Shown piece after piece: positions 1 to 64,000 of a DNA stretch of 64,000 bases. The DNA is from Lachnospiraceae bacterium (GTDB lineage Bacteria > Bacillota > Clostridia > Lachnospirales > Lachnospiraceae), in assembly GCA_017619615.1 (NCBI GenBank), contig JAFZRY010000030.1, forward strand, positions 59,276 to 123,275. The letters are read 5' to 3'. The position numbers and the translations under genes were made by a program. The notes below the pieces were generated by a model. The model was not told where the DNA came from. It saw only the letters and a list, made by a program, of their open reading frames with translations, and ran no database searches. Positions within the stretch are counted from its first letter, which is position 1. Every line of letters starts with the position of its first letter.

Positions 1-503
1 TCGACCGGGCGCGGGAAGCCGTGCGGGACGCGGACCTGGTCCTTCTCCTGTGGGACGGGTCGCAGGCGCCGGAGGCGGAAGACCGCGCGCTTCTGGAGCT
101 TTGCGCGGGCAAGCCTGCTCTTCTGCTGCTCAACAAGGCGGATCTGGGGCTGCAGGCGGACCCGGCGGCGCTGGAAAAAGAGACCGGGCGGCCCTGTTTT
201 GCGGTATCCGCGCGGGACGGCCGGGGGATCGGCGCGGTGCTGGAGCGGATCCAGGAGATGTTCCGCCTGGAGGAGATCCGCCAGCAGCCGGTCCTGGTCA
301 CCAATCTCAGGCACAAAGCCCTGCTGCAGGACGCGGCGGCGGCGCTGGAAAACGCGCTGGAGACGCTGCGGAGCGGGGCGCCGGAGGATTTCCTGACGAT
401 CGACCTGCTGGACGCGTACCGTTCGCTGGGCCTGATCATCGGCGAAGAGGCCGGGGAAGACCTGATCAACGAGATCTTCAGCAAATTCTGTATGGGGAAA
501 TAA
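1..503 (+). CDS. mnmE: tRNA uridine-5-carboxymethylaminomethyl(34) GTPase MnmE (3' part)
   Basis: The gene enters from the left edge; codons can be read from position 3. The visible part covers the second half of the inserted G domain and the C-terminal helical domain. It shows the G4 guanine-recognition motif NKAD (about positions 135-146) and ends with FCMGK, the variant of the family's C-terminal FCIGK, whose cysteine is conserved. MnmE with MnmG installs the cmnm5 group on U34 of certain tRNAs in the cytoplasm. The stop codon at 501-503 lies one base before the mnmG start, so the two are co-transcribed and probably translationally coupled. The family is about 450-460 residues long, so roughly two thirds is missing to the left. 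The identification is secure. Confidence 0.96.
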
Positions 504-504
504 A

Positions 505-2400
505 ATGGCGGAAATGCGCTTGAACAGCATAACACGGACGGACGTGGTCGTGATCGGCGCCGGCCACGCGGGCTGCGAGGCGGCCCTGGCGGCGGCCCGG
601 CTGGGCAAGGACACCGTCTTATTTACCGTGAGCGTGGACAGCATCGCCATGATGCCCTGCAACCCCAATATCGGCGGCAGCTCCAAGGGCCACCTGGTGC
701 GCGAAGTGGACGCGCTGGGCGGCGAAATGGGCCGGAACATCGACAAATGCTTCATCCAGAGCAAGATGCTGAACGAGTCCAAGGGCCCGGCGGTGCATTC
801 GCTGCGCGCGCAGGCCGATAAGCGGGCCTACAGCCAGTGTATGCGCGAAACGCTGGAAAATACGCCGAATCTGCACATCCGCCAGGCGGAAGTCGCGAAG
901 ATTTTAGTGGAGGACGGCGCCGTAAAGGGCGTGGAGACCGTCAGCGGCTGGCAGTATCTGGCGCCGGCGGTGATCCTCTGCACCGGGACGTACCTAAAAG
1001 CGCGCTGTCTGCACGGCGAAGTCAGCGAAGAGACCGGGCCGAACGGGCTGAAGCGGGCGGAATATCTGTCGGATTCGCTGCGTGAGGCGGGGCTGCGGCT
1101 CCTGCGCTTCAAGACCGGCACGCCGGCGCGCGTGGACGGCCGGACCGTGGATTTCCCCAAAATGGAGGAACAGCGGGGCGACGACCCCGTCACGCCCTTC
1201 TCCTTCGCCAACCGGCCGGAGGACATCGCGCGGCCGCAGGTCTCCTGCTGGCTCACGTACACGAACGAGGCGACGCACGAGGTCATCCGCCGGAACATCG
1301 ACCGCAGCCCGCTGTTTTCCGGCGTGATCACGGAGACCGGGCCGCGCTATTGTCCGTCTATTGAGGACAAAGTGGTCAAATTCCCTGACAAAGACCGGCA
1401 TCAGCTGTTTATTGAGCCCGAAGGACTGTATACGAACGAGCTGTACATCTCCGGGATGTCCAGTTCGCTGCCGGAGGACGTGCAGGAGGCGATGATCCAT
1501 ACGGTGCCGGGCCTGGAGCAGGCGCGGATCGTGCGGAACGCGTACGCGATCATGTACGACCTGCTGGACGCGACGCAGCTCAAGCATACGCTGGAGTGCA
1601 AGGCCATCCGCGGGCTGTTCAGCGCGGGACAGAGCAACGGCTCCTCGGGGTACGAGGAGGCGGCGGCCCAGGGGCTGATCGCGGGCATCAACGCGGCGCG
1701 GCTGCTGGACGGGAAGGACGAATTTGTCCTGGAGCGGTCCGACGGGTATATCGGCGTGCTGATCGACGACCTGGTGACGAAGGAGAATATCGAGCCGTAC
1801 CGGATGATGACGTCGCGGGCCGAGTACAGATTGCTGCTGCGGCAGGACAATGCGGATTTGAGGCTTACCCCCCGGGGGTATTCGGCGGGGCTGATCAGCG
1901 AGGAGCGGTGGCAGCAGTTTCTGTTGAAACAGCAGCAAATTTGCGATGAGCTGGAACGCGTGCGTCAGGTGACGGTGGCGCCTTCGGAGGAGGTGCAGCG
2001 GTTCCTGGAGGCGCATGAGTCGACGCCTCTGAAGTCCGGGATCGGACTGGCGGAGCTGGTGAAGCGGCCGGAACTGGATTACGAGAGCCTCTCTCCTATC
2101 GATCCGGCGCGTCCTCTTCTGCCGGCGGCGGTGCGCGAGCAGGTGAACATCACGCTGAAGTACGAGGGGTACATCCTGCGCCAGAAACAGCAGGTGGAGC
2201 ATTTCGCCAAGCTGGAACGGCGGCGGATCCCGGCGGGGATCGATTACCGGGACGTGCAGAGCCTGCGGCTGGAGGCCCGCCAGAAACTGGAGCGGATCCG
2301 GCCGGAAACGCTGGGGCAGGCGTCGCGGATCGCGGGCGTGTCGCCGGCGGACGTGGCGGTACTGCAGGTGTATCTGGAGAAACATAAGGAACTGACGTAA
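505..2400 (+). CDS. mnmG: tRNA uridine-5-carboxymethylaminomethyl(34) synthesis enzyme MnmG
   Basis: A 631-residue protein of normal family length. The N-terminal Rossmann FAD motif GAGHAGCEA is at about residues 17-25, followed by the conserved [18 protein letters not shown] segment. Further family signatures are FKTGTPARV and [17 protein letters not shown] (usual form [17 protein letters not shown]), and the C-terminal helical MnmE-binding region. FAD- and folate-dependent partner of MnmE in wobble-uridine modification. It begins one base after the mnmE stop, so the two form one transcript. It ends directly at the first of five parS sites. Confidence 0.98.
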
Positions 2401-2401
2401 A

Positions 2402-2417
2402 TGTTTCACGTGAAACA
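2402..2417. promoter_or_regulatory. parS: parS site 1 (ParB-binding centromere)
   Basis: Perfect 16-bp palindrome TGTTTCACGTGAAACA, the canonical Firmicutes parS sequence, starting one base after the mnmG stop codon. It is the first of five identical sites in the 409-bp mnmG-rsmG spacer (2401-2809). Apart from the five sites and one promoter, the spacer holds no gene that I can support. Confidence 0.96.
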
Positions 2418-2508
2418 TTTGGGAAAAGCATGCGGGCGGCCGGCGGCCGCCTGTTTTATATGGATCATCCGGGAAAACCGCGGGAACGGCGGCGGCCGCC
2501 TGTTATTA

Positions 2509-2524
2509 TGTTTCACGTGAAACA
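2509..2524. promoter_or_regulatory. parS: parS site 2
   Basis: Second perfect TGTTTCACGTGAAACA palindrome, 107 bp downstream of the first. ParB loads as a CTP-gated clamp at such sites and spreads to build the partition complex. Confidence 0.96.
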
Positions 2525-2566
2525 TTCAGAATAACAGCAGGGGCGGCTGACGGCGACGGATTTGTA

Positions 2567-2582
2567 TGTTTCACGTGAAACA
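2567..2582. promoter_or_regulatory. parS: parS site 3
   Basis: Third perfect TGTTTCACGTGAAACA palindrome, 58 bp (start to start) after site 2. Confidence 0.96.
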
Positions 2583-2690
2583 CGGGAGCGAATCGTCTTG
2601 TTCCGGATGTTCGAAATCCGTGCCGATGAAACATCGGCCCCTGCGAAGACGGCCGGCGTATTATAAACTGTTTGGTTATAAATCACACAA

Positions 2691-2706
2691 TGTTTCACGT
2701 GAAACA
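2691..2706. promoter_or_regulatory. parS: parS site 4
   Basis: Fourth perfect TGTTTCACGTGAAACA palindrome, just upstream of the rsmG-parA-parB promoter (its -35 box begins at 2746). Confidence 0.96.
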
Positions 2707-2745
2707 TTTGCAACATTTCTGCAGGCAGCCGATAGCTGCCCCTAC

Positions 2746-2774
2746 TTTACATCTTTCTGTAAATACTGTATAAT
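2746..2774 (+). promoter_or_regulatory. promoter of rsmG-parA-parB
   Basis: TTTACA (2746-2751), a 17-bp spacer and TATAAT (2769-2774): a near-consensus sigma-A promoter. The expected start of transcription, about 2781, falls at the edge of parS site 5, and parS site 4 lies just upstream, so bound ParB could repress its own operon. Confidence 0.85.
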
Positions 2775-2782
2775 ACACACAA

Positions 2783-2798
2783 TGTTTCACGTGAAACA
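2783..2798. promoter_or_regulatory. parS: parS site 5, overlapping the start of transcription
   Basis: Fifth perfect TGTTTCACGTGAAACA palindrome. It begins nine bases after the -10 box and ends just before the AGGAGGG ribosome site of rsmG. It is placed where a classical repressor operator would sit. Confidence 0.96.
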
Positions 2799-2809
2799 TC
2801 AGGAGGGAT

Positions 2810-3529
2810 ATGGAAAACCGGAGGGAAATCCTGCAAAAATGCTTTGAAACGGCGGGGATCGCGCTGACGGGGGCGCAGGCCGCGGCGTTTCTGCGGTATG
2901 CGGAACTGCTGGAGGAATGGAACGCGAAAATGAATCTGACGGCCATCACGGAATTTCCGGAGGTGGCGCGGAAGCATTTTCTGGATTGCGTGTATCCCTT
3001 CGTAAAAGGCGCGATCGGGCCGGATCAGACGCTGATCGACGTCGGATCCGGGGCCGGATTCCCCGGGATCCCGCTGAAGATCCTGTTTCCGGACCTGAAG
3101 ATCACCCTCATCGACTCCCTGAACAAGCGCGTCCGCTTCCTGGAGGAAGTGATCCGGGACCTGGAATTGACTGATATCCGGGCCGTGCACGGCCGGGCGG
3201 AGGATCTGGGGCGCGACAAAGTCTTCCGGGAACGCTTTGACCTGGCGGCGGCCCGCGCCGTGGCGCCGCTCCCGGTGCTGGCGGAGTACTGCCTGCCCTT
3301 TGTCCGGAAAGGCGGCCGCTTCCTGGCCTATAAATCCGGCCGGGTGCGGGAAGAACTGGACGGCGCGGCGAACGCCCTGAAGATCCTGGGCGCCCGGGAG
3401 CGGGATTCCCTGTACTACACGCTTCCCGGCACGGAGGAGGGCCGCTCGCTGCTGGTCCTGGAAAAAGAAAGAAACACCCCGGCGCTCTACCCGAGAAAAG
3501 CCGGGACAGCAAGTAAAAAACCGTTGTGA
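2810..3529 (+). CDS. rsmG: 16S rRNA (guanine(527)-N7)-methyltransferase RsmG
   Basis: A 239-residue Rossmann-fold methyltransferase of normal family length. The SAM-binding glycine motif VGSGAGFPGIPLKI is followed by TLIDSLNKRVRFLEEV and by ARAVAPLPVLAEY, all typical of RsmG (GidB). It methylates G527 of 16S rRNA in the cytoplasm. The ATG start follows AGGAGGG at a good distance. First gene of the rsmG-parA-parB operon; parA starts 13 bp after its stop. Its last ~20 residues are basic and not conserved in the family as I know it. Confidence 0.96.
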   Translation: MENRREILQKCFETAGIALTGAQAAAFLRYAELLEEWNAKMNLTAITEFPEVARKHFLDCVYPFVKGAIGPDQTLIDVGSGAGFPGIPLKILFPDLKITLIDSLNKRVRFLEEVIRDLELTDIRAVHGRAEDLGRDKVFRERFDLAAARAVAPLPVLAEYCLPFVRKGGRFLAYKSGRVREELDGAANALKILGARERDSLYYTLPGTEEGRSLLVLEKERNTPALYPRKAGTASKKPL

Positions 3530-3542
3530 CACAAGGAGAATC

Positions 3543-4319
3543 ATGGGTCGAATCATTGCGATCGCGAATCAGAAAGGCGGCGTGGGCAAGACCACGACCG
3601 TGATCAATTTATCCGCGGCGCTGGCCGAAGCCGGCAAAAAGATCCTGACCGTGGACATGGACCCGCAGGGCAACGCCTCCAGCGGCCTCGGGATCGACAA
3701 GGCGCGCCTGGACAAGACTGTTTATCAGCTGATGATCGGCGAATGCAGCCTGCAGGACTGCCTTCACAAGAGCGCCGTCAAAAACCTGACAGTCGTGCCG
3801 GCTACAGTGCATCTGGCCGGGGCCGAGGTGGAGCTGATCGGGACACCGGACAGCCAGCGGATCCTGAAAAACGCGCTGGAACCGGTGCGGCAGGACTACG
3901 ATTTCATCCTGATCGACTGCCCGCCGTCCCTGAACCTGCTTACCATCAACGCGATGGTGGCCGCGGACTCCGTCATGGTCCCCATCCAGTGCGAATATTA
4001 CGCGCTGGAGGGCTTATCGCAGTTAATGTACACGATCGGGCTGGTGCAGCGGAGCCTGAACCCCGCGCTGAAGATCGACGGCGTCGTCTTCACGATGTTC
4101 GATGTGCGCACCAATCTGTCCGCCGAAGTGGTGGAAAACGTCAAGCAGAACTTCCGGCAGCACATTTACCGCTCCGTGATCCCGCGGAACGTGCGCCTGG
4201 CGGAAGCGCCCAGCCACGGGCTGCCCATCACGATGTATGACAGCCGCTCCACGGGGGCGGAGAGCTACCGGAAGCTGGCCAAAGAGGTCATGCAGAACAG
4301 GATCGAAGGGATCGGATAA
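3543..4319 (+). CDS. parA: chromosome partitioning ATPase ParA (Soj)
   Basis: A 258-residue ParA/MinD-type ATPase, the short chromosomal form without an N-terminal HTH. The deviant Walker A NQKGGVGKTTT is at about residues 9-19 with both conserved lysines. Walker A' DMDPQGN and Walker B ILIDCPPSL follow. It acts with ParB-parS in origin segregation and, in Firmicutes, in regulation of DnaA. ATG start with AAGGAG upstream. It lies between rsmG and parB in one operon, the standard origin-proximal order. Confidence 0.97.
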   Translation: MGRIIAIANQKGGVGKTTTVINLSAALAEAGKKILTVDMDPQGNASSGLGIDKARLDKTVYQLMIGECSLQDCLHKSAVKNLTVVPATVHLAGAEVELIGTPDSQRILKNALEPVRQDYDFILIDCPPSLNLLTINAMVAADSVMVPIQCEYYALEGLSQLMYTIGLVQRSLNPALKIDGVVFTMFDVRTNLSAEVVENVKQNFRQHIYRSVIPRNVRLAEAPSHGLPITMYDSRSTGAESYRKLAKEVMQNRIEGIG

Positions 4320-4364
4320 AACTTTCCTGAAACGTTTGGAAAAGAGAGAGGAACCAAAAAGACG

Positions 4365-5303
4365 ATGGCACGGAAAAACGCGCTGGGACGGGGCCTGGGA
4401 GCCCTGATTCCCGGGTTTGAACCCGAAAAAGTGGATAATTCCCCCGAAAATTTTCCTTCTGAGAAAAAGTTATCCACAAAACCGAAGGAAAATGTGGACA
4501 GCCCGGGGGATAAAACGAACAAAGTTTTGCTTCTTCCCCTGTCCAAAGTGGAGCCGCGCGAAGGCCAGCCGCGCATGATCTTTGACGACGCGTCGCTGGC
4601 GGAACTGGCGGAATCCATCAAACTGCACGGCGTCCTGCAGCCCATCCTCGTGGTGGACCGCGGCGACCATTACGAGATCGTCGCCGGCGAACGCCGCTGG
4701 CGGGCGGCCAAGCAGGCCGGCCTGACGAAGATCCCCGCCATCGTGCAGGAATTCAAGGATACGGAGCTGCAGGAACTGGCGCTCATCGAAAACATCCAGC
4801 GCGAGGACTTAAACCCGATCGAAGAGGCGCAGGCCTACCGGCAGCTGCTGGACGAGTACGGCATTAAGCAGGAAGAACTGGCCCACCGGGTCTCAAAGAG
4901 CCGCACGGCGGTCGCGAACAGCCTGCGGCTGCTGAAACTGGACGAGCGCGTGCAGGCCATGGTGATGGACGGCTCCCTGAGCGAGGGCCACGCCCGCGCG
5001 CTGCTGGGCCTGGCGGACAAGAAGCAGCAGTTCGAACTTGCCGGCGACGTCATCGCGAAGCAGCTCAGCGTGCGGGAGACCGAAGCGCTGGTTAAACGCA
5101 TCAAGGAAGGCCGGCCCCGGAAGCGGGCCGTCCTGCGCGACGGCCGCGAAAGCGCGTACGACGAACTCGTCCTGCAGCTGCGCCGTTCTCTGGGGACCCG
5201 CGTGAACATCCGCCGGACCGGGGAAAACAAGGGTCAGATCGTCATCGACTATTATTCGCTGGAAGAGCTGGAGCAGATCTCGGACCGGATCCGGCGCGGG
5301 TGA
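4365..5303 (+). CDS. parB: chromosome partitioning protein ParB (Spo0J), CTPase
   Basis: A 312-residue ParB family protein. The N-terminal GRGLGALIP motif, which stimulates ParA, is at residues 8-16. A hydrophilic linker of about 40 residues follows. The CTP-binding fold contains GERRWRAAK (from about residue 108) and the ENIQREDLNPIEEAQAY segment. An HTH (QEELAHRVSKSRTAVANSLRLL) reads parS, and a C-terminal dimerisation domain ends the protein. It binds the five parS sites upstream of rsmG. The linker-coding DNA is unusually A+T-rich for this region and holds DnaA-box-like sequences, listed separately. Confidence 0.97.
   Translation: MARKNALGRGLGALIPGFEPEKVDNSPENFPSEKKLSTKPKENVDSPGDKTNKVLLLPLSKVEPREGQPRMIFDDASLAELAESIKLHGVLQPILVVDRGDHYEIVAGERRWRAAKQAGLTKIPAIVQEFKDTELQELALIENIQREDLNPIEEAQAYRQLLDEYGIKQEELAHRVSKSRTAVANSLRLLKLDERVQAMVMDGSLSEGHARALLGLADKKQQFELAGDVIAKQLSVRETEALVKRIKEGRPRKRAVLRDGRESAYDELVLQLRRSLGTRVNIRRTGENKGQIVIDYYSLEELEQISDRIRRG
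4430..4501. other. cluster of DnaA-box-like sequences inside parB
   Basis: A perfect DnaA box TTATCCACA lies at 4470-4478. A one-mismatch box lies on the other strand at 4430-4438 (AGTGGATAA, read as TTATCCACT), and a weaker one at 4493-4501 (TGTGGACAG). They sit in an A+T-rich stretch of an otherwise G+C-rich gene. They could titrate DnaA or link parB expression to replication. They also encode the ParB linker, so part of the pattern may be chance. Confidence 0.5.
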
Positions 5304-5420
5304 GCAGCCGGTGCGGCCGGCAGAAAATGCGCCGGGAGATACAAAAACAGCGAATAATACGCGAAACAACCACTGAAACAATAATTAATTTGCTGATATT
5401 AACTTTTTTGAGAGGACATT

Positions 5421-5963
5421 ATGAAAAGCGATCTTCTGAGCAACTGGGGAATAGATCCGGGCATCGTGGTCCTGGTCCTGGCGGGTATGGTCGTCATCCT
5501 GACCGCCCTGGTCATCTATTATGTGATCCGCTCCGGCCGCCTGTTCAAGGACTACGACCGGTTCATGCGCGGCAAAAACGGCGCGGACCTGGAAAGCACG
5601 CTGCACGAACTGATGAACAAAGTCGAGCGCCTGCAGAACCAGGACATGGCCAACAAGGACATGCTGCGCGTCCTGAACCGCAAGCAGATCAACGCCTACC
5701 AGAAGACGGGCATCAAAAAATACAACGCCTTTGAAGGCATGGGCGGCATGGCCAGCTTCGCCATCGCCCTGCTGGACCTGGAGAACAGCGGGGTCATCCT
5801 CAACGTGATCCACAGCCGCAACAGCTGTTACACCTACCTGAAGGAAATCAAGGAAGGCGAATGCGAAGTGGCGCTGAGCGCGGAGGAAAAAGCGGCTCTG
5901 ATGCAGGCCACGCGCAAAAAAGACCGGTTCTACGATAAGGACGAAGACGTACTGGAGGAGTAA
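5421..5963 (+). CDS. DUF4446 family membrane-anchored protein
   Basis: A 180-residue protein with one N-terminal transmembrane segment (about residues 13-35), a short charged coiled-coil-like stretch (ESTLHELMNKVERLQNQ) and a cytoplasmic domain containing GIKKYNAFEGMGGMASFAIALLD. This is the signature of DUF4446, a family often found directly downstream of parB in Clostridia; its function is unknown. The ATG follows AGAGGA. The 118-bp gap after parB is A+T-rich near its end and may hold a promoter, but I cannot pick convincing boxes. Confidence 0.85.
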   Translation: MKSDLLSNWGIDPGIVVLVLAGMVVILTALVIYYVIRSGRLFKDYDRFMRGKNGADLESTLHELMNKVERLQNQDMANKDMLRVLNRKQINAYQKTGIKKYNAFEGMGGMASFAIALLDLENSGVILNVIHSRNSCYTYLKEIKEGECEVALSAEEKAALMQATRKKDRFYDKDEDVLEE

Positions 5964-5976
5964 GACTGGGGAAAGC

Positions 5977-7056
5977 ATGCAGACGTTTTTTTACTCGATC
6001 CTGCATTTTATGACAGACGGGCTGTGCGCGTTCGCGCTGTATGCCCGGTTTGCGGGGAATGAGCGGTGGGCGCTGTATATCCTGCTGTATGATTTCTGCG
6101 CGTTCGTGCTGCAGATGCCGTTCGGCGCGCTGGTGGATGTGCTGAAGGTGCGGATGCCGGAGAAGGCGGCGAAACTGCCGTTCTGGTGCGCGTTGAGCGG
6201 CGCGGTGCTGACCGCGGCGGGGGCGTTCCTGCATCCGGCCGTGCTCGGCGTGGGCAATGCGCTGTTCCACGTGGGCGGCGGGATCGGGACGATCACGGAG
6301 GACCGGGAGCACCGGCTGGAAGGCGCGGCGCTCGGGATCTTCGTCGCGCCCGGCGCGATGGGCCTGTACCTCGGCACCGTGGCCGGACAGCTGCACGACG
6401 GCGCCTGGAACCTGCGCGCGCTGCTGGTGATCGCAGCGGTGTACCTGCTGCTTTTCCTCGTGTTCTGGATGGTTTCCCGGAAGCGGGAGAGCGGTGAGCA
6501 AAACGTAAGATTACGGGACAGGGACACGGTTTCCGTCCCGGTGCGGAAAACGGCGTGGCCGGCTGTTGCGGCCGCCGCGCTGTGCTTCCTGGTCGTTATG
6601 CTGCGCTCTTATGCGGGGTTCGCGGTCGTGTTTTCCTGGAAGACGGGCTTCACGGCGGGCTTTATCTGCACGCTGGCCGTCGTGCTCGGCAAGATGGCGG
6701 GCGGGCTGCTGGCGGCGCGCTTCGGCGCGGAGCGGGTCATGACGGTCTCGCTGGTGCTGTCGGCGCTGGGCTATCTGTTTTCGGACGTCCCGGCGGCCGG
6801 CGTCGCGGCCCTGTTCTTCTTTAATATGACCATGCCGGTCACGCTGTACCTGATCGCGGACCGCTTCCGCGGGCTGGAGGGCTTCTCGTTCGGCCTGCTG
6901 ACGGTCGCGCTGTTCCTGGGCGTCCTGCCGACCTTTTTCGGGACGGCGGCGCTCCTGCCCGGCCGCTGGCTCGGCGCGGCGGTCAGCCTGCTGTCGCTGC
7001 TGATGCTGCTGGCGTCGGTGCGGCTGCTGAGAAGAGAAAAACGATGGAAGTCCTGA
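5977..7056 (+). CDS. MFS-like polytopic membrane protein
   Basis: A 359-residue integral membrane protein with about ten or more hydrophobic segments and short basic loops. FGALVDVLK after the second segment and the two-half layout with a central loop (about residues 165-185) resemble major facilitator superfamily permeases. The AGG- and GK-MAGG-type loop (LGKMAGGLLAARFGAERVM) is also MFS-like. No substrate can be inferred. It begins 13 bp after the DUF4446 gene with a weak ribosome site and overlaps the next gene by 13 bp, so the run is probably one operon. Confidence 0.7.
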   Translation: MQTFFYSILHFMTDGLCAFALYARFAGNERWALYILLYDFCAFVLQMPFGALVDVLKVRMPEKAAKLPFWCALSGAVLTAAGAFLHPAVLGVGNALFHVGGGIGTITEDREHRLEGAALGIFVAPGAMGLYLGTVAGQLHDGAWNLRALLVIAAVYLLLFLVFWMVSRKRESGEQNVRLRDRDTVSVPVRKTAWPAVAAAALCFLVVMLRSYAGFAVVFSWKTGFTAGFICTLAVVLGKMAGGLLAARFGAERVMTVSLVLSALGYLFSDVPAAGVAALFFFNMTMPVTLYLIADRFRGLEGFSFGLLTVALFLGVLPTFFGTAALLPGRWLGAAVSLLSLLMLLASVRLLRREKRWKS

Positions 7057-7394
7057 AGATCTTCGGCGTGTCCCTGGGCCTCACGCTGGTCATCGAACTG
7101 GCGCTGGCGGCCGTGTTCCGGGTCCGGTCGAAGCGGGGCCTGCTGATCGTCCTGCTCGCGAACGTCCTGACCAATCCGGCTGCGGTGTTCGTATGCATGG
7201 CGTTGGGCCCGTTTTTCGGAGGCCTGTTCCTCCCCTTCCAGCTGCTGGTCGAGGCCGTGGTCGTATTGGTGGAGGGCCGCGTCTACCGGGATTTCCGGGA
7301 GGACCTGAACGCGGCGCTTTCGCCGTTCCTTTTGTCCCTGATCCTGAACGCCTGCTCCTACGGGACGGGCCTGATCCTTTTTCCCCTGCCGTAA
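7044..7394 (+). CDS. small integral membrane protein, unknown
   Basis: A 116-residue protein with three or four hydrophobic segments and few polar residues. It contains LLANVLTNPAAVF and a short basic loop, RVYRDFREDL. Its start lies inside the last codons of the MFS-like gene (13-bp overlap), which suggests coupling and perhaps a shared membrane role. I do not recognise a named family. The ATG at 7044 has only a weak ribosome site, consistent with translational coupling. Confidence 0.7.
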   Translation: MEVLKIFGVSLGLTLVIELALAAVFRVRSKRGLLIVLLANVLTNPAAVFVCMALGPFFGGLFLPFQLLVEAVVVLVEGRVYRDFREDLNAALSPFLLSLILNACSYGTGLILFPLP

Positions 7395-7424
7395 CGGCAG
7401 AATGACAGAACGGAGGTCTTAGAA

Positions 7425-7673
7425 ATGAGCATTTTCAGCATTTTGCCGGCGGATATCGCCTGGACCGTTTTCGACATGCCGTTCCGGCAGGTGATCGCCG
7501 TCGGCGCCGCGGTCCTGATCGTGGTCGCGGTGACGGCCCTGGTCATCAAAACGGTGAAGAAGAAGGGGCCGGCGCCGAAGAGCGCCGCGGAGATCGGGGC
7601 GGTGGAGACAGAGCCCGGGCCCGCGCCGGAAGCAGAAGCCGAAGCGGAGCCAGAAAAGAAGGAGGAAGAGTGA
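7425..7673 (+). CDS. small single-pass membrane protein with acidic tail
   Basis: An 82-residue protein. One transmembrane segment (about residues 24-44, AVGAAVLIVVAVTALVI) is followed by a Lys-rich stop-transfer (KTVKKKG) and a low-complexity Glu/Ala/Pro tail ending in EKKEEE. A clear CGGAGG ribosome site precedes the ATG. It is followed, overlapping by one base, by another single-pass small protein of similar layout. Unknown function; the pair may form a membrane complex. Confidence 0.65.
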   Translation: MSIFSILPADIAWTVFDMPFRQVIAVGAAVLIVVAVTALVIKTVKKKGPAPKSAAEIGAVETEPGPAPEAEAEAEPEKKEEE

Positions 7674-7864
7674 TGACAGCATTCCTGACCGCCGACGCGA
7701 TGGGCGGACCGTTTTTCATTATCCTGCCCATTATGTTTTTGCTGGCCGTCGGAGCGGCGGTCCTGCTCGTGGTCGTCATCACGAGGGCGATCCTGAAGCA
7801 CATGAAACAGAAAAAACAGAAACCGGAAGATGATCCGTTTGACGCCGAGATCAAAGGATACTGA
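7673..7864 (+). CDS. small single-pass membrane protein, partner of the preceding gene
   Basis: A 63-residue protein when started at the ATG at 7673, which overlaps the previous stop as TGATG and has GGAGGAAGAG just upstream. A GTG at 7670 is possible but less likely. One hydrophobic segment (FFIILPIMFLLAVGAAVLLVVVI) is followed by a Lys/Gln-rich cytoplasmic stretch (KHMKQKKQK) and an acidic end. The layout repeats that of the upstream protein. It is followed by a strong terminator, so it ends the operon. Confidence 0.65.
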   Translation: MTAFLTADAMGGPFFIILPIMFLLAVGAAVLLVVVITRAILKHMKQKKQKPEDDPFDAEIKGY

Positions 7865-7899
7865 AGGGGACGCGCTAAAACCTGCCCACAGCGGGCCTG

Positions 7900-7935
7900 A
7901 AATCGGACTTTTTCAACAAAGTCCGATTTTTTTGT
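7900..7935 (+). terminator. rho-independent terminator
   Basis: Perfect 12-bp stem AAATCGGACTTT / AAAGTCCGATTT with a 6-base loop, followed by a run of T (TTTTGTTTTTG). It closes the membrane-protein run. Confidence 0.92.
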
Positions 7936-8034
7936 TTTTGTCTGCAACAAATCCCCCCACCCGTCGGTATCATGGACAGAAAGGCCTCCGTATCTGCAGG
8001 ACGGAAGGCAGATATCGTGAGGAGGAACTACACC

Positions 8035-9549
8035 ATGAAGACCCGTATCATCAGTTTATTGCTCGCCGCCGTGCTGATCTTTGCCGCGGCAGGCTGCGGA
8101 ATGAACCCGAAAGCGGAGGCGCAGGCCTCGAAGACCGGCGCGGCCGCCGTACAGACGACGACGGCCCAGGCGGCGGAGAAGCAGGGCAATACCGTAAAGG
8201 CCGACCCCGCTGCCGCGAAGACCACGGAACCCGCCGCCCAGCAGACCACCGAACCTGCCGCGCAGCCGGCCGGCGCATCGAACGCACAGACCGCCGGGAC
8301 CGATTCCCCGGCCCCGATATTCCGCCTGGAAACGGAAGATTTTATCCTGACCATCACCGGCATCGCCGACGGCACCGGCCATCCTTTCTTCGGCGATTAT
8401 TACGAGATCAGCTACACCTTTGAAAACAAGACCGGTAAAAAGGTCATCATGGACTGGGGTTTCATCGCCGTCTGTCATTGCATGATGCCCCAGGGCGTCT
8501 GCGAATGGGTGGAGCCCGGTCAGACGATCAGCGGAAGCTTCGACCTGATGAAGGTCTTCCTGGAGTATTACGGGATCGAAAGCCCCGATGAAGTGATGTT
8601 CCGCCTCGAAGTATCGGAAGACGGGAACGAGGACGCGGATCCGATCTTCAAGCAGTACGTCACTTTCTATCCGACCGGAAAGACCGCGGCGGACATCCCT
8701 GCCCTCACCCACACCCCCGTGGAAGGCGAGATCGTCCTGGCCGACACGGATGAATTCTCCTTCATCCTGCTCCCCGGCCAGTATGACGGCGGTGTCGAGA
8801 CCGTGTTTGAGATCCTGCTCATCAACAAGACCGACAGCGACCTGCGCTTCAAATGGAGAGACATCTTCGCGAACAGTTATTATGCGGGCGGGCACTACAG
8901 TGAAGACAATTTCACAAACGGCACGGTCCTGTCGCCCCATTCCCAGGAGAAAAACTACTTCTACGCCTATACCGGCGGCGTGATGCACTTCGGATACATG
9001 ACCGTGGATCATCTGGAATTCACGCTGGACGTATTCGACCTGCCGCTTCAGGGGGAGGAGACCCGGATCTTCAGCGCTCCGCTGGAAGTCTACCCAACCG
9101 GCCTGGCCCCGCAGGACGTCGTCGTCCCGGTCTGCCCGGAGACGCCCGAACAGAAGGTCCTGTTTGAAAATGAGGACCTCACGGTGATCCTCCTGGACGA
9201 ATTCCAGGGCGGCTACGCCGAACGCTTCCTGTCCTTCTACCTCGAGAACCGCACGGACAAGGATGCGGTCATCCTCCTGCATGACATCATGATCGACGAC
9301 CTGGAAGGCCGGAACGACGAAAGCCTCCATATCCCGGCCGGGCAGAAAGCGGTCATGCTGCTCAACGTCGACCCCATCATCCAGCAGTTCGACCCGGAGC
9401 GCAGCCCGGAGCACTTCATCTTCCAACTGGACATCCGCCTGACCGGTGAGGAAAACAGCGAACTGGTGAAGGACGCTGAATTCGAGATCCAGTTCAGTGA
9501 AGTGCCGCTGGAAGAACGGCTGCAGGAGGACGAAGGGTGGATCCGGTAG
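8035..9549 (+). CDS. secreted lipoprotein with Thr/Ala/Gln-rich stalk, unknown
   Basis: A 504-residue protein when started at the ATG at 8035, which has AGGAGGAA upstream; an earlier in-frame ATG lacks a ribosome site. The signal peptide ends in the lipobox FAAAGC, so Cys20 is the likely lipidated residue. A low-complexity stalk (about residues 22-90) contains repeated TTEPAAQ units. The mature part looks like two or three repeated beta-rich units with recurring phrases such as FSFILLPGQ, NKTDSDLRFKWRDIF and NRTDKDAVILLHDI. I do not recognise the domain. It has its own 5' gap and terminator, so it is monocistronic. An outer-surface role is inferred from the lipobox. Confidence 0.8.
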   Translation: MKTRIISLLLAAVLIFAAAGCGMNPKAEAQASKTGAAAVQTTTAQAAEKQGNTVKADPAAAKTTEPAAQQTTEPAAQPAGASNAQTAGTDSPAPIFRLETEDFILTITGIADGTGHPFFGDYYEISYTFENKTGKKVIMDWGFIAVCHCMMPQGVCEWVEPGQTISGSFDLMKVFLEYYGIESPDEVMFRLEVSEDGNEDADPIFKQYVTFYPTGKTAADIPALTHTPVEGEIVLADTDEFSFILLPGQYDGGVETVFEILLINKTDSDLRFKWRDIFANSYYAGGHYSEDNFTNGTVLSPHSQEKNYFYAYTGGVMHFGYMTVDHLEFTLDVFDLPLQGEETRIFSAPLEVYPTGLAPQDVVVPVCPETPEQKVLFENEDLTVILLDEFQGGYAERFLSFYLENRTDKDAVILLHDIMIDDLEGRNDESLHIPAGQKAVMLLNVDPIIQQFDPERSPEHFIFQLDIRLTGEENSELVKDAEFEIQFSEVPLEERLQEDEGWIR

Positions 9550-9579
9550 GAAAGCGCGCCGTATCACTTCGATAAATAG

Positions 9580-9613
9580 CAAAAGGGGGGAACGGATTCC
9601 GTTCTCCCCTTTG
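9580..9613 (+). terminator. probable terminator
   Basis: A stem of about 13 bp with one bulge (CAAAAGGGGGGAACGG / CCGTTCTCCCCTTTG) lies 30 bp after the lipoprotein stop. The T run is short, so termination may be only partial. Confidence 0.6.
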
Positions 9614-9639
9614 ATTATTCGCCGCGGATGTGCTATGAT
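9611..9639 (+). promoter_or_regulatory. promoter of pepF
   Basis: TTGATT (9611-9616), 17-bp spacer, TATGAT (9634-9639) with an upstream TG giving an extended -10. It starts inside the 3' arm of the preceding hairpin. Confidence 0.75.
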
Positions 9640-9736
9640 GAGACCGCTGCGGCCGGGCCGGAAGCGGTCTGCGGCGCAAAGCCGCATCAGCCCGGACGAT
9701 CATGCTGAACCCAAACCCGAAAGAGGAGGAAATACG

Positions 9737-11542
9737 ATGGAACTGGCTATGAGAAAAGACGTGCCTGTGGAAGAGACCTGGGACCTGTCCCTGATCTACC
9801 CCACCGAAGAAGCCTTTCAGGCGGACGTGGAGCGCGCCAGACAGCTGGCGGACGATCTCTGCGAAAAGTTTCAGGGGAAACTGACCGGCGCGGACGCGAT
9901 CGTGCGCTGCATGGATGAATACGAAGAATACCTGAAAGCGATGGTCCTGACCGGGGATTACGCGGGCCTCGCGGTCGAAGTCGACTACACCGACGGCGCC
10001 GCGATGGAGCGCAGCCGCCGGATCCAGTCCCTGTACGCGGAGCTGGACAGCCGCCTGACCTTCATCCGCTCGGAGATCCTGCAGCAGCCCGAAGCGGTCA
10101 TCGAAGAAGCCGCCGAAAAGAGCGTGAAGGCGAAGAACTATCTGCGTGACATCCTGCGCGAAAAGCCCTACGTGCTTTCCCCGGAGACCGAGCGCGTGCT
10201 CGCGGCCTTCTCGCAGACCTTCGAGACGCCTTACGAGGTGTACAATATCGCGAAGCTCGCGGACATGAAATTCCCGTCCTTCACCGTGAACGGGAAGGAA
10301 TACCCGCTGGGCTACTCGCTGTTCGAGGACGATTATGAATACGAACGGGACACCGACGTGCGCCGCGCGGCGTTCGCGGCTTTCTCGGACAAGATCCGCC
10401 AGTACGAAAACGTGACGGCCGCCGCCTACAACGCGTGCGTGACGACGGAAAAGGTCGAATCGCGCCTGCGCGGCCACGCCTCCGTCTTCGATTACCTGCT
10501 GTTCGACCAGAAAGTCACGCGCGAGATGTACGACCGCCAGATCGACCTGATCACGGAGAAGCTGGCGCCGCACATGCGCCGCTACGCGAAGCTGATCCAG
10601 CGGATCTACAAGCTGGATAAGATGACGTTCGCGGACTTAAAGCTCCCGCTGGATCCGGACTACGACCCGAAGGTGACCATCGCGCAGTCGCACGACCTGG
10701 TGAAGGAAGGGCTGTCGGTCCTGGGCGAGGACTACGGCGCCATGATCGACGAGGCCTACCGCGACCGCTGGATCGATTTCGCCAAGAATCAAGGCAAGTG
10801 CACGGGCGGCTTCTGCTCCTCGCCGTACGGCCGCGGCTCGTTCATCCTGCTTTCGTGGAACGACCGGATGTCCGACGTCTCCACCGTCGCGCATGAGCTG
10901 GGCCACGCCGGGCATTTCCGCCTCGCGAACTCGCACCAGTCGCTGTACGACACCGACGTCTCCACCTATTTCGTGGAAGCGCCGTCCACGATGAACGAGA
11001 TCCTGCTCGCCCACCACCTGCTGAAGACGAACGACGATCCGCGCTTCAAGCGCTGGGTCCTGGGCAGCATGATCGGCAACACCTACTATCACAACTTTGT
11101 CACGCACCTGCGCGAAGCCTGGTACCAGCGCGAAGTCTACAAGATCATCGACGAGGGCGGTTCCGTGGACGCCGAGACCCTGTCCGACATCTTCCGCCGC
11201 AACCTGGAACTCTTCTGGGGCGACACGGTGGAACTGACCGAAGGCGCGGAACTCACCTGGATGCGCCAGCCGCACTACTACATGGGCCTGTACTCCTACA
11301 CCTACAGCGCGGGCCTGACCGTGGCCACGCAGGCGGCGCTGCGCATCGAGCGCGAAGGCGCGCCGGCCGTCGCGGACTGGATGGAAGTCCTGAAAGCGGG
11401 CTCCACGCTGGATCCCGCCGGCCTCGCGAAGCTCGCGGGCATTGATATTTCGACGGATAAGCCGCTGCTCGACACGATCGACTACATCGGCTCCGTCATT
11501 GCCGAGCTGGAGCGGCTCACGGACGAGATCGAAGGGAAGTAA
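9737..11542 (+). CDS. pepF: oligoendopeptidase F (M3 family metallopeptidase)
   Basis: A 601-residue protein of normal PepF length. The ATG at 9737 is chosen because GAGGAGG lies just upstream; the open frame extends further 5' without a ribosome site. The zinc motif HELGH is at residues 386-390 (VAHELGHAGHFRLAN), with the third ligand expected in the VEAPSTMNE segment shortly after. The N-terminal helical lobe and the C-terminal YMGLYSYTYSAG segment are typical. It hydrolyses short peptides in the cytoplasm. It has its own promoter; the next gene starts 21 bp downstream and may be co-transcribed. Confidence 0.95.
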   Translation: MELAMRKDVPVEETWDLSLIYPTEEAFQADVERARQLADDLCEKFQGKLTGADAIVRCMDEYEEYLKAMVLTGDYAGLAVEVDYTDGAAMERSRRIQSLYAELDSRLTFIRSEILQQPEAVIEEAAEKSVKAKNYLRDILREKPYVLSPETERVLAAFSQTFETPYEVYNIAKLADMKFPSFTVNGKEYPLGYSLFEDDYEYERDTDVRRAAFAAFSDKIRQYENVTAAAYNACVTTEKVESRLRGHASVFDYLLFDQKVTREMYDRQIDLITEKLAPHMRRYAKLIQRIYKLDKMTFADLKLPLDPDYDPKVTIAQSHDLVKEGLSVLGEDYGAMIDEAYRDRWIDFAKNQGKCTGGFCSSPYGRGSFILLSWNDRMSDVSTVAHELGHAGHFRLANSHQSLYDTDVSTYFVEAPSTMNEILLAHHLLKTNDDPRFKRWVLGSMIGNTYYHNFVTHLREAWYQREVYKIIDEGGSVDAETLSDIFRRNLELFWGDTVELTEGAELTWMRQPHYYMGLYSYTYSAGLTVATQAALRIEREGAPAVADWMEVLKAGSTLDPAGLAKLAGIDISTDKPLLDTIDYIGSVIAELERLTDEIEGK

Positions 11543-11563
11543 GCCGCAGAAAGGAGACGCGGG

Positions 11564-12385
11564 ATGTACGTTCCGATCGTAAACGGACGGAAGATAAACC
11601 GGGCCGTCTGCTTTCTGTTCCTTATCATGACGGCGATCCTGCTGGCGGCGGCCGGGGTGTTCGCGCTTCTGCGGAAACCCGAAGCGGCGTCGGCGTTCCT
11701 GATGTGCGCGCTGATCATGGGCGGCCTGGCCCTGTTTTACGGGCTGCTCTGGCTCGTCTGGAGCCGGAAGGAGAGGAAGGCGGAGCGGGCGCTGAAAGAG
11801 GCGGCCGCGATGCGGGAGCAGGAGCCGGACCCCGGCCGCAGCACCTGGCAGGAGTTCGTTCTGCCGAAGGAGCAGCTGACGGAGACGGCTCTGAAGCGGT
11901 ATCTGAATATCGCGCGGGGGCTTGGGGTCGCGGTCCTGGTGATGTTCCTGCTGATCACGGGCATCCAGGTATTTTACGGCTCCATCGGAAGTGCGCTCCA
12001 GCTGGTGTACGTCTTCGTGTTCTGCCTGCTGATCGCGCTGCCCGGCCTGCTGCTCCAGCGGGGCATTTACAAAAAATACGAGCGCTCCGTTCCGGAGCGG
12101 ATCATGCTGTTCCCCGGGAAGCTGGTGGTGGATGAGGCTGTTTTTGCTTCGGAGGAGATCCGCGACATCCGCGTCTCTCCGGACCGGCTCTTCAACCCGA
12201 ACTCACCTGCCCTTTACCGGGAACTGCAGATCCGGACCGCCCGGGACAGCGCGGTATACCGCCTCGATTACCGCGCCGCCGGGAATGAGCAGCCCCGCTG
12301 GGAAGCCTACCCGGCATTCATCGCCGCGCTGAGCGCCTGGGGCAAGGAAAACCGCGTACCGGTCGACGTTTCTTACATGGACTGA
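11564..12385 (+). CDS. membrane protein of unknown function
   Basis: A 273-residue protein with two N-terminal transmembrane segments (about residues 14-35 and 43-64), a charged linker, two further segments (about 119-140 and 146-165), then a soluble C-terminal domain of about 100 residues. The tail contains YRELQIRTARDSAVYRLDYRAAGNEQPRWEAY, perhaps a PH-like beta fold (inference). The ATG follows AAAGGAG. It lies 21 bp after pepF and is closed by a terminator. No family recognised. Confidence 0.7.
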   Translation: MYVPIVNGRKINRAVCFLFLIMTAILLAAAGVFALLRKPEAASAFLMCALIMGGLALFYGLLWLVWSRKERKAERALKEAAAMREQEPDPGRSTWQEFVLPKEQLTETALKRYLNIARGLGVAVLVMFLLITGIQVFYGSIGSALQLVYVFVFCLLIALPGLLLQRGIYKKYERSVPERIMLFPGKLVVDEAVFASEEIRDIRVSPDRLFNPNSPALYRELQIRTARDSAVYRLDYRAAGNEQPRWEAYPAFIAALSAWGKENRVPVDVSYMD

Positions 12386-12400
12386 AGACCACACAAAAAA

Positions 12401-12446
12401 AGAACAGGGCCATTGGAGACAGTTTCTCGTGGCCTTGTTTTTTATT
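12401..12446 (+). terminator. rho-independent terminator
   Basis: The stem AACAGGGCCA / TGGCCTTGTT, one mispair allowed, with a long loop, runs into TTTTTTATT. It closes the pepF-membrane protein unit. Confidence 0.8.
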
Positions 12447-12459
12447 GCAAAAATAATTT

Positions 12460-12469
12460 GATAATTATC
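12460..12469. promoter_or_regulatory. small palindrome upstream of the ArsR-operon promoter
   Basis: Perfect 10-bp palindrome GATAATTATC about 10 bp upstream of the -35 box, within a longer imperfect symmetry. Possible second operator half for the regulator encoded downstream. Confidence 0.35.
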
Positions 12470-12479
12470 GAAATAAATC

Positions 12480-12508
12480 TTGACAGCGCCGCCGGGCTGC
12501 GCTATATT
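12480..12508 (+). promoter_or_regulatory. promoter of the small protein-ArsR operon
   Basis: Perfect -35 TTGACA (12480-12485), 17-bp spacer, TATATT (12503-12508). Confidence 0.88.
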
Positions 12509-12533
12509 TGATTCGATGAATATAAAATCAAAT
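12506..12533. promoter_or_regulatory. probable operator of the ArsR-type regulator
   Basis: Perfect 8-bp inverted repeat ATTTGATT / AATCAAAT with a 12-base spacer. It overlaps the end of the -10 box and the start of transcription, where a repressor would block initiation. The operon encodes an ArsR-fold regulator, so autoregulation is likely. Confidence 0.6.
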
Positions 12534-12556
12534 TCCGAAACAGGAGGAAAATCCAT

Positions 12557-12892
12557 ATGAAAGAGTTTATCGAATACCTGACCCGGCAGATCGACGCCGG
12601 CCGGGATGACATAATGGCGCTGGAAAAGGACGGCCGACAGGACGACGCGGATTTCGCCAAGGTGCGGACCAACATCTACGAGGTCTGCCGAACCGTGACG
12701 AACGCCCTGAAAGACCGCCCGAACGCCGGCGCGGGGGCCGTCAAAGCTCAGCTGGAACGCTTCCGGACCGCCTGGCAGGCGGCGCTGGACAAGGCGAGGG
12801 AGCACGGCGACGCCCGGAACATCGTGGTCGAGGAGACCAAACTGGCTGCGCTCGCGGACGTGGCGGCGCACTTTCCGGAGGCGGACCGATGA
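12557..12892 (+). CDS. small helical protein co-transcribed with an ArsR regulator
   Basis: A 111-residue, predicted all-helical, soluble protein without signal or membrane segment. The ATG follows CAGGAGG. Its stop overlaps the regulator start (ATGA), so the two are coupled. I do not recognise the family. The tight coupling suggests that it works with, or is controlled by, the regulator; an accessory or sensor role is speculation. Confidence 0.7.
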   Translation: MKEFIEYLTRQIDAGRDDIMALEKDGRQDDADFAKVRTNIYEVCRTVTNALKDRPNAGAGAVKAQLERFRTAWQAALDKAREHGDARNIVVEETKLAALADVAAHFPEADR

Positions 12893-13440
12893 CGCAGGAA
12901 AACGCCCTCCGGATCTTTAAAAGCCTCTCGGACATGTCGCGCCTCCGCATCGTCCGCTCCCTGACGCAGGGCGACATGTACACGGAACTGCTGGCGGAGC
13001 GCCTGGACCTGACACCTTCCACCGTCTCCTTCCACATGAAAAAACTGGAAGAGGCCGGTCTCGTCGTCTCCCGCAAAGAGCAGTACTACACCGTCTACTC
13101 CCTGGACCGCAGCGTGCTGGAACAGTCTCTGTTTGACGTCGCGGCGTCGGAACCGGAGCAGACCGACGAGCAGCAGAAGCGGGAGGAGGAATACCACCGC
13201 AAAGTGATCGATTCCTTCTTCGAATACGGCAAACTCCGCGCCATCCCGGTCCAGCGCAAGAAAAAGCTGATCTGCTATGAAGTGATCGCCGAACGCTTTG
13301 CCCCGGGCAAAGTCTACAGCGAAAAAGAAGTGAACGGGATCATCGCCCCGGTCTATGAGGACTACTGCACGGTCCGACGGGACATGATCGGCGAGGGCAT
13401 CCTGCAAAGGAACGGAAGCGAGTACGTCCGCGTCCGGTGA
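12889..13440 (+). CDS. ArsR-type HTH regulator with C-terminal DUF2087 domain
   Basis: A 183-residue protein. An N-terminal winged helix (residues 1-75; FKSLSDMSRLRIVRSL, LTPSTVSFHMKKLEEAGLV, YYTVYSLD) is of the ArsR type. A charged helical linker (residues 85-105) is followed by a C-terminal domain with KLRAIPVQRKKKLICYEVIAERF and YSEKEVNGII, the signature of DUF2087. No CxC metal-binding motif of classical ArsR sensors is seen near the recognition helix, so it may not sense metals. It overlaps the previous gene by 4 bp. The inverted repeat on the promoter is its likely operator. Confidence 0.88.
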   Translation: MTQENALRIFKSLSDMSRLRIVRSLTQGDMYTELLAERLDLTPSTVSFHMKKLEEAGLVVSRKEQYYTVYSLDRSVLEQSLFDVAASEPEQTDEQQKREEEYHRKVIDSFFEYGKLRAIPVQRKKKLICYEVIAERFAPGKVYSEKEVNGIIAPVYEDYCTVRRDMIGEGILQRNGSEYVRVR

Positions 13441-13455
13441 GGAAGGAAAACAAAT

Positions 13456-13498
13456 AAACAGAGCCGCGGGGGAGCTTCCCGGCGGCCCTGTTTTTTAT
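13456..13498. terminator. bidirectional terminator between convergent genes
   Basis: A G+C-rich hairpin (AACAGAGCCGCGGGG / TTCCCGGCGGCCCTGTT, imperfect) is followed by TTTTTTATT on the plus strand. Read on the minus strand it is followed by TTTATTTG. It serves the ArsR operon and the convergent PhzF operon. Confidence 0.78.
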
Positions 13499-13529
13499 TG
13501 GACAGCCAAAACGGCCTTGTTCTGCTATC

Positions 13530-14393
13530 TCAGTCCAGTCTTGCTTTGCCGCTGACCCGCGTCGCGGTGACGCGGCCGTCTTCGAGGAAGCAGGCGGCGC
13601 TGATGATGCTGGGCTTGCCCATGGCTTCGCCCTGGCGGACGGTGATCTCGTTCCAGCCGTCGGTGAGCGGCAGGAGGCGGTGCTCCACCATATACGCGGA
13701 GAGCGCCGAGGCCGCGACGCCGGTGGCCGGGTCTTCGGGATAGCCGGCGCGGCAGGGGAACTGGCGGGCGCAGAAGAGGCGCGGGTCATCGCCGGGCTCG
13801 GGGGCGAAAGGGTAGAAGCCGGTGGTGTGATATTTGTCGCACAGGCTCCAGAGATATTCGAAGTCCGGCTCCAGGCGGTAGACCGTGGCCTTCTCCTTCA
13901 GCGGCACGAGCAGTTTGAAGCGCGATGTGGCGGCAGATTCGATCGGCAGATCCGCGAGCTCGTCCGGCGTGATGCGGAGCGCGCGGCAGACTTCCTCAGG
14001 CGCCGGGTTTTCTTCGGCGAAGCGCGGCAGGAACTGCGACAGCGAGACCTTGACGCGGCCGCCTTCGCGCTCCCAGTCGACCGATACCGGGCCGAGCGCG
14101 GTCTCCAGCCGGACCGGCGACTCTGTCACGCGGCCGGTCTCCACCAGCACGGTCACGGACCCGATCGTGGCGTGCGTGCACATCTCCATCTCATGCAGCG
14201 GCACGAAATACCGCGCCTTCACGTCGCAGTCATCGCGGGACGGCTTCATCAGGAACGCCGACTCCTCGCCGAAGCCGAACGTCATCGCCTGCATTTCTTC
14301 CGTAGACAGCGCGTCCGCGTCGACCGTCACCGGACACGGATTGCCGCCGCCCGGTTTCTCTTCAAATACTACGGTATGGATCATCTGATGCAT
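13530..14393 (-). CDS. PhzF family isomerase-like protein
   Basis: A 287-residue protein started at the ATG whose first base is 14393, since AGGAGG lies 8 bases upstream; a GTG six codons earlier would place that site inside the gene. The N-terminal FEEKPGGGNPCPVTVDA and GFGEESAFLM segments, with a glutamate in the usual catalytic place, and the second-half phrases CTHATIG and EDPATGVAASAL are PhzF/YddE signatures. The family includes diaminopimelate-epimerase-fold isomerases; the substrate is unknown. Last gene of a five-gene minus-strand operon, 14 bp after the lipid kinase. Confidence 0.88.
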   Translation of the reverse strand: MHQMIHTVVFEEKPGGGNPCPVTVDADALSTEEMQAMTFGFGEESAFLMKPSRDDCDVKARYFVPLHEMEMCTHATIGSVTVLVETGRVTESPVRLETALGPVSVDWEREGGRVKVSLSQFLPRFAEENPAPEEVCRALRITPDELADLPIESAATSRFKLLVPLKEKATVYRLEPDFEYLWSLCDKYHTTGFYPFAPEPGDDPRLFCARQFPCRAGYPEDPATGVAASALSAYMVEHRLLPLTDGWNEITVRQGEAMGKPSIISAACFLEDGRVTATRVSGKARLD

Positions 14394-14407
14394 AAAGATA
14401 CCTCCTG

Positions 14408-15217
14408 TCACTGCTCTGCTTCGTATTCGGTGACGTTCAGGATAGTGTCGCCGTCGATCTGGACGGCGCAGGGGCGGGAGAACTTCACGTGGACTTTGCG
14501 GCCGGTAAGGACGGTCGTCATGTTCGTCAGCTCCACGTGTTTGCCCTCGAAGATTTTCGGGAAATTGATCATGGTCTTCAGGCGGGAGGGACAGCAGAAG
14601 ACCATGACGGACAGCTGGCCGGAGAAGCGGTCCTGGCCGGGGGCGAGCATCATGCCGCCGCCGCAGTAGCGGCCTTTCATGGCCGGCGCGAGCCAGACGT
14701 TGTCAAATTCCCGCGTGACGCCGTCCACGGTCACGGTGGCGTGGCACGGCTTGAAGAAAAAGAGCACGCCTTTGACCGCGATCGTCGTGTAGTTGATTTT
14801 TTTGCCGGGCTTTCGGGCCTTGATCTTATCCGCGGCCTCGCAGCAGTAGCCGTCGATCCCGAAGCTCATGTTATTGATGTATTTCCGCTCGATCCCGTTC
14901 GCCCGGGCGGTCGGCAGGTTTTTCAGGTACTCGTTCAGGAGGACCTCCGTCCCCGGCTTTTCGCCGATGTCGTTCAGGAAGTCGTTGCCGGTCCCGTTGC
15001 CGTACAGGTAGACCTTGTTTTTTAAATGTTCGCAGTCGACGTGGTTGATCAGATGGTTGATCGTCCCGTCGCCGCCGATGATGACGACCTCATCGTCCTC
15101 TTCAAGCGCTTCAAAGAACGCGCCGAAATCGACCTTCGTCGCGTCGATCAGCTCCAGGCCGAACAGTTCCGGCTTGATCCCGTTGTTCGCCAGCGGATTG
15201 TACAGAAAATACTTCAT
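14408..15217 (-). CDS. diacylglycerol/lipid kinase family protein
   Basis: A 269-residue protein of the DAGK catalytic-domain family (YegS/DgkB-like). The nucleotide-binding motif IIGGDGTINHL is near residue 50, and NGTGNDF, also typical, lies near residue 80. The C-terminal lobe has the beta-sandwich phrases FSRPCAVQIDGDT and ELTNM. It phosphorylates a membrane lipid, probably diacylglycerol. AAGGAGG precedes the ATG. It lies between a YhhN membrane protein and PhzF with 11- and 14-bp gaps, so the three are co-transcribed. Confidence 0.88.
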   Translation of the reverse strand: MKYFLYNPLANNGIKPELFGLELIDATKVDFGAFFEALEEDDEVVIIGGDGTINHLINHVDCEHLKNKVYLYGNGTGNDFLNDIGEKPGTEVLLNEYLKNLPTARANGIERKYINNMSFGIDGYCCEAADKIKARKPGKKINYTTIAVKGVLFFFKPCHATVTVDGVTREFDNVWLAPAMKGRYCGGGMMLAPGQDRFSGQLSVMVFCCPSRLKTMINFPKIFEGKHVELTNMTTVLTGRKVHVKFSRPCAVQIDGDTILNVTEYEAEQ

Positions 15218-15228
15218 ATCGGACCTCC

Positions 15229-15888
15229 TTATCCCATGATCAGGCCTAAAACGATCAGAAATTCACCCAGCGAGTAGGTCAGCATGACCCAGAAATGCGT
15301 CTTCAGCGGGCTGTTTTTGTGGAAACGCACGAGGAAGAGCGAGGAATCGGACAGGAAAAACAGCAGCGCGCCGGCGGCCGTAACGAGGCCGGCGGTATTG
15401 CGGAGCGTCAGGCAGCGGAACCAGGCGAAGCAGTTCATCAGCCCGTTCAGGATCAGGTACGCCAGCATCGGGTAAAACAGCGCTTTCGGCAGGTGCGGCC
15501 GCAGATATTTGAAAAAGACCAGCGAAGCCGTGACGAAGAACAGGATCAGGCCCGCGATCACCGCGGGACGGATCGATCCGAGCTCCGTCTGCCGCAGGTA
15601 GGTCAGGATGAAGAACACGTGGCTGACCATGAACGCGATCCCGCCGGCCGTGAACCATTTGTTCCCCTTCGGGATCAGCAGCAGGTCGCCCAGCCAGGAA
15701 AACGCCAGCGCCAGCACGGCAAACAACACGACGGGCTTCGCCGCGCAGCAGTAAAACCCAAGCAGGCCGGTCAGGATGAACGGCTTGGTCTTGTTCCGCA
15801 GCGGTTTGTCGTTCTTCAGCGAGGCATACAGATGGATCCCCGCGGAGACCAGAAACACCGCCAGCATCAGATAGCGAAGAATCTCCAT
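15229..15888 (-). CDS. YhhN/TMEM86 family membrane protein (lysoplasmalogenase-like)
   Basis: A 219-residue protein with about eight transmembrane segments. ALAFSWLGDLLLIP with the family's conserved aspartate, and the FTAGGIAFMVSHVFFILTYL segment with a histidine, mark the YhhN family. Some members (TMEM86) hydrolyse lysoplasmalogens. It sits beside a lipid kinase, which fits a role in lipid metabolism, though this is inference. A second, more divergent YhhN-like gene lies at 25757. The ribosome site is weak. Confidence 0.82.
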   Translation of the reverse strand: MEILRYLMLAVFLVSAGIHLYASLKNDKPLRNKTKPFILTGLLGFYCCAAKPVVLFAVLALAFSWLGDLLLIPKGNKWFTAGGIAFMVSHVFFILTYLRQTELGSIRPAVIAGLILFFVTASLVFFKYLRPHLPKALFYPMLAYLILNGLMNCFAWFRCLTLRNTAGLVTAAGALLFFLSDSSLFLVRFHKNSPLKTHFWVMLTYSLGEFLIVLGLIMG

Positions 15889-15900
15889 AAGCGCTTCTTT

Positions 15901-18855
15901 CTATTTTCCCTGGACCGGCTTGGGGCTGATATAGCGGACCGTAAAGGTACCGGTCTCGGAATCGATCTGCCGGTTCAGTGCTTCCGGCTCAAAATCATCG
16001 ACGCCCGAAACATGCAGAATGTCCGCCGAGGCGTTATTCAGGAGATGGATCGACAGCGTCAGTTCGATGATCTCGAATTTTCCTTCCTGTCCGGGAAGCT
16101 CCGTGAAGGCAGAACTGGCCTCGGCCTGTCCCGTCAGAGAGGCTTTGACCGATGAATGGAACAGGACCCCCAGTTCTTCCGGCGGGGTGTCCTCGTCGTC
16201 GAATTCCGAATGGAGCCAGACCTCCGAGGTCCCGGTCATCGTCCAGTCCGGGACCGAGAGCTGTCCCGGTTTTCCGTCTTCTCCCAGCGTGCCGCTCCAC
16301 ACCATGGGCTTGGCGGTCTCATACTTGATAGAGATTTTTATCCAGTCGTTCTCATCCATATACTGGGAGAGATACCGGGCACACTCCTCCCGGGTGTAGT
16401 CGTGGCTGCCTTTTTGCTCGAACGTCAGGGAAAAGGTGCCGTCGGCGGCTATGGAGAGGGTGGAATGCTGCAGCAGATCGATCAGGAAAAGCTTTTCGGC
16501 TTTATACAGATCTTCGGTGAATACTTCTCCCACGTCAAGCGTCGTATTCCAGAACTGGTACGGGGTCTGGGCGTTGACCGTCAGCGTGATCCGGGTGTAG
16601 GCAGCGGTCAGGTCGGGCGGTACGGTGAATGCTACGGTGACGGGCTTCCAAATGGAAGGGGCCGGATTGAAAGTGACCGAAGTCGGACAGCCGATCATCA
16701 TATAGGCATAAAACCGCATTTTGGTCAGCGAATTGCTCTTCGGCGTGACGAAAAGCCGGAAAGAGGAAGGATAGAGTCCCTTTTCATACATCCACTTCGT
16801 CGTGCCGCCTAAAGTAAACTGGAGCTCTTTTGTCCGGTCCGCGAAGGAGATCGAACTATCCATCATGGCCGTGTGAAGGCTGGGCTTTTTCAACTGGGCG
16901 CTGATGGCGTAAATACTCCCGTAGAACGAGGTGTCTTTGACAACGAGGGTCGTTGCCTTGGTAACGGTCGGATCGTAGGCGCAGAACTCAAGGGTCCGGT
17001 TCAGATACGGCAGGATCACGTTATTGATCTCGCGCACGATCATCATTTCGCATTCGTCGAGAAGGATCCGGACCTGGTCCGCCACGAGTTCCTTGGTCGT
17101 CTGACGGATGCTCTCCAGATGATAACTGACCCATTTCTGGCGGGTCGTTTCGTCAGGGTCGGTCCAGTGTTTCCAGTCCGGATACGTAATGATCATCGGG
17201 AAGGTTTCCTTGGTCGCGGGATTGGTCCCGTAGGAACGGATCAGGAGGTCCTTGTGGTCCTGGGCGTACCGTTCCTTTTCCTCAGGGCTCTTGCGGAAGA
17301 AACTGTTCAGATATTCGTCATACAGATAGGTGAAGTTGTAGGAGACCGCATTGCGGTCCTTCCCGGCTCTCAGGACGGACAGGCGGACGGCGGACATGGC
17401 CCTGTCCCAGCCTCTGCCATCCGGGTAGAGGCGGAACGTTTTGTCGCCTACGGTGACCGGCACGCCTTCGTTCAGATAATTCCGGTACAGCACGTATTCG
17501 AACGAGGTGTCCAGACCGATCTGTTTCACCGCGTCCACGATCGTGGGCAGGTTGAAGGCGGCGATGGCGATGGCGGCGGTCACCGGGTTGCCGGGCGTGG
17601 CCAGGGCCACCGCGCCGGCGCCGGCGCTGATCAGATCGTACATGTTATCTTCCAGAACCGCATATTTGTTTTTGTTCTGTGAGACCTGCCAGGTGACTTT
17701 TCCGACGGTCAGGATGATCCCGACCGCGGTAATGACGGTGGCCAGCCCTGCCGGGACCGCGTTGTTCTTCAGCAGGTTGACGGAACCGATACCCACGTCC
17801 GTGCGGCCGAAAATAGCGGAAAACCCGTCATACCCGGATTCCTTGAACCAGTCGGGCTTCAGGGCATCGGCTGAGATGAATCTTTCGACAAATCTGTCGT
17901 CTTTTTCCAGAAATTCGCGGATCGCGGACTGGTCGATCCGGGCCGCATTCAGCAGGTTCTGGTAGTGGTACTCGGTGTCCGAGACGTCCAGCGGATCCGT
18001 GACGATGAATTTTTCCTGCGCCATCAACTTCACACGCTCAAAGACCATCTGGGCGTCGGTGGAAAAATGCGTTTTGGTATAGGTGACGCAGGCTCCGTCT
18101 TCGCTCAGCCGGTAGGGCAGCGGTTCCCAGGTGCGGGTCTCTTCGTTGAAGGTGACGAGGCTGCGGTCGTATCCCGGGGACTCGCAGGGAACGGTGATGG
18201 TGACGTTCGCGGCAAATTCATGTTTGCCGGAAGCCAGGGAAAAGTCGTACATGCGAAGGCGGCTTTCGGTGGCGGCGCTGTCGGCCGAGCCCAGGTCCCG
18301 GATCTCCAGGATGTCGGCTTCGGTCAGATTGCAGCCGCCGAAGTCGACCGTGATCCCGTTCCAGCTGACGGACGGGGCTTCCGGGGTGACGGCCAGGCAG
18401 ACGGGCTCCGCTGCCGCGATCGCGGCGGGGTCGGGGACCGTTTCGATCAGGGCGGGGTTCCCCGGCGAGCTGTCGTTCGTGATCTCCAGGCCGAGTCCGT
18501 TGACGAGCACGCCGTCATTATTCCGGGAAAGTTCCTGCCAGGCGTCGGATTCGGCCAGGAGGCTCCAGGCCTCGCTTTCCGCGACCGCGCCCTTAAAGTC
18601 TTCCGAGTCGCCGGGCGTGGCTTCAGTCTCCTGCGTGGCAGAGGTCGGCTGCGCGGCAGAGGTCTCCTGCGCGGCGGTGGCCGGCTGCGCAGTGGTGGTC
18701 GGCTGCGTGACGACGGAGCCGGTCGGTTTCGGGTCCACGGGCGTCCGGACCAGGAAGCCCGGATATTTGAAGGCGGCCAGCCCCAGCTCCGCGATCATGA
18801 CGACGATCAGGAGCAGGCTGAGGAGGGGTCTTCCTTTTTTCGATTCGCTGTTCAT
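15901..18855 (-). CDS. large membrane-anchored surface protein with Thr/Gln/Ala stalk
   Basis: A 984-residue protein. A basic N-terminus and one hydrophobic segment (about residues 11-29) are followed by a low-complexity TTAQPATAAQETSAAQPTSA stalk (about 45-80), then a large extracytoplasmic part. An early beta-rich region reads HEFAANVTITVP and TFNEETRTWEPLPYRL, ending in HFSTDAQMVF; this resembles ZU5-type or Cys-rich cell-envelope modules, but the match is loose. A helical middle part and a possible internal hydrophobic hairpin (about 375-440, VPAGLATVITAVGIILTVGK) follow. AGGAGG precedes the ATG. It is 10 bp after the smaller stalked protein. Function unknown. Confidence 0.75.
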   Translation of the reverse strand: MNSESKKGRPLLSLLLIVVMIAELGLAAFKYPGFLVRTPVDPKPTGSVVTQPTTTAQPATAAQETSAAQPTSATQETEATPGDSEDFKGAVAESEAWSLLAESDAWQELSRNNDGVLVNGLGLEITNDSSPGNPALIETVPDPAAIAAAEPVCLAVTPEAPSVSWNGITVDFGGCNLTEADILEIRDLGSADSAATESRLRMYDFSLASGKHEFAANVTITVPCESPGYDRSLVTFNEETRTWEPLPYRLSEDGACVTYTKTHFSTDAQMVFERVKLMAQEKFIVTDPLDVSDTEYHYQNLLNAARIDQSAIREFLEKDDRFVERFISADALKPDWFKESGYDGFSAIFGRTDVGIGSVNLLKNNAVPAGLATVITAVGIILTVGKVTWQVSQNKNKYAVLEDNMYDLISAGAGAVALATPGNPVTAAIAIAAFNLPTIVDAVKQIGLDTSFEYVLYRNYLNEGVPVTVGDKTFRLYPDGRGWDRAMSAVRLSVLRAGKDRNAVSYNFTYLYDEYLNSFFRKSPEEKERYAQDHKDLLIRSYGTNPATKETFPMIITYPDWKHWTDPDETTRQKWVSYHLESIRQTTKELVADQVRILLDECEMMIVREINNVILPYLNRTLEFCAYDPTVTKATTLVVKDTSFYGSIYAISAQLKKPSLHTAMMDSSISFADRTKELQFTLGGTTKWMYEKGLYPSSFRLFVTPKSNSLTKMRFYAYMMIGCPTSVTFNPAPSIWKPVTVAFTVPPDLTAAYTRITLTVNAQTPYQFWNTTLDVGEVFTEDLYKAEKLFLIDLLQHSTLSIAADGTFSLTFEQKGSHDYTREECARYLSQYMDENDWIKISIKYETAKPMVWSGTLGEDGKPGQLSVPDWTMTGTSEVWLHSEFDDEDTPPEELGVLFHSSVKASLTGQAEASSAFTELPGQEGKFEIIELTLSIHLLNNASADILHVSGVDDFEPEALNRQIDSETGTFTVRYISPKPVQGK

Positions 18856-18865
18856 GGCGGACCTC

Positions 18866-19555
18866 CTATCTGGTCAGGGCGATAAAGACGGCTTCGCCGG
18901 CGGACGACAGGAAAGCGCCGGACGCATACTGAGAACCGTCGTATTCATAGAAGTAGAGATAGACCGTCTGATCGCCGAGGTCGGCGGCCGCGAGCCCGTT
19001 CTCCAGGGTGAACGGGTAGGCCGGCGTTTCCAGATTGGTTTTGGCGGTCTCTTTGCCGTCGCGGAGGGAATAGGTCAGGTAGTCGTCATAGGCGGCGAGA
19101 TAACTGCTCTGCCCCGCGTCCAGGATGACGTCGGCGAAGATCATGCGCGCGTTTTCGCCCTCCGGATCGCAGTACAGCAGGGCTTTCCACTGGCCGAACA
19201 GTTCCTGGATCCGGGTGATCTGCGTGCTGCCGGCCGGGACGCCTGCTGTTATGACACCGTCCAGGTACCAGGAGAAGCGCTCCATTTCCTCCGCCGAGCG
19301 GGCGGGGACGGAAGGGGCGTTGGTGGTCGGCACGGGCGTGGTGGGGGCCTGGGTCGTGGGCGCGGGTTTGGTCGGCGCCTGGGTCGTGGCGGCGGGCGTG
19401 GTCTGGGCCGGCCTGGTCGCCGCCTGGGTCGTATGCGCGGCGGTCTCCTTCGGATCGCCGGCGCGGGCCTTCTGATACGCGGAAAAGATCCAGACGGCCA
19501 GCGCCAGATCGATCACGAGAAGGATAAACCGGAAGAAACCTCCTTTGCGTTTCAT
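18866..19555 (-). CDS. membrane-anchored protein with Thr/Ala/Pro repeat stalk
   Basis: A 229-residue protein, started at the ATG whose first base is 19555 because AAAAGGAG lies upstream; an open frame extends 29 codons further without a ribosome site. One transmembrane segment (about residues 8-25) is followed by a stalk of near-repeats of the type TTQAPTKPAP and TTQAPTTPVP (about 38-75), then a globular domain of about 150 residues. First gene of the minus-strand operon 19555-13530. It has the same layout as the next gene, so the two may act together at the surface. Confidence 0.75.
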   Translation of the reverse strand: MKRKGGFFRFILLVIDLALAVWIFSAYQKARAGDPKETAAHTTQAATRPAQTTPAATTQAPTKPAPTTQAPTTPVPTTNAPSVPARSAEEMERFSWYLDGVITAGVPAGSTQITRIQELFGQWKALLYCDPEGENARMIFADVILDAGQSSYLAAYDDYLTYSLRDGKETAKTNLETPAYPFTLENGLAAADLGDQTVYLYFYEYDGSQYASGAFLSSAGEAVFIALTR

Positions 19556-19681
19556 GGACGGGGCTCCTTTTATTGTCCTGTTGTTTTTGGAGTAGTCGAA
19601 ATATATCAAATATAGAATATCGTAAATGGAAAAGGAAGGCAAGAAGTATTTCCGCTGTTGCCCGCCGTAGCGGCGCGCCGG

Positions 19682-20536
19682 TCAGGCGGTTTCGCTGTCT
19701 GCGTGCGGGAGCACGTTGTACAGCGTGACGGAAACAATGACGAGCGCGGCGCCGCAGATCGCGAGGGCGCTCATCTTTTCCCCGCAGAAGATCGCTACGG
19801 GGATCGGGTTAAAGACCGGCTCGATGCTCATCAGCAGGGAAGCCTCGACGGAATCGGTTTTCTTAATGCCGGCTGAAAACAGAAGGTTCGGTATGGCATA
19901 CTGGAAGACTGCAAGGATCCCCAGCCAGAGGAGATTGTGGGGACTCCAGTCCAGTACGGCGCCGAAGCAGAACGGCACGGAGATAAGGAAGCAGATCAGG
20001 TTCCCGAGGATCATGCAGTCCTGCGTATCACAGTTTTCTCCGTGCATGACCAGGATCTGCCCCGCGAAAGAAAAGGCGGAGCCGAAGGCCAGGACGTTTC
20101 CCAGCACATGCGAAAAATCCAGGTTGTCCAGGAAAGACAGAACGCAGCCCAGAAAGACCGCGAGCGTCAGCAGCACCTCGGCCGGCCGCGCTTTCCTGTG
20201 CCGGAAGACCACGCAGAACAGAAAGACCAGGATCGGAGCCATATACTGCAGCACGATCGCCGTCCCGGCCGTCGTCAGTTTGATCGCGAAGATATACAGA
20301 ACACTGGTCGCGCTGATCATCAGGGCACCCAGCAGGTTCGGCTTTGTGACTTTCAGGCGGAGATCGCCTTTGACGGCAAAGATCAGCAGAAGGGAAACGA
20401 TGCTGCGAACGGCTACGATCGGCATCGGGCTCCAGGTCACGGATTTGACGCAAACACCGGCCAGCCCCCATAAAAGGGCTGCGCCGAACAGTTGCAGGCG
20501 TCCGATGCGCTTTTCCCTCTGTCCTGTTTCCGCCAT
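19682..20536 (-). CDS. DMT superfamily transporter, EamA type
   Basis: A 284-residue protein with ten hydrophobic segments in two EamA halves. The first half starts at FGAALLWGLAGVCVKSV; AIVLQYMAPILVFLF closes it. The second half begins at GNVLAFGSAFSFAGQILVMHG and includes SLLMSIEPVFNPIPVAIFCGEK, the most conserved EamA stretch. The start at 20536 (MAETGQREK) is chosen because it precedes the first hydrophobic segment and has a purine-rich GGAAAG upstream. The open frame runs far beyond it on the minus strand, but only as an antisense shadow of the DUF2804 gene. Substrate unknown. Confidence 0.88.
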   Translation of the reverse strand: MAETGQREKRIGRLQLFGAALLWGLAGVCVKSVTWSPMPIVAVRSIVSLLLIFAVKGDLRLKVTKPNLLGALMISATSVLYIFAIKLTTAGTAIVLQYMAPILVFLFCVVFRHRKARPAEVLLTLAVFLGCVLSFLDNLDFSHVLGNVLAFGSAFSFAGQILVMHGENCDTQDCMILGNLICFLISVPFCFGAVLDWSPHNLLWLGILAVFQYAIPNLLFSAGIKKTDSVEASLLMSIEPVFNPIPVAIFCGEKMSALAICGAALVIVSVTLYNVLPHADSETA

Positions 20537-20620
20537 GGTCTTTCCGCTCAAAAAACTCTCTGAAAGTGCAGAATTATCTGAACTAATACGATTTTCAGTG
20601 TAACACAGTTCCGGGGGATA

Positions 20621-20629
20621 TGCTATACT
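20621..20629 (+). promoter_or_regulatory. extended -10 promoter upstream of the DUF2804 gene
   Basis: TGCTATACT is a good extended -10; no clear -35 box is seen 17 bp upstream. It lies in the 192-bp divergent gap between the EamA gene and the DUF2804 gene. Confidence 0.45.
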
Positions 20630-20665
20630 CTTTTTGTAAGCCGGCGGGGACAGGCCCGATGGCAC

Positions 20666-20689
20666 GTCAAAAGGGCAGTCCCGTTTGGC
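20666..20689. repeat. degenerate REP-like hairpin
   Basis: Imperfect inverted repeat GTCAAAAGGGCAGTCCCGTTTGGC in shape; its central GGGCAGTCCC resembles the core of the clearer copies at 21858, 26499, 26560 and 28335. Confidence 0.4.
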
Positions 20690-20728
20690 AGGGCCGAAAA
20701 GAACCGTCGCCGCTGGCAGGAGGTGCGT

Positions 20729-21802
20729 ATGGAAAAAACTTATAAAGGCTGGCAGGAGTGGACCTCCCCCGGCGAACAGCGCGAATACACAGAATCGGCG
20801 CCGCTCCTGGCGGCGGACGGCCGGGTGCAGGCGGCGGGCTGGGCGCGGCACGGGCTGTTTCAGTACGACCGCAGCCTCGTGAAGCACAAGATGCGCCGCA
20901 AAGAGTGGGATTTTTACCAGATCTCGGACGGGGAGTTCATGGTCCAGATCAATTTCGCCAACATCTCGCTGGGCGGCTACGCGTCCGCGATGCTGGTGGA
21001 CCTGAAGAATCATAGGATCCTCGCCAATAAAATGGCCCCGTTCCTCGGCGGAAAGGACAAATACGTGCTGCCCGCGCGCGGCGACGAGCCGAATACGGTG
21101 AAATTCAGTGTGGGCAAGGCGTCGTTCCTGGCAGAGACGCGCGAAACGTCGCGGCATCTGCGCTTCGAGATGGGGGACGTCCGCGCGGACTTCACGATGG
21201 ACATCCGGCCCGGGCAGGAGAACATCACTACGATCCTGCCGTTCGCGGGCTTCCCGGACCGCTATTTCATGACTACCAAGCAGAACTGCCTGCCCTGCGA
21301 AGGGACGTTTACGGCGCAGGGTGTGGAGCGGCGGTTCTCGAAGGACAAGTGCTTCTGCGTGATGGACTGGGGCCGCGTCTGCACGCCGTACCGGTTGGTC
21401 TGGTACTGGGGCAACGGATCGACGTGGCTTACGGAGCCCGACGGCTCGCGCCACCTGTTCGGCTTCGAGATCACCTGGGGCATCGGCGACGAATCGCACG
21501 CCACCGAGACCTGCCTCTTCTACGACGGCATGGCGCACAAGATCGGTCCGGTGGACGTGGATACGTTCCCGAAGCCGGACGGATATGAGAAACCGTGGAA
21601 ATTCATCTCGCGGGACGGGCGGTTTGAGATGACCATGCAGCCGTTCTATGACCACCACTCCGACCTGAACATCGGCGTCATGCGCATGCACTCGCATCAG
21701 GTGCACGGGTCATGGAGCGGGACGGTGACGCTGGACGACGGCAAAGTACTCGAGATAAAAGACATGTACGCGTTCTGCGAGTACGTGGAGAACCGCTGGT
21801 AG
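20729..21802 (+). CDS. DUF2804 family protein
   Basis: A 357-residue protein. The ATG at 20729 has CAGGAGG upstream; the GTG two codons earlier overlaps that site. The N-terminal LLAADGRVQAAGWARHGLFQYDRS and the KEWDFYQI segment are characteristic of DUF2804. Other conserved stretches are WGRVCTPYRLVWYWGNGS and FEITWGIGD. The family is predicted to be beta-rich, related to lipocalin-like hydroxyneurosporene-synthase folds; no activity is established. It is followed by a perfect hairpin at 21814. Confidence 0.85.
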   Translation: MEKTYKGWQEWTSPGEQREYTESAPLLAADGRVQAAGWARHGLFQYDRSLVKHKMRRKEWDFYQISDGEFMVQINFANISLGGYASAMLVDLKNHRILANKMAPFLGGKDKYVLPARGDEPNTVKFSVGKASFLAETRETSRHLRFEMGDVRADFTMDIRPGQENITTILPFAGFPDRYFMTTKQNCLPCEGTFTAQGVERRFSKDKCFCVMDWGRVCTPYRLVWYWGNGSTWLTEPDGSRHLFGFEITWGIGDESHATETCLFYDGMAHKIGPVDVDTFPKPDGYEKPWKFISRDGRFEMTMQPFYDHHSDLNIGVMRMHSHQVHGSWSGTVTLDDGKVLEIKDMYAFCEYVENRW

Positions 21803-21813
21803 AGTTGAGGTAC

Positions 21814-21842
21814 GTAGGGGCCGTTGAAACAACGGCCCCTAC
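21814..21842. repeat. perfect 13-bp hairpin
   Basis: GTAGGGGCCGTTG, three A, CAACGGCCCCTAC: a perfect stem with the shortest practical loop. There is no T run on the plus strand. It may end transcription of the DUF2804 gene or be a small dispersed repeat. Confidence 0.7.
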
Positions 21843-21857
21843 AATACTGATTTCCGA

Positions 21858-21892
21858 AAATCTGACAAAAGGACAGTCCCTTTGTCAGATTT
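21858..21892. repeat. REP-like hairpin overlapping the end of the nitrilase gene
   Basis: Inverted repeat AAATCTGACAAA / TTTGTCAGATTT around a GGACAGTCCC core. It covers the stop codon of the minus-strand nitrilase gene, and the A/T-rich arms could let it act as a terminator in both directions. It is related in core and arm sequence (CTGACAAAGG) to the element at 26499. Confidence 0.7.
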
Positions 21893-22667
21893 GATAGCAC
21901 TCCGGCCGGCGGTCGGAGAGGAGGTTCATGGTGCGGCGGACGTCCTGACAGGCGGCAAGGTCGATGTCGGCGAAGAGGATCTCTTCGGATCCGCCGGCTT
22001 CGGCGAGGATGTTGCCGAGGGGGTCGGCGACCAGGGAGTGGCCGAAGAAGTCGTACGGGCCGGACGGGCCGGCGCAGTTGGCGGCGGCGAGGAAGACCTG
22101 GTTTTCGAGCGCGCGGGCCTGGACGAGGGTGCGCCAGGGGTGGAGGCGCGGCTTCGGCCACGCGGCGGGGACGAGCAGGAGGCGGGCGCCGGCGAGGGCC
22201 AGGGCACGGGCGAGCTCCGGGAAGCGGAGGTCGTAGCAGATCATGAGGCCGCAGGGGAGGCCGGGGAGGTCGAAGCGGCAGGGGCGGGCGCCGGGGGCGT
22301 AGATCCTGTCTTCGCCCATCAGGCCGATCAGGTGGATCTTGTCATAGCGCGACGTTTCGGAGCCGGTGCGGTCGAAAACGTAAGCAGTGTTGCGCACCGC
22401 GCCGCCCCGGCGGTCAGCCACGGAACCCGCCGCGATCGGGATGCCCAGCTCCGCGGCCAGTTTCCGCATCGCGAGCGCCGCCGGCGCGCCGTTCTCATCC
22501 GCCCCGGGCACGGCCGGATCCGCCGGGACTCCGGTGTTCCAGACTTCCGGCAGCAGGATCAGATCCGGCTTTCCGGCCGCGGCTTGCCGCACCATTTCCG
22601 TGGCGCGGGCGATGTTGGCGGAGGGGTCGCCGGGGACGACGTGCAGTTGGATGAGGGCGAGTTTCAC
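21885..22667 (-). CDS. carbon-nitrogen hydrolase (nitrilase superfamily, omega-amidase-like)
   Basis: A 260-residue protein, starting with GTG at 22667, which overlaps the thymidine kinase stop as GTGA. The Glu-Lys-Cys triad is visible: LLPEVWNTG near residue 40, YDKIHLI near residue 107, and MICYDLRFPE near residue 143. The overall order of segments, including GHSLVADPLGNILAEAG, fits the Nit2/YafV omega-amidase branch, which hydrolyses alpha-keto acid amides; the exact substrate is inference. The last codons and stop lie inside a REP-like repeat. Confidence 0.88.
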   Translation of the reverse strand: MKLALIQLHVVPGDPSANIARATEMVRQAAAGKPDLILLPEVWNTGVPADPAVPGADENGAPAALAMRKLAAELGIPIAAGSVADRRGGAVRNTAYVFDRTGSETSRYDKIHLIGLMGEDRIYAPGARPCRFDLPGLPCGLMICYDLRFPELARALALAGARLLLVPAAWPKPRLHPWRTLVQARALENQVFLAAANCAGPSGPYDFFGHSLVADPLGNILAEAGGSEEILFADIDLAACQDVRRTMNLLSDRRPECYQI

Positions 22668-23236
22668 GGGTGCAGTTTCCCCTCGTAATAGTGTTTCCGG
22701 CAGAGCGGCGTGTACGCTTCGTTGGCGCCGAGGACGATGGTCTCGCCTTCGCGGACGAGTTTGCCGTCGGCGTAGCGGGCGTTGAAGCGGGCTTTTTTGC
22801 CGCACCAGCAGATGGTGGGGATCTCTTCGATCTCGTCGGCGAGTTCGAGGAGACGCTTGGAACCCTCGAAAAGCAGGGTCTGGAAGTCGGATTTGAGGCC
22901 GTAGCAGATGACGGGGATGCGGTATTCGTCGACGACTTTGACGAAGCCCTCGACCTGCGCGGCGGTCAGGAACTGCGCCTCGTCCACGATGATGCAGTCC
23001 GGCTTGTCCGGGCCGGTGAAGAACGCCTCATCGCGGGAGAGCAGGTCCTCGGCGGTCAGGCACGGCGCCTCGAGGCCCATGCGGGAGCGGAGCACCAGGT
23101 CGCCGTCGCGGTTCTCCAGCGCGGGTTTGCAGAGCAGGGCTTTTTTGCCGCGCTCCAGGTAATTGTATTGCACCATCAGGGCGTTCGCGGTCTTGCTGGC
23201 GCCCATGGCGCCGTAGCGGAAGTAGAGTTTTGCCAT
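22664..23236 (-). CDS. tdk: thymidine kinase
   Basis: A 190-residue type II thymidine kinase. The P-loop reads GAMGASKTANAL, a variant of the usual G-M-SGK-T pattern that keeps the lysine. Walker B is IIVDEAQFL with the catalytic glutamate of DEAQF. The C-terminal zinc lasso CWCGKKARF pairs with a later CRKHY. It phosphorylates thymidine in the salvage pathway. AAAGGA precedes the ATG, and a consensus promoter lies at 23291-23319 on the same strand. The nitrilase gene overlaps its stop. Confidence 0.95.
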   Translation of the reverse strand: MAKLYFRYGAMGASKTANALMVQYNYLERGKKALLCKPALENRDGDLVLRSRMGLEAPCLTAEDLLSRDEAFFTGPDKPDCIIVDEAQFLTAAQVEGFVKVVDEYRIPVICYGLKSDFQTLLFEGSKRLLELADEIEEIPTICWCGKKARFNARYADGKLVREGETIVLGANEAYTPLCRKHYYEGKLHP

Positions 23237-23290
23237 AATGCGGTCCTTTCGGGGAGCCGGCCCGGCGGGGCGGTCCCGGTCGTTATCCTA

Positions 23291-23319
23291 ACTATAGCAG
23301 TTTTCGCCGGGAAATTCAA
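23291..23319 (-). promoter_or_regulatory. promoter of tdk
   Basis: On the minus strand: TTGAAT (complement of 23314-23319), 17-bp spacer, TATAGT (complement of 23291-23296). Confidence 0.8.
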
Positions 23320-23408
23320 TTTGAACCGTCTGCGTTTTGCGCCGCCCCGGGCCGCGTAAACAACGGTCCATATGAAAGCATACCATCCGCCCAAACAGCG
23401 CCTCCCAC

Positions 23409-23437
23409 TTGAAAACCCTCCCCGCATCTGCTAAAAT
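23409..23437 (+). promoter_or_regulatory. promoter of udk and the ABC genes
   Basis: TTGAAA (23409-23414), 17-bp spacer, TAAAAT (23432-23437), 25 bp upstream of the udk start. With the tdk promoter it forms a divergent pair. Confidence 0.8.
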
Positions 23438-23461
23438 CGGGGGCAGACAAGGAGGACGGCC

Positions 23462-24076
23462 ATGAGCGACGTTTTAGTGATAGGGATCGCGGGCGGTTCC
23501 GGCAGCGGAAAGACCACCCTGACGAAAAACCTGATCAATTATTTCGGCGACCAGATCGCCGTGGTGCATCACGACAATTATTACAATTCCCACCATGACA
23601 TGACGTTCGAAGAGCGCTGCCAGGTGAACTACGACCACCCCGACGCGTTCGAGACGCGCCTGATGATCGAGCAGCTGCATTTCCTCAAGCAGGGGCGCAG
23701 CGTGGAATGCCCGGTGTACGATTACTCGATCCACGACCGCGTGGAGGAGACCGTGACCATTTACCCGAAGCCGATCATCCTGGTGGAGGGCATCCTGATC
23801 TTCGCGGACCGCGAACTGGCGGACCTGATGGACATCAAGATCTTCGTGGACACCGACGCGGACATCCGCCTGGCGCGCCGGATCAAGCGCGACATCCGCG
23901 ACCGCGGCCGCACCGTGGACAGCGTGGTGGACCAGTGGCTCACGACGGTCAAGCCCATGTACGAGGCGTTCGTGGAGCCGACGAAGAAGCGCGCGGACAT
24001 CATCGTTCCCGAGGGCGGCAAAAACCCCGTGGCGCTGGAAATGATCCTGGGGCGCATCGAGAGGCACCTGAAATAG
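23462..24076 (+). CDS. udk: uridine kinase
   Basis: A 204-residue uridine/cytidine kinase. The Walker A GIAGGSGSGKTTL is at about residues 8-20. HHDNYYNSHHDMTFEERCQVNYDHPDAF and the lid region RLARRIKRDIRDRGRTVDSV are diagnostic. It phosphorylates uridine or cytidine with NTP in pyrimidine salvage. AAGGAGG precedes the ATG. It is divergent from tdk, another salvage kinase, and is followed by ABC transporter genes 4 bp later. Confidence 0.96.
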   Translation: MSDVLVIGIAGGSGSGKTTLTKNLINYFGDQIAVVHHDNYYNSHHDMTFEERCQVNYDHPDAFETRLMIEQLHFLKQGRSVECPVYDYSIHDRVEETVTIYPKPIILVEGILIFADRELADLMDIKIFVDTDADIRLARRIKRDIRDRGRTVDSVVDQWLTTVKPMYEAFVEPTKKRADIIVPEGGKNPVALEMILGRIERHLK

Positions 24077-24080
24077 AACG

Positions 24081-24959
24081 ATGAAAGCGATCGAAACCGA
24101 AAAACTGACGAAATATTACGGCAAATTCCGGGGCATCATTGACCTGGACCTGGCCGTGGAGCAGGGCGAGATCTTCGGATTCATCGGCCCCAACGGGGCG
24201 GGCAAATCCACGACCATCCGCACCCTGCTGGGCCTCATTTCCCCGACCTCCGGCGGCGCGCGGATCCTGGGGAAGGACATCGTGCGCGATAAAACGGCCA
24301 TCCTGCGGGAGGTGGGCTACCTGCCCTCGGAGGCGGTGTTTTACCCCGGCATGCGGGTCAGGGAGATCCTGAAGCTGTCCGCGGACCTGCGGCAGAAGGA
24401 CTGCTCGGCCCGGTCCGCCGCGCTTTGCGAGCGCCTGGAGCTGGATCCCGGCCGCAAGGCGGAGGAACTTTCCTACGGCAACCGGAAGAAGCTGGCCATC
24501 ATCTGCGCCGTGCAGAGCGACCCGGCCCTGCTGATCCTGGATGAGCCGACCGGCGGGCTGGACCCGCTGATGCAGCGCGAGTTTTTTGACATCATCACCG
24601 AGCGGAACAAGGAGGGCGCCACCGTCTTCCTGTCCAGCCACATCCTGTCCGAAGTGCAGCGCCACTGCCACCGGGCGGCCATCATCCGCGAAGGGCGCCT
24701 GATCGCCTGTGACAGCGTGGAAGCGCTGCGGGACAGCAACGCGCGGCGGATCCGCATCGAGGGCCGCGTGGACCTGGCTGGCCTGACCGGCCTGAAGGAC
24801 CTGACCGTGACGGAGCAAGGCGCCAGTTTCCTGTACAGCGGGGACATGCAGCCCCTGCTGCAGCGCCTGGCCGCGGGCACGGTGCAGGATCTGAACATCT
24901 CCGAACCGGATCTGGAGGAGATCTTCCTGCATTATTACGGGAAAGGAGAGCCGGCATGA
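24081..24959 (+). CDS. ABC transporter ATP-binding protein
   Basis: A 292-residue nucleotide-binding subunit. Walker A GPNGAGKSTT is at about residues 38-47. The signature region reads ELSYGNRKKLAIICAVQSDP (variant of LSGGQ), and Walker B is LLILDEPTGGLDP. The switch histidine lies in FLSSHILSEVQRH. A C-terminal extension of about 80 residues is typical of the drug/antibiotic-export type that pairs with ABC-2 permeases. It overlaps the permease gene by 4 bp (ATGA). Confidence 0.93.
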   Translation: MKAIETEKLTKYYGKFRGIIDLDLAVEQGEIFGFIGPNGAGKSTTIRTLLGLISPTSGGARILGKDIVRDKTAILREVGYLPSEAVFYPGMRVREILKLSADLRQKDCSARSAALCERLELDPGRKAEELSYGNRKKLAIICAVQSDPALLILDEPTGGLDPLMQREFFDIITERNKEGATVFLSSHILSEVQRHCHRAAIIREGRLIACDSVEALRDSNARRIRIEGRVDLAGLTGLKDLTVTEQGASFLYSGDMQPLLQRLAAGTVQDLNISEPDLEEIFLHYYGKGEPA

Positions 24960-25741
24960 CGATCCTGAAGCATGAATTGAAGCGGAACCGGACCTCCTGG
25001 CTGATCTGGGCCGGGGCGATCGGCGCGCTGCTGGTCACCTGCATTTTCCTGTTCCCCGAAATGAAAGACCAGATGGCGGGCGTCGGCGAGATGTTTTCCT
25101 CCATGGGGGCCTTCACCACGGCCTTCGGCATGGACCGCCTGAATTTCGGCACGCTGACCGGCTATTACGCCATTGAGTGCGGCAACGTGCTGGGCCTGGG
25201 CGGCGCGTTCTATGCGGCCCTCACCGGGGCCGGCATGCTGGCCAAGGAGGAGAACGGCCGGACGGGGGAGTTCCTGCTGACGCATCCGGTGAGCCGGCGG
25301 CGCGTCGTAGCGGAAAAACTGCTGGCGCTGGCGGTCCTGATCACGGCCCTGAACCTGGTCATTTACGGGCTGGCCGCGGGCTCGATGCTCGCGATCGGGG
25401 AGCCGGTCCCGTGGAAGGAGCTGAACCTCCTGCATGCGGCGTATTTCCTGATGCAGCTGGAGCTCGGCGCGGTCTGCTTCGGCATCTCCGCGTTCCTGCG
25501 CCGGGGCAGCGCCGGCGTCGGCCTGGGCGTGGCCTTCCTGATGTATTTTCTGAACCTGATCGCGAATATCACGGATTCCGTGAAATTCCTGAAATATATC
25601 ACTCCTTTCGGCTACTGCGACGGGGCGGAAGTGGTCAGCAGCGGCAAACTGGACGGCGCGATGCTCGCCGTCGGCGCGGGGCTGGCTGTCCTGGGGATCC
25701 TGGCCGCCTTCTGGCAGTATGAGAGAAAGGATATCCACTGA
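24956..25741 (+). CDS. ABC-2 type transporter permease
   Basis: A 261-residue membrane protein with six hydrophobic segments. The N-terminal cytoplasmic stretch ILKHELKRNRTSWLIWAG and the LAKEENGRTGEFLLTHPVSRRRVVAEKLLA segment are characteristic of ABC-2 permeases that pair with the upstream ATPase type. The likely function is export of a lipid, drug or peptide; no substrate is evident. Translationally coupled to the ATPase gene. Confidence 0.9.
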   Translation: MTILKHELKRNRTSWLIWAGAIGALLVTCIFLFPEMKDQMAGVGEMFSSMGAFTTAFGMDRLNFGTLTGYYAIECGNVLGLGGAFYAALTGAGMLAKEENGRTGEFLLTHPVSRRRVVAEKLLALAVLITALNLVIYGLAAGSMLAIGEPVPWKELNLLHAAYFLMQLELGAVCFGISAFLRRGSAGVGLGVAFLMYFLNLIANITDSVKFLKYITPFGYCDGAEVVSSGKLDGAMLAVGAGLAVLGILAAFWQYERKDIH

Positions 25742-25756
25742 TATCAGGGAAAAACG

Positions 25757-26467
25757 GTGAAAAAACCGGACCGGTTCATAAAACTTTATCTGATCGCGGA
25801 ACTGCTGCTGCTGATCGCAGTGAAGGCCGCGGATCTGACGGCGGCGCCGGCGTGGACGGTCGGGGCGGCCGGCTTCGCGGCGATCCTGCTCAATGCGGCC
25901 GCCGCGTTCTTTTATTACCGCCGGTACGGGCGGGAGCGGCGCGCCTGGCGGGCCCCGGCCGCTGAGCGGGAAAATCTCGTGGCGTACGCGCTGTTCGTCA
26001 CGCTGGCCGGGGACTTTTTCCTGACCCTGATCGGCACGGAGGCCGTCTTCGTCCCCGGCATCGCACTGTTCTGCCTGGCGGAGATCCTGTACGCGGCGTA
26101 TCTCGGCCCGTGCGCGTGGTCCGTAGCCCTGCAGACCGCGCTGACCGCGGCCGGCCTGGTTGTCCTGCAGCGGACCGGAAACTTCTCCGTCGCCTCCGCG
26201 CTGGGCGCCCTGGATCTTGCGCTCCTGACTGTCAACATGCTTATGGCCTGGACCTCCGCCGCAAAACGGACGTCGCTGCTTTTTAAACTCGGGATCACGC
26301 TGTTTTTCCTCTGCGATTCGTTCATCGCGCTGCGGATGGTGACCGCGGGGACGGTGCGGGACGTTGTCGCATTCATGGTGTGGGTATTCTACGCGCCGTC
26401 GCAGGTGGCGATCACGTTGTCGTATGTGAGGGCGGCGGCGCAGAAGGAGAGCGGCGGAGACGTCTGA
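25757..26467 (+). CDS. YhhN-like membrane protein
   Basis: A 236-residue protein with about eight hydrophobic segments, started at a GTG at 25757 with AGGGA upstream. FVTLAGDFFLTLIG, GIALFCLAEILYAAYL, LFFLCDSFIALRMV and the final VWVFYAPSQVAITLSYVR follow the order of YhhN/TMEM86 proteins, but more divergently than the gene at 15229. It lies 15 bp after the ABC permease and probably shares its transcript. Activity unproven. Confidence 0.7.
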   Translation: MKKPDRFIKLYLIAELLLLIAVKAADLTAAPAWTVGAAGFAAILLNAAAAFFYYRRYGRERRAWRAPAAERENLVAYALFVTLAGDFFLTLIGTEAVFVPGIALFCLAEILYAAYLGPCAWSVALQTALTAAGLVVLQRTGNFSVASALGALDLALLTVNMLMAWTSAAKRTSLLFKLGITLFFLCDSFIALRMVTAGTVRDVVAFMVWVFYAPSQVAITLSYVRAAAQKESGGDV

Positions 26468-26498
26468 AAAAGACAACAGCGGTGCGTCTCCTGACATC

Positions 26499-26538
26499 AA
26501 AAAACCTGACAAAGGAACCGTCCCTTTGTCAGGTTTTT
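26499..26538. terminator. REP-like hairpin acting as a bidirectional terminator
   Basis: Inverted repeat AAAAACCTGACAAAGG / CCCTTTGTCAGGTTTTT around an AACCGT loop. The A run on one side and T run on the other allow intrinsic termination of both convergent units (YhhN-like gene and nhaC). It belongs to the same repeat family as 21858. Confidence 0.8.
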
Positions 26539-26559
26539 CAATTGCGGGAAAAACCGCCC

Positions 26560-26575
26560 GGGGAGAACCGTCCCC
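26560..26575. repeat. short REP-like element at the nhaC stop codon
   Basis: GGGGAGAACCGTCCCC abuts the nhaC stop. Together with the adjoining TTAACCCG it is an inverted copy of parts of the element at 28322-28369 on the other side of nhaC. Confidence 0.6.
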
Positions 26576-28240
26576 TTAACCCGCTTTCTGCTGCGTGCGC
26601 TTGCGAATCAGGAGCAGCACCCCCGCCAGGGCAGCCAACGTGAGGGGGGTGGCGAGCATGGCGGCCGCGCTGCCGGTGGCGTGGCAGATCAGGCCGGCGA
26701 TGAGGTAGCCGGCGGCGCTGACGCCGGCGGCGGTGAAGGCGTAGGGGAGTTGGGTGGAGACGTGGTCCATATGGTTGCACTGGGCGCCGGCGGAGGACAT
26801 GATCGTGGTGTCCGAGATGGGCGAGCAGTGGTCGCCGCAGACCGCACCGGACAGGCAGGCGGCCACGGAGAGCACCAGCATCTCCGAATCCGCCGGGAAG
26901 ATGGCGCAGACGATCGGGATCAGGATCGTGAACGTCCCCCAGCTGGTCCCGGTCGAGAAGGCCAGGAACACGGAGAACAGGAAGATCACGAACGGGATGA
27001 AGATCTGCAGCGACGCCGCGGAGGATTCCACGACCCCGTGCACGAATTCATCGGCCCCCAGCAGGCTCGTCACGCCGGACAGGTTCCAGGACAGGATCAG
27101 GATGATCATCGGCGCGCAGAACGAGCGGAAGCCCGCCGCGAAGCTCTCCATGAAATCCTTGAATTTGATGACGCCGCGCGCCATGTACAGCCAGAGCGTG
27201 ATCAGCAGCGTGACCAGGCCGCCCATGACCATGGCCGACGCGGAGTCCGCGTTCTCGAACGACCGCAGGAACGGTGTGCCGGAGAAGCCGCCGCCCGTGT
27301 AGGCCATGAACAGGACGCAGGAGACGATCAGCACCGCCACCGGGATCAGCAGGTTGGAGAGCCGGCCTTCGCCCGTGGGCTTTTTCTGCTCCTCGGAGTA
27401 CGGCGGCTCGCCCATCGTCAGGCCCTCGCCGGCGGCCGCGCGCTGCTCGTGCAGGCGCATTTTGCCGTAATCGAAGTTCGTGCGGGCGAGCAGGAAGACC
27501 ATGAGGAGCGTGGTCAGCGCGTAGAGGTTATACGGGATGGTGTGCAGGAACATCTGGAAGCCGTTGATGCCGTATTCCTCCGGAATGGAGTAGGAGACGG
27601 CGGCGGCCCAGCAGGAGATCGGGGCGATGATGCAGATCGGGGCCGCGGTGGCGTCGATCAGATAGGCCAGCTTGGCGCGCGAGACGCGGTGCGAATCGGT
27701 GATCGGCCGCATCACGGAGCCGACGGTCATGCAGTTGAAGCCGTCGTCCACGAAGATCATGACGCCCATCACGGCCGTGGCGATCTGCGCGCCGGCGCGG
27801 GATTTGATGCGCTTTTCGGCCCATCGCCCGAACGCGGCGGCCCCGCCGGAGCGGTTCATCAGCACCACGAGCGTGCCCAGCAGGATCACGAAGACCAGGA
27901 TGCGGGCGTGCGAGCCGTCCGTGATCCCGGCGATCAGGCCGCCGTCCTCATGGAACAGCATCGTGTTCAGGGCCAGCTCCGCGTTGCCGCCCGCGTACAG
28001 GAACGCGCCCACCACGACGCCCATGAACAGCGAGGAGTACACCTCCTTCGTGATGAACGCCAGCGTGATGGCGACCAGCGGCGGCAGCAGGGACCAGAAA
28101 CTCGCGTACGAGCGCGGCGCGTAATCCTCCGCCACGCTGTTCGGAGTGTTGAAAGAAACGATTGCTAAAACGATGATTACTGCCAGCACGGCCAGGTGCG
28201 GCAGGAAACGGCGGAAACCGCCCGGACGTTGATCGGACAT
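26576..28240 (-). CDS. Na+/H+ antiporter, NhaC family
   Basis: A 554-residue membrane protein with about twelve hydrophobic segments. It is started at the ATG whose first base is 28240, since AAAGGAG lies at the right distance; two earlier in-frame starts lack one. Family motifs include GVMIFVDDGFNCMTVGSVMRP, DATAAPICIIAPISCWAA, FSTGTSWGTFTILIPI and GAVCGDHCSPISDTTIMSS, which define the NhaC superfamily. It probably exchanges Na+ for H+ or an organic solute. REP-like elements flank it on both sides. Confidence 0.9.
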   Translation of the reverse strand: MSDQRPGGFRRFLPHLAVLAVIIVLAIVSFNTPNSVAEDYAPRSYASFWSLLPPLVAITLAFITKEVYSSLFMGVVVGAFLYAGGNAELALNTMLFHEDGGLIAGITDGSHARILVFVILLGTLVVLMNRSGGAAAFGRWAEKRIKSRAGAQIATAVMGVMIFVDDGFNCMTVGSVMRPITDSHRVSRAKLAYLIDATAAPICIIAPISCWAAAVSYSIPEEYGINGFQMFLHTIPYNLYALTTLLMVFLLARTNFDYGKMRLHEQRAAAGEGLTMGEPPYSEEQKKPTGEGRLSNLLIPVAVLIVSCVLFMAYTGGGFSGTPFLRSFENADSASAMVMGGLVTLLITLWLYMARGVIKFKDFMESFAAGFRSFCAPMIILILSWNLSGVTSLLGADEFVHGVVESSAASLQIFIPFVIFLFSVFLAFSTGTSWGTFTILIPIVCAIFPADSEMLVLSVAACLSGAVCGDHCSPISDTTIMSSAGAQCNHMDHVSTQLPYAFTAAGVSAAGYLIAGLICHATGSAAAMLATPLTLAALAGVLLLIRKRTQQKAG

Positions 28241-28289
28241 GGGACACGCTCCTTTGAAACGGATCATAAAAATATACAACTATGTCTAT

Positions 28290-28316
28290 ATTATAACAAA
28301 ACGCGGCAGACTGCAA
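28290..28316 (-). promoter_or_regulatory. possible promoter of nhaC
   Basis: On the minus strand TATAAT (complement of 28290-28295) is perfect. TTGCAG lies 15 bp upstream (complement of 28311-28316), a short spacer. The stretch is strikingly A+T-rich for the region. Confidence 0.4.
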
Positions 28317-28321
28317 GGGGG

Positions 28322-28369
28322 ACAGGCGGGTTAAGGGTGGGTTATGAGAACCGTCCCCGTAACCCACCC
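28322..28369. repeat. REP-like hairpin between nhaC and the cyclophilin gene
   Basis: Perfect arms GGGTGGGTTA (28335-28344) and TAACCCACCC (28360-28369) enclose GAGAACCGTCCCC. A partial copy GGCGGGTTAAGGG lies just before. Same core as the elements at 26499 and 26560. Confidence 0.65.
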
Positions 28370-28379
28370 GGACGACCCC

Positions 28380-28408
28380 TTGCGGAGCGGGCGGAAAAAT
28401 GGTACACT
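28380..28408 (+). promoter_or_regulatory. promoter of the cyclophilin-helicase unit
   Basis: TTGCGG (28380-28385), 17-bp spacer, TACACT (28403-28408) preceded by TGG. Moderate match; it lies 33 bp upstream of the gene start. Confidence 0.5.
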
Positions 28409-28441
28409 GGAGCCGCGCGGAAGGCGCAGGAGGAAAATGAC

Positions 28442-29032
28442 ATGAAAAAGACTGTTTTACTGATACTGGCGGCTGTGATGGCGCTCTCGCTCTGCGCCTG
28501 CGGCGGGAAGAAAAAGACGGACAGCGACAGCGAGTGGGGCAAAACGCGCCACGCGGAGATCACGATCAGGGATTACGGGACCGTGAAGCTGGAACTGTAT
28601 GAGGAAGTCGCGCCGATCACGGTGGCGAATTTCATCAGTCTGGCGCAGCAGGGCTTTTACGACGGGCTGACGTTTCACCGGATCATGGACGGGTTCATGA
28701 TCCAGGGCGGGGCGGCGAACGCGGACAGCAAGATCAAGCCGGTGGCCATCAAGGGCGAATTCAGTTCGAACGGGGTGGAGAACCCCATCAAGCACGTGGA
28801 CGGGGTCATTTCGATGGCGCGGACCTCGAAGAAGGACAGTGCGACCTCCCAGTTCTTCATCATGGTGGGCGAGGCGCCGCATCTGGACGGGAATTACGCT
28901 GCGTTCGGGAAGGTGACCGAGGGCCTGGACATCGTGAAGAAGATCGCGAAAGACGCGAAGCCGACCGATAACAACGGGACGATCCCGGCGGATCAGCAGC
29001 CGGTGATCGAAAAGATCGTCATTACGGATTAA
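28442..29032 (+). CDS. lipoprotein peptidyl-prolyl cis-trans isomerase (cyclophilin)
   Basis: A 196-residue protein, started at the ATG at 28442 with CAGGAGGA upstream. The signal peptide ends in LSLCAC, a lipobox with Cys lipidation near residue 18-20. A cyclophilin domain follows: GFYDGLTFHRIMDGFMIQGG with the catalytic arginine of FHR, SMARTSKKDSATSQFFIM, and FGKVTEGLDIV. It probably aids folding of exported proteins at the outer face of the membrane. The helicase gene follows after 2 bp. Confidence 0.93.
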   Translation: MKKTVLLILAAVMALSLCACGGKKKTDSDSEWGKTRHAEITIRDYGTVKLELYEEVAPITVANFISLAQQGFYDGLTFHRIMDGFMIQGGAANADSKIKPVAIKGEFSSNGVENPIKHVDGVISMARTSKKDSATSQFFIMVGEAPHLDGNYAAFGKVTEGLDIVKKIAKDAKPTDNNGTIPADQQPVIEKIVITD

Positions 29033-29034
29033 GA

Positions 29035-31476
29035 ATGAGAGATTATAAACTGACGCGGGGCCTGAATCCGAAAAAAGCCCCGCTGCTGGCGCTGGCGCAG
29101 TACTGCGCGGCGGCGGATATCGCGGAAGAAGAGCTGCAGGCGCAGCGGACGGCGGTGAGGGACTGCCTGGGGGCGTTCCTCGCCTCTTTGGTATGGGACG
29201 AGCCCGCGGAGGCGGAGCTGTCGGTCTCCGACCTGATCTACAACGGCCTGCCCGGTATCCCGCCGGCCCACGAAGGCGCGGAGGAAACGCTGCGGGCCGC
29301 CTGGGACTGCATATTAAAAGAAGTGGCCGGCGCGTCGTTCGCCCGGGGCTTCCGCGCGGGCTTTTCCCGCCCGCGGGAACTCGCGGAGCGGCTGCGCAAG
29401 GACGTCAAGTTCCCGCTGGATTCGCCCCTGGAAGTGATCTTCCCGGCCGACCTCTGGGCCCTGACCCTGGCCGACCTGACTGACCGCTACGGCGAAGCGG
29501 CGGATTTCGTCCTCTCCGAGCGCGACCGCTACCAGCGCGACCGCGAAGAGGCCAAAGCCCGCCAGGAGGCGCAGCTGAAGGAGCAGGCAGCCGCGGTCCC
29601 CTACGACGGCGAGCCCGGCAAACTCTACGGCCGTCACAACGCGGACGAACTGGAGGACCTGAAGGACCGCTACACGCGCGAGGAGATCGGCCTCCTGCAT
29701 CTGGCCGGCAAGATCCGCCTGGCCTACAGCCTGCAGAAATTCTACCGGGTCGGGAAGGACCCGGGCCCGGACAAGGCCGGCTATCACCTGGATTTCGTCC
29801 CGGATTACCATTGCGCCGTGACCCGCGACCGCTTCAAAGCCCTGACCGCGGCCTATGAAGCGGAGATCCGCCGGGACCGCGACGCGGCGCTCGAGGAGGC
29901 GCGCGCGAAAAACAAGGAGCGCAACGACCGGAAACGGCGCAACGCCGCCATCCGCACGGCCATCGTCAATTCCATCCCCGAGAATTACATCGATTTCTTC
30001 CCGCTGGCGCGCGCGATGTCGCGCCACTTCGTCCTGCATATCGGCCCCACCAACTCCGGCAAGACGCACGACGCTATCGAGGCCCTGAAGACCGCGGAAA
30101 ACGGCATCTACCTGGGCCCGCTCCGCCTGCTCGCCTTCGAGCAGTACGAGGCGCTGAACGAGGCGGGCTGCCCCTGCAGCCTGGTGACCGGCGAGGAGCG
30201 GCTGGAGGTTCCCGGCGCGCGGTATCAGGCGTCCACGGTAGAGATGCTGAACACGGAGCGCGAATACGAGGTCGCGGTGATCGACGAGGCCCAGATGATC
30301 GGCGACCCGGACCGCGGCGGCGCCTGGACCCGGGCGGTCCTGGGCGTCTGCGCCGGGGAAGTGCACGTCTGCGCGGCTCCGATCGCCAAAAACCTGCTGG
30401 TGCGCCTGATCAAAGACTGCGGCGACACGTACGAGATCGTCCAGCACCGCCGCATGACGCCGCTCAAAGTGGAGCGCGCAGAATTCACGCTGGACAGCGA
30501 CGTGCTCCCCGGCGACGCGCTGATCGTCTTCTCCAAAAAAAGCGTCCACGGCGTAGGCGCCTACCTCCAGCAGCGGGGCTACCGCTGCAGCGTCGTCTAC
30601 GGCGCGCTGCCCTACGACGTGCGCCGGGAGCAGGCCAAGCTGTTCGCGGGGGGCGACACGGACGTCGTCGTGGCCACGGACGCCATCGGCATGGGCATGA
30701 ACCTGCCCATCCGCCGCATCATTTTCCTGGAGCAGGAGAAATTCGACGGCTACGAGGTGCGGCCGCTCAGGACCGAGGAGATCAAGCAGATCGCTGGCCG
30801 CGCGGGCCGCTACGGGATCTACCCCGAAGGCCTGGTGAACAGCCCGGAGGGCAAGGCGCGCATCCGCGAAGCACTGGAGACGCGCAGCGACGCGGTCAAA
30901 AGCGCGGTGATCGACTTCCCCGAGTCCCTGCTGGGCGTGGACGCACCGCTCGTGGAGATCATCCAGCGCTGGATCCAGATCGAGATCAAACCCGGCTACA
31001 CGCGTGCGGATCCCGCCCGCATGCTGAAACTCTGCAAAATGATCAGCGACCTCTCGGAGGACAAGCGCTTCCTCTACGACTGCATCAGCATGACCTTCGA
31101 CGAGGAGGACGAGGAGCTGCTCTACGTCTGGCGCGTGATGTGCGCGAAGGAGGCGGCCGGAGCAGTCTTTCCGGTGGAGCGTTCGCTGCCCGGGGAGGAG
31201 GAGATCAAAGCCCAGGACAACATGAACGAACTGGAGCAGTCCTTCCGCCTGTGCGACCTTCTGTACGGCTACTGCGAGAAGTTCGGCCACACGGAATTCC
31301 GCGAGGAGATCATGAGCCGCAAGAACCTGATCTCCGGGCAGATGACCGATATCCTGGCCCGCCAGTCCTTGAGCGGCAAGAAATGCCCGCGCTGCGGAAG
31401 GGCCCTGCCGTGGAATTATCCGTACCGTCTCTGCGACGCCTGTTTCAAGCGCGAACGAAACCGATTTCGGAAGTGA
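29035..31476 (+). CDS. SUV3-like superfamily 2 helicase
   Basis: An 813-residue protein. The N-terminal ~300 residues are helical and charged, without a recognised domain. The helicase core starts with Walker A GPTNSGKT at residues 337-344. LGPLRLLAFEQYEALN, the DEAQ box at 417-420 (VIDEAQMIGD), VFSKKSVHGVGAYLQ, ATDAIGMGMNLPIRRIIF and QIAGRAGRYG follow. This order is that of the SUV3/mitochondrial RNA helicase group. A C-terminal four-cysteine zinc ribbon (CPRCG near residue 784, CDAC shortly after) ends it. An RNA helicase role is inferred. It lies 2 bp after the cyclophilin gene. Confidence 0.88.
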   Translation: MRDYKLTRGLNPKKAPLLALAQYCAAADIAEEELQAQRTAVRDCLGAFLASLVWDEPAEAELSVSDLIYNGLPGIPPAHEGAEETLRAAWDCILKEVAGASFARGFRAGFSRPRELAERLRKDVKFPLDSPLEVIFPADLWALTLADLTDRYGEAADFVLSERDRYQRDREEAKARQEAQLKEQAAAVPYDGEPGKLYGRHNADELEDLKDRYTREEIGLLHLAGKIRLAYSLQKFYRVGKDPGPDKAGYHLDFVPDYHCAVTRDRFKALTAAYEAEIRRDRDAALEEARAKNKERNDRKRRNAAIRTAIVNSIPENYIDFFPLARAMSRHFVLHIGPTNSGKTHDAIEALKTAENGIYLGPLRLLAFEQYEALNEAGCPCSLVTGEERLEVPGARYQASTVEMLNTEREYEVAVIDEAQMIGDPDRGGAWTRAVLGVCAGEVHVCAAPIAKNLLVRLIKDCGDTYEIVQHRRMTPLKVERAEFTLDSDVLPGDALIVFSKKSVHGVGAYLQQRGYRCSVVYGALPYDVRREQAKLFAGGDTDVVVATDAIGMGMNLPIRRIIFLEQEKFDGYEVRPLRTEEIKQIAGRAGRYGIYPEGLVNSPEGKARIREALETRSDAVKSAVIDFPESLLGVDAPLVEIIQRWIQIEIKPGYTRADPARMLKLCKMISDLSEDKRFLYDCISMTFDEEDEELLYVWRVMCAKEAAGAVFPVERSLPGEEEIKAQDNMNELEQSFRLCDLLYGYCEKFGHTEFREEIMSRKNLISGQMTDILARQSLSGKKCPRCGRALPWNYPYRLCDACFKRERNRFRK

Positions 31477-31503
31477 AAAAGGCCTCATTGGAGGCCTTTT
31501 GTC
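31476..31503 (+). terminator. rho-independent terminator after the helicase gene
   Basis: AAAAGGCCTC, loop ATTG, GAGGCCTTTT: perfect 10-bp stem ending in T's. The 3' arm begins 14 bp after the stop codon. It opens the 340-bp gap 31477-31816, which holds a second terminator, a promoter and a structured leader. Confidence 0.88.
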
Positions 31504-31557
31504 AGCCGCAAACGGTTTTACAACAGAACAAATTCCGCATAATTCACATAAAACAGG

Positions 31558-31603
31558 TCGTATCTGTTGACAAAACGCCGAAACAGATACGATTTTTAAT
31601 TTT
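31558..31603 (+). terminator. second terminator
   Basis: TCGTATCTGTT / AACAGATACGA, an 11-bp perfect stem with a 13-base loop, followed by TTTTTAATTTTT. It insulates the subtilase gene from the helicase unit. Confidence 0.85.
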
Positions 31604-31661
31604 TGACCGCCTTCCGCTTTCCCCCCTTCCCCGCCCCCCCGAAAACCGGCGTTTATTCCTC

Positions 31662-31690
31662 TTGAGAATTATGAGAAAAACCTGTATCAT
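31662..31690 (+). promoter_or_regulatory. promoter of the first giant subtilase gene
   Basis: TTGAGA (31662-31667), 17-bp spacer, TATCAT (31685-31690). The spacer and flanks (GAGAAAAAC, GAAAACCG upstream) are shared with the promoter of the second paralogue at 39840. Confidence 0.8.
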
Positions 31691-31700
31691 TGTTCCTTGG

Positions 31701-31813
31701 TGAGAAGAACGTGGCAGATATCGTCAAAGGCCTGCGGCGGAACAGGTCCGGGTCGAAGTCTGTTTGCATACCGGCGTTTCCGCGCCGGCTAAAATAATAA
31801 ATAAGGAGAAAAA
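31701..31813 (+). ncRNA. structured 5' leader of subtilase 1 (shared with subtilase 2)
   Basis: About 110 bases between the promoter and the start codon are conserved with the leader of the second subtilase gene: GAGAAGAAC, GCAGATATCGTC, then GGCCTGCGGCGGAACAGGTC. Two hairpins can form: GGCCTG/CAGGTC (31729-31748) with an 8-base loop, and CCGGCG/CGCCGG (31771-31788). In the paralogue the second stem is CTGGCG/CGCCAG, a compensatory change, which supports a real RNA structure. No riboswitch class that I know matches. The AAGGAG ribosome site follows after a short A-rich stretch. Confidence 0.65.
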
Positions 31814-31816
31814 AGA

Positions 31817-34800
31817 ATGAAGAATTCACCTCTGACCAGGCGTCTTCTTTCCGTGGTGCTGGCACTGGCGATGTCCGTCGCCCTGCTGACACCCGTTTCT
31901 TTGGCGAGAGCCGAAGAAGCAGCGCCTGCTCTGGAAGAACTCGAACTCACTCCGGTGGATCCCGGCACGCTGCAGTCGCAGAAGCTGCAGGAGGTCCCCG
32001 AAGCCCCCGTTGTGGAGAAGTACAGCGCGGCGGACACGGTCCGTGTCTCCATCGTGCTGGAAAAGGCTTCCACGATCGCGGCCGGCTACAGCCTGGACCG
32101 CATCGCCTACAATGAGCAGGCGAAGGCCTACCGCCGGGAGCTGAAGAGCGAACAGGCGGAGATGGCGGCCCGGATCGGAAACGTGCTCGGCTGCAGACTG
32201 GATGTCAAGGTCAACCTGACTCTGGTAGCCAACATCATTTCCGCTAACGTGCTGTACGGCCAGATCGATGCCATCAAGGCCGTCCCCGGCGTCAAGGATG
32301 TTTTCATCGAAAACATTTATGAACTGGATGAGAACGAAACGGTCGAACCGCAGACCGCCACATCCGCTCTGATGACGGGCACCAATATCGCCTGGGCCGC
32401 CGGCTATACCGGCGCCGGCAGCAAGATCGCCATCATCGACACCGGTATCGACGCGGACCATCTGTCGTTCGACGAAGGCGCTTTTGCGTATTCCCTGGCT
32501 CAGAACGCCGAGGCCGCCGGCCTCAGCGCGGAAGAGTACCTGGCGTCCCTGGACCTGCTGGATGAAGCCAAGATCGCCGAAGTGGCGGATCAGCTGAACC
32601 GGCCGATCGACGCCTCCCAGGCTTACATCAACGCGAAGCTTCCTTTCGGCTACAACTACGCGTCCAACAACTATGACAGCTCGCACCTGAACGACAACGC
32701 CTCCAACCACGGCTCTCACGTCGCGGGCATTGCCGCTGCCAACAAGTACATCCCGACGGATGACGGCTACGAGCTGGCGCTGGACAGTGTGATCGTCCAG
32801 GGCATGGCCCCGGATGCGCAGATCCTGACCATGAAGGTGTTCAACTCCACCGGTACCGCCGATTCGGACTACATGGACGCCATTGAAGACGCCATCATCC
32901 TCGGCGCGGATGCCGCCAACCTGTCCCTCGGCTCCGGCGTGGCGGGCAAGACCTTCTCCGACGGCTATGAAGACGTCATGGACATGCTGGTCGAAAACGG
33001 CATGGTCGTTGCCATCTCCGCTGGCAATGCGTATTCCTGGTATGACACCCCTTACCCGGATGCGAACTCCTCCGACATGTACGGCTATCTGTACGCGGAC
33101 GACGTCAAGCAGGACACGGTCGGCTCCCCGGGCTCCTTCCCGAACGCCCTGACCGTGGCTTCCGTGGACAACGCCGGCACGACCGGCATGCCGATCAAGT
33201 TCGGCGACCTGGCTGTATTTTATAATGAAAGCCAGTATACGAACGAACCGATCGCGACCCTGGCCCCCCAGAATCCCATCGAATACGTGCTGGTCGACAG
33301 CGTAGGCGTTACGCCGCTGACGTCCGCCGACAATGATACCGGCGCCAGTGCGATCGGTACCGAAAACGACGATTTCGCCCAGCTGGGCAGCGAAGTGCTG
33401 GCCGGCAAGGTCGCCCTCTGCTGGCGCGGCAGTTCCTCCTTCTACGTGAAGGCGGAAGCGGCCGTGGCGCAGGGCGCGATCGGCGTGATCATCATGAACA
33501 ACAAGGCCGAGATGATCGGCATGAACCTGCAGGATTACACGCAGACGGCCCCCGTCGTCCTGATCCCTCTGGCGGACGGCGAAGCGATCCTGGCGCAGTC
33601 CGAAGAGGCGGAAACGGAAGACGGCCTGCTGTACTATACCGGCACGATGACGATCACGGACAAGATCGAAGCCTCTGACGTCGACATCTCCGACGGCGTG
33701 GTCCAGGCTTCCGACTTCTCCTCCTGGGGCATTCCGGAATCCCTGATCATGAAACCCGAGATCATGGCTCCCGGCGGGAACATCTATTCTGTGAACGGCG
33801 CCAGCCAGGCGGACAACGTGACGGCGCACGATCAGTACATCGCCTATTCCGGCACTTCCATGGCGGCGCCTCAGGTGGCCGGCATGGCTGCGGTCATGGC
33901 GCAGTACATCCGCGAAAATGATCTGGTCGAAAAGACCGGCCTCTCCGCCCGCCAGCTGACCAACTCCCTGCTGATGGGCACCGCCGTCCCCGTCTATGAC
34001 AGCTACGGCGACTACTGGTCCGTCCTGAAGGTCGGCGCCGGCCTGGCCAACGTCGGCAGCGCCGTCATGGCCACTTCCTACATCCTGATGGATGAGGACG
34101 CGACCCTGTTCCCGGATTCCGCCGCCGACGGCAAAGTCAAGGCGGAGCTGGGCGACGATCCCGGACGCACCGGCGAATACAGCTACGGTTTCACCGTGTA
34201 TCCGCTGGGCGGATCCAAGGAATTCACCCTGCGCACCGACATCTTCACCCAGTGGCTGGCCGGCGACGCCGGCTACGGCATGCTGCAGGATTACGCCACG
34301 ATCCTCCTGGGCTCCGAAACGACCTACGAGGTCAACGGTCAGACCTATGAAAACGTGATCGCGCTGGATGCGGACGTCAACATGGACGGCGTGACCGATG
34401 AAGAGGACGCGCAGGCGATCCTGCACCACGTCACCGGCTTCTATGCCGATGATGAAGTCCCGTTCGACGCGGAAGCGGCCGACGTGGACGGCGACCGCGC
34501 CATCACCACCGTCGACGCCCGCCTGATCCTGGAAGCGGCCGCCACGCCGGCTGTCAAGATCAACGGGCCGGCCCACGTCACCGTGAACATCAAGCTGGAT
34601 CCGGCCGACGTCGCGTTCCTGAACAATTACTTCACCGGCGGCTTCTTCGTGGAAGGCTACACCTATCTGGAGCCCGTCGCCACGGAAGAAGGCGCGCTGA
34701 CCGACGTGGTCCAGTCCGTTCCGATCCTCGGCTTCTGCGGCTCCTGGACGGATGCGGCCATGTTTGACCGCACGTCCGTGATCGACGAAGCGTACGGGAC

Positions 34801-37800
34801 CGGCAGGCTGCCTTACCTGGCCAACACCAACATCAACTTCATGACCCTGAAGAAGGCCGACGGTTCCTCGCAGACCTACCGCATCAACCCCTATGCGATC
34901 GAGGAGGAGTACCCTGCAGGCCGCGAAGCCATCAACAGCTCCGACACGGTCAGCTCCGTCAGCTACCTGAACATCCGCCACATGGGCGCGACGTTCTTCG
35001 CGGTCCAGGATGAAGACGGCACCGTGATCTACGCCGGCGAAGTCCCGCTCCGCAACGAAGGCTACGCCCCTTACTATTACGTAAACGGCGAAGTCTGGCG
35101 GGATTACAACGTCCGCAACGGCTCCGTCAACAAATCGCTGAGCGGCCTCGGCCTGGAAGACGGCCAGATGATCACGGTCGGTTTCTATGGCATTCCCGAG
35201 TATTACGCCGTCAAAGAAGCCGTGGAAGCCGGCGAAAAGCCCGAAACGGATGCCCTCACGGCCGAACAGTTCGCCGCCCTTCTGGAAGACGGCGCGTTCG
35301 GCGAAGGCGCCGCTGCCGTCAAGTACAGGATGACCGTGGACAATGAGGCCCCCGTGGCAAACGCGGTCTATCACGACATGGTCAACGGCGATCTCAGGGC
35401 CGTGGTCTCCGACAACAACTACGTCGCTTATATGGCCCTGACCAATATCAGCGGCACGACGAAGTATTTCGAGACGGTCCCGGAGCAGACGGAAGCCGGC
35501 GAGCAGATCTCCATTCCGCTGACGCTGGAAGGCCAGGTGCTGCCGAGCAAAGTGACGCTGCTGATCTGCGACTATGCCGGCAACGAGGCTGCTTACCAGT
35601 TCAATCTGGGCGGCTCGGATGTCGACTACGGCGGAACCATGATCGCGTTCACCAACGGCTCCAACTTCCCTGGGTCGGGCAACCGCGCCCTGCAGATCGA
35701 CCCGGCCACGGTGAACCACACCTTAAGACCTTCCGCGGACTTCGGCGCCGAACTCTTCGCGCCGCTTGATTACGCGGTCACGGCGGCGGAATACGTGGAC
35801 GGCTACGTCTTCATGGCGGCCGATGACGGCAGGATGTATGCCGGCGAATTCACCTCGCTGAACGAAGCGGGCGTGGCCGGAAACTTCAGCGACGTCACCG
35901 TAAAAATCCTTGATATGGCCTTCAACTATGCCGACAGCACGCTGTATGCGATCGACGATATCGGCATGCTCTACTCTGTGGACCTGGTGACCGGCGCCCT
36001 GACGGAGGTCGCCCTGATCAAGAGCGGAAACCTGTATTTCAACGTCCTGGCGATCGACGACGACGGGACCTTCTACACGGCCAACAAAGGCAACAACGGC
36101 ACCGCCACTACCAGCGCGGCCCTGTACACGTTCACGCTGGAAGACGTTGCCGATGGAGCCGTCACGCCGGTGAAGGTCGGCAACCTCCGCGCTCACAACC
36201 AGAGCAACGGCGGCGCCATGGCCTGGGACCACGACCAGGATATCCTGTATTTCATCTCCTGCCACACCAACGGGAACAGCGGCAGCAACGCCCTGTACAC
36301 CGTCAACCTGGAAACCGGTAAGGCGGACAAAGCGAACAGCAGCGGCGCCAACCTGTACAATTACTTTACCGGCCTGTTCATCGTTCCGAGCAAGAACTCG
36401 CTGATCCACCCGACCGACACCGCGACGGGGATCGAAGTCTCGCCGGCGGCGCTGACCCTGCTGAAGGGCCAGACGTACACGGGCGTGGAAGCGGTCGTCT
36501 ACCCCTGGAACCTGACGGACAAAACGGTCACCTGGGAATCCGCGGATCCCGCGATCGCCGCTTACAATAACGGCAAAGTCACCGGCGTCTCGGTCGGCGA
36601 GACCCGGCTGATCGCGACGACCGCCGCGGAGCCTCATCTGACGGCTGAGATCCCGGTCACCGTCAAAGAAGCGCCGGTCGCCGAACTGCGCGGCATCATC
36701 TGGGACGAACAGGGCCGGGGCAACGCGGCCTCCTTCCGGACCAACGCGACGGAAGCGTGGGAGAGCGCCTCTGCCGATCTCGGACAGCTGCGCTGGGGCG
36801 TGCTGGCGGACGACAAGCTCTACGGCTCCACGGACGAAGAACTGTTTATGGTCGATGCCGACACCTATGACGTGATCTCGCTGGGCGGCATCGTTCTGGA
36901 CTGGGTCCCGTCCGACGCGGCGGCCCTTCCCGCCGACATGGCGGAAGCGCTGGAACTCGGCCGGGTCGTCGGCTTCTGCCAGAACGGCTACGGCAACCTG
37001 CTCGAACTCCTGAATCCGGAAGAAGGAACGCTGGCCCGTCTGGTCATGTCCGACCTGGATCCCGTATTCGATACGGATCCGCCTTGCGTCATCGCTTATA
37101 TCGGCCGCGGCGAATTCTATCAGTCGGCCGATGACGCGGGCTACGTCTTCCTGACGGAATCCGGCAACGCCTACCTCCTGGTCATCACCATGGACGGCGG
37201 CATCGCATGCGGCGCACTGGGCGCGACCGGCATCGACCTGACCGGCGCGGGCGACGTCTCCAACAGCGTCTGGGCCTCCCTGGTCTACGACGATGAGACC
37301 GGCTTCCTGTACCTGTCCCACTACGACGGCGAAGACGATTACGCCTGGCTGTACGCCATCGACGCGGCCGATCCGGCCGCCAATGCCAGACTCGGCCACT
37401 TCAAGGCGGATGTGTGGCCCGTCGTCGGTCTGTACGAATACGTACCGACCACGGATCTGAAGATGACGGTCAATCCGCTGAACGTCACGGTGTTCGCCGG
37501 CGCTTCGGCCGAGATCTCCGTCAAGATCAAGAACGGCGCGACCAATACCTATACGGCGGAAGTCGTGGACGAAGAAGTCGCCCAGTTCGAAGACGGCGTG
37601 GTCACCGGTGTGGCCCCCGGCAAGACGAAGATCAAGATCACCACGGTAGATACCAATGAGGCGGGCGATCACCTGACCGCGACCGTGAACGTCACGGTCC
37701 GCGAAGCCTTCAACCCGGGCACCGGCGAACCGACCGATCCGGGCACCTATCCGGAACCCGATCCGAGGATCACCGGCGTGAAGCAGGGCTTCTACTTCGA

Positions 37801-39685
37801 GACCGATCCGGAAGCCGAAGACTGGATCTTCTGGGACCGCGACGGCGACGGCTACACCTGGGAGTGGGCGACCGGCAGCTCCTTCGTGACCTACGAAGGC
37901 TCGGGCATCATCCATTCCGCTTCCTACGTGAACAACGTCGGCGCGCTGCATCCGGACAACTTCGCGATCAGCCCCGCGCTGGATCTGAGCGGCCTGACCG
38001 ACGCCAACATCTCCCTGTACGCCTGCGGCCAGGATGCGTCCTATGCCGCTGAAAAGTTCGCCCTCTATGCCGGCACCACGAACGATCCGTCCCAGATGAC
38101 CAAGATCTCCGAGACCTTTACGGCGACCAGCTCGATGAAGCAGTACCTCGCCTCCCTGAAGGATTTCGCGGGCGAAGAAAAGGTCTACGTGGCCATCCGC
38201 CACTTCAACGTGACGGATATGTTCTATCTGAACGTCGACGCGGTGGAACTGCTGACGGCTGACGGCAGCGGCACCGGCCGCGAACCGGCACCGGCCCCCG
38301 AATTTGCCCTGACGAGGAGCGAAGACGAAGCCGCCATCAAGATCGGCACGGAAGTGTTCAGAACGGACGCCCCTGTCAGCGTGCAGGAAACGGACGGCGG
38401 TCTGAACCGTGCCGGCGGCGAAGCCGTGATCAAGGGCCGTCCCGCCAAGGGCGGCCGCGGTGCGGACGGCTCGGCGGAGAACGGCATCGTGACCGTGACC
38501 CTGGCCGAAGACATCGACGTGACCAACGGCCTCATCGCGGTCGAGTTCGATCCGGTGCTGCTGGTCTACGACGGGGCTGAAAGCGACACGCTGACATACG
38601 CCTCCTTTAATGAGGAAGAAGGGGTCGTGTACTTCGCTTACGCGAGCGCTGTCCCGGTTCCGGCCGGCGAAGCCCTGACGCGCATCTTCTTCACCTACCG
38701 CGAACCGGTCCCGGAGACCGAGATCCGCGTGACCACGCTGGAGCGCAACGACGACACCGCGGTGGACGAAGAGCCCGCCGTGATCAAGATCGGCTCCTCT
38801 GTCATCATCAACGGCGTGACCCTGGCGCTGGACGGCCGGCTGGCGATGAACATGTACCTCACCGCTCCTGAATCCGCCGCCACGGCGACCCTGACCTTCC
38901 ACGGCCAGAACGAGGACGAGGTGACGTTCGAACTGATCCGCGACAAGGATCACTTCTTCAACAGCAAGACCGGCCAGTTCCGCCTGCCGTACAAGAACAT
39001 CGCGGCCAAGGAAATGACCTGCCCGGTGGAACTGAAGGTGTTTGACGCGGACGGCGGCCAGATGGCTCTGGTCCGTTCCAACGGCGACCCGGTGGAAGGC
39101 AATGTCTTCTCCTTCCGCGTCGTCGACTGGGCGAACGCCACGATCGCCAACGAGAACAGCACCGAAGCGGCCGTCAACCTGGCCAAGGCTCTGCTGAACT
39201 ACGGCGGCGCCGCCCAGGAATACTTCGAGTTCAAGCTGGATGACAACGCGAACCCGGAAGGCTACCTGGTGGAAGAGACCGCTGCGGTCGAAGCGAACCC
39301 GGCTCTGGACGGCGACATTCCGGAAGACGCGAAGGCCCTGTTCGGCTACGCCGGCCTGACCCTGAATCTGGAAGGCGACACGGAACTGCGCATCTACTTT
39401 ACCAAGGACGTGACCGCGGTGGACGAAGCCGGTATCAAGCTGCCGCTGAAGACCCAGGGCAAGAAGAAGTACGTCAGCATCCCGAACATCGCTTCCGTGG
39501 ATCTGGATATGCTGTATCCGCTGACCATCAGCCTGGACGGCCAGGAGCGCGTCTTCACGCTGGCTGCGCTGACTTATGCGAATAAGATCATGGCGGCCGG
39601 CTCGAACGAGAAGCTCGTGACGGTCATGAAGGCTCTGTACATCTACAATGAAATGGCGGAGATCTACTTTAATAAAGTAGACTGA
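31817..39685 (+). CDS. giant secreted subtilase (S8) with dockerin-like, Big_2, adhesin and cohesin-like modules
   Basis: A 2622-residue exported protease. Signal peptide 1-32 ends in ARA. A propeptide-like region follows (RVSIVLEKASTI; VNLTLVANIISANV). The S8 triad is visible: Asp208 in IAIIDTGID, His298 in NHGSHVAG, Ser681 in SGTSMAAPQ. A protease-associated insert lies between His and Ser (VAQGAIGVIIMNN). A dockerin-like pair of calcium loops (DADVNMDGVTDEED, DVDGDRAITTVDA) is at 851-910. A beta-propeller-like stretch, Big_2-like domains (about 1536-1617 and 1878-1964), a cleaved-adhesin-type domain (1988-2149), a cohesin-like module (about 2222-2312) and a C-terminal domain (2332-2622) follow. 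No LPXTG or transmembrane anchor is seen at the C-terminus. Own promoter, leader and terminator. Confidence 0.9.
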   Translation: MKNSPLTRRLLSVVLALAMSVALLTPVSLARAEEAAPALEELELTPVDPGTLQSQKLQEVPEAPVVEKYSAADTVRVSIVLEKASTIAAGYSLDRIAYNEQAKAYRRELKSEQAEMAARIGNVLGCRLDVKVNLTLVANIISANVLYGQIDAIKAVPGVKDVFIENIYELDENETVEPQTATSALMTGTNIAWAAGYTGAGSKIAIIDTGIDADHLSFDEGAFAYSLAQNAEAAGLSAEEYLASLDLLDEAKIAEVADQLNRPIDASQAYINAKLPFGYNYASNNYDSSHLNDNASNHGSHVAGIAAANKYIPTDDGYELALDSVIVQGMAPDAQILTMKVFNSTGTADSDYMDAIEDAIILGADAANLSLGSGVAGKTFSDGYEDVMDMLVENGMVVAISAGNAYSWYDTPYPDANSSDMYGYLYADDVKQDTVGSPGSFPNALTVASVDNAGTTGMPIKFGDLAVFYNESQYTNEPIATLAPQNPIEYVLVDSVGVTPLTSADNDTGASAIGTENDDFAQLGSEVLAGKVALCWRGSSSFYVKAEAAVAQGAIGVIIMNNKAEMIGMNLQDYTQTAPVVLIPLADGEAILAQSEEAETEDGLLYYTGTMTITDKIEASDVDISDGVVQASDFSSWGIPESLIMKPEIMAPGGNIYSVNGASQADNVTAHDQYIAYSGTSMAAPQVAGMAAVMAQYIRENDLVEKTGLSARQLTNSLLMGTAVPVYDSYGDYWSVLKVGAGLANVGSAVMATSYILMDEDATLFPDSAADGKVKAELGDDPGRTGEYSYGFTVYPLGGSKEFTLRTDIFTQWLAGDAGYGMLQDYATILLGSETTYEVNGQTYENVIALDADVNMDGVTDEEDAQAILHHVTGFYADDEVPFDAEAADVDGDRAITTVDARLILEAAATPAVKINGPAHVTVNIKLDPADVAFLNNYFTGGFFVEGYTYLEPVATEEGALTDVVQSVPILGFCGSWTDAAMFDRTSVIDEAYGTGRLPYLANTNINFMTLKKADGSSQTYRINPYAIEEEYPAGREAINSSDTVSSVSYLNIRHMGATFFAVQDEDGTVIYAGEVPLRNEGYAPYYYVNGEVWRDYNVRNGSVNKSLSGLGLEDGQMITVGFYGIPEYYAVKEAVEAGEKPETDALTAEQFAALLEDGAFGEGAAAVKYRMTVDNEAPVANAVYHDMVNGDLRAVVSDNNYVAYMALTNISGTTKYFETVPEQTEAGEQISIPLTLEGQVLPSKVTLLICDYAGNEAAYQFNLGGSDVDYGGTMIAFTNGSNFPGSGNRALQIDPATVNHTLRPSADFGAELFAPLDYAVTAAEYVDGYVFMAADDGRMYAGEFTSLNEAGVAGNFSDVTVKILDMAFNYADSTLYAIDDIGMLYSVDLVTGALTEVALIKSGNLYFNVLAIDDDGTFYTANKGNNGTATTSAALYTFTLEDVADGAVTPVKVGNLRAHNQSNGGAMAWDHDQDILYFISCHTNGNSGSNALYTVNLETGKADKANSSGANLYNYFTGLFIVPSKNSLIHPTDTATGIEVSPAALTLLKGQTYTGVEAVVYPWNLTDKTVTWESADPAIAAYNNGKVTGVSVGETRLIATTAAEPHLTAEIPVTVKEAPVAELRGIIWDEQGRGNAASFRTNATEAWESASADLGQLRWGVLADDKLYGSTDEELFMVDADTYDVISLGGIVLDWVPSDAAALPADMAEALELGRVVGFCQNGYGNLLELLNPEEGTLARLVMSDLDPVFDTDPPCVIAYIGRGEFYQSADDAGYVFLTESGNAYLLVITMDGGIACGALGATGIDLTGAGDVSNSVWASLVYDDETGFLYLSHYDGEDDYAWLYAIDAADPAANARLGHFKADVWPVVGLYEYVPTTDLKMTVNPLNVTVFAGASAEISVKIKNGATNTYTAEVVDEEVAQFEDGVVTGVAPGKTKIKITTVDTNEAGDHLTATVNVTVREAFNPGTGEPTDPGTYPEPDPRITGVKQGFYFETDPEAEDWIFWDRDGDGYTWEWATGSSFVTYEGSGIIHSASYVNNVGALHPDNFAISPALDLSGLTDANISLYACGQDASYAAEKFALYAGTTNDPSQMTKISETFTATSSMKQYLASLKDFAGEEKVYVAIRHFNVTDMFYLNVDAVELLTADGSGTGREPAPAPEFALTRSEDEAAIKIGTEVFRTDAPVSVQETDGGLNRAGGEAVIKGRPAKGGRGADGSAENGIVTVTLAEDIDVTNGLIAVEFDPVLLVYDGAESDTLTYASFNEEEGVVYFAYASAVPVPAGEALTRIFFTYREPVPETEIRVTTLERNDDTAVDEEPAVIKIGSSVIINGVTLALDGRLAMNMYLTAPESAATATLTFHGQNEDEVTFELIRDKDHFFNSKTGQFRLPYKNIAAKEMTCPVELKVFDADGGQMALVRSNGDPVEGNVFSFRVVDWANATIANENSTEAAVNLAKALLNYGGAAQEYFEFKLDDNANPEGYLVEETAAVEANPALDGDIPEDAKALFGYAGLTLNLEGDTELRIYFTKDVTAVDEAGIKLPLKTQGKKKYVSIPNIASVDLDMLYPLTISLDGQERVFTLAALTYANKIMAAGSNEKLVTVMKALYIYNEMAEIYFNKVD

Positions 39686-39700
39686 TGCCGTAACCTTAAG

Positions 39701-39735
39701 CGGGGCTGGCCGGGCGACCGGTCAGCCTCCTTTTG
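39701..39735 (+). terminator. rho-independent terminator after subtilase 1
   Basis: GGGGCTGGCCG / CGGTCAGCCTCC-type stem followed by TTTT. It corresponds in sequence to the terminator after subtilase 2. It is the first element of the 302-bp gap 39686-39987, which otherwise holds a promoter and leader. Confidence 0.8.
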
Positions 39736-39839
39736 CTGTCCAAAACCGGAAAAGCAACAAAGCACGGACACAGTGCTTCTTTTTTGACACTTTCTTTCTT
39801 TCGCGTTTCCCCCTTTCCCGAAAACCGACGATTTTTCTC

Positions 39840-39868
39840 TTGTAATTTAAGAGAAAAACATATATTAT
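39840..39868 (+). promoter_or_regulatory. promoter of the second giant subtilase gene
   Basis: TTGTAA (39840-39845), 17-bp spacer, TATTAT (39863-39868), aligned with the promoter of the first subtilase gene, with shared CCGAAAACCG just upstream. Confidence 0.8.
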
Positions 39869-39870
39869 TG

Positions 39871-39984
39871 AGAAGAACAAAGCAGATATCGTCTGAGGGC
39901 CTGCGGCGGAACAGGTCCGGGGGGCGTAGTCTACTTACTTTCTGGCGTTTCCACGCCAGGCAAACTAAGAAAAAGGAGAAAGAA
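39871..39984 (+). ncRNA. structured 5' leader of subtilase 2
   Basis: It is homologous to the leader at 31701. It shares GAGAAGAAC, GCAGATATCGTC and the identical GGCCTGCGGCGGAACAGGTC hairpin (39898-39917). The second hairpin is CTGGCG/CGCCAG (39942-39959) with the loop TTTCCA. The C-G to T-A exchange relative to the first leader keeps the pairing. AAAAGGAG follows. Confidence 0.65.
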
Positions 39985-39987
39985 AGA

Positions 39988-42900
39988 ATGAAGAATTCAC
40001 CTCTGTACAGGCGTCTTCTCTCCGTGGTGCTGGCACTCGCGATGACCGTCGCGCTGCTGACACCCACGTCTTTGGCGCGTGCCGCCGAAGATACGGCGCC
40101 TGCCCGGGAAGAACTGGAACTTACTCCCGTAGATCCCAGTACGCTGGATTCTCATACGCTGCCGGAAGTGCAGCCGATGTATGAGAAAGAGCCGTACAGC
40201 GCTGCGGAAGAAGTCCGGGTCTCCATCGTGCTGGAAAAGGCCTCCACGATCGAAGCCGGCTTCGAACTCGAGGGGATCGCTTATGACGCTGCCGCGAAAG
40301 AATACCGGCAGGGCTTAAAGAGCGATCAGAACGAGATGGTCGCCCGCATCGGTCAGGTGCTTGGCCACGATCTGGACGTCAAGTGGAATCTGACTCTGAT
40401 TGCGAACATTATCTCCGCAAACGTCCTCTATGGCGAGATCGACGCCATCAAGGCGATCGACGGCATCACGGATGTTTTCGTTGAGAACCGCTACGAGCTG
40501 GATGACGCCGAAAAAGACGATCCCGCCACCGCCACTTCCGCTCTGATGACCGGCACGAACGTTGCCTGGGCCGAAGGCTATACCGGCGCCGGCAGCAAAG
40601 TTGCCATCATCGATACCGGTATTGACGCCGAGCATCTGTCCTTTGACGCCGGAGCCTTCGAATATGCGCTGGCTCAGAACGCGGCTGAAAAGGAAATGAG
40701 CGTCGACGAATACGTTGCTTCCCTGAACCTGCTGACTGCCGACAAGATCGACGAAGTAGCGGATCAGCTGAACGTATCCGTCACCGGCAGCCAGGCATAC
40801 CGCAATGCCAAGGTGGCTTACGGCTACAACTACGTAGACCGCAGCCTCCGCATCGACCATCAGGACTCCGGCAGCAACCACGGCTCTCACGTGACGAGTA
40901 TCGCGGCTGCCAACAAGTACGTCCCGGTGGACGGCGGTTACGGCCCGGCGATTGACACCGTCGGCGTACAGGGCATGGCCCCTGATGCGCAGATCCTGAC
41001 GATGAAGGTGTTCAGCACGAGCGGCGCTTCCGATTCCGATTACATGATCGCGATCGAAGACGCCATCATCCTGGGCGCCGATTCGGCCAACCTGTCCCTG
41101 GGCTCCGGTGTGGCAGGCAGGACCTTCTCTGACGGTTACGAAAGAGTTATGAACCTCCTGGTTGAAAAAGGCATGGTCGTTTCCATTTCCGCCGGCAACG
41201 CCTATTCCTGGTACAACACCCCTTACAACAGCAACATGCCTTACGGCTACATCTACGCGGATGATGTCAAGCAGGACACTGTCGGTTCCCCGGGTTCCTT
41301 CCCGAACGCGTTTACCGTCGCTTCCGTTGACAACGCGGGCCAGACCGGCATGCCGCTGAAGTTCGGCGATCTCTCCGTGTTCTACACCGAGACCTCCGGC
41401 TACGGCAACAACCCCATCTCGACCCTCAGCGGCCAGGATCTGGAATACGTCCTGCTCAACGGCCCCGGCGTGGATGACAACGCTCACGTGGGCCAGGCCG
41501 GCGACGATTTCTACGCCCTCGGCTCCGCGGTCGTATCCGGCAAAGTAGCGATCTGCTTCCGCGGCTCCTCCTCCTTCTTCGCGAAGGCCAATGCCGCCGT
41601 GGCGCAGGGCGCCGTCGCCGTCCTGATCGCCAACAACACGGACGGTTCCTTCGGCATGAACCTGACCGGTTACAACTACTCCGCTCCCGCGGTCTCCATC
41701 CTTCAGTCTGACGGCTTTGCCATCATGGCCCAGTCCGAAAAGGTGACGACCGAAAGCGGCCTGGAATACTACACCGGTTCCGTGAAGATCTCCGACAAGA
41801 TGGAAGTCTCCGACGTTGACATCTCCAACGGCGTGGTCACCGCTTCCTCCTTCTCCTCCTGGGGCGTTCCGGAATCCCTGATCATGAAGCCCGAGATCCT
41901 GGCCCCCGGCGGCAGCATCTACGGCGTCAACGGTGCCAGCGCGCTTGCGTCTGACAACGTCACGACTCACGATCAGTACGCGGCCTTCTCCGGCACTTCC
42001 ATGGCGGCTCCTCAGGTAGCCGGTATGGCGGCCGTGATGGGCCAGTACATCCGTGAGAACGATCTGACTACCAAGACCGGCCTCTCCGCCCGCCAGCTGA
42101 CCAACTCCCTGCTGATGGGCACTGCCAACCCTGTCTATGACAGCGACGGCGAATACTGGTCCATCCTGAAGGTCGGCTCCGGCTTAGCCAACGTCGGCAA
42201 GGCTGTGAAGGCCACCTCCTACATCCTGATGGATGAAGATGCGACCATGTTCCCGGATTCCGCCAGAGACGGCAAAGTCAAGGCTGAGCTGGGCGACGAT
42301 CCCGAGCGCACCGGCGAATACAGCTTCGGCTTCACCATCTATCCGATGGGCGAATCCAAGGAATTCCAGCTGCGCACCGACATCTTCACGCAGTGGCTGG
42401 CCGGCAACGGCGGCTACGGCATGCTGCAGGATTACGGCACCATCCTGATCGGCGCCGACGTGACCTACGAGATCAACGGCGAGACCTATGAGAACGCTTC
42501 CACCCTGGATGCGGACGTCAACCAGGACGGCAAGACCGACGAAGCCGATGCCCAAGCGATCCTGGACCACATCACCGGCTGGGCCGATGAAGAAGATCCG
42601 TTCGACGCGGAAGCGGCCGACGTGGACGGCGACCGCGCCATCACCACCGTCGACGCCCGCCTGATCCTCGAAGCGGCTGCCACGCCTACCATCGAGATCA
42701 CCGAGCCGACTCACGTCACCGTGAACATCAAGCTCGACGAAGATGATGCCGCGTTCCTGGCTTACTACTTCGGCGGCAACTTCTACGTAGAAGGCTACAC
42801 CTACATCGAGGCCCTTTCCAACGAGGAAGGCGAGTTCCTGGATGTGGATCAGTCCATCCCGATCCTGGGTCTGTACGGCTCCTGGACCGGCGCGGCCATG

Positions 42901-45900
42901 TTCGACCGCACCTCCGTGATCGACGATGCCTACGGCCTGGGCAAAGAGCCTTACCTGGCCAACAAGGACATCAACTTCATGACCCTGAAGAAGGCCGACG
43001 GCTCCACCCAGACCTACATGGTCAACCCGTACACCATCGAGGATGAATATCCCGAAGGCCGTGAAGCCATCAATCCGGAAGACACCGTCGCTTCCTTCAC
43101 CTACATCAACATCCGCCATCTGGGTTCGCAGTTCTTCGCGGTCCAGAACGAGGAAGGCAAGGTCCTGTATGCCGGCTCCGTCGGCGGGCAGACCTACGCG
43201 CCTTACTACTACGTCAACGGCGGTGCCTGGCAGAACTACGGCACCCGCAAGGCCAACGTCAACAAGGCCCTGAGCGGTCTGGGTCTGGAAGCCGGCGAAA
43301 AAGTGACCATCGGTTACTATGGCGTTCCTGAATACTACGCCATCCAGGCGGCCAAGGACGAAGGCAATGCGCCTACCACGCCTACCCTGACGGTCGACCA
43401 GTTCACCGAACTGCTGGAAGCCGGCCTGATCGAGGACGGCGCTGCCATCAAGTACACCATGACCGTGGATACCGAAGCCCCGGCCGTCTCCGCCGCCCTG
43501 GTGGATGCGATCACCGGCAACATCTATGTCCGCGCTCAGGATGACAACTACATTGCTTACGTAGCCATCATGAACCGCTCCGGTTCCCAGGTCTACTACG
43601 AGACCGTTCCGGAACAGACCGAAAAGGCTCAGGCCCTGGAAGTCCCGATGCTGCTGGAAGGCCTGAACGTGCCGAGCGAGCTGACCCTGCTGGTCGCTGA
43701 CTATGCCGGCAACGAAGCCGCGTTCCAGATCAAGCTGAGCGGCGAGCCCGTCGACTACGGCGGAACCATGATCGGCTTCGTCACCTCCTCCACCACCGCG
43801 GAACCCGGCTCCGGCAACCGCGCCTGGGAGATCGATCCCGAGAACCTGTGGTACAACTACAGCGAAGGCACCTACGGCGGCCTCGGCGTTTACGCTGAAA
43901 TGCAGTTCGCCGTACGCGCTGCTGAATACGTAGACCGCTACGTCTTCATGGCCGGCACGGACGGCTGGCTGTATGCCGCCGAACTGCAGAACCTGGGCGA
44001 AGCGAAGCGCATCAGCAAGTACAGCAACACCGTAGATACCATCTACGACATGGCGTACAACTACAAGAACAAGTCCCTGTACGCTCTGGGCGATGACAAC
44101 ACGATCTATGAGATCAACCTGCTGACCGGCGTCCTGACGCCTGCTGCGATCCTTGATCTGCCCGGTGTGTCCGGCTCCAACGCCGTAGCCAACGGTATGG
44201 CTATCGACGATGACGGCGTCGTGTACATCTCCACCTACGGCAGCACCTACACGAACGGCAAACTGTTCAAGCTGACGCTGCCTGAACCCGAACCCGAAGA
44301 AGAACAGCCCGACCTGCCTGACGGCGTGCTTGCCGGCTGGTATTTCGAGTCCGCTGACGAGATCGACAACTGGACGATGATCGACGCGGACGGCGACGGC
44401 AACAACTTCTACTACAACCCCGGCTCCGGCTACGACAACAGCACCGGCGTGCTGCAGTCCAAGTGGCACACCCCGAGCCCCGATAACTGGGCCATCACTC
44501 CTAAGGTCGATCTGACCGATGCCACCTCGGCGCAGCTGTCCTTCTATGCCCGCTGCTCGTCTTCGACCTGGAAGGAACACTTCGCCGCGTACGTCGGCGC
44601 CACGCCCGACATCGAGGCCATGACGGAAGTCGTCCCCGAGACCGAAGCGGTCCCGAGCTGGACGCAGTACACCTTCGACCTGACCGAGTATCTGGGACAG
44701 GAAGAGGTCTACCTGGCCATCCGTCACTTCAACTCGCTTGACCAGTTCTATCTGTACGTCGACAACTTCGAAGTACTGGGCGAACGTCAGGCTGACGAAC
44801 CCGGTCCGGAAGAACCCGAAGAAACTCCTGTGGTTACGGCGACTGCCGTCGGCTCCCTGAATGTATACAACTACAACAACGCCGGCGCCCTTGCCTTCGA
44901 TCATGACACTGAAACCCTGTATCTGGCCGCCAACTACAACAGCAGCCAGGACTACGACCACTATCTGTGGAAGATCAGCACGAAGAACGCTGCCGCGACC
45001 AGAGCCAACATGAACTTCGGCACCGGCAATGATTCCGGCAACCCGTCCGGCCGTCTGTACGGCGCCGTGAACGGCCTGTTCATCGTGCCCGGCGGTGCTC
45101 ACGTGATCGAGCCCACCGATACCGCTATCGACATCACGGTCGAACCTGCCGAACTGAACCTGCTGAAGGGCCAGTCGGCCGACCTGGTCGCTGCGGTCGC
45201 TCCCTGGACGCTGACCAACACCGACGTGACCTTCGAAACCGCGGATCCCGCTATCGCGACCGTGAGTGAGAAGGGTACCGTGACCGGCGTTGCGGTCGGC
45301 GAGACCGTTATCACGGTCACCACGGATGCCGAGCCTCACCTGACGGCTGAAGTGCCTGTCACCGTTTCCGAACCTCCTGTAGCCGAACTCCGCGGCGTCA
45401 TCTGGAACGAGAACGGCAAGGGCATGGCCTCCGTGTTCTCCACCGATAACACGGCCAACTGGGAAGCTCTGGCCGAAGTCGGCCAGCTGCGCTGGGCTGC
45501 CCGCGTGGACGACGTCCTGTACGGCTCCACCAACGACACCATGTTTGCGGTCGACGCGGACACCTATGAAGTGACCCAGCTGGGCGGCATCGTCTCCGAC
45601 TGGATCCTGTCCGACGGCGACGCGCTGCCTCAGGACTTCCGCGATGCTTTCGCCGCGATGGGCTACAACGTAGGCCCCGTCATCGGCCCTTGCTACGGCG
45701 GCACTTACCTGACCATGATCGATCCCGAAGCCGGCAGCCTGATCTACTTCAACCTGAGCGACACCACCTTCGGCGAAGATCATATGGCCACCTTCACGGC
45801 GGCTGGCCGCGCTGTTTATGACGACGGCGAGGACACCGATGACAACGGCGGTCTGTTCTACGGCCTGACCGAAAGCGGCGAGCTGTATGCCTTCATCATG

Positions 45901-48900
45901 AACCACGAAGGTTCCATTATGTGGACCGACCTCGGCTCCACCGGCCTTGACCTGACCGGCGTCGCTGACGTGACCAACTCCGTCTGGGCCTCCATGGTCT
46001 ACGACTTCGAGAACGAATTCCTGTACCTGTCTCACTACAGCGGCGAAGGCGACTATGCTTACCTGTACGCCATCGATGTCAACGATCCCGCCCGCGTCGG
46101 CGTGACCGGTGACTTCAGAGCGGACGTATGGCCTGCTGTCGGTCTGTACGAGTACACTCCTTCCACCGAACTGTCCCTGAAGGTCAGCCCCGAAAGCATC
46201 GAGGTCTACGAAGGCGCTACTGCCGAACTGAAGATCAAGGTGAAACTGGGCGAGACCAACGAGTACACGGTGGAAGTGGAAGATCCTGAGATCGCTTCCT
46301 TCGCGGACGGCATCGTGACCGGCCTGAAGGAAGGCGAGACCACTATCCAGGTCACCACGGTCGACGTCAACGAAGCCGGCGACCACCTGAGCGTGATCGT
46401 CCCTGTCACGGTCAAGGCTGTCCACGGCGTGGACATCCAGATCGTCGGCCAGGTGACTGACGGCAACGGTTCCCGCTTCGCGGTCATCGACCTGAACGAC
46501 GCGTCCGTCGCTTCGACCGGCGCTGCCGCTCCCGGCAACGTGGATTCCGGCGCCCGCATCGGCGACCTCTACTTCGCCGGCCTTGGCACCACCTACAAGA
46601 TCCTGGATGCGGAAGACTACACGGTCACCACGGCGTGGACCGGCGGTCCTGCTTCGAACTACTACTCCATGTATCCTGCCATGGACGTGGCCAACTACCC
46701 GCAGTTCGAAGCGGATGACGGCACCATCGATGACAGCCGCATGCTGTTCACCGTTGCGCTTGACTGGCTGGTCATGCCGAGCTACTCCGGCTGGAACCTG
46801 TCCAGCTTCCTGGAAGGCCTGGCTGGCGTCTGCTATGCCGGCAACACGCAGCTGAGCGACGGCACTGACGTGAACATCTACTTCCTGCTGACCACGGACG
46901 GCACGCTGTACACCATCGGCATCGATTATGTCGGCGGCCGCCGTACGGATCCTGAGGAATACCTGAGCACCGGCATCGTGCTGCAGAACCAGACCGACGC
47001 TTCTATGGCGTATGTCGAAACGGACGACCTGTACGGTCTTGTTGTTGCGGACAACGGCACGAAGAACGTGTGGTTCATCGACCTTGATACCGAAGAAGTC
47101 AGCATGGTCGGCACCTTGAACGTGACCAACGTTTCCGGCCTGATCGGTACCTACGATGACATCGCCGCTTACGGCGAGATCACGCCTCCGGAACCCGAAC
47201 CCGTAGTCACCGGTCATCTGATCAAGGGCTTCTACTTCGAAGAGGAGCCGACTGACTGGACCTTTGTGGATGCCGACGAAGACGGCTTCAACTGGCAGTG
47301 GCACTTCAACACCGGCAGCGGCAACCACACCGCCTATGAAGGCGACGGCATCATCACCTCCGCGTCTTACGACAATGACTCCAGTACGGCGCTGCATCCG
47401 GACAACTGGGCTATCAGCCCGGCGGTCGACCTGTCCACTGCGGAAGACGACGTGATCGTTTCCCTGTATGCGGTCGGTCAGGATGCCAGCTGGGCAGCGG
47501 AACACTTCGCCGTCTATGCCGGCACCACCCCTGTTCCGGACGAAATGACCCTGGTCATCCCTGAAAGCGTCTCCGGCGGCGAGTATAAGCAGTTCACGGG
47601 CTCCCTGGCCGACTTTGCCGGCGAGGATGAGGTCTACATCGCGATCCGTCACTTCAACGTCACGGATATGTTCTATCTGAACGTTGACCAGGTCGAGTTC
47701 ATGGACCAGCTGGAAGAAGTGACGCCTCCGGAACCCGAACCCGACGTGACCGGCGACCCGCTGTTCACCGAAGACTTCGAAGCAAATCCGACTGACTGGA
47801 CCTTCGTGGATGCCGACGACGACGGTTACAACTGGAACTGGGAAGACGGCACGAACCTTGATTCGGGCTTCTACGAAGGCACCGGCATGATCATGAGCGC
47901 GTCCTACGACAACCCGTCCTACACGGCTCTGACTCCCGACGACTGGGCCATCAGCCCGGCCATCGATCTGAGCACGGCGTCTGCCGACGCGATCGTCTCC
48001 CTGTATGCCAAGGGACAGGATCCCGACTGGGCGTCTGAAGTGTTCGCCATCTATGCCGGCACTTCCACTGACACGTCCGCCATGACGAAGCTGAGCGCTG
48101 ACTTCACTGCCACCGGCGATTGGGCACAGTACACTGCTTCTCTGGAAGACTTCATCGGCGCGTCTACGGTCTACATTGCGGTCCGCCACTACAACGTCAC
48201 GGATATGTTCTTCCTGGATGTCGACTATGTCCAGGTCCTGCACAACCTGACTGACAACGGCGACGCCGCTCACAAGAACGTTCCCGGCGAAGTCGTTGCG
48301 GCTGCTCCTGCGACCCGCGTACAGCCCGAATTCCACAAGGCCGTTCCGGCTGAAGCCAGGTTCTCTGCCTTCCACAAGGCTCTGGGCGACGGCATCGGCC
48401 GCCTTGACAAGGCCATCAACAACAACGTCGAGATGTCCAAGCTCGGCGAGACCGCCAACGAAGTGACCGGCGGCACGAACGCCATCCACGGCGAATCCGT
48501 CCTGTCCGCGCGTCCTGCCAAGCCCGTCCGCGGTGCGGAAGGCACGGCGGAAGACGGTGTCGTGACCGTGACCCTGACCGAAGACGTCGACGTGACCAAC
48601 GGCCTCATCGCGGTCGAGTACGATCCCGAACTGCTGACCTTCATCGGCGGCGGATCCATCTTCGCGCACTGCTCGTGGAATGCGGAAGACGGCGTTGTGT
48701 ACTTCGCTTATGCGGATGCCATCCCGCTGCCCGCCGGTGAAGTCATTGCGACCATCGAGTTCTCCTACACCGAACCGGCTCTGGAGACCGAGCTCACCGT
48801 GACCACGATCGAGCGCAACGACGACGTCAATGTGGATGAAGAACCCACTGTGATCAAGATCGGCGCGTCCGTCATCGTGAACGGCGTCACGCTGGCTCTG

Positions 48901-49755
48901 GACGGCCGGCTGGCGATGAATATGTTCATCACCGCTCCGACCTCCGCTGCCACGGCGACCATGACCTTCCACGGTCAGAACGAGGACGAAGTGACCTTCG
49001 AACTGATCCGCGACAAGGATCACTTCTACAACTCCAAGACCGGCCAGTTCCGTCTGGCTTACAAGAACATCGCGGCAAAGGAAATGACCTGCCCGGTGGA
49101 TCTGAAGGTCTTTGACGCGAACGGCAACCAGATGGCTTTGGTCCGCGCCAACGGCGATCCGGTGGACGGCAACGTCTTCACCTTCCGCGTGGCTGACTGG
49201 GCGAACGCCATCATCGGCAACGAGAACAGCAACGAAGCGTCCGTCAACCTGGCCAAGGCTCTGCTGAACTACGGCGGCGCTGCTCAGGAATACTTCGAGT
49301 TCAACCTGGAAGATCCGGCGAACCCTGAAGGTTACCTGGCTGACGAGACCGCCGCGGTCGAAGCGAACCCGGCTCTGGACGGCGACATTCCGGAAGACGC
49401 GAAGGCTCTGTTCGGCTACTCCGGCCTGACCCTGAACCTGGAAGGCGACACGGAACTGCGTATCTACTTCACCAAGGATGTGACCGCGGTGGACGATGCC
49501 GGTATCAAGCTGCCGCTGAAGACTCAGGGCAAGAAGAAGTACATCAGCATCCCGAACATTGCTTCCGTGGATCTGGACGAGCTGTACCCGATCACCATCA
49601 GCCTGGATGGTCAGGAGCGTGTGTTCACGCTGGCTGCGCTGACTTATGCGAATAAGATCCTGGCGGCCAACTCGAACGAGAAGCTCGTGACGGTCATGAA
49701 GGCTCTGTACGTGTACAACGAAATGGCTGAGATCTACTTCAACAAAGTAGACTGA
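39988..49755 (+). CDS. giant secreted subtilase (S8), expanded paralogue
   Basis: A 3255-residue protease, started at the ATG at 39988 (AAAAGGAG upstream, signal peptide identical in style to the first paralogue); an upstream open extension overlaps the leader RNA. Triad: Asp209 (VAIIDTGID), His298 (NHGSHVTS), Ser671 (SGTSMAAPQ). After His the usual AG is replaced by TS. Dockerin-like loops are at about 841-901, Big_2-like domains at about 1712-1796 and 2060-2145. Three cleaved-adhesin-type domains (about 1448-1599, 2411-2577, 2589-2753) are found where the paralogue has one. A cohesin-like module (about 2858-2945) and the conserved C-terminal domain (2961-3255) end it. Acid-rich Pro-Glu linkers (EPEPEPEE) separate domains. 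Confidence 0.9.
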   Translation: MKNSPLYRRLLSVVLALAMTVALLTPTSLARAAEDTAPAREELELTPVDPSTLDSHTLPEVQPMYEKEPYSAAEEVRVSIVLEKASTIEAGFELEGIAYDAAAKEYRQGLKSDQNEMVARIGQVLGHDLDVKWNLTLIANIISANVLYGEIDAIKAIDGITDVFVENRYELDDAEKDDPATATSALMTGTNVAWAEGYTGAGSKVAIIDTGIDAEHLSFDAGAFEYALAQNAAEKEMSVDEYVASLNLLTADKIDEVADQLNVSVTGSQAYRNAKVAYGYNYVDRSLRIDHQDSGSNHGSHVTSIAAANKYVPVDGGYGPAIDTVGVQGMAPDAQILTMKVFSTSGASDSDYMIAIEDAIILGADSANLSLGSGVAGRTFSDGYERVMNLLVEKGMVVSISAGNAYSWYNTPYNSNMPYGYIYADDVKQDTVGSPGSFPNAFTVASVDNAGQTGMPLKFGDLSVFYTETSGYGNNPISTLSGQDLEYVLLNGPGVDDNAHVGQAGDDFYALGSAVVSGKVAICFRGSSSFFAKANAAVAQGAVAVLIANNTDGSFGMNLTGYNYSAPAVSILQSDGFAIMAQSEKVTTESGLEYYTGSVKISDKMEVSDVDISNGVVTASSFSSWGVPESLIMKPEILAPGGSIYGVNGASALASDNVTTHDQYAAFSGTSMAAPQVAGMAAVMGQYIRENDLTTKTGLSARQLTNSLLMGTANPVYDSDGEYWSILKVGSGLANVGKAVKATSYILMDEDATMFPDSARDGKVKAELGDDPERTGEYSFGFTIYPMGESKEFQLRTDIFTQWLAGNGGYGMLQDYGTILIGADVTYEINGETYENASTLDADVNQDGKTDEADAQAILDHITGWADEEDPFDAEAADVDGDRAITTVDARLILEAAATPTIEITEPTHVTVNIKLDEDDAAFLAYYFGGNFYVEGYTYIEALSNEEGEFLDVDQSIPILGLYGSWTGAAMFDRTSVIDDAYGLGKEPYLANKDINFMTLKKADGSTQTYMVNPYTIEDEYPEGREAINPEDTVASFTYINIRHLGSQFFAVQNEEGKVLYAGSVGGQTYAPYYYVNGGAWQNYGTRKANVNKALSGLGLEAGEKVTIGYYGVPEYYAIQAAKDEGNAPTTPTLTVDQFTELLEAGLIEDGAAIKYTMTVDTEAPAVSAALVDAITGNIYVRAQDDNYIAYVAIMNRSGSQVYYETVPEQTEKAQALEVPMLLEGLNVPSELTLLVADYAGNEAAFQIKLSGEPVDYGGTMIGFVTSSTTAEPGSGNRAWEIDPENLWYNYSEGTYGGLGVYAEMQFAVRAAEYVDRYVFMAGTDGWLYAAELQNLGEAKRISKYSNTVDTIYDMAYNYKNKSLYALGDDNTIYEINLLTGVLTPAAILDLPGVSGSNAVANGMAIDDDGVVYISTYGSTYTNGKLFKLTLPEPEPEEEQPDLPDGVLAGWYFESADEIDNWTMIDADGDGNNFYYNPGSGYDNSTGVLQSKWHTPSPDNWAITPKVDLTDATSAQLSFYARCSSSTWKEHFAAYVGATPDIEAMTEVVPETEAVPSWTQYTFDLTEYLGQEEVYLAIRHFNSLDQFYLYVDNFEVLGERQADEPGPEEPEETPVVTATAVGSLNVYNYNNAGALAFDHDTETLYLAANYNSSQDYDHYLWKISTKNAAATRANMNFGTGNDSGNPSGRLYGAVNGLFIVPGGAHVIEPTDTAIDITVEPAELNLLKGQSADLVAAVAPWTLTNTDVTFETADPAIATVSEKGTVTGVAVGETVITVTTDAEPHLTAEVPVTVSEPPVAELRGVIWNENGKGMASVFSTDNTANWEALAEVGQLRWAARVDDVLYGSTNDTMFAVDADTYEVTQLGGIVSDWILSDGDALPQDFRDAFAAMGYNVGPVIGPCYGGTYLTMIDPEAGSLIYFNLSDTTFGEDHMATFTAAGRAVYDDGEDTDDNGGLFYGLTESGELYAFIMNHEGSIMWTDLGSTGLDLTGVADVTNSVWASMVYDFENEFLYLSHYSGEGDYAYLYAIDVNDPARVGVTGDFRADVWPAVGLYEYTPSTELSLKVSPESIEVYEGATAELKIKVKLGETNEYTVEVEDPEIASFADGIVTGLKEGETTIQVTTVDVNEAGDHLSVIVPVTVKAVHGVDIQIVGQVTDGNGSRFAVIDLNDASVASTGAAAPGNVDSGARIGDLYFAGLGTTYKILDAEDYTVTTAWTGGPASNYYSMYPAMDVANYPQFEADDGTIDDSRMLFTVALDWLVMPSYSGWNLSSFLEGLAGVCYAGNTQLSDGTDVNIYFLLTTDGTLYTIGIDYVGGRRTDPEEYLSTGIVLQNQTDASMAYVETDDLYGLVVADNGTKNVWFIDLDTEEVSMVGTLNVTNVSGLIGTYDDIAAYGEITPPEPEPVVTGHLIKGFYFEEEPTDWTFVDADEDGFNWQWHFNTGSGNHTAYEGDGIITSASYDNDSSTALHPDNWAISPAVDLSTAEDDVIVSLYAVGQDASWAAEHFAVYAGTTPVPDEMTLVIPESVSGGEYKQFTGSLADFAGEDEVYIAIRHFNVTDMFYLNVDQVEFMDQLEEVTPPEPEPDVTGDPLFTEDFEANPTDWTFVDADDDGYNWNWEDGTNLDSGFYEGTGMIMSASYDNPSYTALTPDDWAISPAIDLSTASADAIVSLYAKGQDPDWASEVFAIYAGTSTDTSAMTKLSADFTATGDWAQYTASLEDFIGASTVYIAVRHYNVTDMFFLDVDYVQVLHNLTDNGDAAHKNVPGEVVAAAPATRVQPEFHKAVPAEARFSAFHKALGDGIGRLDKAINNNVEMSKLGETANEVTGGTNAIHGESVLSARPAKPVRGAEGTAEDGVVTVTLTEDVDVTNGLIAVEYDPELLTFIGGGSIFAHCSWNAEDGVVYFAYADAIPLPAGEVIATIEFSYTEPALETELTVTTIERNDDVNVDEEPTVIKIGASVIVNGVTLALDGRLAMNMFITAPTSAATATMTFHGQNEDEVTFELIRDKDHFYNSKTGQFRLAYKNIAAKEMTCPVDLKVFDANGNQMALVRANGDPVDGNVFTFRVADWANAIIGNENSNEASVNLAKALLNYGGAAQEYFEFNLEDPANPEGYLADETAAVEANPALDGDIPEDAKALFGYSGLTLNLEGDTELRIYFTKDVTAVDDAGIKLPLKTQGKKKYISIPNIASVDLDELYPITISLDGQERVFTLAALTYANKILAANSNEKLVTVMKALYVYNEMAEIYFNKVD

Positions 49756-49768
49756 TGCCGCACCCCGG

Positions 49769-49806
49769 AGGGGGCTGGCCGGGCAACCGGTCAGCCCCCT
49801 TTTTTG
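49769..49806 (+). terminator. rho-independent terminator after subtilase 2
   Basis: GGGGGCTGGCCG, loop, CCGGTCAGCCCCC followed by TTTTTT: a very strong intrinsic terminator, separating the subtilases from the peptide operon. Confidence 0.93.
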
Positions 49807-49900
49807 ATGCTTTTCACTTTTCCGGACTGAAAACCGCCGCTAAAACGCAAAAAACCGCCTTTTTCGGGTAAAAAAAATTAAAAATTTGTGAAAAAAGTAC

Positions 49901-49929
49901 TTGCAATTTCCGAAAACACGCGATAGAAT
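49901..49929 (+). promoter_or_regulatory. promoter of the RiPP-like operon
   Basis: TTGCAA (49901-49906), 17-bp spacer, TAGAAT (49924-49929), in a markedly A+T-rich stretch (49850-49930). Confidence 0.85.
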
Positions 49930-49962
49930 AGTCTCATCCTAAAAAAGGAGGGTTTGTTTGTT

Positions 49963-50061
49963 ATGAAGTATGAAGTAGCTCAGATCGAAGTGATCAACTT
50001 CACTTTCGCGGACATCATCACTGACAGCGAATGCCCTAACGAAACTGAACCCGTTGGTTGA
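49963..50061 (+). CDS. putative RiPP precursor peptide (32 residues)
   Basis: A 32-codon frame, ATG at 49963 to TGA at 50061, with a very strong ribosome site (AAAAAAGGAGGG, 49941-49952) and its own promoter. The N-terminal half (MKYEVAQIEVINFTFADI) is amphipathic and leader-like. The C-terminal part carries one Cys (Cys24) within TDSECPNETEPVG, two prolines, and Ser22, Thr20 and Thr28 as further possible targets. It lies directly upstream of a radical SAM/SPASM enzyme, a PqqD-domain protein and a peptidase, the usual setting for a ribosomally made, post-translationally modified peptide. It does not match a precursor class that I can name, and the leader/core boundary is unknown. Confidence 0.75.
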   Translation: MKYEVAQIEVINFTFADIITDSECPNETEPVG

Positions 50062-50070
50062 GTGAAATAG

Positions 50071-50087
50071 GATCAGCGGAGCTGATC
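50071..50087 (+). repeat. short hairpin after the precursor gene
   Basis: GATCAGC, GGA, GCTGATC: perfect 7-bp stem 10 bases after the precursor stop. It may stabilise the short precursor mRNA. Confidence 0.45.
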
Positions 50088-50120
50088 TCTCCGTTGAATG
50101 AGAGGCGCGCGTCAAACAGC

Positions 50121-50152
50121 AAGGGTGAGGGAGACCTCACCCTTCAATTTTT
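50121..50152 (+). terminator. attenuating terminator between precursor and radical SAM genes
   Basis: AAGGGTGAGG, loop GAGA, CCTCACCCTT (perfect 10-bp stem) followed by CAATTTTT. Partial read-through would give much precursor mRNA and little enzyme mRNA, a common RiPP arrangement. Confidence 0.85.
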
Positions 50153-50214
50153 ATGAAAAGCGGGAGACAGGCCCCGGCCGGCCCCGTCCCCGCCCCAAAG
50201 AAGGGAGAACTTCC

Positions 50215-51618
50215 ATGCGCATCCTGCAGGAAGCCCAGGCGCTCACGCTCCGGCTGCTGGCCGGCCGCGAAGCCCAGACCGAACCGTTCGTTTTCAGCGT
50301 ATACTGCCTGACGGAACCCGTTCCCGGCGGTAGACTGCTTTATCATACCTTAACAAAAGAACTGCTCTTCCTGGAAGACGGCGAAGAGCAGGCGGATTAT
50401 CTGCGCCGCCGTTTCTTCCTAATAGAAGAAGGGACGGACGAACGCGCCGCCGCGCGCGACCTGCGCGGCACACTGCAGTTTTTAGGCCGCAGCCGTCTGC
50501 AGGGCTATACCCGCTATACCATCCTCCCCACCACGGACTGCAACGCCCGCTGCTTCTACTGCTATGAAGCGGGCTGCGAAAAACTGAACATGGCCGCCGC
50601 GGCCGCGGACAGGACCGCGCGCTTCATCCTGGACACCTGCGCCCCGGGCGAACTGACCCTGCGCTTCTTCGGCGGCGAACCGCTGATGGGCGCCGCGTCG
50701 CTGGACCGCATCTGCGAAGCGCTGGCTGAAAACGGCAAAACGTACCACAGCAACATCGTGACCAACGGCTACCTCTTCACCCCGGAGCGGATCCGCAAAG
50801 CCGCGGCGCTGTGGCACCTGAAGCGCGCGCAGATCACGCTGGACGGCACGGAAGAGGTGTACAACGCCCGGAAGGACTTCGTGGAGGACCACGACGGCGC
50901 CTTCCGCCGCGTGCTGGACAATATCGAGGGCCTGCTGCAGGCCGGCATCGCCGTCACGGTCCGCCTGAACATGGACGAAGTCAATCTGCCGGATCTGCGG
51001 ATCCTGGCCGGCCAGCTGGCGCGGCGCTTCGGCGGGTACGCAAACTTTACCGTCTACCCGTTCCTGCTGTTCCAGGACATCCTGTCCCCTTCGCGGGAGA
51101 AGGTGGAGCGGCTGTTCGGTCTGTACCGGGAATTCCGCGCGGAGCTCACCGACGCGGGGCTGTTAAAGCCCGGCAAACTGCCGGAGACCCTGCGGCTCAA
51201 CCACTGCATGGCGGACGACCCCGCCTCCGCGGTGATCCTGCCGGACGGCCGCCTGCATGCCTGCGAGCATTTCACCGAGGGCCTGTTCTGCGGCACGGTG
51301 GACGAGCCGGTGCCGAAATCCGCGACGGAAGCGTACTGGACGGAGGAATTCCCCGAGGACGGCGCGTGCGCGGCCTGCCCGCTGTACCCGGACTGCTTCC
51401 GCATGAAAAACTGCCCGGATCGCGCGGACCGCTGCATCCCGCAGCAGCGCGAGGCGGAGATCGAAAAACTGCGGATCCGCATGCGCGCGGCGTATGATAG
51501 GGCCGTGAACGGCCGGCCCGTGGACGACAACGCCGCAAACGACAGCGCCGCAAACGACAGCGCCGCAAACGACCTCATCGCCGCCGCCCCCGACCGAAAG
51601 GAACCCGACACCCCATGA
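50215..51618 (+). CDS. radical SAM/SPASM peptide-modifying enzyme
   Basis: A 467-residue protein started at the ATG at 50215 (AAGGGAGAA upstream); the frame extends 5' through the terminator without a start signal. The N-terminal ~95 residues may form a small recognition domain. The radical SAM CxxxCxxC motif is Cys109, Cys113, Cys116 (TTDCNARCFYCYEAG), with FFGGEPL as the GGE motif. The C-terminal SPASM region has cysteines in HACEHFTEG, CAACPLYPDC and KNCPDRADRC, enough for auxiliary [4Fe-4S] clusters. The tail carries three AANDS-type repeats. It is expected to modify the peptide encoded at 49963; the chemistry (thioether, C-C or epimerisation) cannot be read from the sequence. It overlaps the next gene by 4 bp. 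Confidence 0.88.
   Translation: MRILQEAQALTLRLLAGREAQTEPFVFSVYCLTEPVPGGRLLYHTLTKELLFLEDGEEQADYLRRRFFLIEEGTDERAAARDLRGTLQFLGRSRLQGYTRYTILPTTDCNARCFYCYEAGCEKLNMAAAAADRTARFILDTCAPGELTLRFFGGEPLMGAASLDRICEALAENGKTYHSNIVTNGYLFTPERIRKAAALWHLKRAQITLDGTEEVYNARKDFVEDHDGAFRRVLDNIEGLLQAGIAVTVRLNMDEVNLPDLRILAGQLARRFGGYANFTVYPFLLFQDILSPSREKVERLFGLYREFRAELTDAGLLKPGKLPETLRLNHCMADDPASAVILPDGRLHACEHFTEGLFCGTVDEPVPKSATEAYWTEEFPEDGACAACPLYPDCFRMKNCPDRADRCIPQQREAEIEKLRIRMRAAYDRAVNGRPVDDNAANDSAANDSAANDLIAAAPDRKEPDTP
51526..51573 (+). repeat. 15-bp tandem repeat in the radical SAM gene tail
   Basis: GACARCGCCGCAAAC repeated three times in frame plus a fourth partial copy, coding for repeated D-N/S-A-A-N. Copy number may vary by slippage. 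Confidence 0.8.
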
Positions 51619-52613
51619 TCAAGATCACCCTCGCCGGCCTCTGCATCGGCATCGAAGAAAACAGCCCGCGCTTCGCGGAATTCATCGCCGGCTACGAGAC
51701 CCCGGACGGAGACCCGGATTTCACCGTCTCCACCACCGAAGAGGACATCGCCTTCGAACAGACCCAGAACGAGCGCCGCGCCCTGCGCGACGACGACGTG
51801 ATGCGCCAGTGGCGCCACGCCTACCTGGAAAAACTTGCGATCTACCGCAAGATCGCCGAGCGCCTGCCCGACTACGGCGCCTGCCTGTTCCACGGCTCCG
51901 CGGTCGCGGTGGACGGCGAGGCCTACCTCTTCACGGCCCGCAGCGGGACGGGCAAATCCACGCATACCCGCCTCTGGCGCGAACACTTCGGCGACCGCTG
52001 CGTCATGATCAACGACGACAAGCCGCTCCTGCGCCTGCAGGAGGACGGCCGCATCTACGTGTACGGCACGCCCTGGGACGGCAAGCACCACTTAAGCAGC
52101 AACATCCGCGTGCCGCTAAAAGCCGTTTGCATTTTGACCAGAGATGAGTATAATCATATTGAACCGCTGGCGCCGGAGGAAGCATATTCGGAACTGATGA
52201 TGCAGACGTTCCGGCCGTCGGACGGGAACGCGCTGATGAAGACCATGGAATTCCTGGACACCCTCACCCGGCGCGCCGGCCTGTACCGCCTGGGCTGCAC
52301 CATGGACCCGGAGGCGGCCGTGATATCTTATGAAGGGATGCAGAAGCATATGAAATTGAAAGACGGATTCAAGACCCACATGGCAGGCGACAAGCAGGTG
52401 ATGGCCGGCGTGGCCTCCACCGGTTTTTCCGGCCTCGTGCGCAGCAACTCCACCGCCGCGTTCATCATCGACCAGCTGAAGACCGAGACCACGGAAGAGC
52501 AGATCGTGCAGGCCGTCCTGGCCCGCTACGAGGACGCTCCCGAGGCCCAGGTCCGCGCGGACGTGAAGAAAGTCGTCGATACGCTGCGCGGCATCAACGC
52601 CCTGGACGAATAA
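51615..52613 (+). CDS. HPr-kinase-like P-loop protein fused to a PqqD-like (RRE) domain
   Basis: A 332-residue protein. After an N-terminal beta-rich region, the Walker A ARSGTGKSTHTRLW (residues 108-121, Lys114) and the HGSAVAVDG strand just before it match HPr kinase/phosphorylase-like proteins. INDDKPLLRL and GTPWDGKHH follow as in that family. From about residue 256 (QVMAGVASTGFSGLVRSNST to the end) the protein resembles PqqD, the RiPP recognition element that binds leader peptides. Related kinases in lasso-peptide clusters phosphorylate the precursor, so kinase action on the peptide at 49963 is a reasonable inference. Coupled by ATGA overlap to the radical SAM gene. Confidence 0.82.
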   Translation: MIKITLAGLCIGIEENSPRFAEFIAGYETPDGDPDFTVSTTEEDIAFEQTQNERRALRDDDVMRQWRHAYLEKLAIYRKIAERLPDYGACLFHGSAVAVDGEAYLFTARSGTGKSTHTRLWREHFGDRCVMINDDKPLLRLQEDGRIYVYGTPWDGKHHLSSNIRVPLKAVCILTRDEYNHIEPLAPEEAYSELMMQTFRPSDGNALMKTMEFLDTLTRRAGLYRLGCTMDPEAAVISYEGMQKHMKLKDGFKTHMAGDKQVMAGVASTGFSGLVRSNSTAAFIIDQLKTETTEEQIVQAVLARYEDAPEAQVRADVKKVVDTLRGINALDE

Positions 52614-52614
52614 A

Positions 52615-53103
52615 ATGAAAGACAGAAAGCAGACCCCGGGAACGGCCCCGGAAGGCGCCGAAGCGCTGGAGGACTATCTGCGCGAACACGGTTCCGTCCT
52701 GTACTGGAACCGCGGCGGCAGCATGCGCCCTCTCATCCGCCAGGACCGGGATCACTTTGTCATCGAAGCCGCCGGCGAAGGCCGTCGCCGTCTCAACGAC
52801 GTCGTCCTTTACAAACGCGCCGGCGGCAAACTGGTCCTCCACCGCATCCGCCGCATCCGCGAACACGACTACGGCCTCCGCGGCGACAATACCTACGTGA
52901 TGGAATACGGCATCACGGCCGCGCAGATCCTGGGCGTCATGACCGCGCTGTCAAGGGACGGCGGGCCCATGCGGCCGGTCACGGCGCTGCGGTACCGAAT
53001 TTACGTGTGGTTCTGGAACGCGATCTATCCGTTCCGGTATGTGCGGGCGAAGGTCCTGCAGGCCGGCAGAGGCGTGAAGCGGCTGCTGCGCGGGAAACGT
53101 TAA
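52615..53103 (+). CDS. small S24/S26-type peptidase of the peptide operon
   Basis: A 162-residue protein, 1 bp after the kinase-like gene. GGSMRPLI with Ser36 matches the catalytic serine box of signal-peptidase-like S24/S26 proteins. LNDVVLYKR and LVLHRIRRI with His76, then LRGDN, resemble the SipW/archaeal type that uses a Ser-His pair rather than Ser-Lys. No N-terminal membrane anchor is seen; a basic amphipathic C-terminal stretch (RIYVWFWNAIYPFRYVRAKVL) may attach it to the membrane. It probably removes the leader of the modified peptide (inference). Last gene of the operon; a hairpin follows at 53152. Confidence 0.78.
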   Translation: MKDRKQTPGTAPEGAEALEDYLREHGSVLYWNRGGSMRPLIRQDRDHFVIEAAGEGRRRLNDVVLYKRAGGKLVLHRIRRIREHDYGLRGDNTYVMEYGITAAQILGVMTALSRDGGPMRPVTALRYRIYVWFWNAIYPFRYVRAKVLQAGRGVKRLLRGKR

Positions 53104-53151
53104 TAAAGGCTGCGGGAAGAAATAAACAGATAAAGAACGGAACGAACACTT

Positions 53152-53169
53152 TGTCCGTGAAAACGGACA
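53152..53169 (+). terminator. possible terminator of the peptide operon
   Basis: TGTCCGT, loop GAAA, ACGGACA: perfect 7-bp stem with a stable tetraloop, but no T run. It begins the 301-bp gap 53104-53404, which otherwise holds a promoter candidate, a leader terminator and leader hairpins. Confidence 0.45.
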
Positions 53170-53193
53170 TAAAAATGAAAATACAATTATAGT
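53164..53193 (+). promoter_or_regulatory. possible promoter of the giant beta-helix protein gene
   Basis: CGGACA (53164-53169), 18-bp spacer, TATAGT (53188-53193). A second candidate is TATAAA at 53221-53226 with a weak TTTTAA at 53198-53203. Both lie in a strongly A+T-rich stretch; I cannot choose between them. Confidence 0.4.
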
Positions 53194-53252
53194 GGTTTTT
53201 TAACTCTCTTTGTGCTAAAGTATAAAACAGACAGTTGCGGGCATGTGATTGT

Positions 53253-53286
53253 TCTCTTTGGCAACAAAGAGAGTTTTTGATTTTTC
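53253..53286 (+). terminator. terminator-like hairpin in the leader of the giant gene
   Basis: TCTCTTTG, loop GCAA, CAAAGAGA, then GTTTTTGATTTTT. If transcription starts at either candidate promoter upstream, this hairpin is an attenuator. The 9-base CTCTCTTTG at 53204-53212 could also pair with its 3' arm (CAAAGAGAG). Confidence 0.65.
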
Positions 53287-53330
53287 TGATCACAGCCCCG
53301 CCGCTAAAAAGAACGCATATCCATACAGAA

Positions 53331-53393
53331 ACAGGGGGAAAAACAGGCGCCCCTGTCAAAACGATGAAAGGAATATCGGGAAGCCTGCCCGAT
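53331..53393 (+). promoter_or_regulatory. two leader hairpins next to the ribosome site of the giant gene
   Basis: Hairpin A is ACAGGGG/CCCCTGT (53331-53356); hairpin B is ATCGGG/CCCGAT (53375-53393) and directly abuts the GGAGG ribosome site (53394-53398). The loops hold CAGGC (53344-53348) and GCCTG (53383-53387), which are complementary, so a kissing-loop contact is possible. A 13-codon frame (53364-53405) spans hairpin B and ends in TGATG at the gene start. Confidence 0.4.
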
Positions 53394-53404
53394 GGAGGAA
53401 CGTG

Positions 53405-56400
53405 ATGAAACATTGCTGGAAACGGGTGCTGGCGGTATTGCTGGCGCTGGCTATGGCGGTTCCGTCGAACGTGTTGGCGGATGGCCGGAAAGGGAGTTCT
53501 ACCACTGTGGAACAGACAGAAACTGTTCCCGCCGGTGAAACTGCCATTGAAAAGCAGGGTGACGAAGCACAGGCAGCAGGTCTAACGATCGAGCTGTCTG
53601 CCACCCGCGCGGATTACGACGGTACAGACAAGAGACCGACCGTAACCGTAAAATATGACGATACCGACGTCACGAACAATGCTTCCATCCAGTGGAAGAA
53701 AGACGGCGTCGAATTGTCAGCCGATGCGGAGTTTATAGAAGTCGGGACGTATAACCTGACGGTGACCTATGAATCGGCAACGAAGACAGCCACATTCCAG
53801 ATCGGAAGAGCCAAGATCGGTGATATGGAAGTCGATATCAGTGATCAGGCTTATACTGGCTTTGCCATTATTCCCGATCCTTCGGATGTGACCTTTACGG
53901 ATTCATACGGGACGACGCACAATGTCACCTATGAGATCACCTCTATCACGAACAACACCAACGTGGGACAGGCGTCCGTAGGCATGACAGGAACCGGCAA
54001 CTTTATCGGTTCCGCCAATGCGCGGTTCAACATTGTCCCTGCCTCATTTGACAATGTGCAGATCAATACTGTCGGACAGTCGTTTGTGATCGGCAACGGA
54101 CAATTCGTTCCGGAGCTGGTGTCCATCAAACTTGGGCAGTATGATCTGACTTCGAGTGATTATACGCTTTCTTATGCGACGGCCGACGGGACGGTGTTAG
54201 ACGCGGCTCCGACTACCGCTGGGACGTATAAAATGATCTTTGCCCCCGGCTCAAGCGGCAGTTTTACCGGCAATGCGCGGGAGATTCCTTTTGAGATCAA
54301 AGATGCCGCGGCTAAGATCGGCGACGTTTATTATGCTTCGCTGGCGGATGCGGTAGCGGCTGCGGCTGCGGGGGATACGGTCGAGATCATCGCAGCGGGC
54401 ACGTATACGCTGCCGAATATTCCTCAGAATATTACGGTTAAGGGGAATGTGGATGGCGTTGTGTTCAGCCACACCGGATCAGGAAATATCTGTAGCATTC
54501 CGAATGGTGTCACTTTCCAGAATGTCACGTTTAACTTTGGCAGTAATAACTACCATGGCTTCCAGCATCCTGGCACCATTAACATGGAAAACTGCACCAT
54601 TAACGGCAAGCTGTTCAGCTACGGTGATATGAACTTCACCGGCTGTACGTTCAACGCCCCCGGTACGGAGGCTTCCGGCATCAGCGGCAAGGATTATTCC
54701 ATGTGGGCTTATTCCGGAAACATCACATACACGGACTGTGTGTTCAACGGCGCAGGCAAGTTCATCAATGTTTATAACGAGACCGGATCTTCTCGTTATG
54801 TGATCACTGCAAACGGCTGCACGTTCAATTCCAGTGAAAAGAATAAAGCGGCTTTCAATGTTAAGGAAACCTGCGGAACCAAAGTTCTTCAGTATACGGT
54901 AAACCTGAGCAATAACACGATTAACGAAAACTTCCCCGAGGCTTCCGAGTCGGATGCCCTTACGATCATCAGCGGCCTGGTACAGGTGGATGACCGGGTT
55001 GCCGGCGGCACGATGGAAGGCGGGGAGATCGTTGTCAATGTGGACAGCGAACAGAAGTATATCACGCCCCGGATGGTCCGCGTGTGCGCGATCGGTGATG
55101 TGGAATATGTGAGCCTGGTGGACGCGCTTAATGCGGCCCAGACCGGCGACACTATCAATATCTATGCGGGCACAGTTGAGCTTCCTGCGACAGCAGTCAT
55201 TCCTGCGGGTGTGACACTGAAGGGCCAGGGCGCTGACGCGACCACGGTCAAGATCACGACCACGAATGGCAATGGCGTGAAGCTTACGAATCCGAACATC
55301 ACGATCCAGGATCTCAAGATCGACGGCAGTGCTATTACGAGCAGCGGATACAATACCATCGTTAACGTAAAGGCTGACGGCTGTGTGATCGACGGTGTCG
55401 TGATGCGCGGCGGCGGACAGAGCACATGGAACTCCTCGATCCTGGTGGATACTATCAATGCTCCGGCCACCTTTACTGTAAAGAATTCCGATATTACCGG
55501 GGCTTTCCGCGGTGTGCTGCGTGAGAGCTGCAATGCGAACCTTGTGATCGAAAACACGGAAATTGATGCGATTTATCCGTTTAACATCGATGGCGGCAAC
55601 GGCGGTACGATCACGGTAAGCGGCAGCAAGCTCCATGGCTGGACGTCTTACAGCGGCGTGGATAGAGTTATCTTTATGAACTGCCAGTTCAGCAAGGGCA
55701 ACAGCGGCTATGACTGCGTTGCGGCCTATGTGGACACGGAGTTCAACGGATGTACTTTTGACAGCACGTTTGACGTTTACGCGCAGACTTCCCCCTTCAA
55801 CTTCTACTTTAATGATTGCACGAAGGCAGGGGAAGCGGTCACCAGAGATCAATTTAAGGAACAGTTCCCTACTGATTCCGATGTCTGGGTAAAGTGCAAT
55901 ACCTACGTGAACGGCGAACTGGTTGGCGCGGTAGCGAAGATCGTATCCGGTGATCAGACTGTTGAGTACAAGACGCTCCAGGCTGCGCTCGATGCGGCTC
56001 ATGAGATGACTGGCGACGTGACGGTAGAGATCATCGCGAACATCGAAGGCTACGCGATTGTCCGTCAGAAGGCTGGTCTGAACCTGACCATCGACGGCAA
56101 GGACAAAACCATTGCGGGCCAGATCATCATCTACGGTGACGGTCGTGCGTCCGGTACGGAAACCTTGACGATCCAGAATGTCAACTTCGAGGACGACAAA
56201 ACGCACTTCTACAACGGAACCGATTCCTTCATTCTTATTCCGAAACCGGCTGACATTTCCGGCTTGCCCGGAACATACAACTATGCCCACAACATCACGG
56301 TGAGTGGCTGCTCCTTCACGAGCACAAGCACGAGTTCTGAACCGGATGTAGTCGGAATTAAGGCTACTAGCAAAGCAGGTGCGTACAATGTTGCGCTCAG

Positions 56401-59400
56401 CAATGTGACTGGCACGAATCTGCACAGTCTGGCGCAACTCACCGGCACGACCGGCGGTGCGTTCACTAACTGCAATGTGACGGCAAGCGGCAGTTTCGTC
56501 AACATTGACGGCGGTGCCGGAGACTTTGACTTTACTAACAATACATTCGTTTCTTCTGCGGATGACGGTTATGGCGTCCGTCTTAAAGGCGCTTCTGAGG
56601 CGGTCATCCATATGGGAGAAGGCAACAACATCACGGCGAACGACGCATTGGTGCTTGGCAAGAGCGATGCGCCGAAGGGCAAGATTATTGTCACCGACGG
56701 TATATACACCGGCAATATCGCAAACAAGATGTCTTCTGCCGGTACCGCTAAGTTCGAGATCTCCGGCGGCCATTTCTCCGTCGAAGTTCCTCGGGAATTT
56801 TGTGCGACCGGTTATGTACCGGGCAACGGTATGTGGGCTGCCGAGACTCCTGCTACCCCGAACGGCGTCACGATTGGCGTAGCGAGGATCGGCGAGACCT
56901 ACTATGCGACTCTTGCAGAGGCGGTAGAGAGCGCCCAGTCCGGTGACACTGTCGTCTTGGTGGTTGACGTCAGAATGATCGAAGGCATCGAGATCAACAA
57001 GACCGTCACCATCGACCTGAACGGCAAGACCATCGACTACGGCGGAATCGAACTGTTTGACGTGACCGCTAACGGCGATTTGACCATCACCGGCAACGGC
57101 GCGGTGACCGGACTTGAAGGCGCTGCAGCGGCAGCTCAGGACAGCAAGGCACTGATCACTGTAGACGGCGGGAAATTAACCATTGTTAACGGTACCTTCA
57201 CGGTCGGCGGCGTCGGCGCCGACGGTATGTATGGGGTGTATGTGCTGGATAACGGCACGACGATTTTCGGTACGTCCGAAGGCGGCCCGACGATCACTTC
57301 CTGGTTCGCTGCCATTGGTACGAACAACACCACGGCACCTGCGAACATTACGGTCAATGGCGGTACTTACACGACGAACGCGACGCCGGCGAACAATGAA
57401 TGGTGGAGCTACTTCTGCGCGCCGATCTATGCGGCAGCCAGCGGCACCTACAACATTAACGGCGGCACGTTCAACGGCTACTATGGTATTTCTGACCGCT
57501 ATGCCAACGTGGAGCAGACGGTCCAGCTCGGTAATGTGACTATCAATGCAACGTCCGGCACGCAGGTCTTTGTAGATGACGAGACCGGTTCTGAAGGAAT
57601 TACAAACCGGACGATCAAGTCGACGAGCAACGAGCTGACAGTCCCCGAGGGATACTGCTGGCAGAAGATCGGCGACAACGAGTATCTGCTTGCGGTGGCG
57701 GTTTGCAAGATCGGCGACACGCTGTATGCGTCGCTGAAGGACGCCGTTGCGGCAGTTCCGGCCGACGGTACCGCGACCACGATCGTCATGATCGCAGATG
57801 AGACGATCGATGTTTCGGGTTATGCGGTTACCATTCCCGCAAACAAGAATGTGGTTCTTGACCTGAACGGCAAGACGGTAGTCGGTGCCTGCTCTACTAC
57901 CGGGACTTCCGCGCTGATCCGCAACCTGGGCACCCTTACGATCGAAGACAGCAGCGCGGATGCAAGCGGCAAGCTGATCGGCGGTGCGGATCCGACCTGG
58001 ACTTGGGACGGCTCTGACGACTATACCGGCAGCTACGCGAGCAATCTGATCAGAAATGAGGGCACGCTAGTCGTTAACGGCGGTACGCTCTACAACGCCA
58101 GCTCGGGCAGCGCGGCCTACGCGATCGATAACTATTCCGCCGGCCAGGTTACTATCAACGGCGGCGTAATCGATGCAAAGAAGGCTTCCGCGATCCGTAT
58201 GTTCTATTGCAACGGCGGTGCGATCACTGTTAACGGCGGCACGATCGGCCATTACACCAGTGACGAGGATTATTCGTACATGGGCATCCAGGTGATGGCC
58301 GGTACAAACTCCGATGTCGTTGTTAACGGCGGCACCATCGTTGGCATGTATGCCTTGTACAGTTCCGGCACCGGGGACAGTTCCGTCAGCATTTCCGGCG
58401 GCACCTTTGACGGTTATGTAGGCTTTAGCAGCGACGGCCCCGATAATGTTGAGATCACGGATGGTCTGTTTCTTTACTGGGTCGGGACCTGGGGAGACCA
58501 GACCGGCTTCATCTCCGGCGGCACATATGCTGTGAAACCGGATGCAGAATACATCGCTCCCGGCAAATGTGCCATTAAGAGCGGTGAATATTGGATCATC
58601 GGCGACGCGGTCGCCCAGATCGGCACGATCGGCTATGCCACCCTGGCGGAGGCCGTTGCGGATGCCGTGAACGGCGATGTCGTTGAACTGCTGATGGACG
58701 CTTCCGGCGCCGGCATCTTCCTTGCCACGGCGGACGCCAAGAACATCACCATCGAACTGAACAATCATACCTATACGGTCACCGGCCCTGCGGTCGGTTC
58801 AGCCGGCACGGTATCCCAGGGCTTCCATCTGGAGCAGGGCAACACCGTTACCATCAAGAACGGCACCATCAGCTCCACGGCGGACAGCGGCGTATTGATG
58901 CTGGTCCAGAACTACTGCAACCTGACGCTGGACGGTGTCACGCTGGACGGCACGAACCTGCCCGGATCGAACCGTTACGTCCTGTCCAACAACTGCAGCA
59001 ACGTGGTGATCAAAGACACCACGATCAACGCCAAGGACGGCGACTTCGCCTTTGACGTCTGCCGTTATGCCACCTATCCTTCCGTCAGTGTGACGGTCGA
59101 GGGCAACAGTGTGATCAATGGCAACATTGAGATCTCCGCCTCCGGCAATGACGCGAACGAAGGCTTTACGCTGGCCATAAACGGCGGCACTTACAACGGC
59201 CAGATCATTCTGGATGCGTCAGCTGAAGCGGCTATGGAGGCCACGCCGGACAAGGTCAGCATCACGAAAGACAATACCGTCGATGTGGCCGCGCCTGCCG
59301 GCTATGCCTGGAAGGATCTTGGAAACGGAAGAAGCACGATCGCAAAGGCTGTTGCCAAGATCGGCGATGCGTTATATGCCTCGCTTCAGGATGCCCTGAA

Positions 59401-62400
59401 TGCGGCCCATGAACTGATCGGCGACGTGACGGTGACGCTGCTTGCGGACATTACGGAAGTTGCCGTTATCCATCAGAAGGCCGGCCTGAACCTGACTGTC
59501 GACGGCGACGGCAAGACCATAACCGGCCAGCTCTATGTCGACGGCGACGGCAGATACAATGACACTGACACTCTGACTATTCAGAATATCAAGTTTGCCT
59601 ATGACGCTGCGACGTACGACGATGCCTTCATCGACGTGCCGAGCACCAAGACCGAGGGCAAGATCTACACCACCGGCAAGTACAATTACGCACACAACAT
59701 TACCGTTAAGGATTGCGAGTTTGCCGGTGAAGGAACTACCACCGTTGCCTTCCGTGTGGCTTCGGCTGCCGGAGCGCACAATGTTACGCTTGAAAACCTG
59801 ACCGTAACCGGCGGCCACAGCTTCGCTCAGCTCGTTGGTGTCAAGGATCTTACCATTACCGGATGCACCGTAAGTGGCACCGAGAATGGTATCAACATCA
59901 GCGGCGGAGACGGAACGGGTGTGATCTCAGGTAATACGCTTGCTGCGGAAGGATATTCCGTAAGAATCAAGGGCGGCAGCGGAATGGATGTGACGCTGAG
60001 TGATAACACCTTCAGTGGTGGAAGCGGCCTTGTAAGCGAGGCCACTGGCGGCGGCAAACTCACCGTTGTATCCGGCAAGTACGCCGGCCCGCTTCCCACT
60101 GACAAAACCAAGTTCACCGTCTTGGGCGGTGTCTTTACCGTGGCGCCTCTCCTTGCCGTCTGCGGCGAAGGCCTGTACCCGATCGCCAACACCGATCCGG
60201 AAACAAAGGATGATTATCCTTATACCGTAGGCGAGGCAGTAGCGTTAGTTGATAATTTCGGCTATACCACCTTTGCCGACGCGGCTGAGGCGGCTGCGGG
60301 TACTAAGACGATCAAACTTCTTGCGGATATTCCTGAAGCATATGTGATGGCAGCAGATGAAGTCCTGATCGTTGAAAAAGGCGATTTCTCGCTGACGGTC
60401 AATGCTCCTGACGGCTATATCCTTTCATCGGAAGTCGCCGAAGGAATCACAACGTATACTGTGAAAAAGGGAATCGCGAAGATTGGCGATACGCTGTATG
60501 CTACCCTCGCTGACGCCGTCGCGGCTGTCCAGGATGGCGAGACCATCGTCATGCTGGGCAATGACACCAAGAACCTTGTCATCAACAACGGCAAAACCTT
60601 TACCATCGATCTGAACGGGCAGACCCTGAGCGGCGGCTATGTCGATCTCTACAGCGGTTTCCTTACCGTTAAGGACAGTGCGGAGACGAAGGGCGCGTTC
60701 AACAAGCTCGTTTACGCGAACGTCGGAGCGGATGAAACGAAGGGTGTCGGCGAGTACAACCTCTTCAAACTCGATTCCGGCGTGACGATGAACAACAATG
60801 TCTATGTGTACCAGAACAGCACTGAAAAGGGCTACGGCACGCAGGTAGACATCGACGGAACCATGAACGGTCTGGTCTTCGTCCTCGGCAACATCCTTGA
60901 GGGCAACACGACCGTGAACGTGCGCGGCACGATCAACAGCCCGGACGATGTCGCTGTTGCGCTCTGCGGTTACGCGGAGGTCAACGTCTATGAGGGGGCG
61001 TACATCGAGGCCAAGGACAATAACGGCAAGGGCGTCGGCATCGAGGTCCGTGCCGGCAAGCTGAACGTTTCCGGCGGTACCATCGTCGGCAACGGTACGG
61101 CCACCGAAGTGAACGCCAACGGCAGCGGCACGACCACCACAGGCGCCGGCATCGCGGTCAGCCAGCATAACACGAAGCTGCCGATCGAGGTGAACATCAC
61201 CGGCGGCACGATCACGGGCCACACGCCGCTCTACGAAAGCAACCCGCAGGGCAACAGTGCGGATGACCTTGCGAAGATCACCCTGAATGTCTCCGGCGGT
61301 ATTTTCGAAGCCGCCGAGGGCAGCACGGAGGTCGTTTACTCCGAGGACAAGACCGGCTTCATCACCGGCGGCAAATACTCGCTGGAGCCCGAGGCCAAGT
61401 ACATTGCGCCCGGCAAGGCTGCGGTCAAGGACGGCGATTACTGGATCATTACCGAAGCGGTCGCCAAGATCGGCGACGCCTACTTCGGCACGCTGGAAGC
61501 TGCCGTAGCCGCGGCGGTCAACGGCGACACCATCGAGATCCTGAAGGATATCGAAGTGACCAAATATGTCGAGATCGGGAAGACCGTTACGATCGACCTG
61601 GCCGGACACACCTTAAGCCGTACGAACGGCAACGCGCTCCTCAACCCGATGGGCAGCGGCACCACGCTGACGCTCAAGGATACCGTCGGCGGCGGCAAGG
61701 TCGTCAGCGGCATCCCGGCCTATGTTGAGGACGGCGCGGCCTTCATTCAGGAATCCGGCAGCCTGGAGTCCGCCGGCAACATGGGTATCTATACCATTGG
61801 CGGCTCTTCTGTAACGATTAACGGCGGAACTGTCACCACCACCGGCGACATGGCTATCTGTGCCGACACCGGTGCCTCCGTAACGATCAACGACGGCACG
61901 GTATCTGTGGCAGAAGATGATGCCTATGCCATCTGCCTCTTCGGCACGGCCAGCCTGACGGTCAACGGCGGTACGGTCAGCTCCACCGGCAACAACGGCC
62001 CTGCAATCGGCACCAACGGCAGCGCCGGCAACAATAACACCATCACGATCAACGGCGGCACGATCACGTCCGCGAAGGAGATCGCCATCTTCAAGCCCGA
62101 CGCCGGCACGCTGACGATCAACGGCGGCACGATCACCGGTACGACGGCTGTCTACCAGAAGAGCGGTACCGTGAATATCACCGGCGGCACGCTGCACGCG
62201 ACCGGCACGGCGGCCGACTTCGCCCACAACCCCAGCGGCGCTTATTCGACCGGCGACGCGCTGGTCGTGGAAGCCTGCGATTATCCGGGCGGTGCGCCTG
62301 TCACCAACATCACCGGCGGCCGCTTCATCTCCGACAACGCCGCGGCCGTAGCCTCCTACGCGATGGCAGGCTACGAGCCTCTGACCGGCTTCATCCACGG

Positions 62401-64000
62401 CGGCCACTTCTCCGACAACAGCGAAAAGACGAACGTCGGCGTACCGGCTGACAAGATCCTGGTGCAGATCCCTGAGGGTCAGGAAGACGCCGGCATGTAC
62501 GAGCTGGACGATGCGGTCTACGTCACCTTCGACGCGGACAACAAGGACGACGACAGCGACATCACGGTCGTGAAGATCGCGAAGAACACCGCCGTCGAAA
62601 AGCCCGCGGACCCGACCCCTGAAACCGGCTTCACCTTCAACGGCTGGTTCCTGCCGAACGCGGAAACCGCCTATAACTTCGAAACGCCCGTGACGGAAGC
62701 CATCACGCTGACCGCCCAGTGGAAGACCAAGGTCATCTACGACGTGGACGGCGTGCAGACCGAACTGGATGCCATCCTGCACCAGGCGACCCCGAGGATC
62801 CCGAATCCCGAAAAGGAGAACTACGTCTTCGACGGCTGGCTGAAGCAGGGCTCCCAGGTCAAGGGCATCGACGACACGGTCGAAGCTGCCAACATCATCT
62901 ACGTGGCGACCTGGAAGGGCGTTACGAAGCAGATCGTCTATTCCGACGGCCTCGGCAACATCCTCGAAAGATATAACGTCGAGTACGGCGAGCCTACGCC
63001 GGAGTTCCAGGGCGACCTGAGCGCCATCACCAGGGAAGGCTACGAATTCGATCCGACTAATGCCTGGATCCCCGAAGTCGAGGCGACTGTCACGCGCGAC
63101 GTGGTCTACGTCATCAACTGGACCCGGATCAAAGTGACGGTGACCTTCGTTGAGAACGGCGGCACCGACGTCCCCGACCAGATCCTTGACTGGGGCAGCA
63201 AGGCGTCCAGGCCGACCACGGTTTGGGAAGGCCACACATTCCTCGGCTGGTACGGCCCGGATAATGAGCTGTTTGACTTTGAGAACACGGAGATCAAAGC
63301 AGACATCACGATCACCGCGAGATGGTTCGAGAACGTCGCCCGAATCAACGACACGTATTATCCGACGCTGGCGGAAGCCATCGCGGCGGCACAGGCCGGC
63401 GATACGGTCGTCCTGCTGAAGGATGTTCAGGAAGATGAGCTTGAAGTCGGCAAGGCGATCACGCTTGATCTGGACGGGCACGAACTCAGCTCCGCCAAGG
63501 CCGGCGTGCTTTCTGTGACGGCTGACGGCGATCTGACGATCACCGGCAACGGCAGGATCACCGGCCCGGCCAACGGCGCGGCATTCGACAGCAACGCTCT
63601 GATCTACGTCGCCGGCGGCAAACTGACTGTTGAAAACGGTACGCTGACCGCCACCGGCGAGGGTTCCGACGGCATGTACGGCGTGTACGTCCTGCAGAAC
63701 GGCACGGCGATCTTCGGCACCGCGGACGGCAACGGCCCGACCATTACCTCGCACTTCGCGGCGATCGGCACTAATAACACTACAGCGCCGGCTACTATTA
63801 CGGTATACGGCGGTGAATATACTGCAAATGCGATCCCGGGTGCCAACGACGGGTGGTACTACTTCTGCGCGCCGGTCTACGCGGCGGCTGCCGGCTCCTT
63901 CGAACTGAAGGGCGGCACGTTCAACGGCTACTACGGCATTTCCGACCGCTACGCCAACGTCGACCAGGATGTGATGATCTGGGGCGACGTGGTCTTCAAC
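53405..64000 (+). CDS. giant secreted beta-helix repeat protein (5' part, open at the window end)
   Basis: The frame is open from the ATG at 53405 (GGAGG upstream) to the last base: 3532 residues, with the 3' end outside the window. Signal peptide 1-25 (LAVLLALAMAVPSNVLA). MBG/Ig-like beta domains occupy about 30-300. Then eleven modules start with a phrase like AKIGDTLYATLADAVAAVQDG, at about residues 303, 562, 844, 1160, 1435, 1738, 1985, 2283, 2359, 2688 and 3313. Each is followed by strands such as VTIDLNGKTI, LTITGNG and ITVNGGTI, a right-handed parallel beta-helix pattern. Four Listeria/Bacteroides-type repeats (FNGWF, FDGWL, FLGWYGP) lie at about 3041-3306. A surface adhesin or fibre is likely. 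G+C is visibly lower than in the housekeeping genes. Confidence 0.88.
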   Translation, partial: MKHCWKRVLAVLLALAMAVPSNVLADGRKGSSTTVEQTETVPAGETAIEKQGDEAQAAGLTIELSATRADYDGTDKRPTVTVKYDDTDVTNNASIQWKKDGVELSADAEFIEVGTYNLTVTYESATKTATFQIGRAKIGDMEVDISDQAYTGFAIIPDPSDVTFTDSYGTTHNVTYEITSITNNTNVGQASVGMTGTGNFIGSANARFNIVPASFDNVQINTVGQSFVIGNGQFVPELVSIKLGQYDLTSSDYTLSYATADGTVLDAAPTTAGTYKMIFAPGSSGSFTGNAREIPFEIKDAAAKIGDVYYASLADAVAAAAAGDTVEIIAAGTYTLPNIPQNITVKGNVDGVVFSHTGSGNICSIPNGVTFQNVTFNFGSNNYHGFQHPGTINMENCTINGKLFSYGDMNFTGCTFNAPGTEASGISGKDYSMWAYSGNITYTDCVFNGAGKFINVYNETGSSRYVITANGCTFNSSEKNKAAFNVKETCGTKVLQYTVNLSNNTINENFPEASESDALTIISGLVQVDDRVAGGTMEGGEIVVNVDSEQKYITPRMVRVCAIGDVEYVSLVDALNAAQTGDTINIYAGTVELPATAVIPAGVTLKGQGADATTVKITTTNGNGVKLTNPNITIQDLKIDGSAITSSGYNTIVNVKADGCVIDGVVMRGGGQSTWNSSILVDTINAPATFTVKNSDITGAFRGVLRESCNANLVIENTEIDAIYPFNIDGGNGGTITVSGSKLHGWTSYSGVDRVIFMNCQFSKGNSGYDCVAAYVDTEFNGCTFDSTFDVYAQTSPFNFYFNDCTKAGEAVTRDQFKEQFPTDSDVWVKCNTYVNGELVGAVAKIVSGDQTVEYKTLQAALDAAHEMTGDVTVEIIANIEGYAIVRQKAGLNLTIDGKDKTIAGQIIIYGDGRASGTETLTIQNVNFEDDKTHFYNGTDSFILIPKPADISGLPGTYNYAHNITVSGCSFTSTSTSSEPDVVGIKATSKAGAYNVALSNVTGTNLHSLAQLTGTTGGAFTNCNVTASGSFVNIDGGAGDFDFTNNTFVSSADDGYGVRLKGASEAVIHMGEGNNITANDALVLGKSDAPKGKIIVTDGIYTGNIANKMSSAGTAKFEISGGHFSVEVPREFCATGYVPGNGMWAAETPATPNGVTIGVARIGETYYATLAEAVESAQSGDTVVLVVDVRMIEGIEINKTVTIDLNGKTIDYGGIELFDVTANGDLTITGNGAVTGLEGAAAAAQDSKALITVDGGKLTIVNGTFTVGGVGADGMYGVYVLDNGTTIFGTSEGGPTITSWFAAIGTNNTTAPANITVNGGTYTTNATPANNEWWSYFCAPIYAAASGTYNINGGTFNGYYGISDRYANVEQTVQLGNVTINATSGTQVFVDDETGSEGITNRTIKSTSNELTVPEGYCWQKIGDNEYLLAVAVCKIGDTLYASLKDAVAAVPADGTATTIVMIADETIDVSGYAVTIPANKNVVLDLNGKTVVGACSTTGTSALIRNLGTLTIEDSSADASGKLIGGADPTWTWDGSDDYTGSYASNLIRNEGTLVVNGGTLYNASSGSAAYAIDNYSAGQVTINGGVIDAKKASAIRMFYCNGGAITVNGGTIGHYTSDEDYSYMGIQVMAGTNSDVVVNGGTIVGMYALYSSGTGDSSVSISGGTFDGYVGFSSDGPDNVEITDGLFLYWVGTWGDQTGFISGGTYAVKPDAEYIAPGKCAIKSGEYWIIGDAVAQIGTIGYATLAEAVADAVNGDVVELLMDASGAGIFLATADAKNITIELNNHTYTVTGPAVGSAGTVSQGFHLEQGNTVTIKNGTISSTADSGVLMLVQNYCNLTLDGVTLDGTNLPGSNRYVLSNNCSNVVIKDTTINAKDGDFAFDVCRYATYPSVSVTVEGNSVINGNIEISASGNDANEGFTLAINGGTYNGQIILDASAEAAMEATPDKVSITKDNTVDVAAPAGYAWKDLGNGRSTIAKAVAKIGDALYASLQDALNAAHELIGDVTVTLLADITEVAVIHQKAGLNLTVDGDGKTITGQLYVDGDGRYNDTDTLTIQNIKFAYDAATYDDAFIDVPSTKTEGKIYTTGKYNYAHNITVKDCEFAGEGTTTVAFRVASAAGAHNVTLENLTVTGGHSFAQLVGVKDLTITGCTVSGTENGINISGGDGTGVISGNTLAAEGYSVRIKGGSGMDVTLSDNTFSGGSGLVSEATGGGKLTVVSGKYAGPLPTDKTKFTVLGGVFTVAPLLAVCGEGLYPIANTDPETKDDYPYTVGEAVALVDNFGYTTFADAAEAAAGTKTIKLLADIPEAYVMAADEVLIVEKGDFSLTVNAPDGYILSSEVAEGITTYTVKKGIAKIGDTLYATLADAVAAVQDGETIVMLGNDTKNLVINNGKTFTIDLNGQTLSGGYVDLYSGFLTVKDSAETKGAFNKLVYANVGADETKGVGEYNLFKLDSGVTMNNNVYVYQNSTEKGYGTQVDIDGTMNGLVFVLGNILEGNTTVNVRGTINSPDDVAVALCGYAEVNVYEGAYIEAKDNNGKGVGIEVRAGKLNVSGGTIVGNGTATEVNANGSGTTTTGAGIAVSQHNTKLPIEVNITGGTITGHTPLYESNPQGNSADDLAKITLNVSGGIFEAAEGSTEVVYSEDKTGFITGGKYSLEPEAKYIAPGKAAVKDGDYWIITEAVAKIGDAYFGTLEAAVAAAVNGDTIEILKDIEVTKYVEIGKTVTIDLAGHTLSRTNGNALLNPMGSGTTLTLKDTVGGGKVVSGIPAYVEDGAAFIQESGSLESAGNMGIYTIGGSSVTINGGTVTTTGDMAICADTGASVTINDGTVSVAEDDAYAICLFGTASLTVNGGTVSSTGNNGPAIGTNGSAGNNNTITINGGTITSAKEIAIFKPDAGTLTINGGTITGTTAVYQKSGTVNITGGTLHATGTAADFAHNPSGAYSTGDALVVEACDYPGGAPVTNITGGRFISDNAAAVASYAMAGYEPLTGFIHGGHFSDNSEKTNVGVPADKILVQIPEGQEDAGMYELDDAVYVTFDADNKDDDSDITVVKIAKNTAVEKPADPTPETGFTFNGWFLPNAETAYNFETPVTEAITLTAQWKTKVIYDVDGVQTELDAILHQATPRIPNPEKENYVFDGWLKQGSQVKGIDDTVEAANIIYVATWKGVTKQIVYSDGLGNILERYNVEYGEPTPEFQGDLSAITREGYEFDPTNAWIPEVEATVTRDVVYVINWTRIKVTVTFVENGGTDVPDQILDWGSKASRPTTVWEGHTFLGWYGPDNELFDFENTEIKADITITARWFENVARINDTYYPTLAEAIAAAQAGDTVVLLKDVQEDELEVGKAITLDLDGHELSSAKAGVLSVTADGDLTITGNGRITGPANGAAFDSNALIYVAGGKLTVENGTLTATGEGSDGMYGVYVLQNGTAIFGTADGNGPTITSHFAAIGTNNTTAPATITVYGGEYTANAIPGANDGWYYFCAPVYAAAAGSFELKGGTFNGYYGISDRYANVDQDVMIWGDVVFN

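Follow-up and report, generated by a model that had tools for sequence, protein, structure and literature searches.

A four-gene operon of a Lachnospiraceae bacterium very probably yields a chemically modified short peptide. Its sequence supports a RiPP-like pathway in which a leader-core peptide is encoded with a radical SAM/SPASM enzyme, an HPrK-type kinase fused to a PqqD domain and a peptidase with Ser-His-Asp motifs, and all four genes are real and conserved. This is the set that the original prediction had proposed, and conserved genes, residues and domains bore it out. The window, meaning the whole 64,000-nt stretch of DNA that was analysed, covers positions 59,276-123,275 of the forward strand of contig JAFZRY010000030.1 (assembly GCA_017619615.1); the host is a rumen bacterium. 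The features discussed here are, in window coordinates:

31817..39685, + strand: paralogue, in tandem, of the S8/CTD subtilase at 39733..49755
39733..49755, + strand: giant secreted S8 subtilase bearing the CTD, with cleaved-adhesin and Big_2 domains
49901..49929, + strand: sigma-70-like promoter of the peptide gene, TTGCAA-17-TAGAAT
49963..50061, + strand: precursor peptide of 32 aa, with leader YEVAQIEVINFTFADIITDS and a predicted core of about SECPNETEPVG
50121..50144, + strand: terminator-like hairpin (attenuator) between the peptide gene and the enzyme gene
50215..51618, + strand: radical SAM/SPASM peptide maturase of 467 aa (profile matches and invariant cysteines)
51615..52613, + strand: fusion of an HPr-kinase-like part (aa 1 to ~246) with a PqqD/RRE domain (PF05402, aa 272-326)
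52615..53103, + strand: S24/S26-type peptidase, S36/H76/D91 (weak profiles and invariant motifs)
53405..64000, + strand: giant secreted protein with a signal peptide, running past the window end

The peptide gene has an AGGAGG ribosome site and encodes MKYEVAQIEVINFTFADIITDSECPNETEPVG, a peptide that is identical in three species (the window and loci L032 and L033). The gene shows 3 silent and 0 coding differences in 99 bases from L032 and none from L033; despite the identical peptides, the respective radical SAM enzymes share only 84% and 96% identity with the window enzyme. A strong promoter of its own had been predicted for this gene: the element is present with 9 of 12 matches and is retained with minor changes in both relatives, but taken alone the scan is weak, with 3 such sites found against a shuffle mean of 1.0. 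The attenuator that had likewise been predicted is upheld by a hairpin of 10 pairs followed by CAATTTTTAT, with a stem unchanged in L032 and L033 and a tail slightly different in L032. The region 50062-50154 folds with -35.4 kcal/mol (z -4.19), a stability equalled in 0 of 200 shuffles; no Rfam match was found at the attenuator site.

The precursor belongs to a family of 53 distinct peptides with a common leader and the consensus Y-E-x-P-E-[MI]-E-[VI]-[IV]-x-F-E-x-E-D-[VI]-I-T-T-S. These peptides are short and conserved, consist of a leader and a variable core and are encoded with enzymes, as is expected of RiPP precursors, and the RiPP-like reading of the operon is thereby supported. When precursors were anchored on Tyr/Phe, which was possible for 51 of the 53, Asp stood at +14 in 43/51 and Ser at +19 in 42/51, and the motif YxxPx[LMIV] occurred in 32/51; in the YxxPxL motif of the window leader, Ala replaces Pro and Ile replaces Leu. 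Against the first precursor profile, no reversed peptide scored better than E 10. Cores of the 42 precursors with Ser at +19 have an acidic composition (170 Asp or Glu against 14 Lys or Arg among 690 residues), and some cores have just 6-12 residues. The absence of a conserved short peptide in front of radical SAM homologues had been set in advance as grounds for rejecting the reading; instead, related peptides immediately precede the radical SAM gene in the window, L032, L033, L042 and L056. Genome G162 has two radical SAM genes with related peptides on the same contigs, one of them (L122, weak score) upstream of a PqqD-radical SAM pair and the others not directly upstream. Around the radical SAM enzyme of genome G676 (L125) no related peptide was recognised.

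In the fusion protein, a PF05402 match at residues 272-326 (E 1.5e-12) identifies the tail as a true PqqD domain; the lasso PqqD model NF033530 gave 32.6 bits where its cut-off is 70. Structures of PEPCK and HPrK are matched by the model predicted for the kinase part, so that the P-loop kinase-like protein with a PqqD-like domain was correctly foreseen. H93, K114 and D135 are invariant and D134 nearly invariant in 21 sequences, and the HPrK fold, the P-loop and the His-Lys-Asp-Asp residues expected of an HPrK-like peptide kinase were all found. The residue set resembles the His-Lys-Asp-Asp motif that lasso-peptide kinases require according to PMC9266682, the residues being matched by their order. 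The fusion is lineage-specific: clear cases are confined to the window, L032 and L034, and the two parts are split in L033 and most other loci. The fusion and the radical SAM gene, predicted as a set, do occur together in the window and L032; the radical SAM gene is present in 5 of 49 kinase loci.

The predicted radical SAM cysteines C109, C113 and C116 are invariant in 5 homologues, the window copy included, as are cysteines 331, 350, 385, 388, 394, 400 and 407, which from their spacing we take to be the SPASM cysteines. For the peptidase, profile support is weak on its own and below cut-offs (PF00717, E 0.17; TIGR02228, E 0.0014). Across 18 sequences, the window's among them, S36, M37, H76, R77, G90 and D91 do not vary, in line with the Ser-His type peptidase of the original prediction, and they supply the Ser-Met, His-Arg and Gly-Asp motifs of an S26 signal-peptidase-like enzyme, motifs typical of the ER-type branch. 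No N-terminal membrane anchor was seen on it by eye. A word search of the main text of a review on RiPP leader proteases (PMC10885120) found none of the words S24, S26 or signal peptidase.

The window operon represents a local variant of a more widespread cassette. Among 49 kinase loci, 33 have PqqD and 32 the peptidase, and within 6 kb 19 have an ABC exporter and 17 a nucleotidyltransferase (NTase), the latter assigned to PF14907 in the two members scanned. The usual set is thus kinase, PqqD and S24/S26 peptidase, often with the exporter and the NTase. The operon itself contains no exporter, as predicted, but that claim does not extend to the wider system, to which we assign the ABC exporter; at L106 and L117 the peptidase profile and ABC families match one reading frame. 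No exporter was located for the window genome. Of 358 family genomes, 21 have the precursor, and the kinase is present in 20 of these; in G343 the precursor is present and the kinase was not found at the cut-off used. Many kinase loci have no recognisable precursor.

We compared this cassette with kinase-bearing lasso clusters (paeninodin PadeK, ThcoK, BsfK/BsfB1, pseudomycoidin PsmK/PsmN and the rumen Butyrivibrio and Lachnospira clusters). The leader motif is similar in type to Y-x-x-P-x-L, and shared with these clusters are a conserved Thr near the leader end, a PqqD-type docking protein, an HPrK-like kinase with His, Lys, Asp and Asp and, in relatives, the NTase and the ABC exporter. Unlike in lasso clusters, the S24/S26 peptidase takes the place of the B2 transglutaminase-like protease, whose family PF13471 was found in 0 of the 4 cassette-bearing genomes searched, G000 included (a control search gave matches in 2 of 14 named genomes). 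Further differences are the radical SAM gene in a subset, the scattering of precursors beside secreted proteins and the fusion of kinase and PqqD in the window. No lasso cyclase was recognised by eye beside the inspected cassettes.

As a full explanation we favour, with reasonable though not strong confidence, a lasso-related RiPP pathway that dispenses with the lasso B2 protease, together with a particular chemistry and a surface role. The leader (Y-x-x-[PA]-x-[IML]-E-[VI]-[IV]-x-F) would dock on the PqqD domain as lasso leaders do on B1, and the fused kinase would phosphorylate the Ser or Thr conserved in D-[VI]-I-T-x-S. The radical SAM enzyme would link the core cysteine (S-x-C) to a nearby Asp or Glu as a thioether, and the S26-type peptidase would cut the leader off at the T-x-S motif. 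The product would then leave the cell through an ABC exporter encoded elsewhere and act outside, probably together with the large secreted protein encoded next to it. In a lasso pathway, B1 accelerates the kinase and its leader motif is YxxPxL, and phosphorylation of BsfA was not stopped when the YxxPxL residues were changed to Ala (PMC10368454); docking therefore need not steer the kinase, and the natural fusion is a compact test case for a docking domain steering a peptide kinase. Such a pathway would add a RiPP branch in which a lasso-type docking domain and kinase are combined with other chemistry and a signal-peptidase-like leader peptidase.

Since 14 of the 42 cores have no Ser, Thr or Tyr after the conserved Ser, the kinase would have to target the conserved Ser/Thr or some other group, or else leave the core alone. 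It is conceivable, if doubtful, that it activates a hydroxyl or carboxylate for a subsequent step, for example the transfer of a nucleotidyl group or a sugar by the PF14907 enzyme, phosphate not being the end product, along the lines of the PsmK/PsmN proposal for pseudomycoidin. The frequency of the NTase near kinase loci and the acidity of the cores are consistent with this, as is the report in PMC9266682 that PsmN puts hexoses on phosphorylated Ser in a lasso pathway, but the window operon has no NTase gene.

The surface role in the favoured pathway rests on the neighbouring genes. A possible role of the giant secreted proteins had been missed in the original prediction. The protein at 39733..49755 has, besides its subtilase, cleaved-adhesin and Big_2 domains, a dockerin-like match below its cut-off, and its true start is probably at 39988, where a signal-peptide-like N-terminus begins. 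Its C-terminal domain (CTD, 48886-49752) has no Pfam match. Of 397 genomes, 14 encode CTD proteins, and the kinase is present in 13 of these 14. A CTD gene directly adjoins 16 of the 53 precursors, and for 8 of the 16 no kinase was found on the contig. Signal-peptide genes are upstream neighbours of precursors in 20 of 37 cases against a background of 46/202 (p 2e-4 from a simple predictor, the effect being moderate). The frequent position of precursors beside large secreted proteins in relatives points to an undescribed cell-surface peptide system, of which the giant neighbours may be part. An unlikely but substantial objection is that both merely cluster in variable regions and have no functional link: signal-peptide genes are common in the background, and the window genome has 10 CTD matches against one precursor. 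The restriction of CTD proteins to few genomes, nearly all with the kinase, and their adjacency to precursors even where no kinase was found on the contig argue against it.

Membrane-anchored proteins that copy the peptide core are clear in one genome and plausible in a second. One speculative arrangement for Lachnospiraceae, which we put forward as an outside chance, is that small acidic peptides, maybe scattered over the genome, are served by a single cytosolic cassette made up of a lasso-type kinase, PqqD, an S26-type peptidase, an ABC exporter, a nucleotidyltransferase and an optional radical SAM enzyme. Each peptide would be encoded next to a large secreted protein, in some cases also next to a membrane-anchored low-complexity tether with a core-copying C-terminus. 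Peptide and tether would offer one short motif to a shared extracellular binding site, and the exported peptide would bridge, block or release the surface protein. Should this pairing with secreted proteins and tethers be borne out, RiPP enzymes would serve the cell-surface architecture of gut and rumen bacteria, beyond antibiotics or signals.

The thioether step of the favoured pathway is suggested by the cores. A core Cys is present in 5 of 6 precursors from genomes with this radical SAM enzyme against 0 of 47 others, a split made partly by eye and an association based on four genomes; the sixth, the weakly scoring L122 precursor, has no Cys. Candidate Cys-Xn-Asp/Glu stretches are CPNE in the window, CGGGD in L042, CPIKD in L199 and CPGD in L123, and we interpret the radical SAM gene as an add-on to the cassette that accompanies cysteine-bearing cores. 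As in the ranthipeptide maturases (PapB/PapA, freyrasin), a radical SAM/SPASM enzyme goes with a core Cys followed by Asp or Glu within a few residues, and PapB joins Cys to Asp/Glu over spacers of 0-6 (PMC9413430); unlike there, a single short core is found here, with a companion kinase and S26-type peptidase. The PapB model itself scored far below its cut-off (NF047865, 72.9 against 340 bits). Indeed the best NCBIfam score of the enzyme is 99.1 against a cut-off of 525 bits, and the best 25 of 58 matches all fall far below their cut-offs, so its reaction cannot be read from family membership. The spread of these scores over many maturase families, and the occurrence of most precursors without this gene, would suit another bond (a sactionine, a C-C link or an epimerisation), or a neighbouring secreted protein as target with the peptide as just a guide or regulator; given how closely the core Cys tracks the enzyme, we regard this as rather improbable. 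A lasso pathway with its cyclase and B2 protease encoded at other genomic sites would explain the leader motif, PqqD, kinase, NTase and ABC exporter known from rumen lasso clusters, but with PF13471 found in none of the 4 genomes searched, the S24/S26 peptidase in its place and some cores short for a ring and tail, we hardly credit it.

Two other systems bear some resemblance to the operon. In the SynChlorMet cassette, ScmC weakly resembles the kinase part (25.3 against a cut-off of 125 bits), the PqqD-related ScmD the PqqD part (13.7 against 100) and ScmE/F the radical SAM enzyme (ScmE 41.8 against 400), all far below the Scm cut-offs; this set is not known to include an S24/S26 peptidase. 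The QhpD/QhpE system of quinohemoprotein amine dehydrogenase is linked by sequence only through a weak NCBIfam match (33.5 against 453 bits). There a small polypeptide, the partner of a large secreted protein, carries a radical-SAM-made Cys-to-Asp/Glu thioether, with an S8 protease nearby, and the likeness to the operon extends to the thioether type proposed here, the large secreted partner and the nearby S8 protease.

We confirmed the four-gene operon described in the original prediction, in which all genes lie on the same strand:

49963-53103, +, operon of four genes
First gene, +, precursor peptide (32 aa)
Within the operon, +, radical SAM/SPASM protein (467 aa)
Within the operon, +, HPrK-like kinase fused to PqqD (332 aa)
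Within the operon, +, S24/S26-type peptidase (162 aa)

Reading these genes as RiPP-like was right in kind but too narrow in scope. In its working the system appears to resemble RiPP pathways of the lasso type that are tailored by a kinase, here with a radical SAM step. B2, the lasso leader protease, was absent from all four cassette-bearing genomes searched, which speaks against a lasso pathway proper. A conserved hairpin lies 3' of the peptide gene. Among the records found, the nearest named ones for the kinase-PqqD protein came from goat-omasum Lachnospiraceae MAGs (94% and 89% identity over the best segment), which makes the source genome Lachnospiraceae-like.

The peptide is identical in protein sequence across three species of the genus; in the more distant pair its gene carries 3 silent differences in 99 bases, and the radical SAM enzymes of the two other species share 84% and 96% identity with the window copy. 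A first profile of ten peptides, searched against 20,174 stretches of 20-90 aa, each running from a start to a stop codon in the retrieved loci, recovered more family members with strong E-values, and reversed versions of the same stretches gave no match better than E 10. A larger profile extends the family to 53 distinct precursors, including six with E above 1e-6. Their consensus, Y-E-x-P-E-[MI]-E-[VI]-[IV]-x-F-E-x-E-D-[VI]-I-T-T-S-G, is followed by a mostly acidic core of 6-31 residues (42 precursors with Ser at +19), and the precursor is present in 8 of the genus's 16 genomes. One genome (G334, L173-L176) holds four scattered precursors with cores ending in similar aromatic motifs (WSDFF, FSDFY, GWTGLF and WSDFYDF) that differ from the NELPIEPVG-like cores seen elsewhere.

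A core Cys occurs in 5/6 precursors of genomes with the radical SAM enzyme versus 0/47 others (Fisher 2e-6, on four genomes only). Four of the five Cys cores carry S-x-C followed by Asp or Glu at the third or fourth position from the Cys, and the radical SAM maturase PapB forms Cys-to-Asp/Glu thioethers at such spacings, according to passages of PMC9413430. Among the matches listed, the window's enzyme fell below every NCBIfam radical SAM cut-off.

When modelled, the kinase part of the window protein looks like PEPCK and HPr kinase, and its His, Lys, Asp and Asp come in the order that lasso kinases need (passages of PMC9266682). In lasso leaders YxxPxL serves the docking protein B1/PqqD, B1 accelerates the kinase BsfK, and BsfK still works when YxxPxL residues are changed (passages of PMC10368454). 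Because B1 accelerates the lasso kinase and the present leaders carry YxxPx[LMIV] (32/51), it is plausible that the kinase-PqqD fusion is a shortcut. No S/T/Y follows the conserved Ser in 14/42 cores, so the conserved T-x-S is the best candidate phosphosite, which the kinase would phosphorylate. Signal-peptidase-type (S26) enzymes prefer small residues at -3 and -1, where T-x-S puts them, and this suggests leader cleavage directly after the Ser; lasso logic, with Thr at -2, would place it directly before.

The kinase domain was found in 33/397 family genomes (cut-off E 1e-25). Among 49 kinase loci, a number of which are distant or truncated at a contig end, same-strand partners no more than 6 kb away were PqqD (33), peptidase (32), ABC exporter (19), nucleotidyltransferase (17; PF14907 in the two members scanned) and radical SAM (5). 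Clear kinase-PqqD fusions are those of the window, L032 and L034, with L051 a weak, distant case. In two loci the peptidase profile and Pfam ABC families match one frame (L106 3909-6191, -; L117 7293-9407, +), with about 175-185 residues ahead of the ABC portion, as would be expected for an export-coupled leader peptidase. The arrangement resembles peptidase-containing transporters, except that the peptidase here is a serine peptidase. Judged by eye, the L037 frame at 12269-13201 resembles a true HPr kinase/phosphorylase; it sits immediately 3' of a cassette of kinase, PqqD, peptidase, ABC and nucleotidyltransferase genes.

In eight loci a small gene adjoins the precursor and encodes a membrane-anchored or lipoprotein-like, low-complexity product, here called a tether. 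In seven of these loci (L038, L102, L110, L182, L189, L193 and L197) it is downstream and probably starts no more than about 110 nt away; in L181 it lies upstream at a distance of 83 nt. Membrane-anchored, low-complexity tethers of one genome, G022, are:

L181 4208-4942, +, strong likeness to core
L182 4271-4870, -, strong likeness to core
L183 3327 frame, -, weak likeness to core

Tethers of G022 end in DEDGWTTIIVKP and EYELPFIPVG, matching the neighbouring cores DEDGWTVIIVKP and EYELPFIPNKP, and an internal DNEIPFDD of one tether recurs in a third precursor's core. In genome G183 the likeness is GWTGYY against GWSGYY, at a distance of 1.8 kb. Silent differences separate the DNA sequences of the copied ends, which argues that the likeness is kept at the protein level. 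Three same-genome tether-core pairs, all from G022, outscore all 1013 cross-genome pairs. Copying of the core by a tether is clear for a single genome and plausible for another; the majority of precursors, the window's included, have no copy of this kind.

A 10-kb gene for a secreted S8 protein lies immediately 5' of the peptide gene, and the C-terminal domain of this protein (CTD, 289 residues) matched no Pfam family. The CTD profile hit 14/397 family genomes, 13 of them also with the kinase where about 1 was expected (hypergeometric 1e-14), and precursors occur in 21/358 genomes, 20 with the kinase and 11 with a CTD protein. For the 358-genome figures, the kinase and CTD genomes (33 and 14) are those of the 397-genome sample. 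Kinase-linked loci supplied most of the sequences behind the profiles, so precursors or CTDs may be under-detected in genomes lacking the kinase. For 16/53 precursors the adjacent gene on the same strand, no more than 350 nt off, is a CTD gene (14 upstream, 2 downstream); in 8 of these 16 (L040, L144, L179, L180, L183, L196, L197 and L199) the kinase found in that genome is on another contig, which in a draft genome need not be far off. For 37/53 precursors an adjacent same-strand gene has a CTD or a predicted signal peptide; non-cassette neighbours were signal-bearing in 20/37 cases upstream and 18/24 downstream versus 46/202 background genes, by a simple predictor that also counts membrane anchors. 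The window's own genome has 10 CTD matches and one precursor, so the pairing is not one-to-one.

Two giant secreted subtilases that carry cleaved-adhesin and Big_2 domains follow each other in tandem at 31817-39685 and 39733-49755; their C-terminal domains are 90% identical, and dockerin-like matches are below cut-off. Directly 3' of the operon, 53405-64000 encodes a giant protein of >3500 aa with a signal peptide, which runs past the end of the window, also the contig end.
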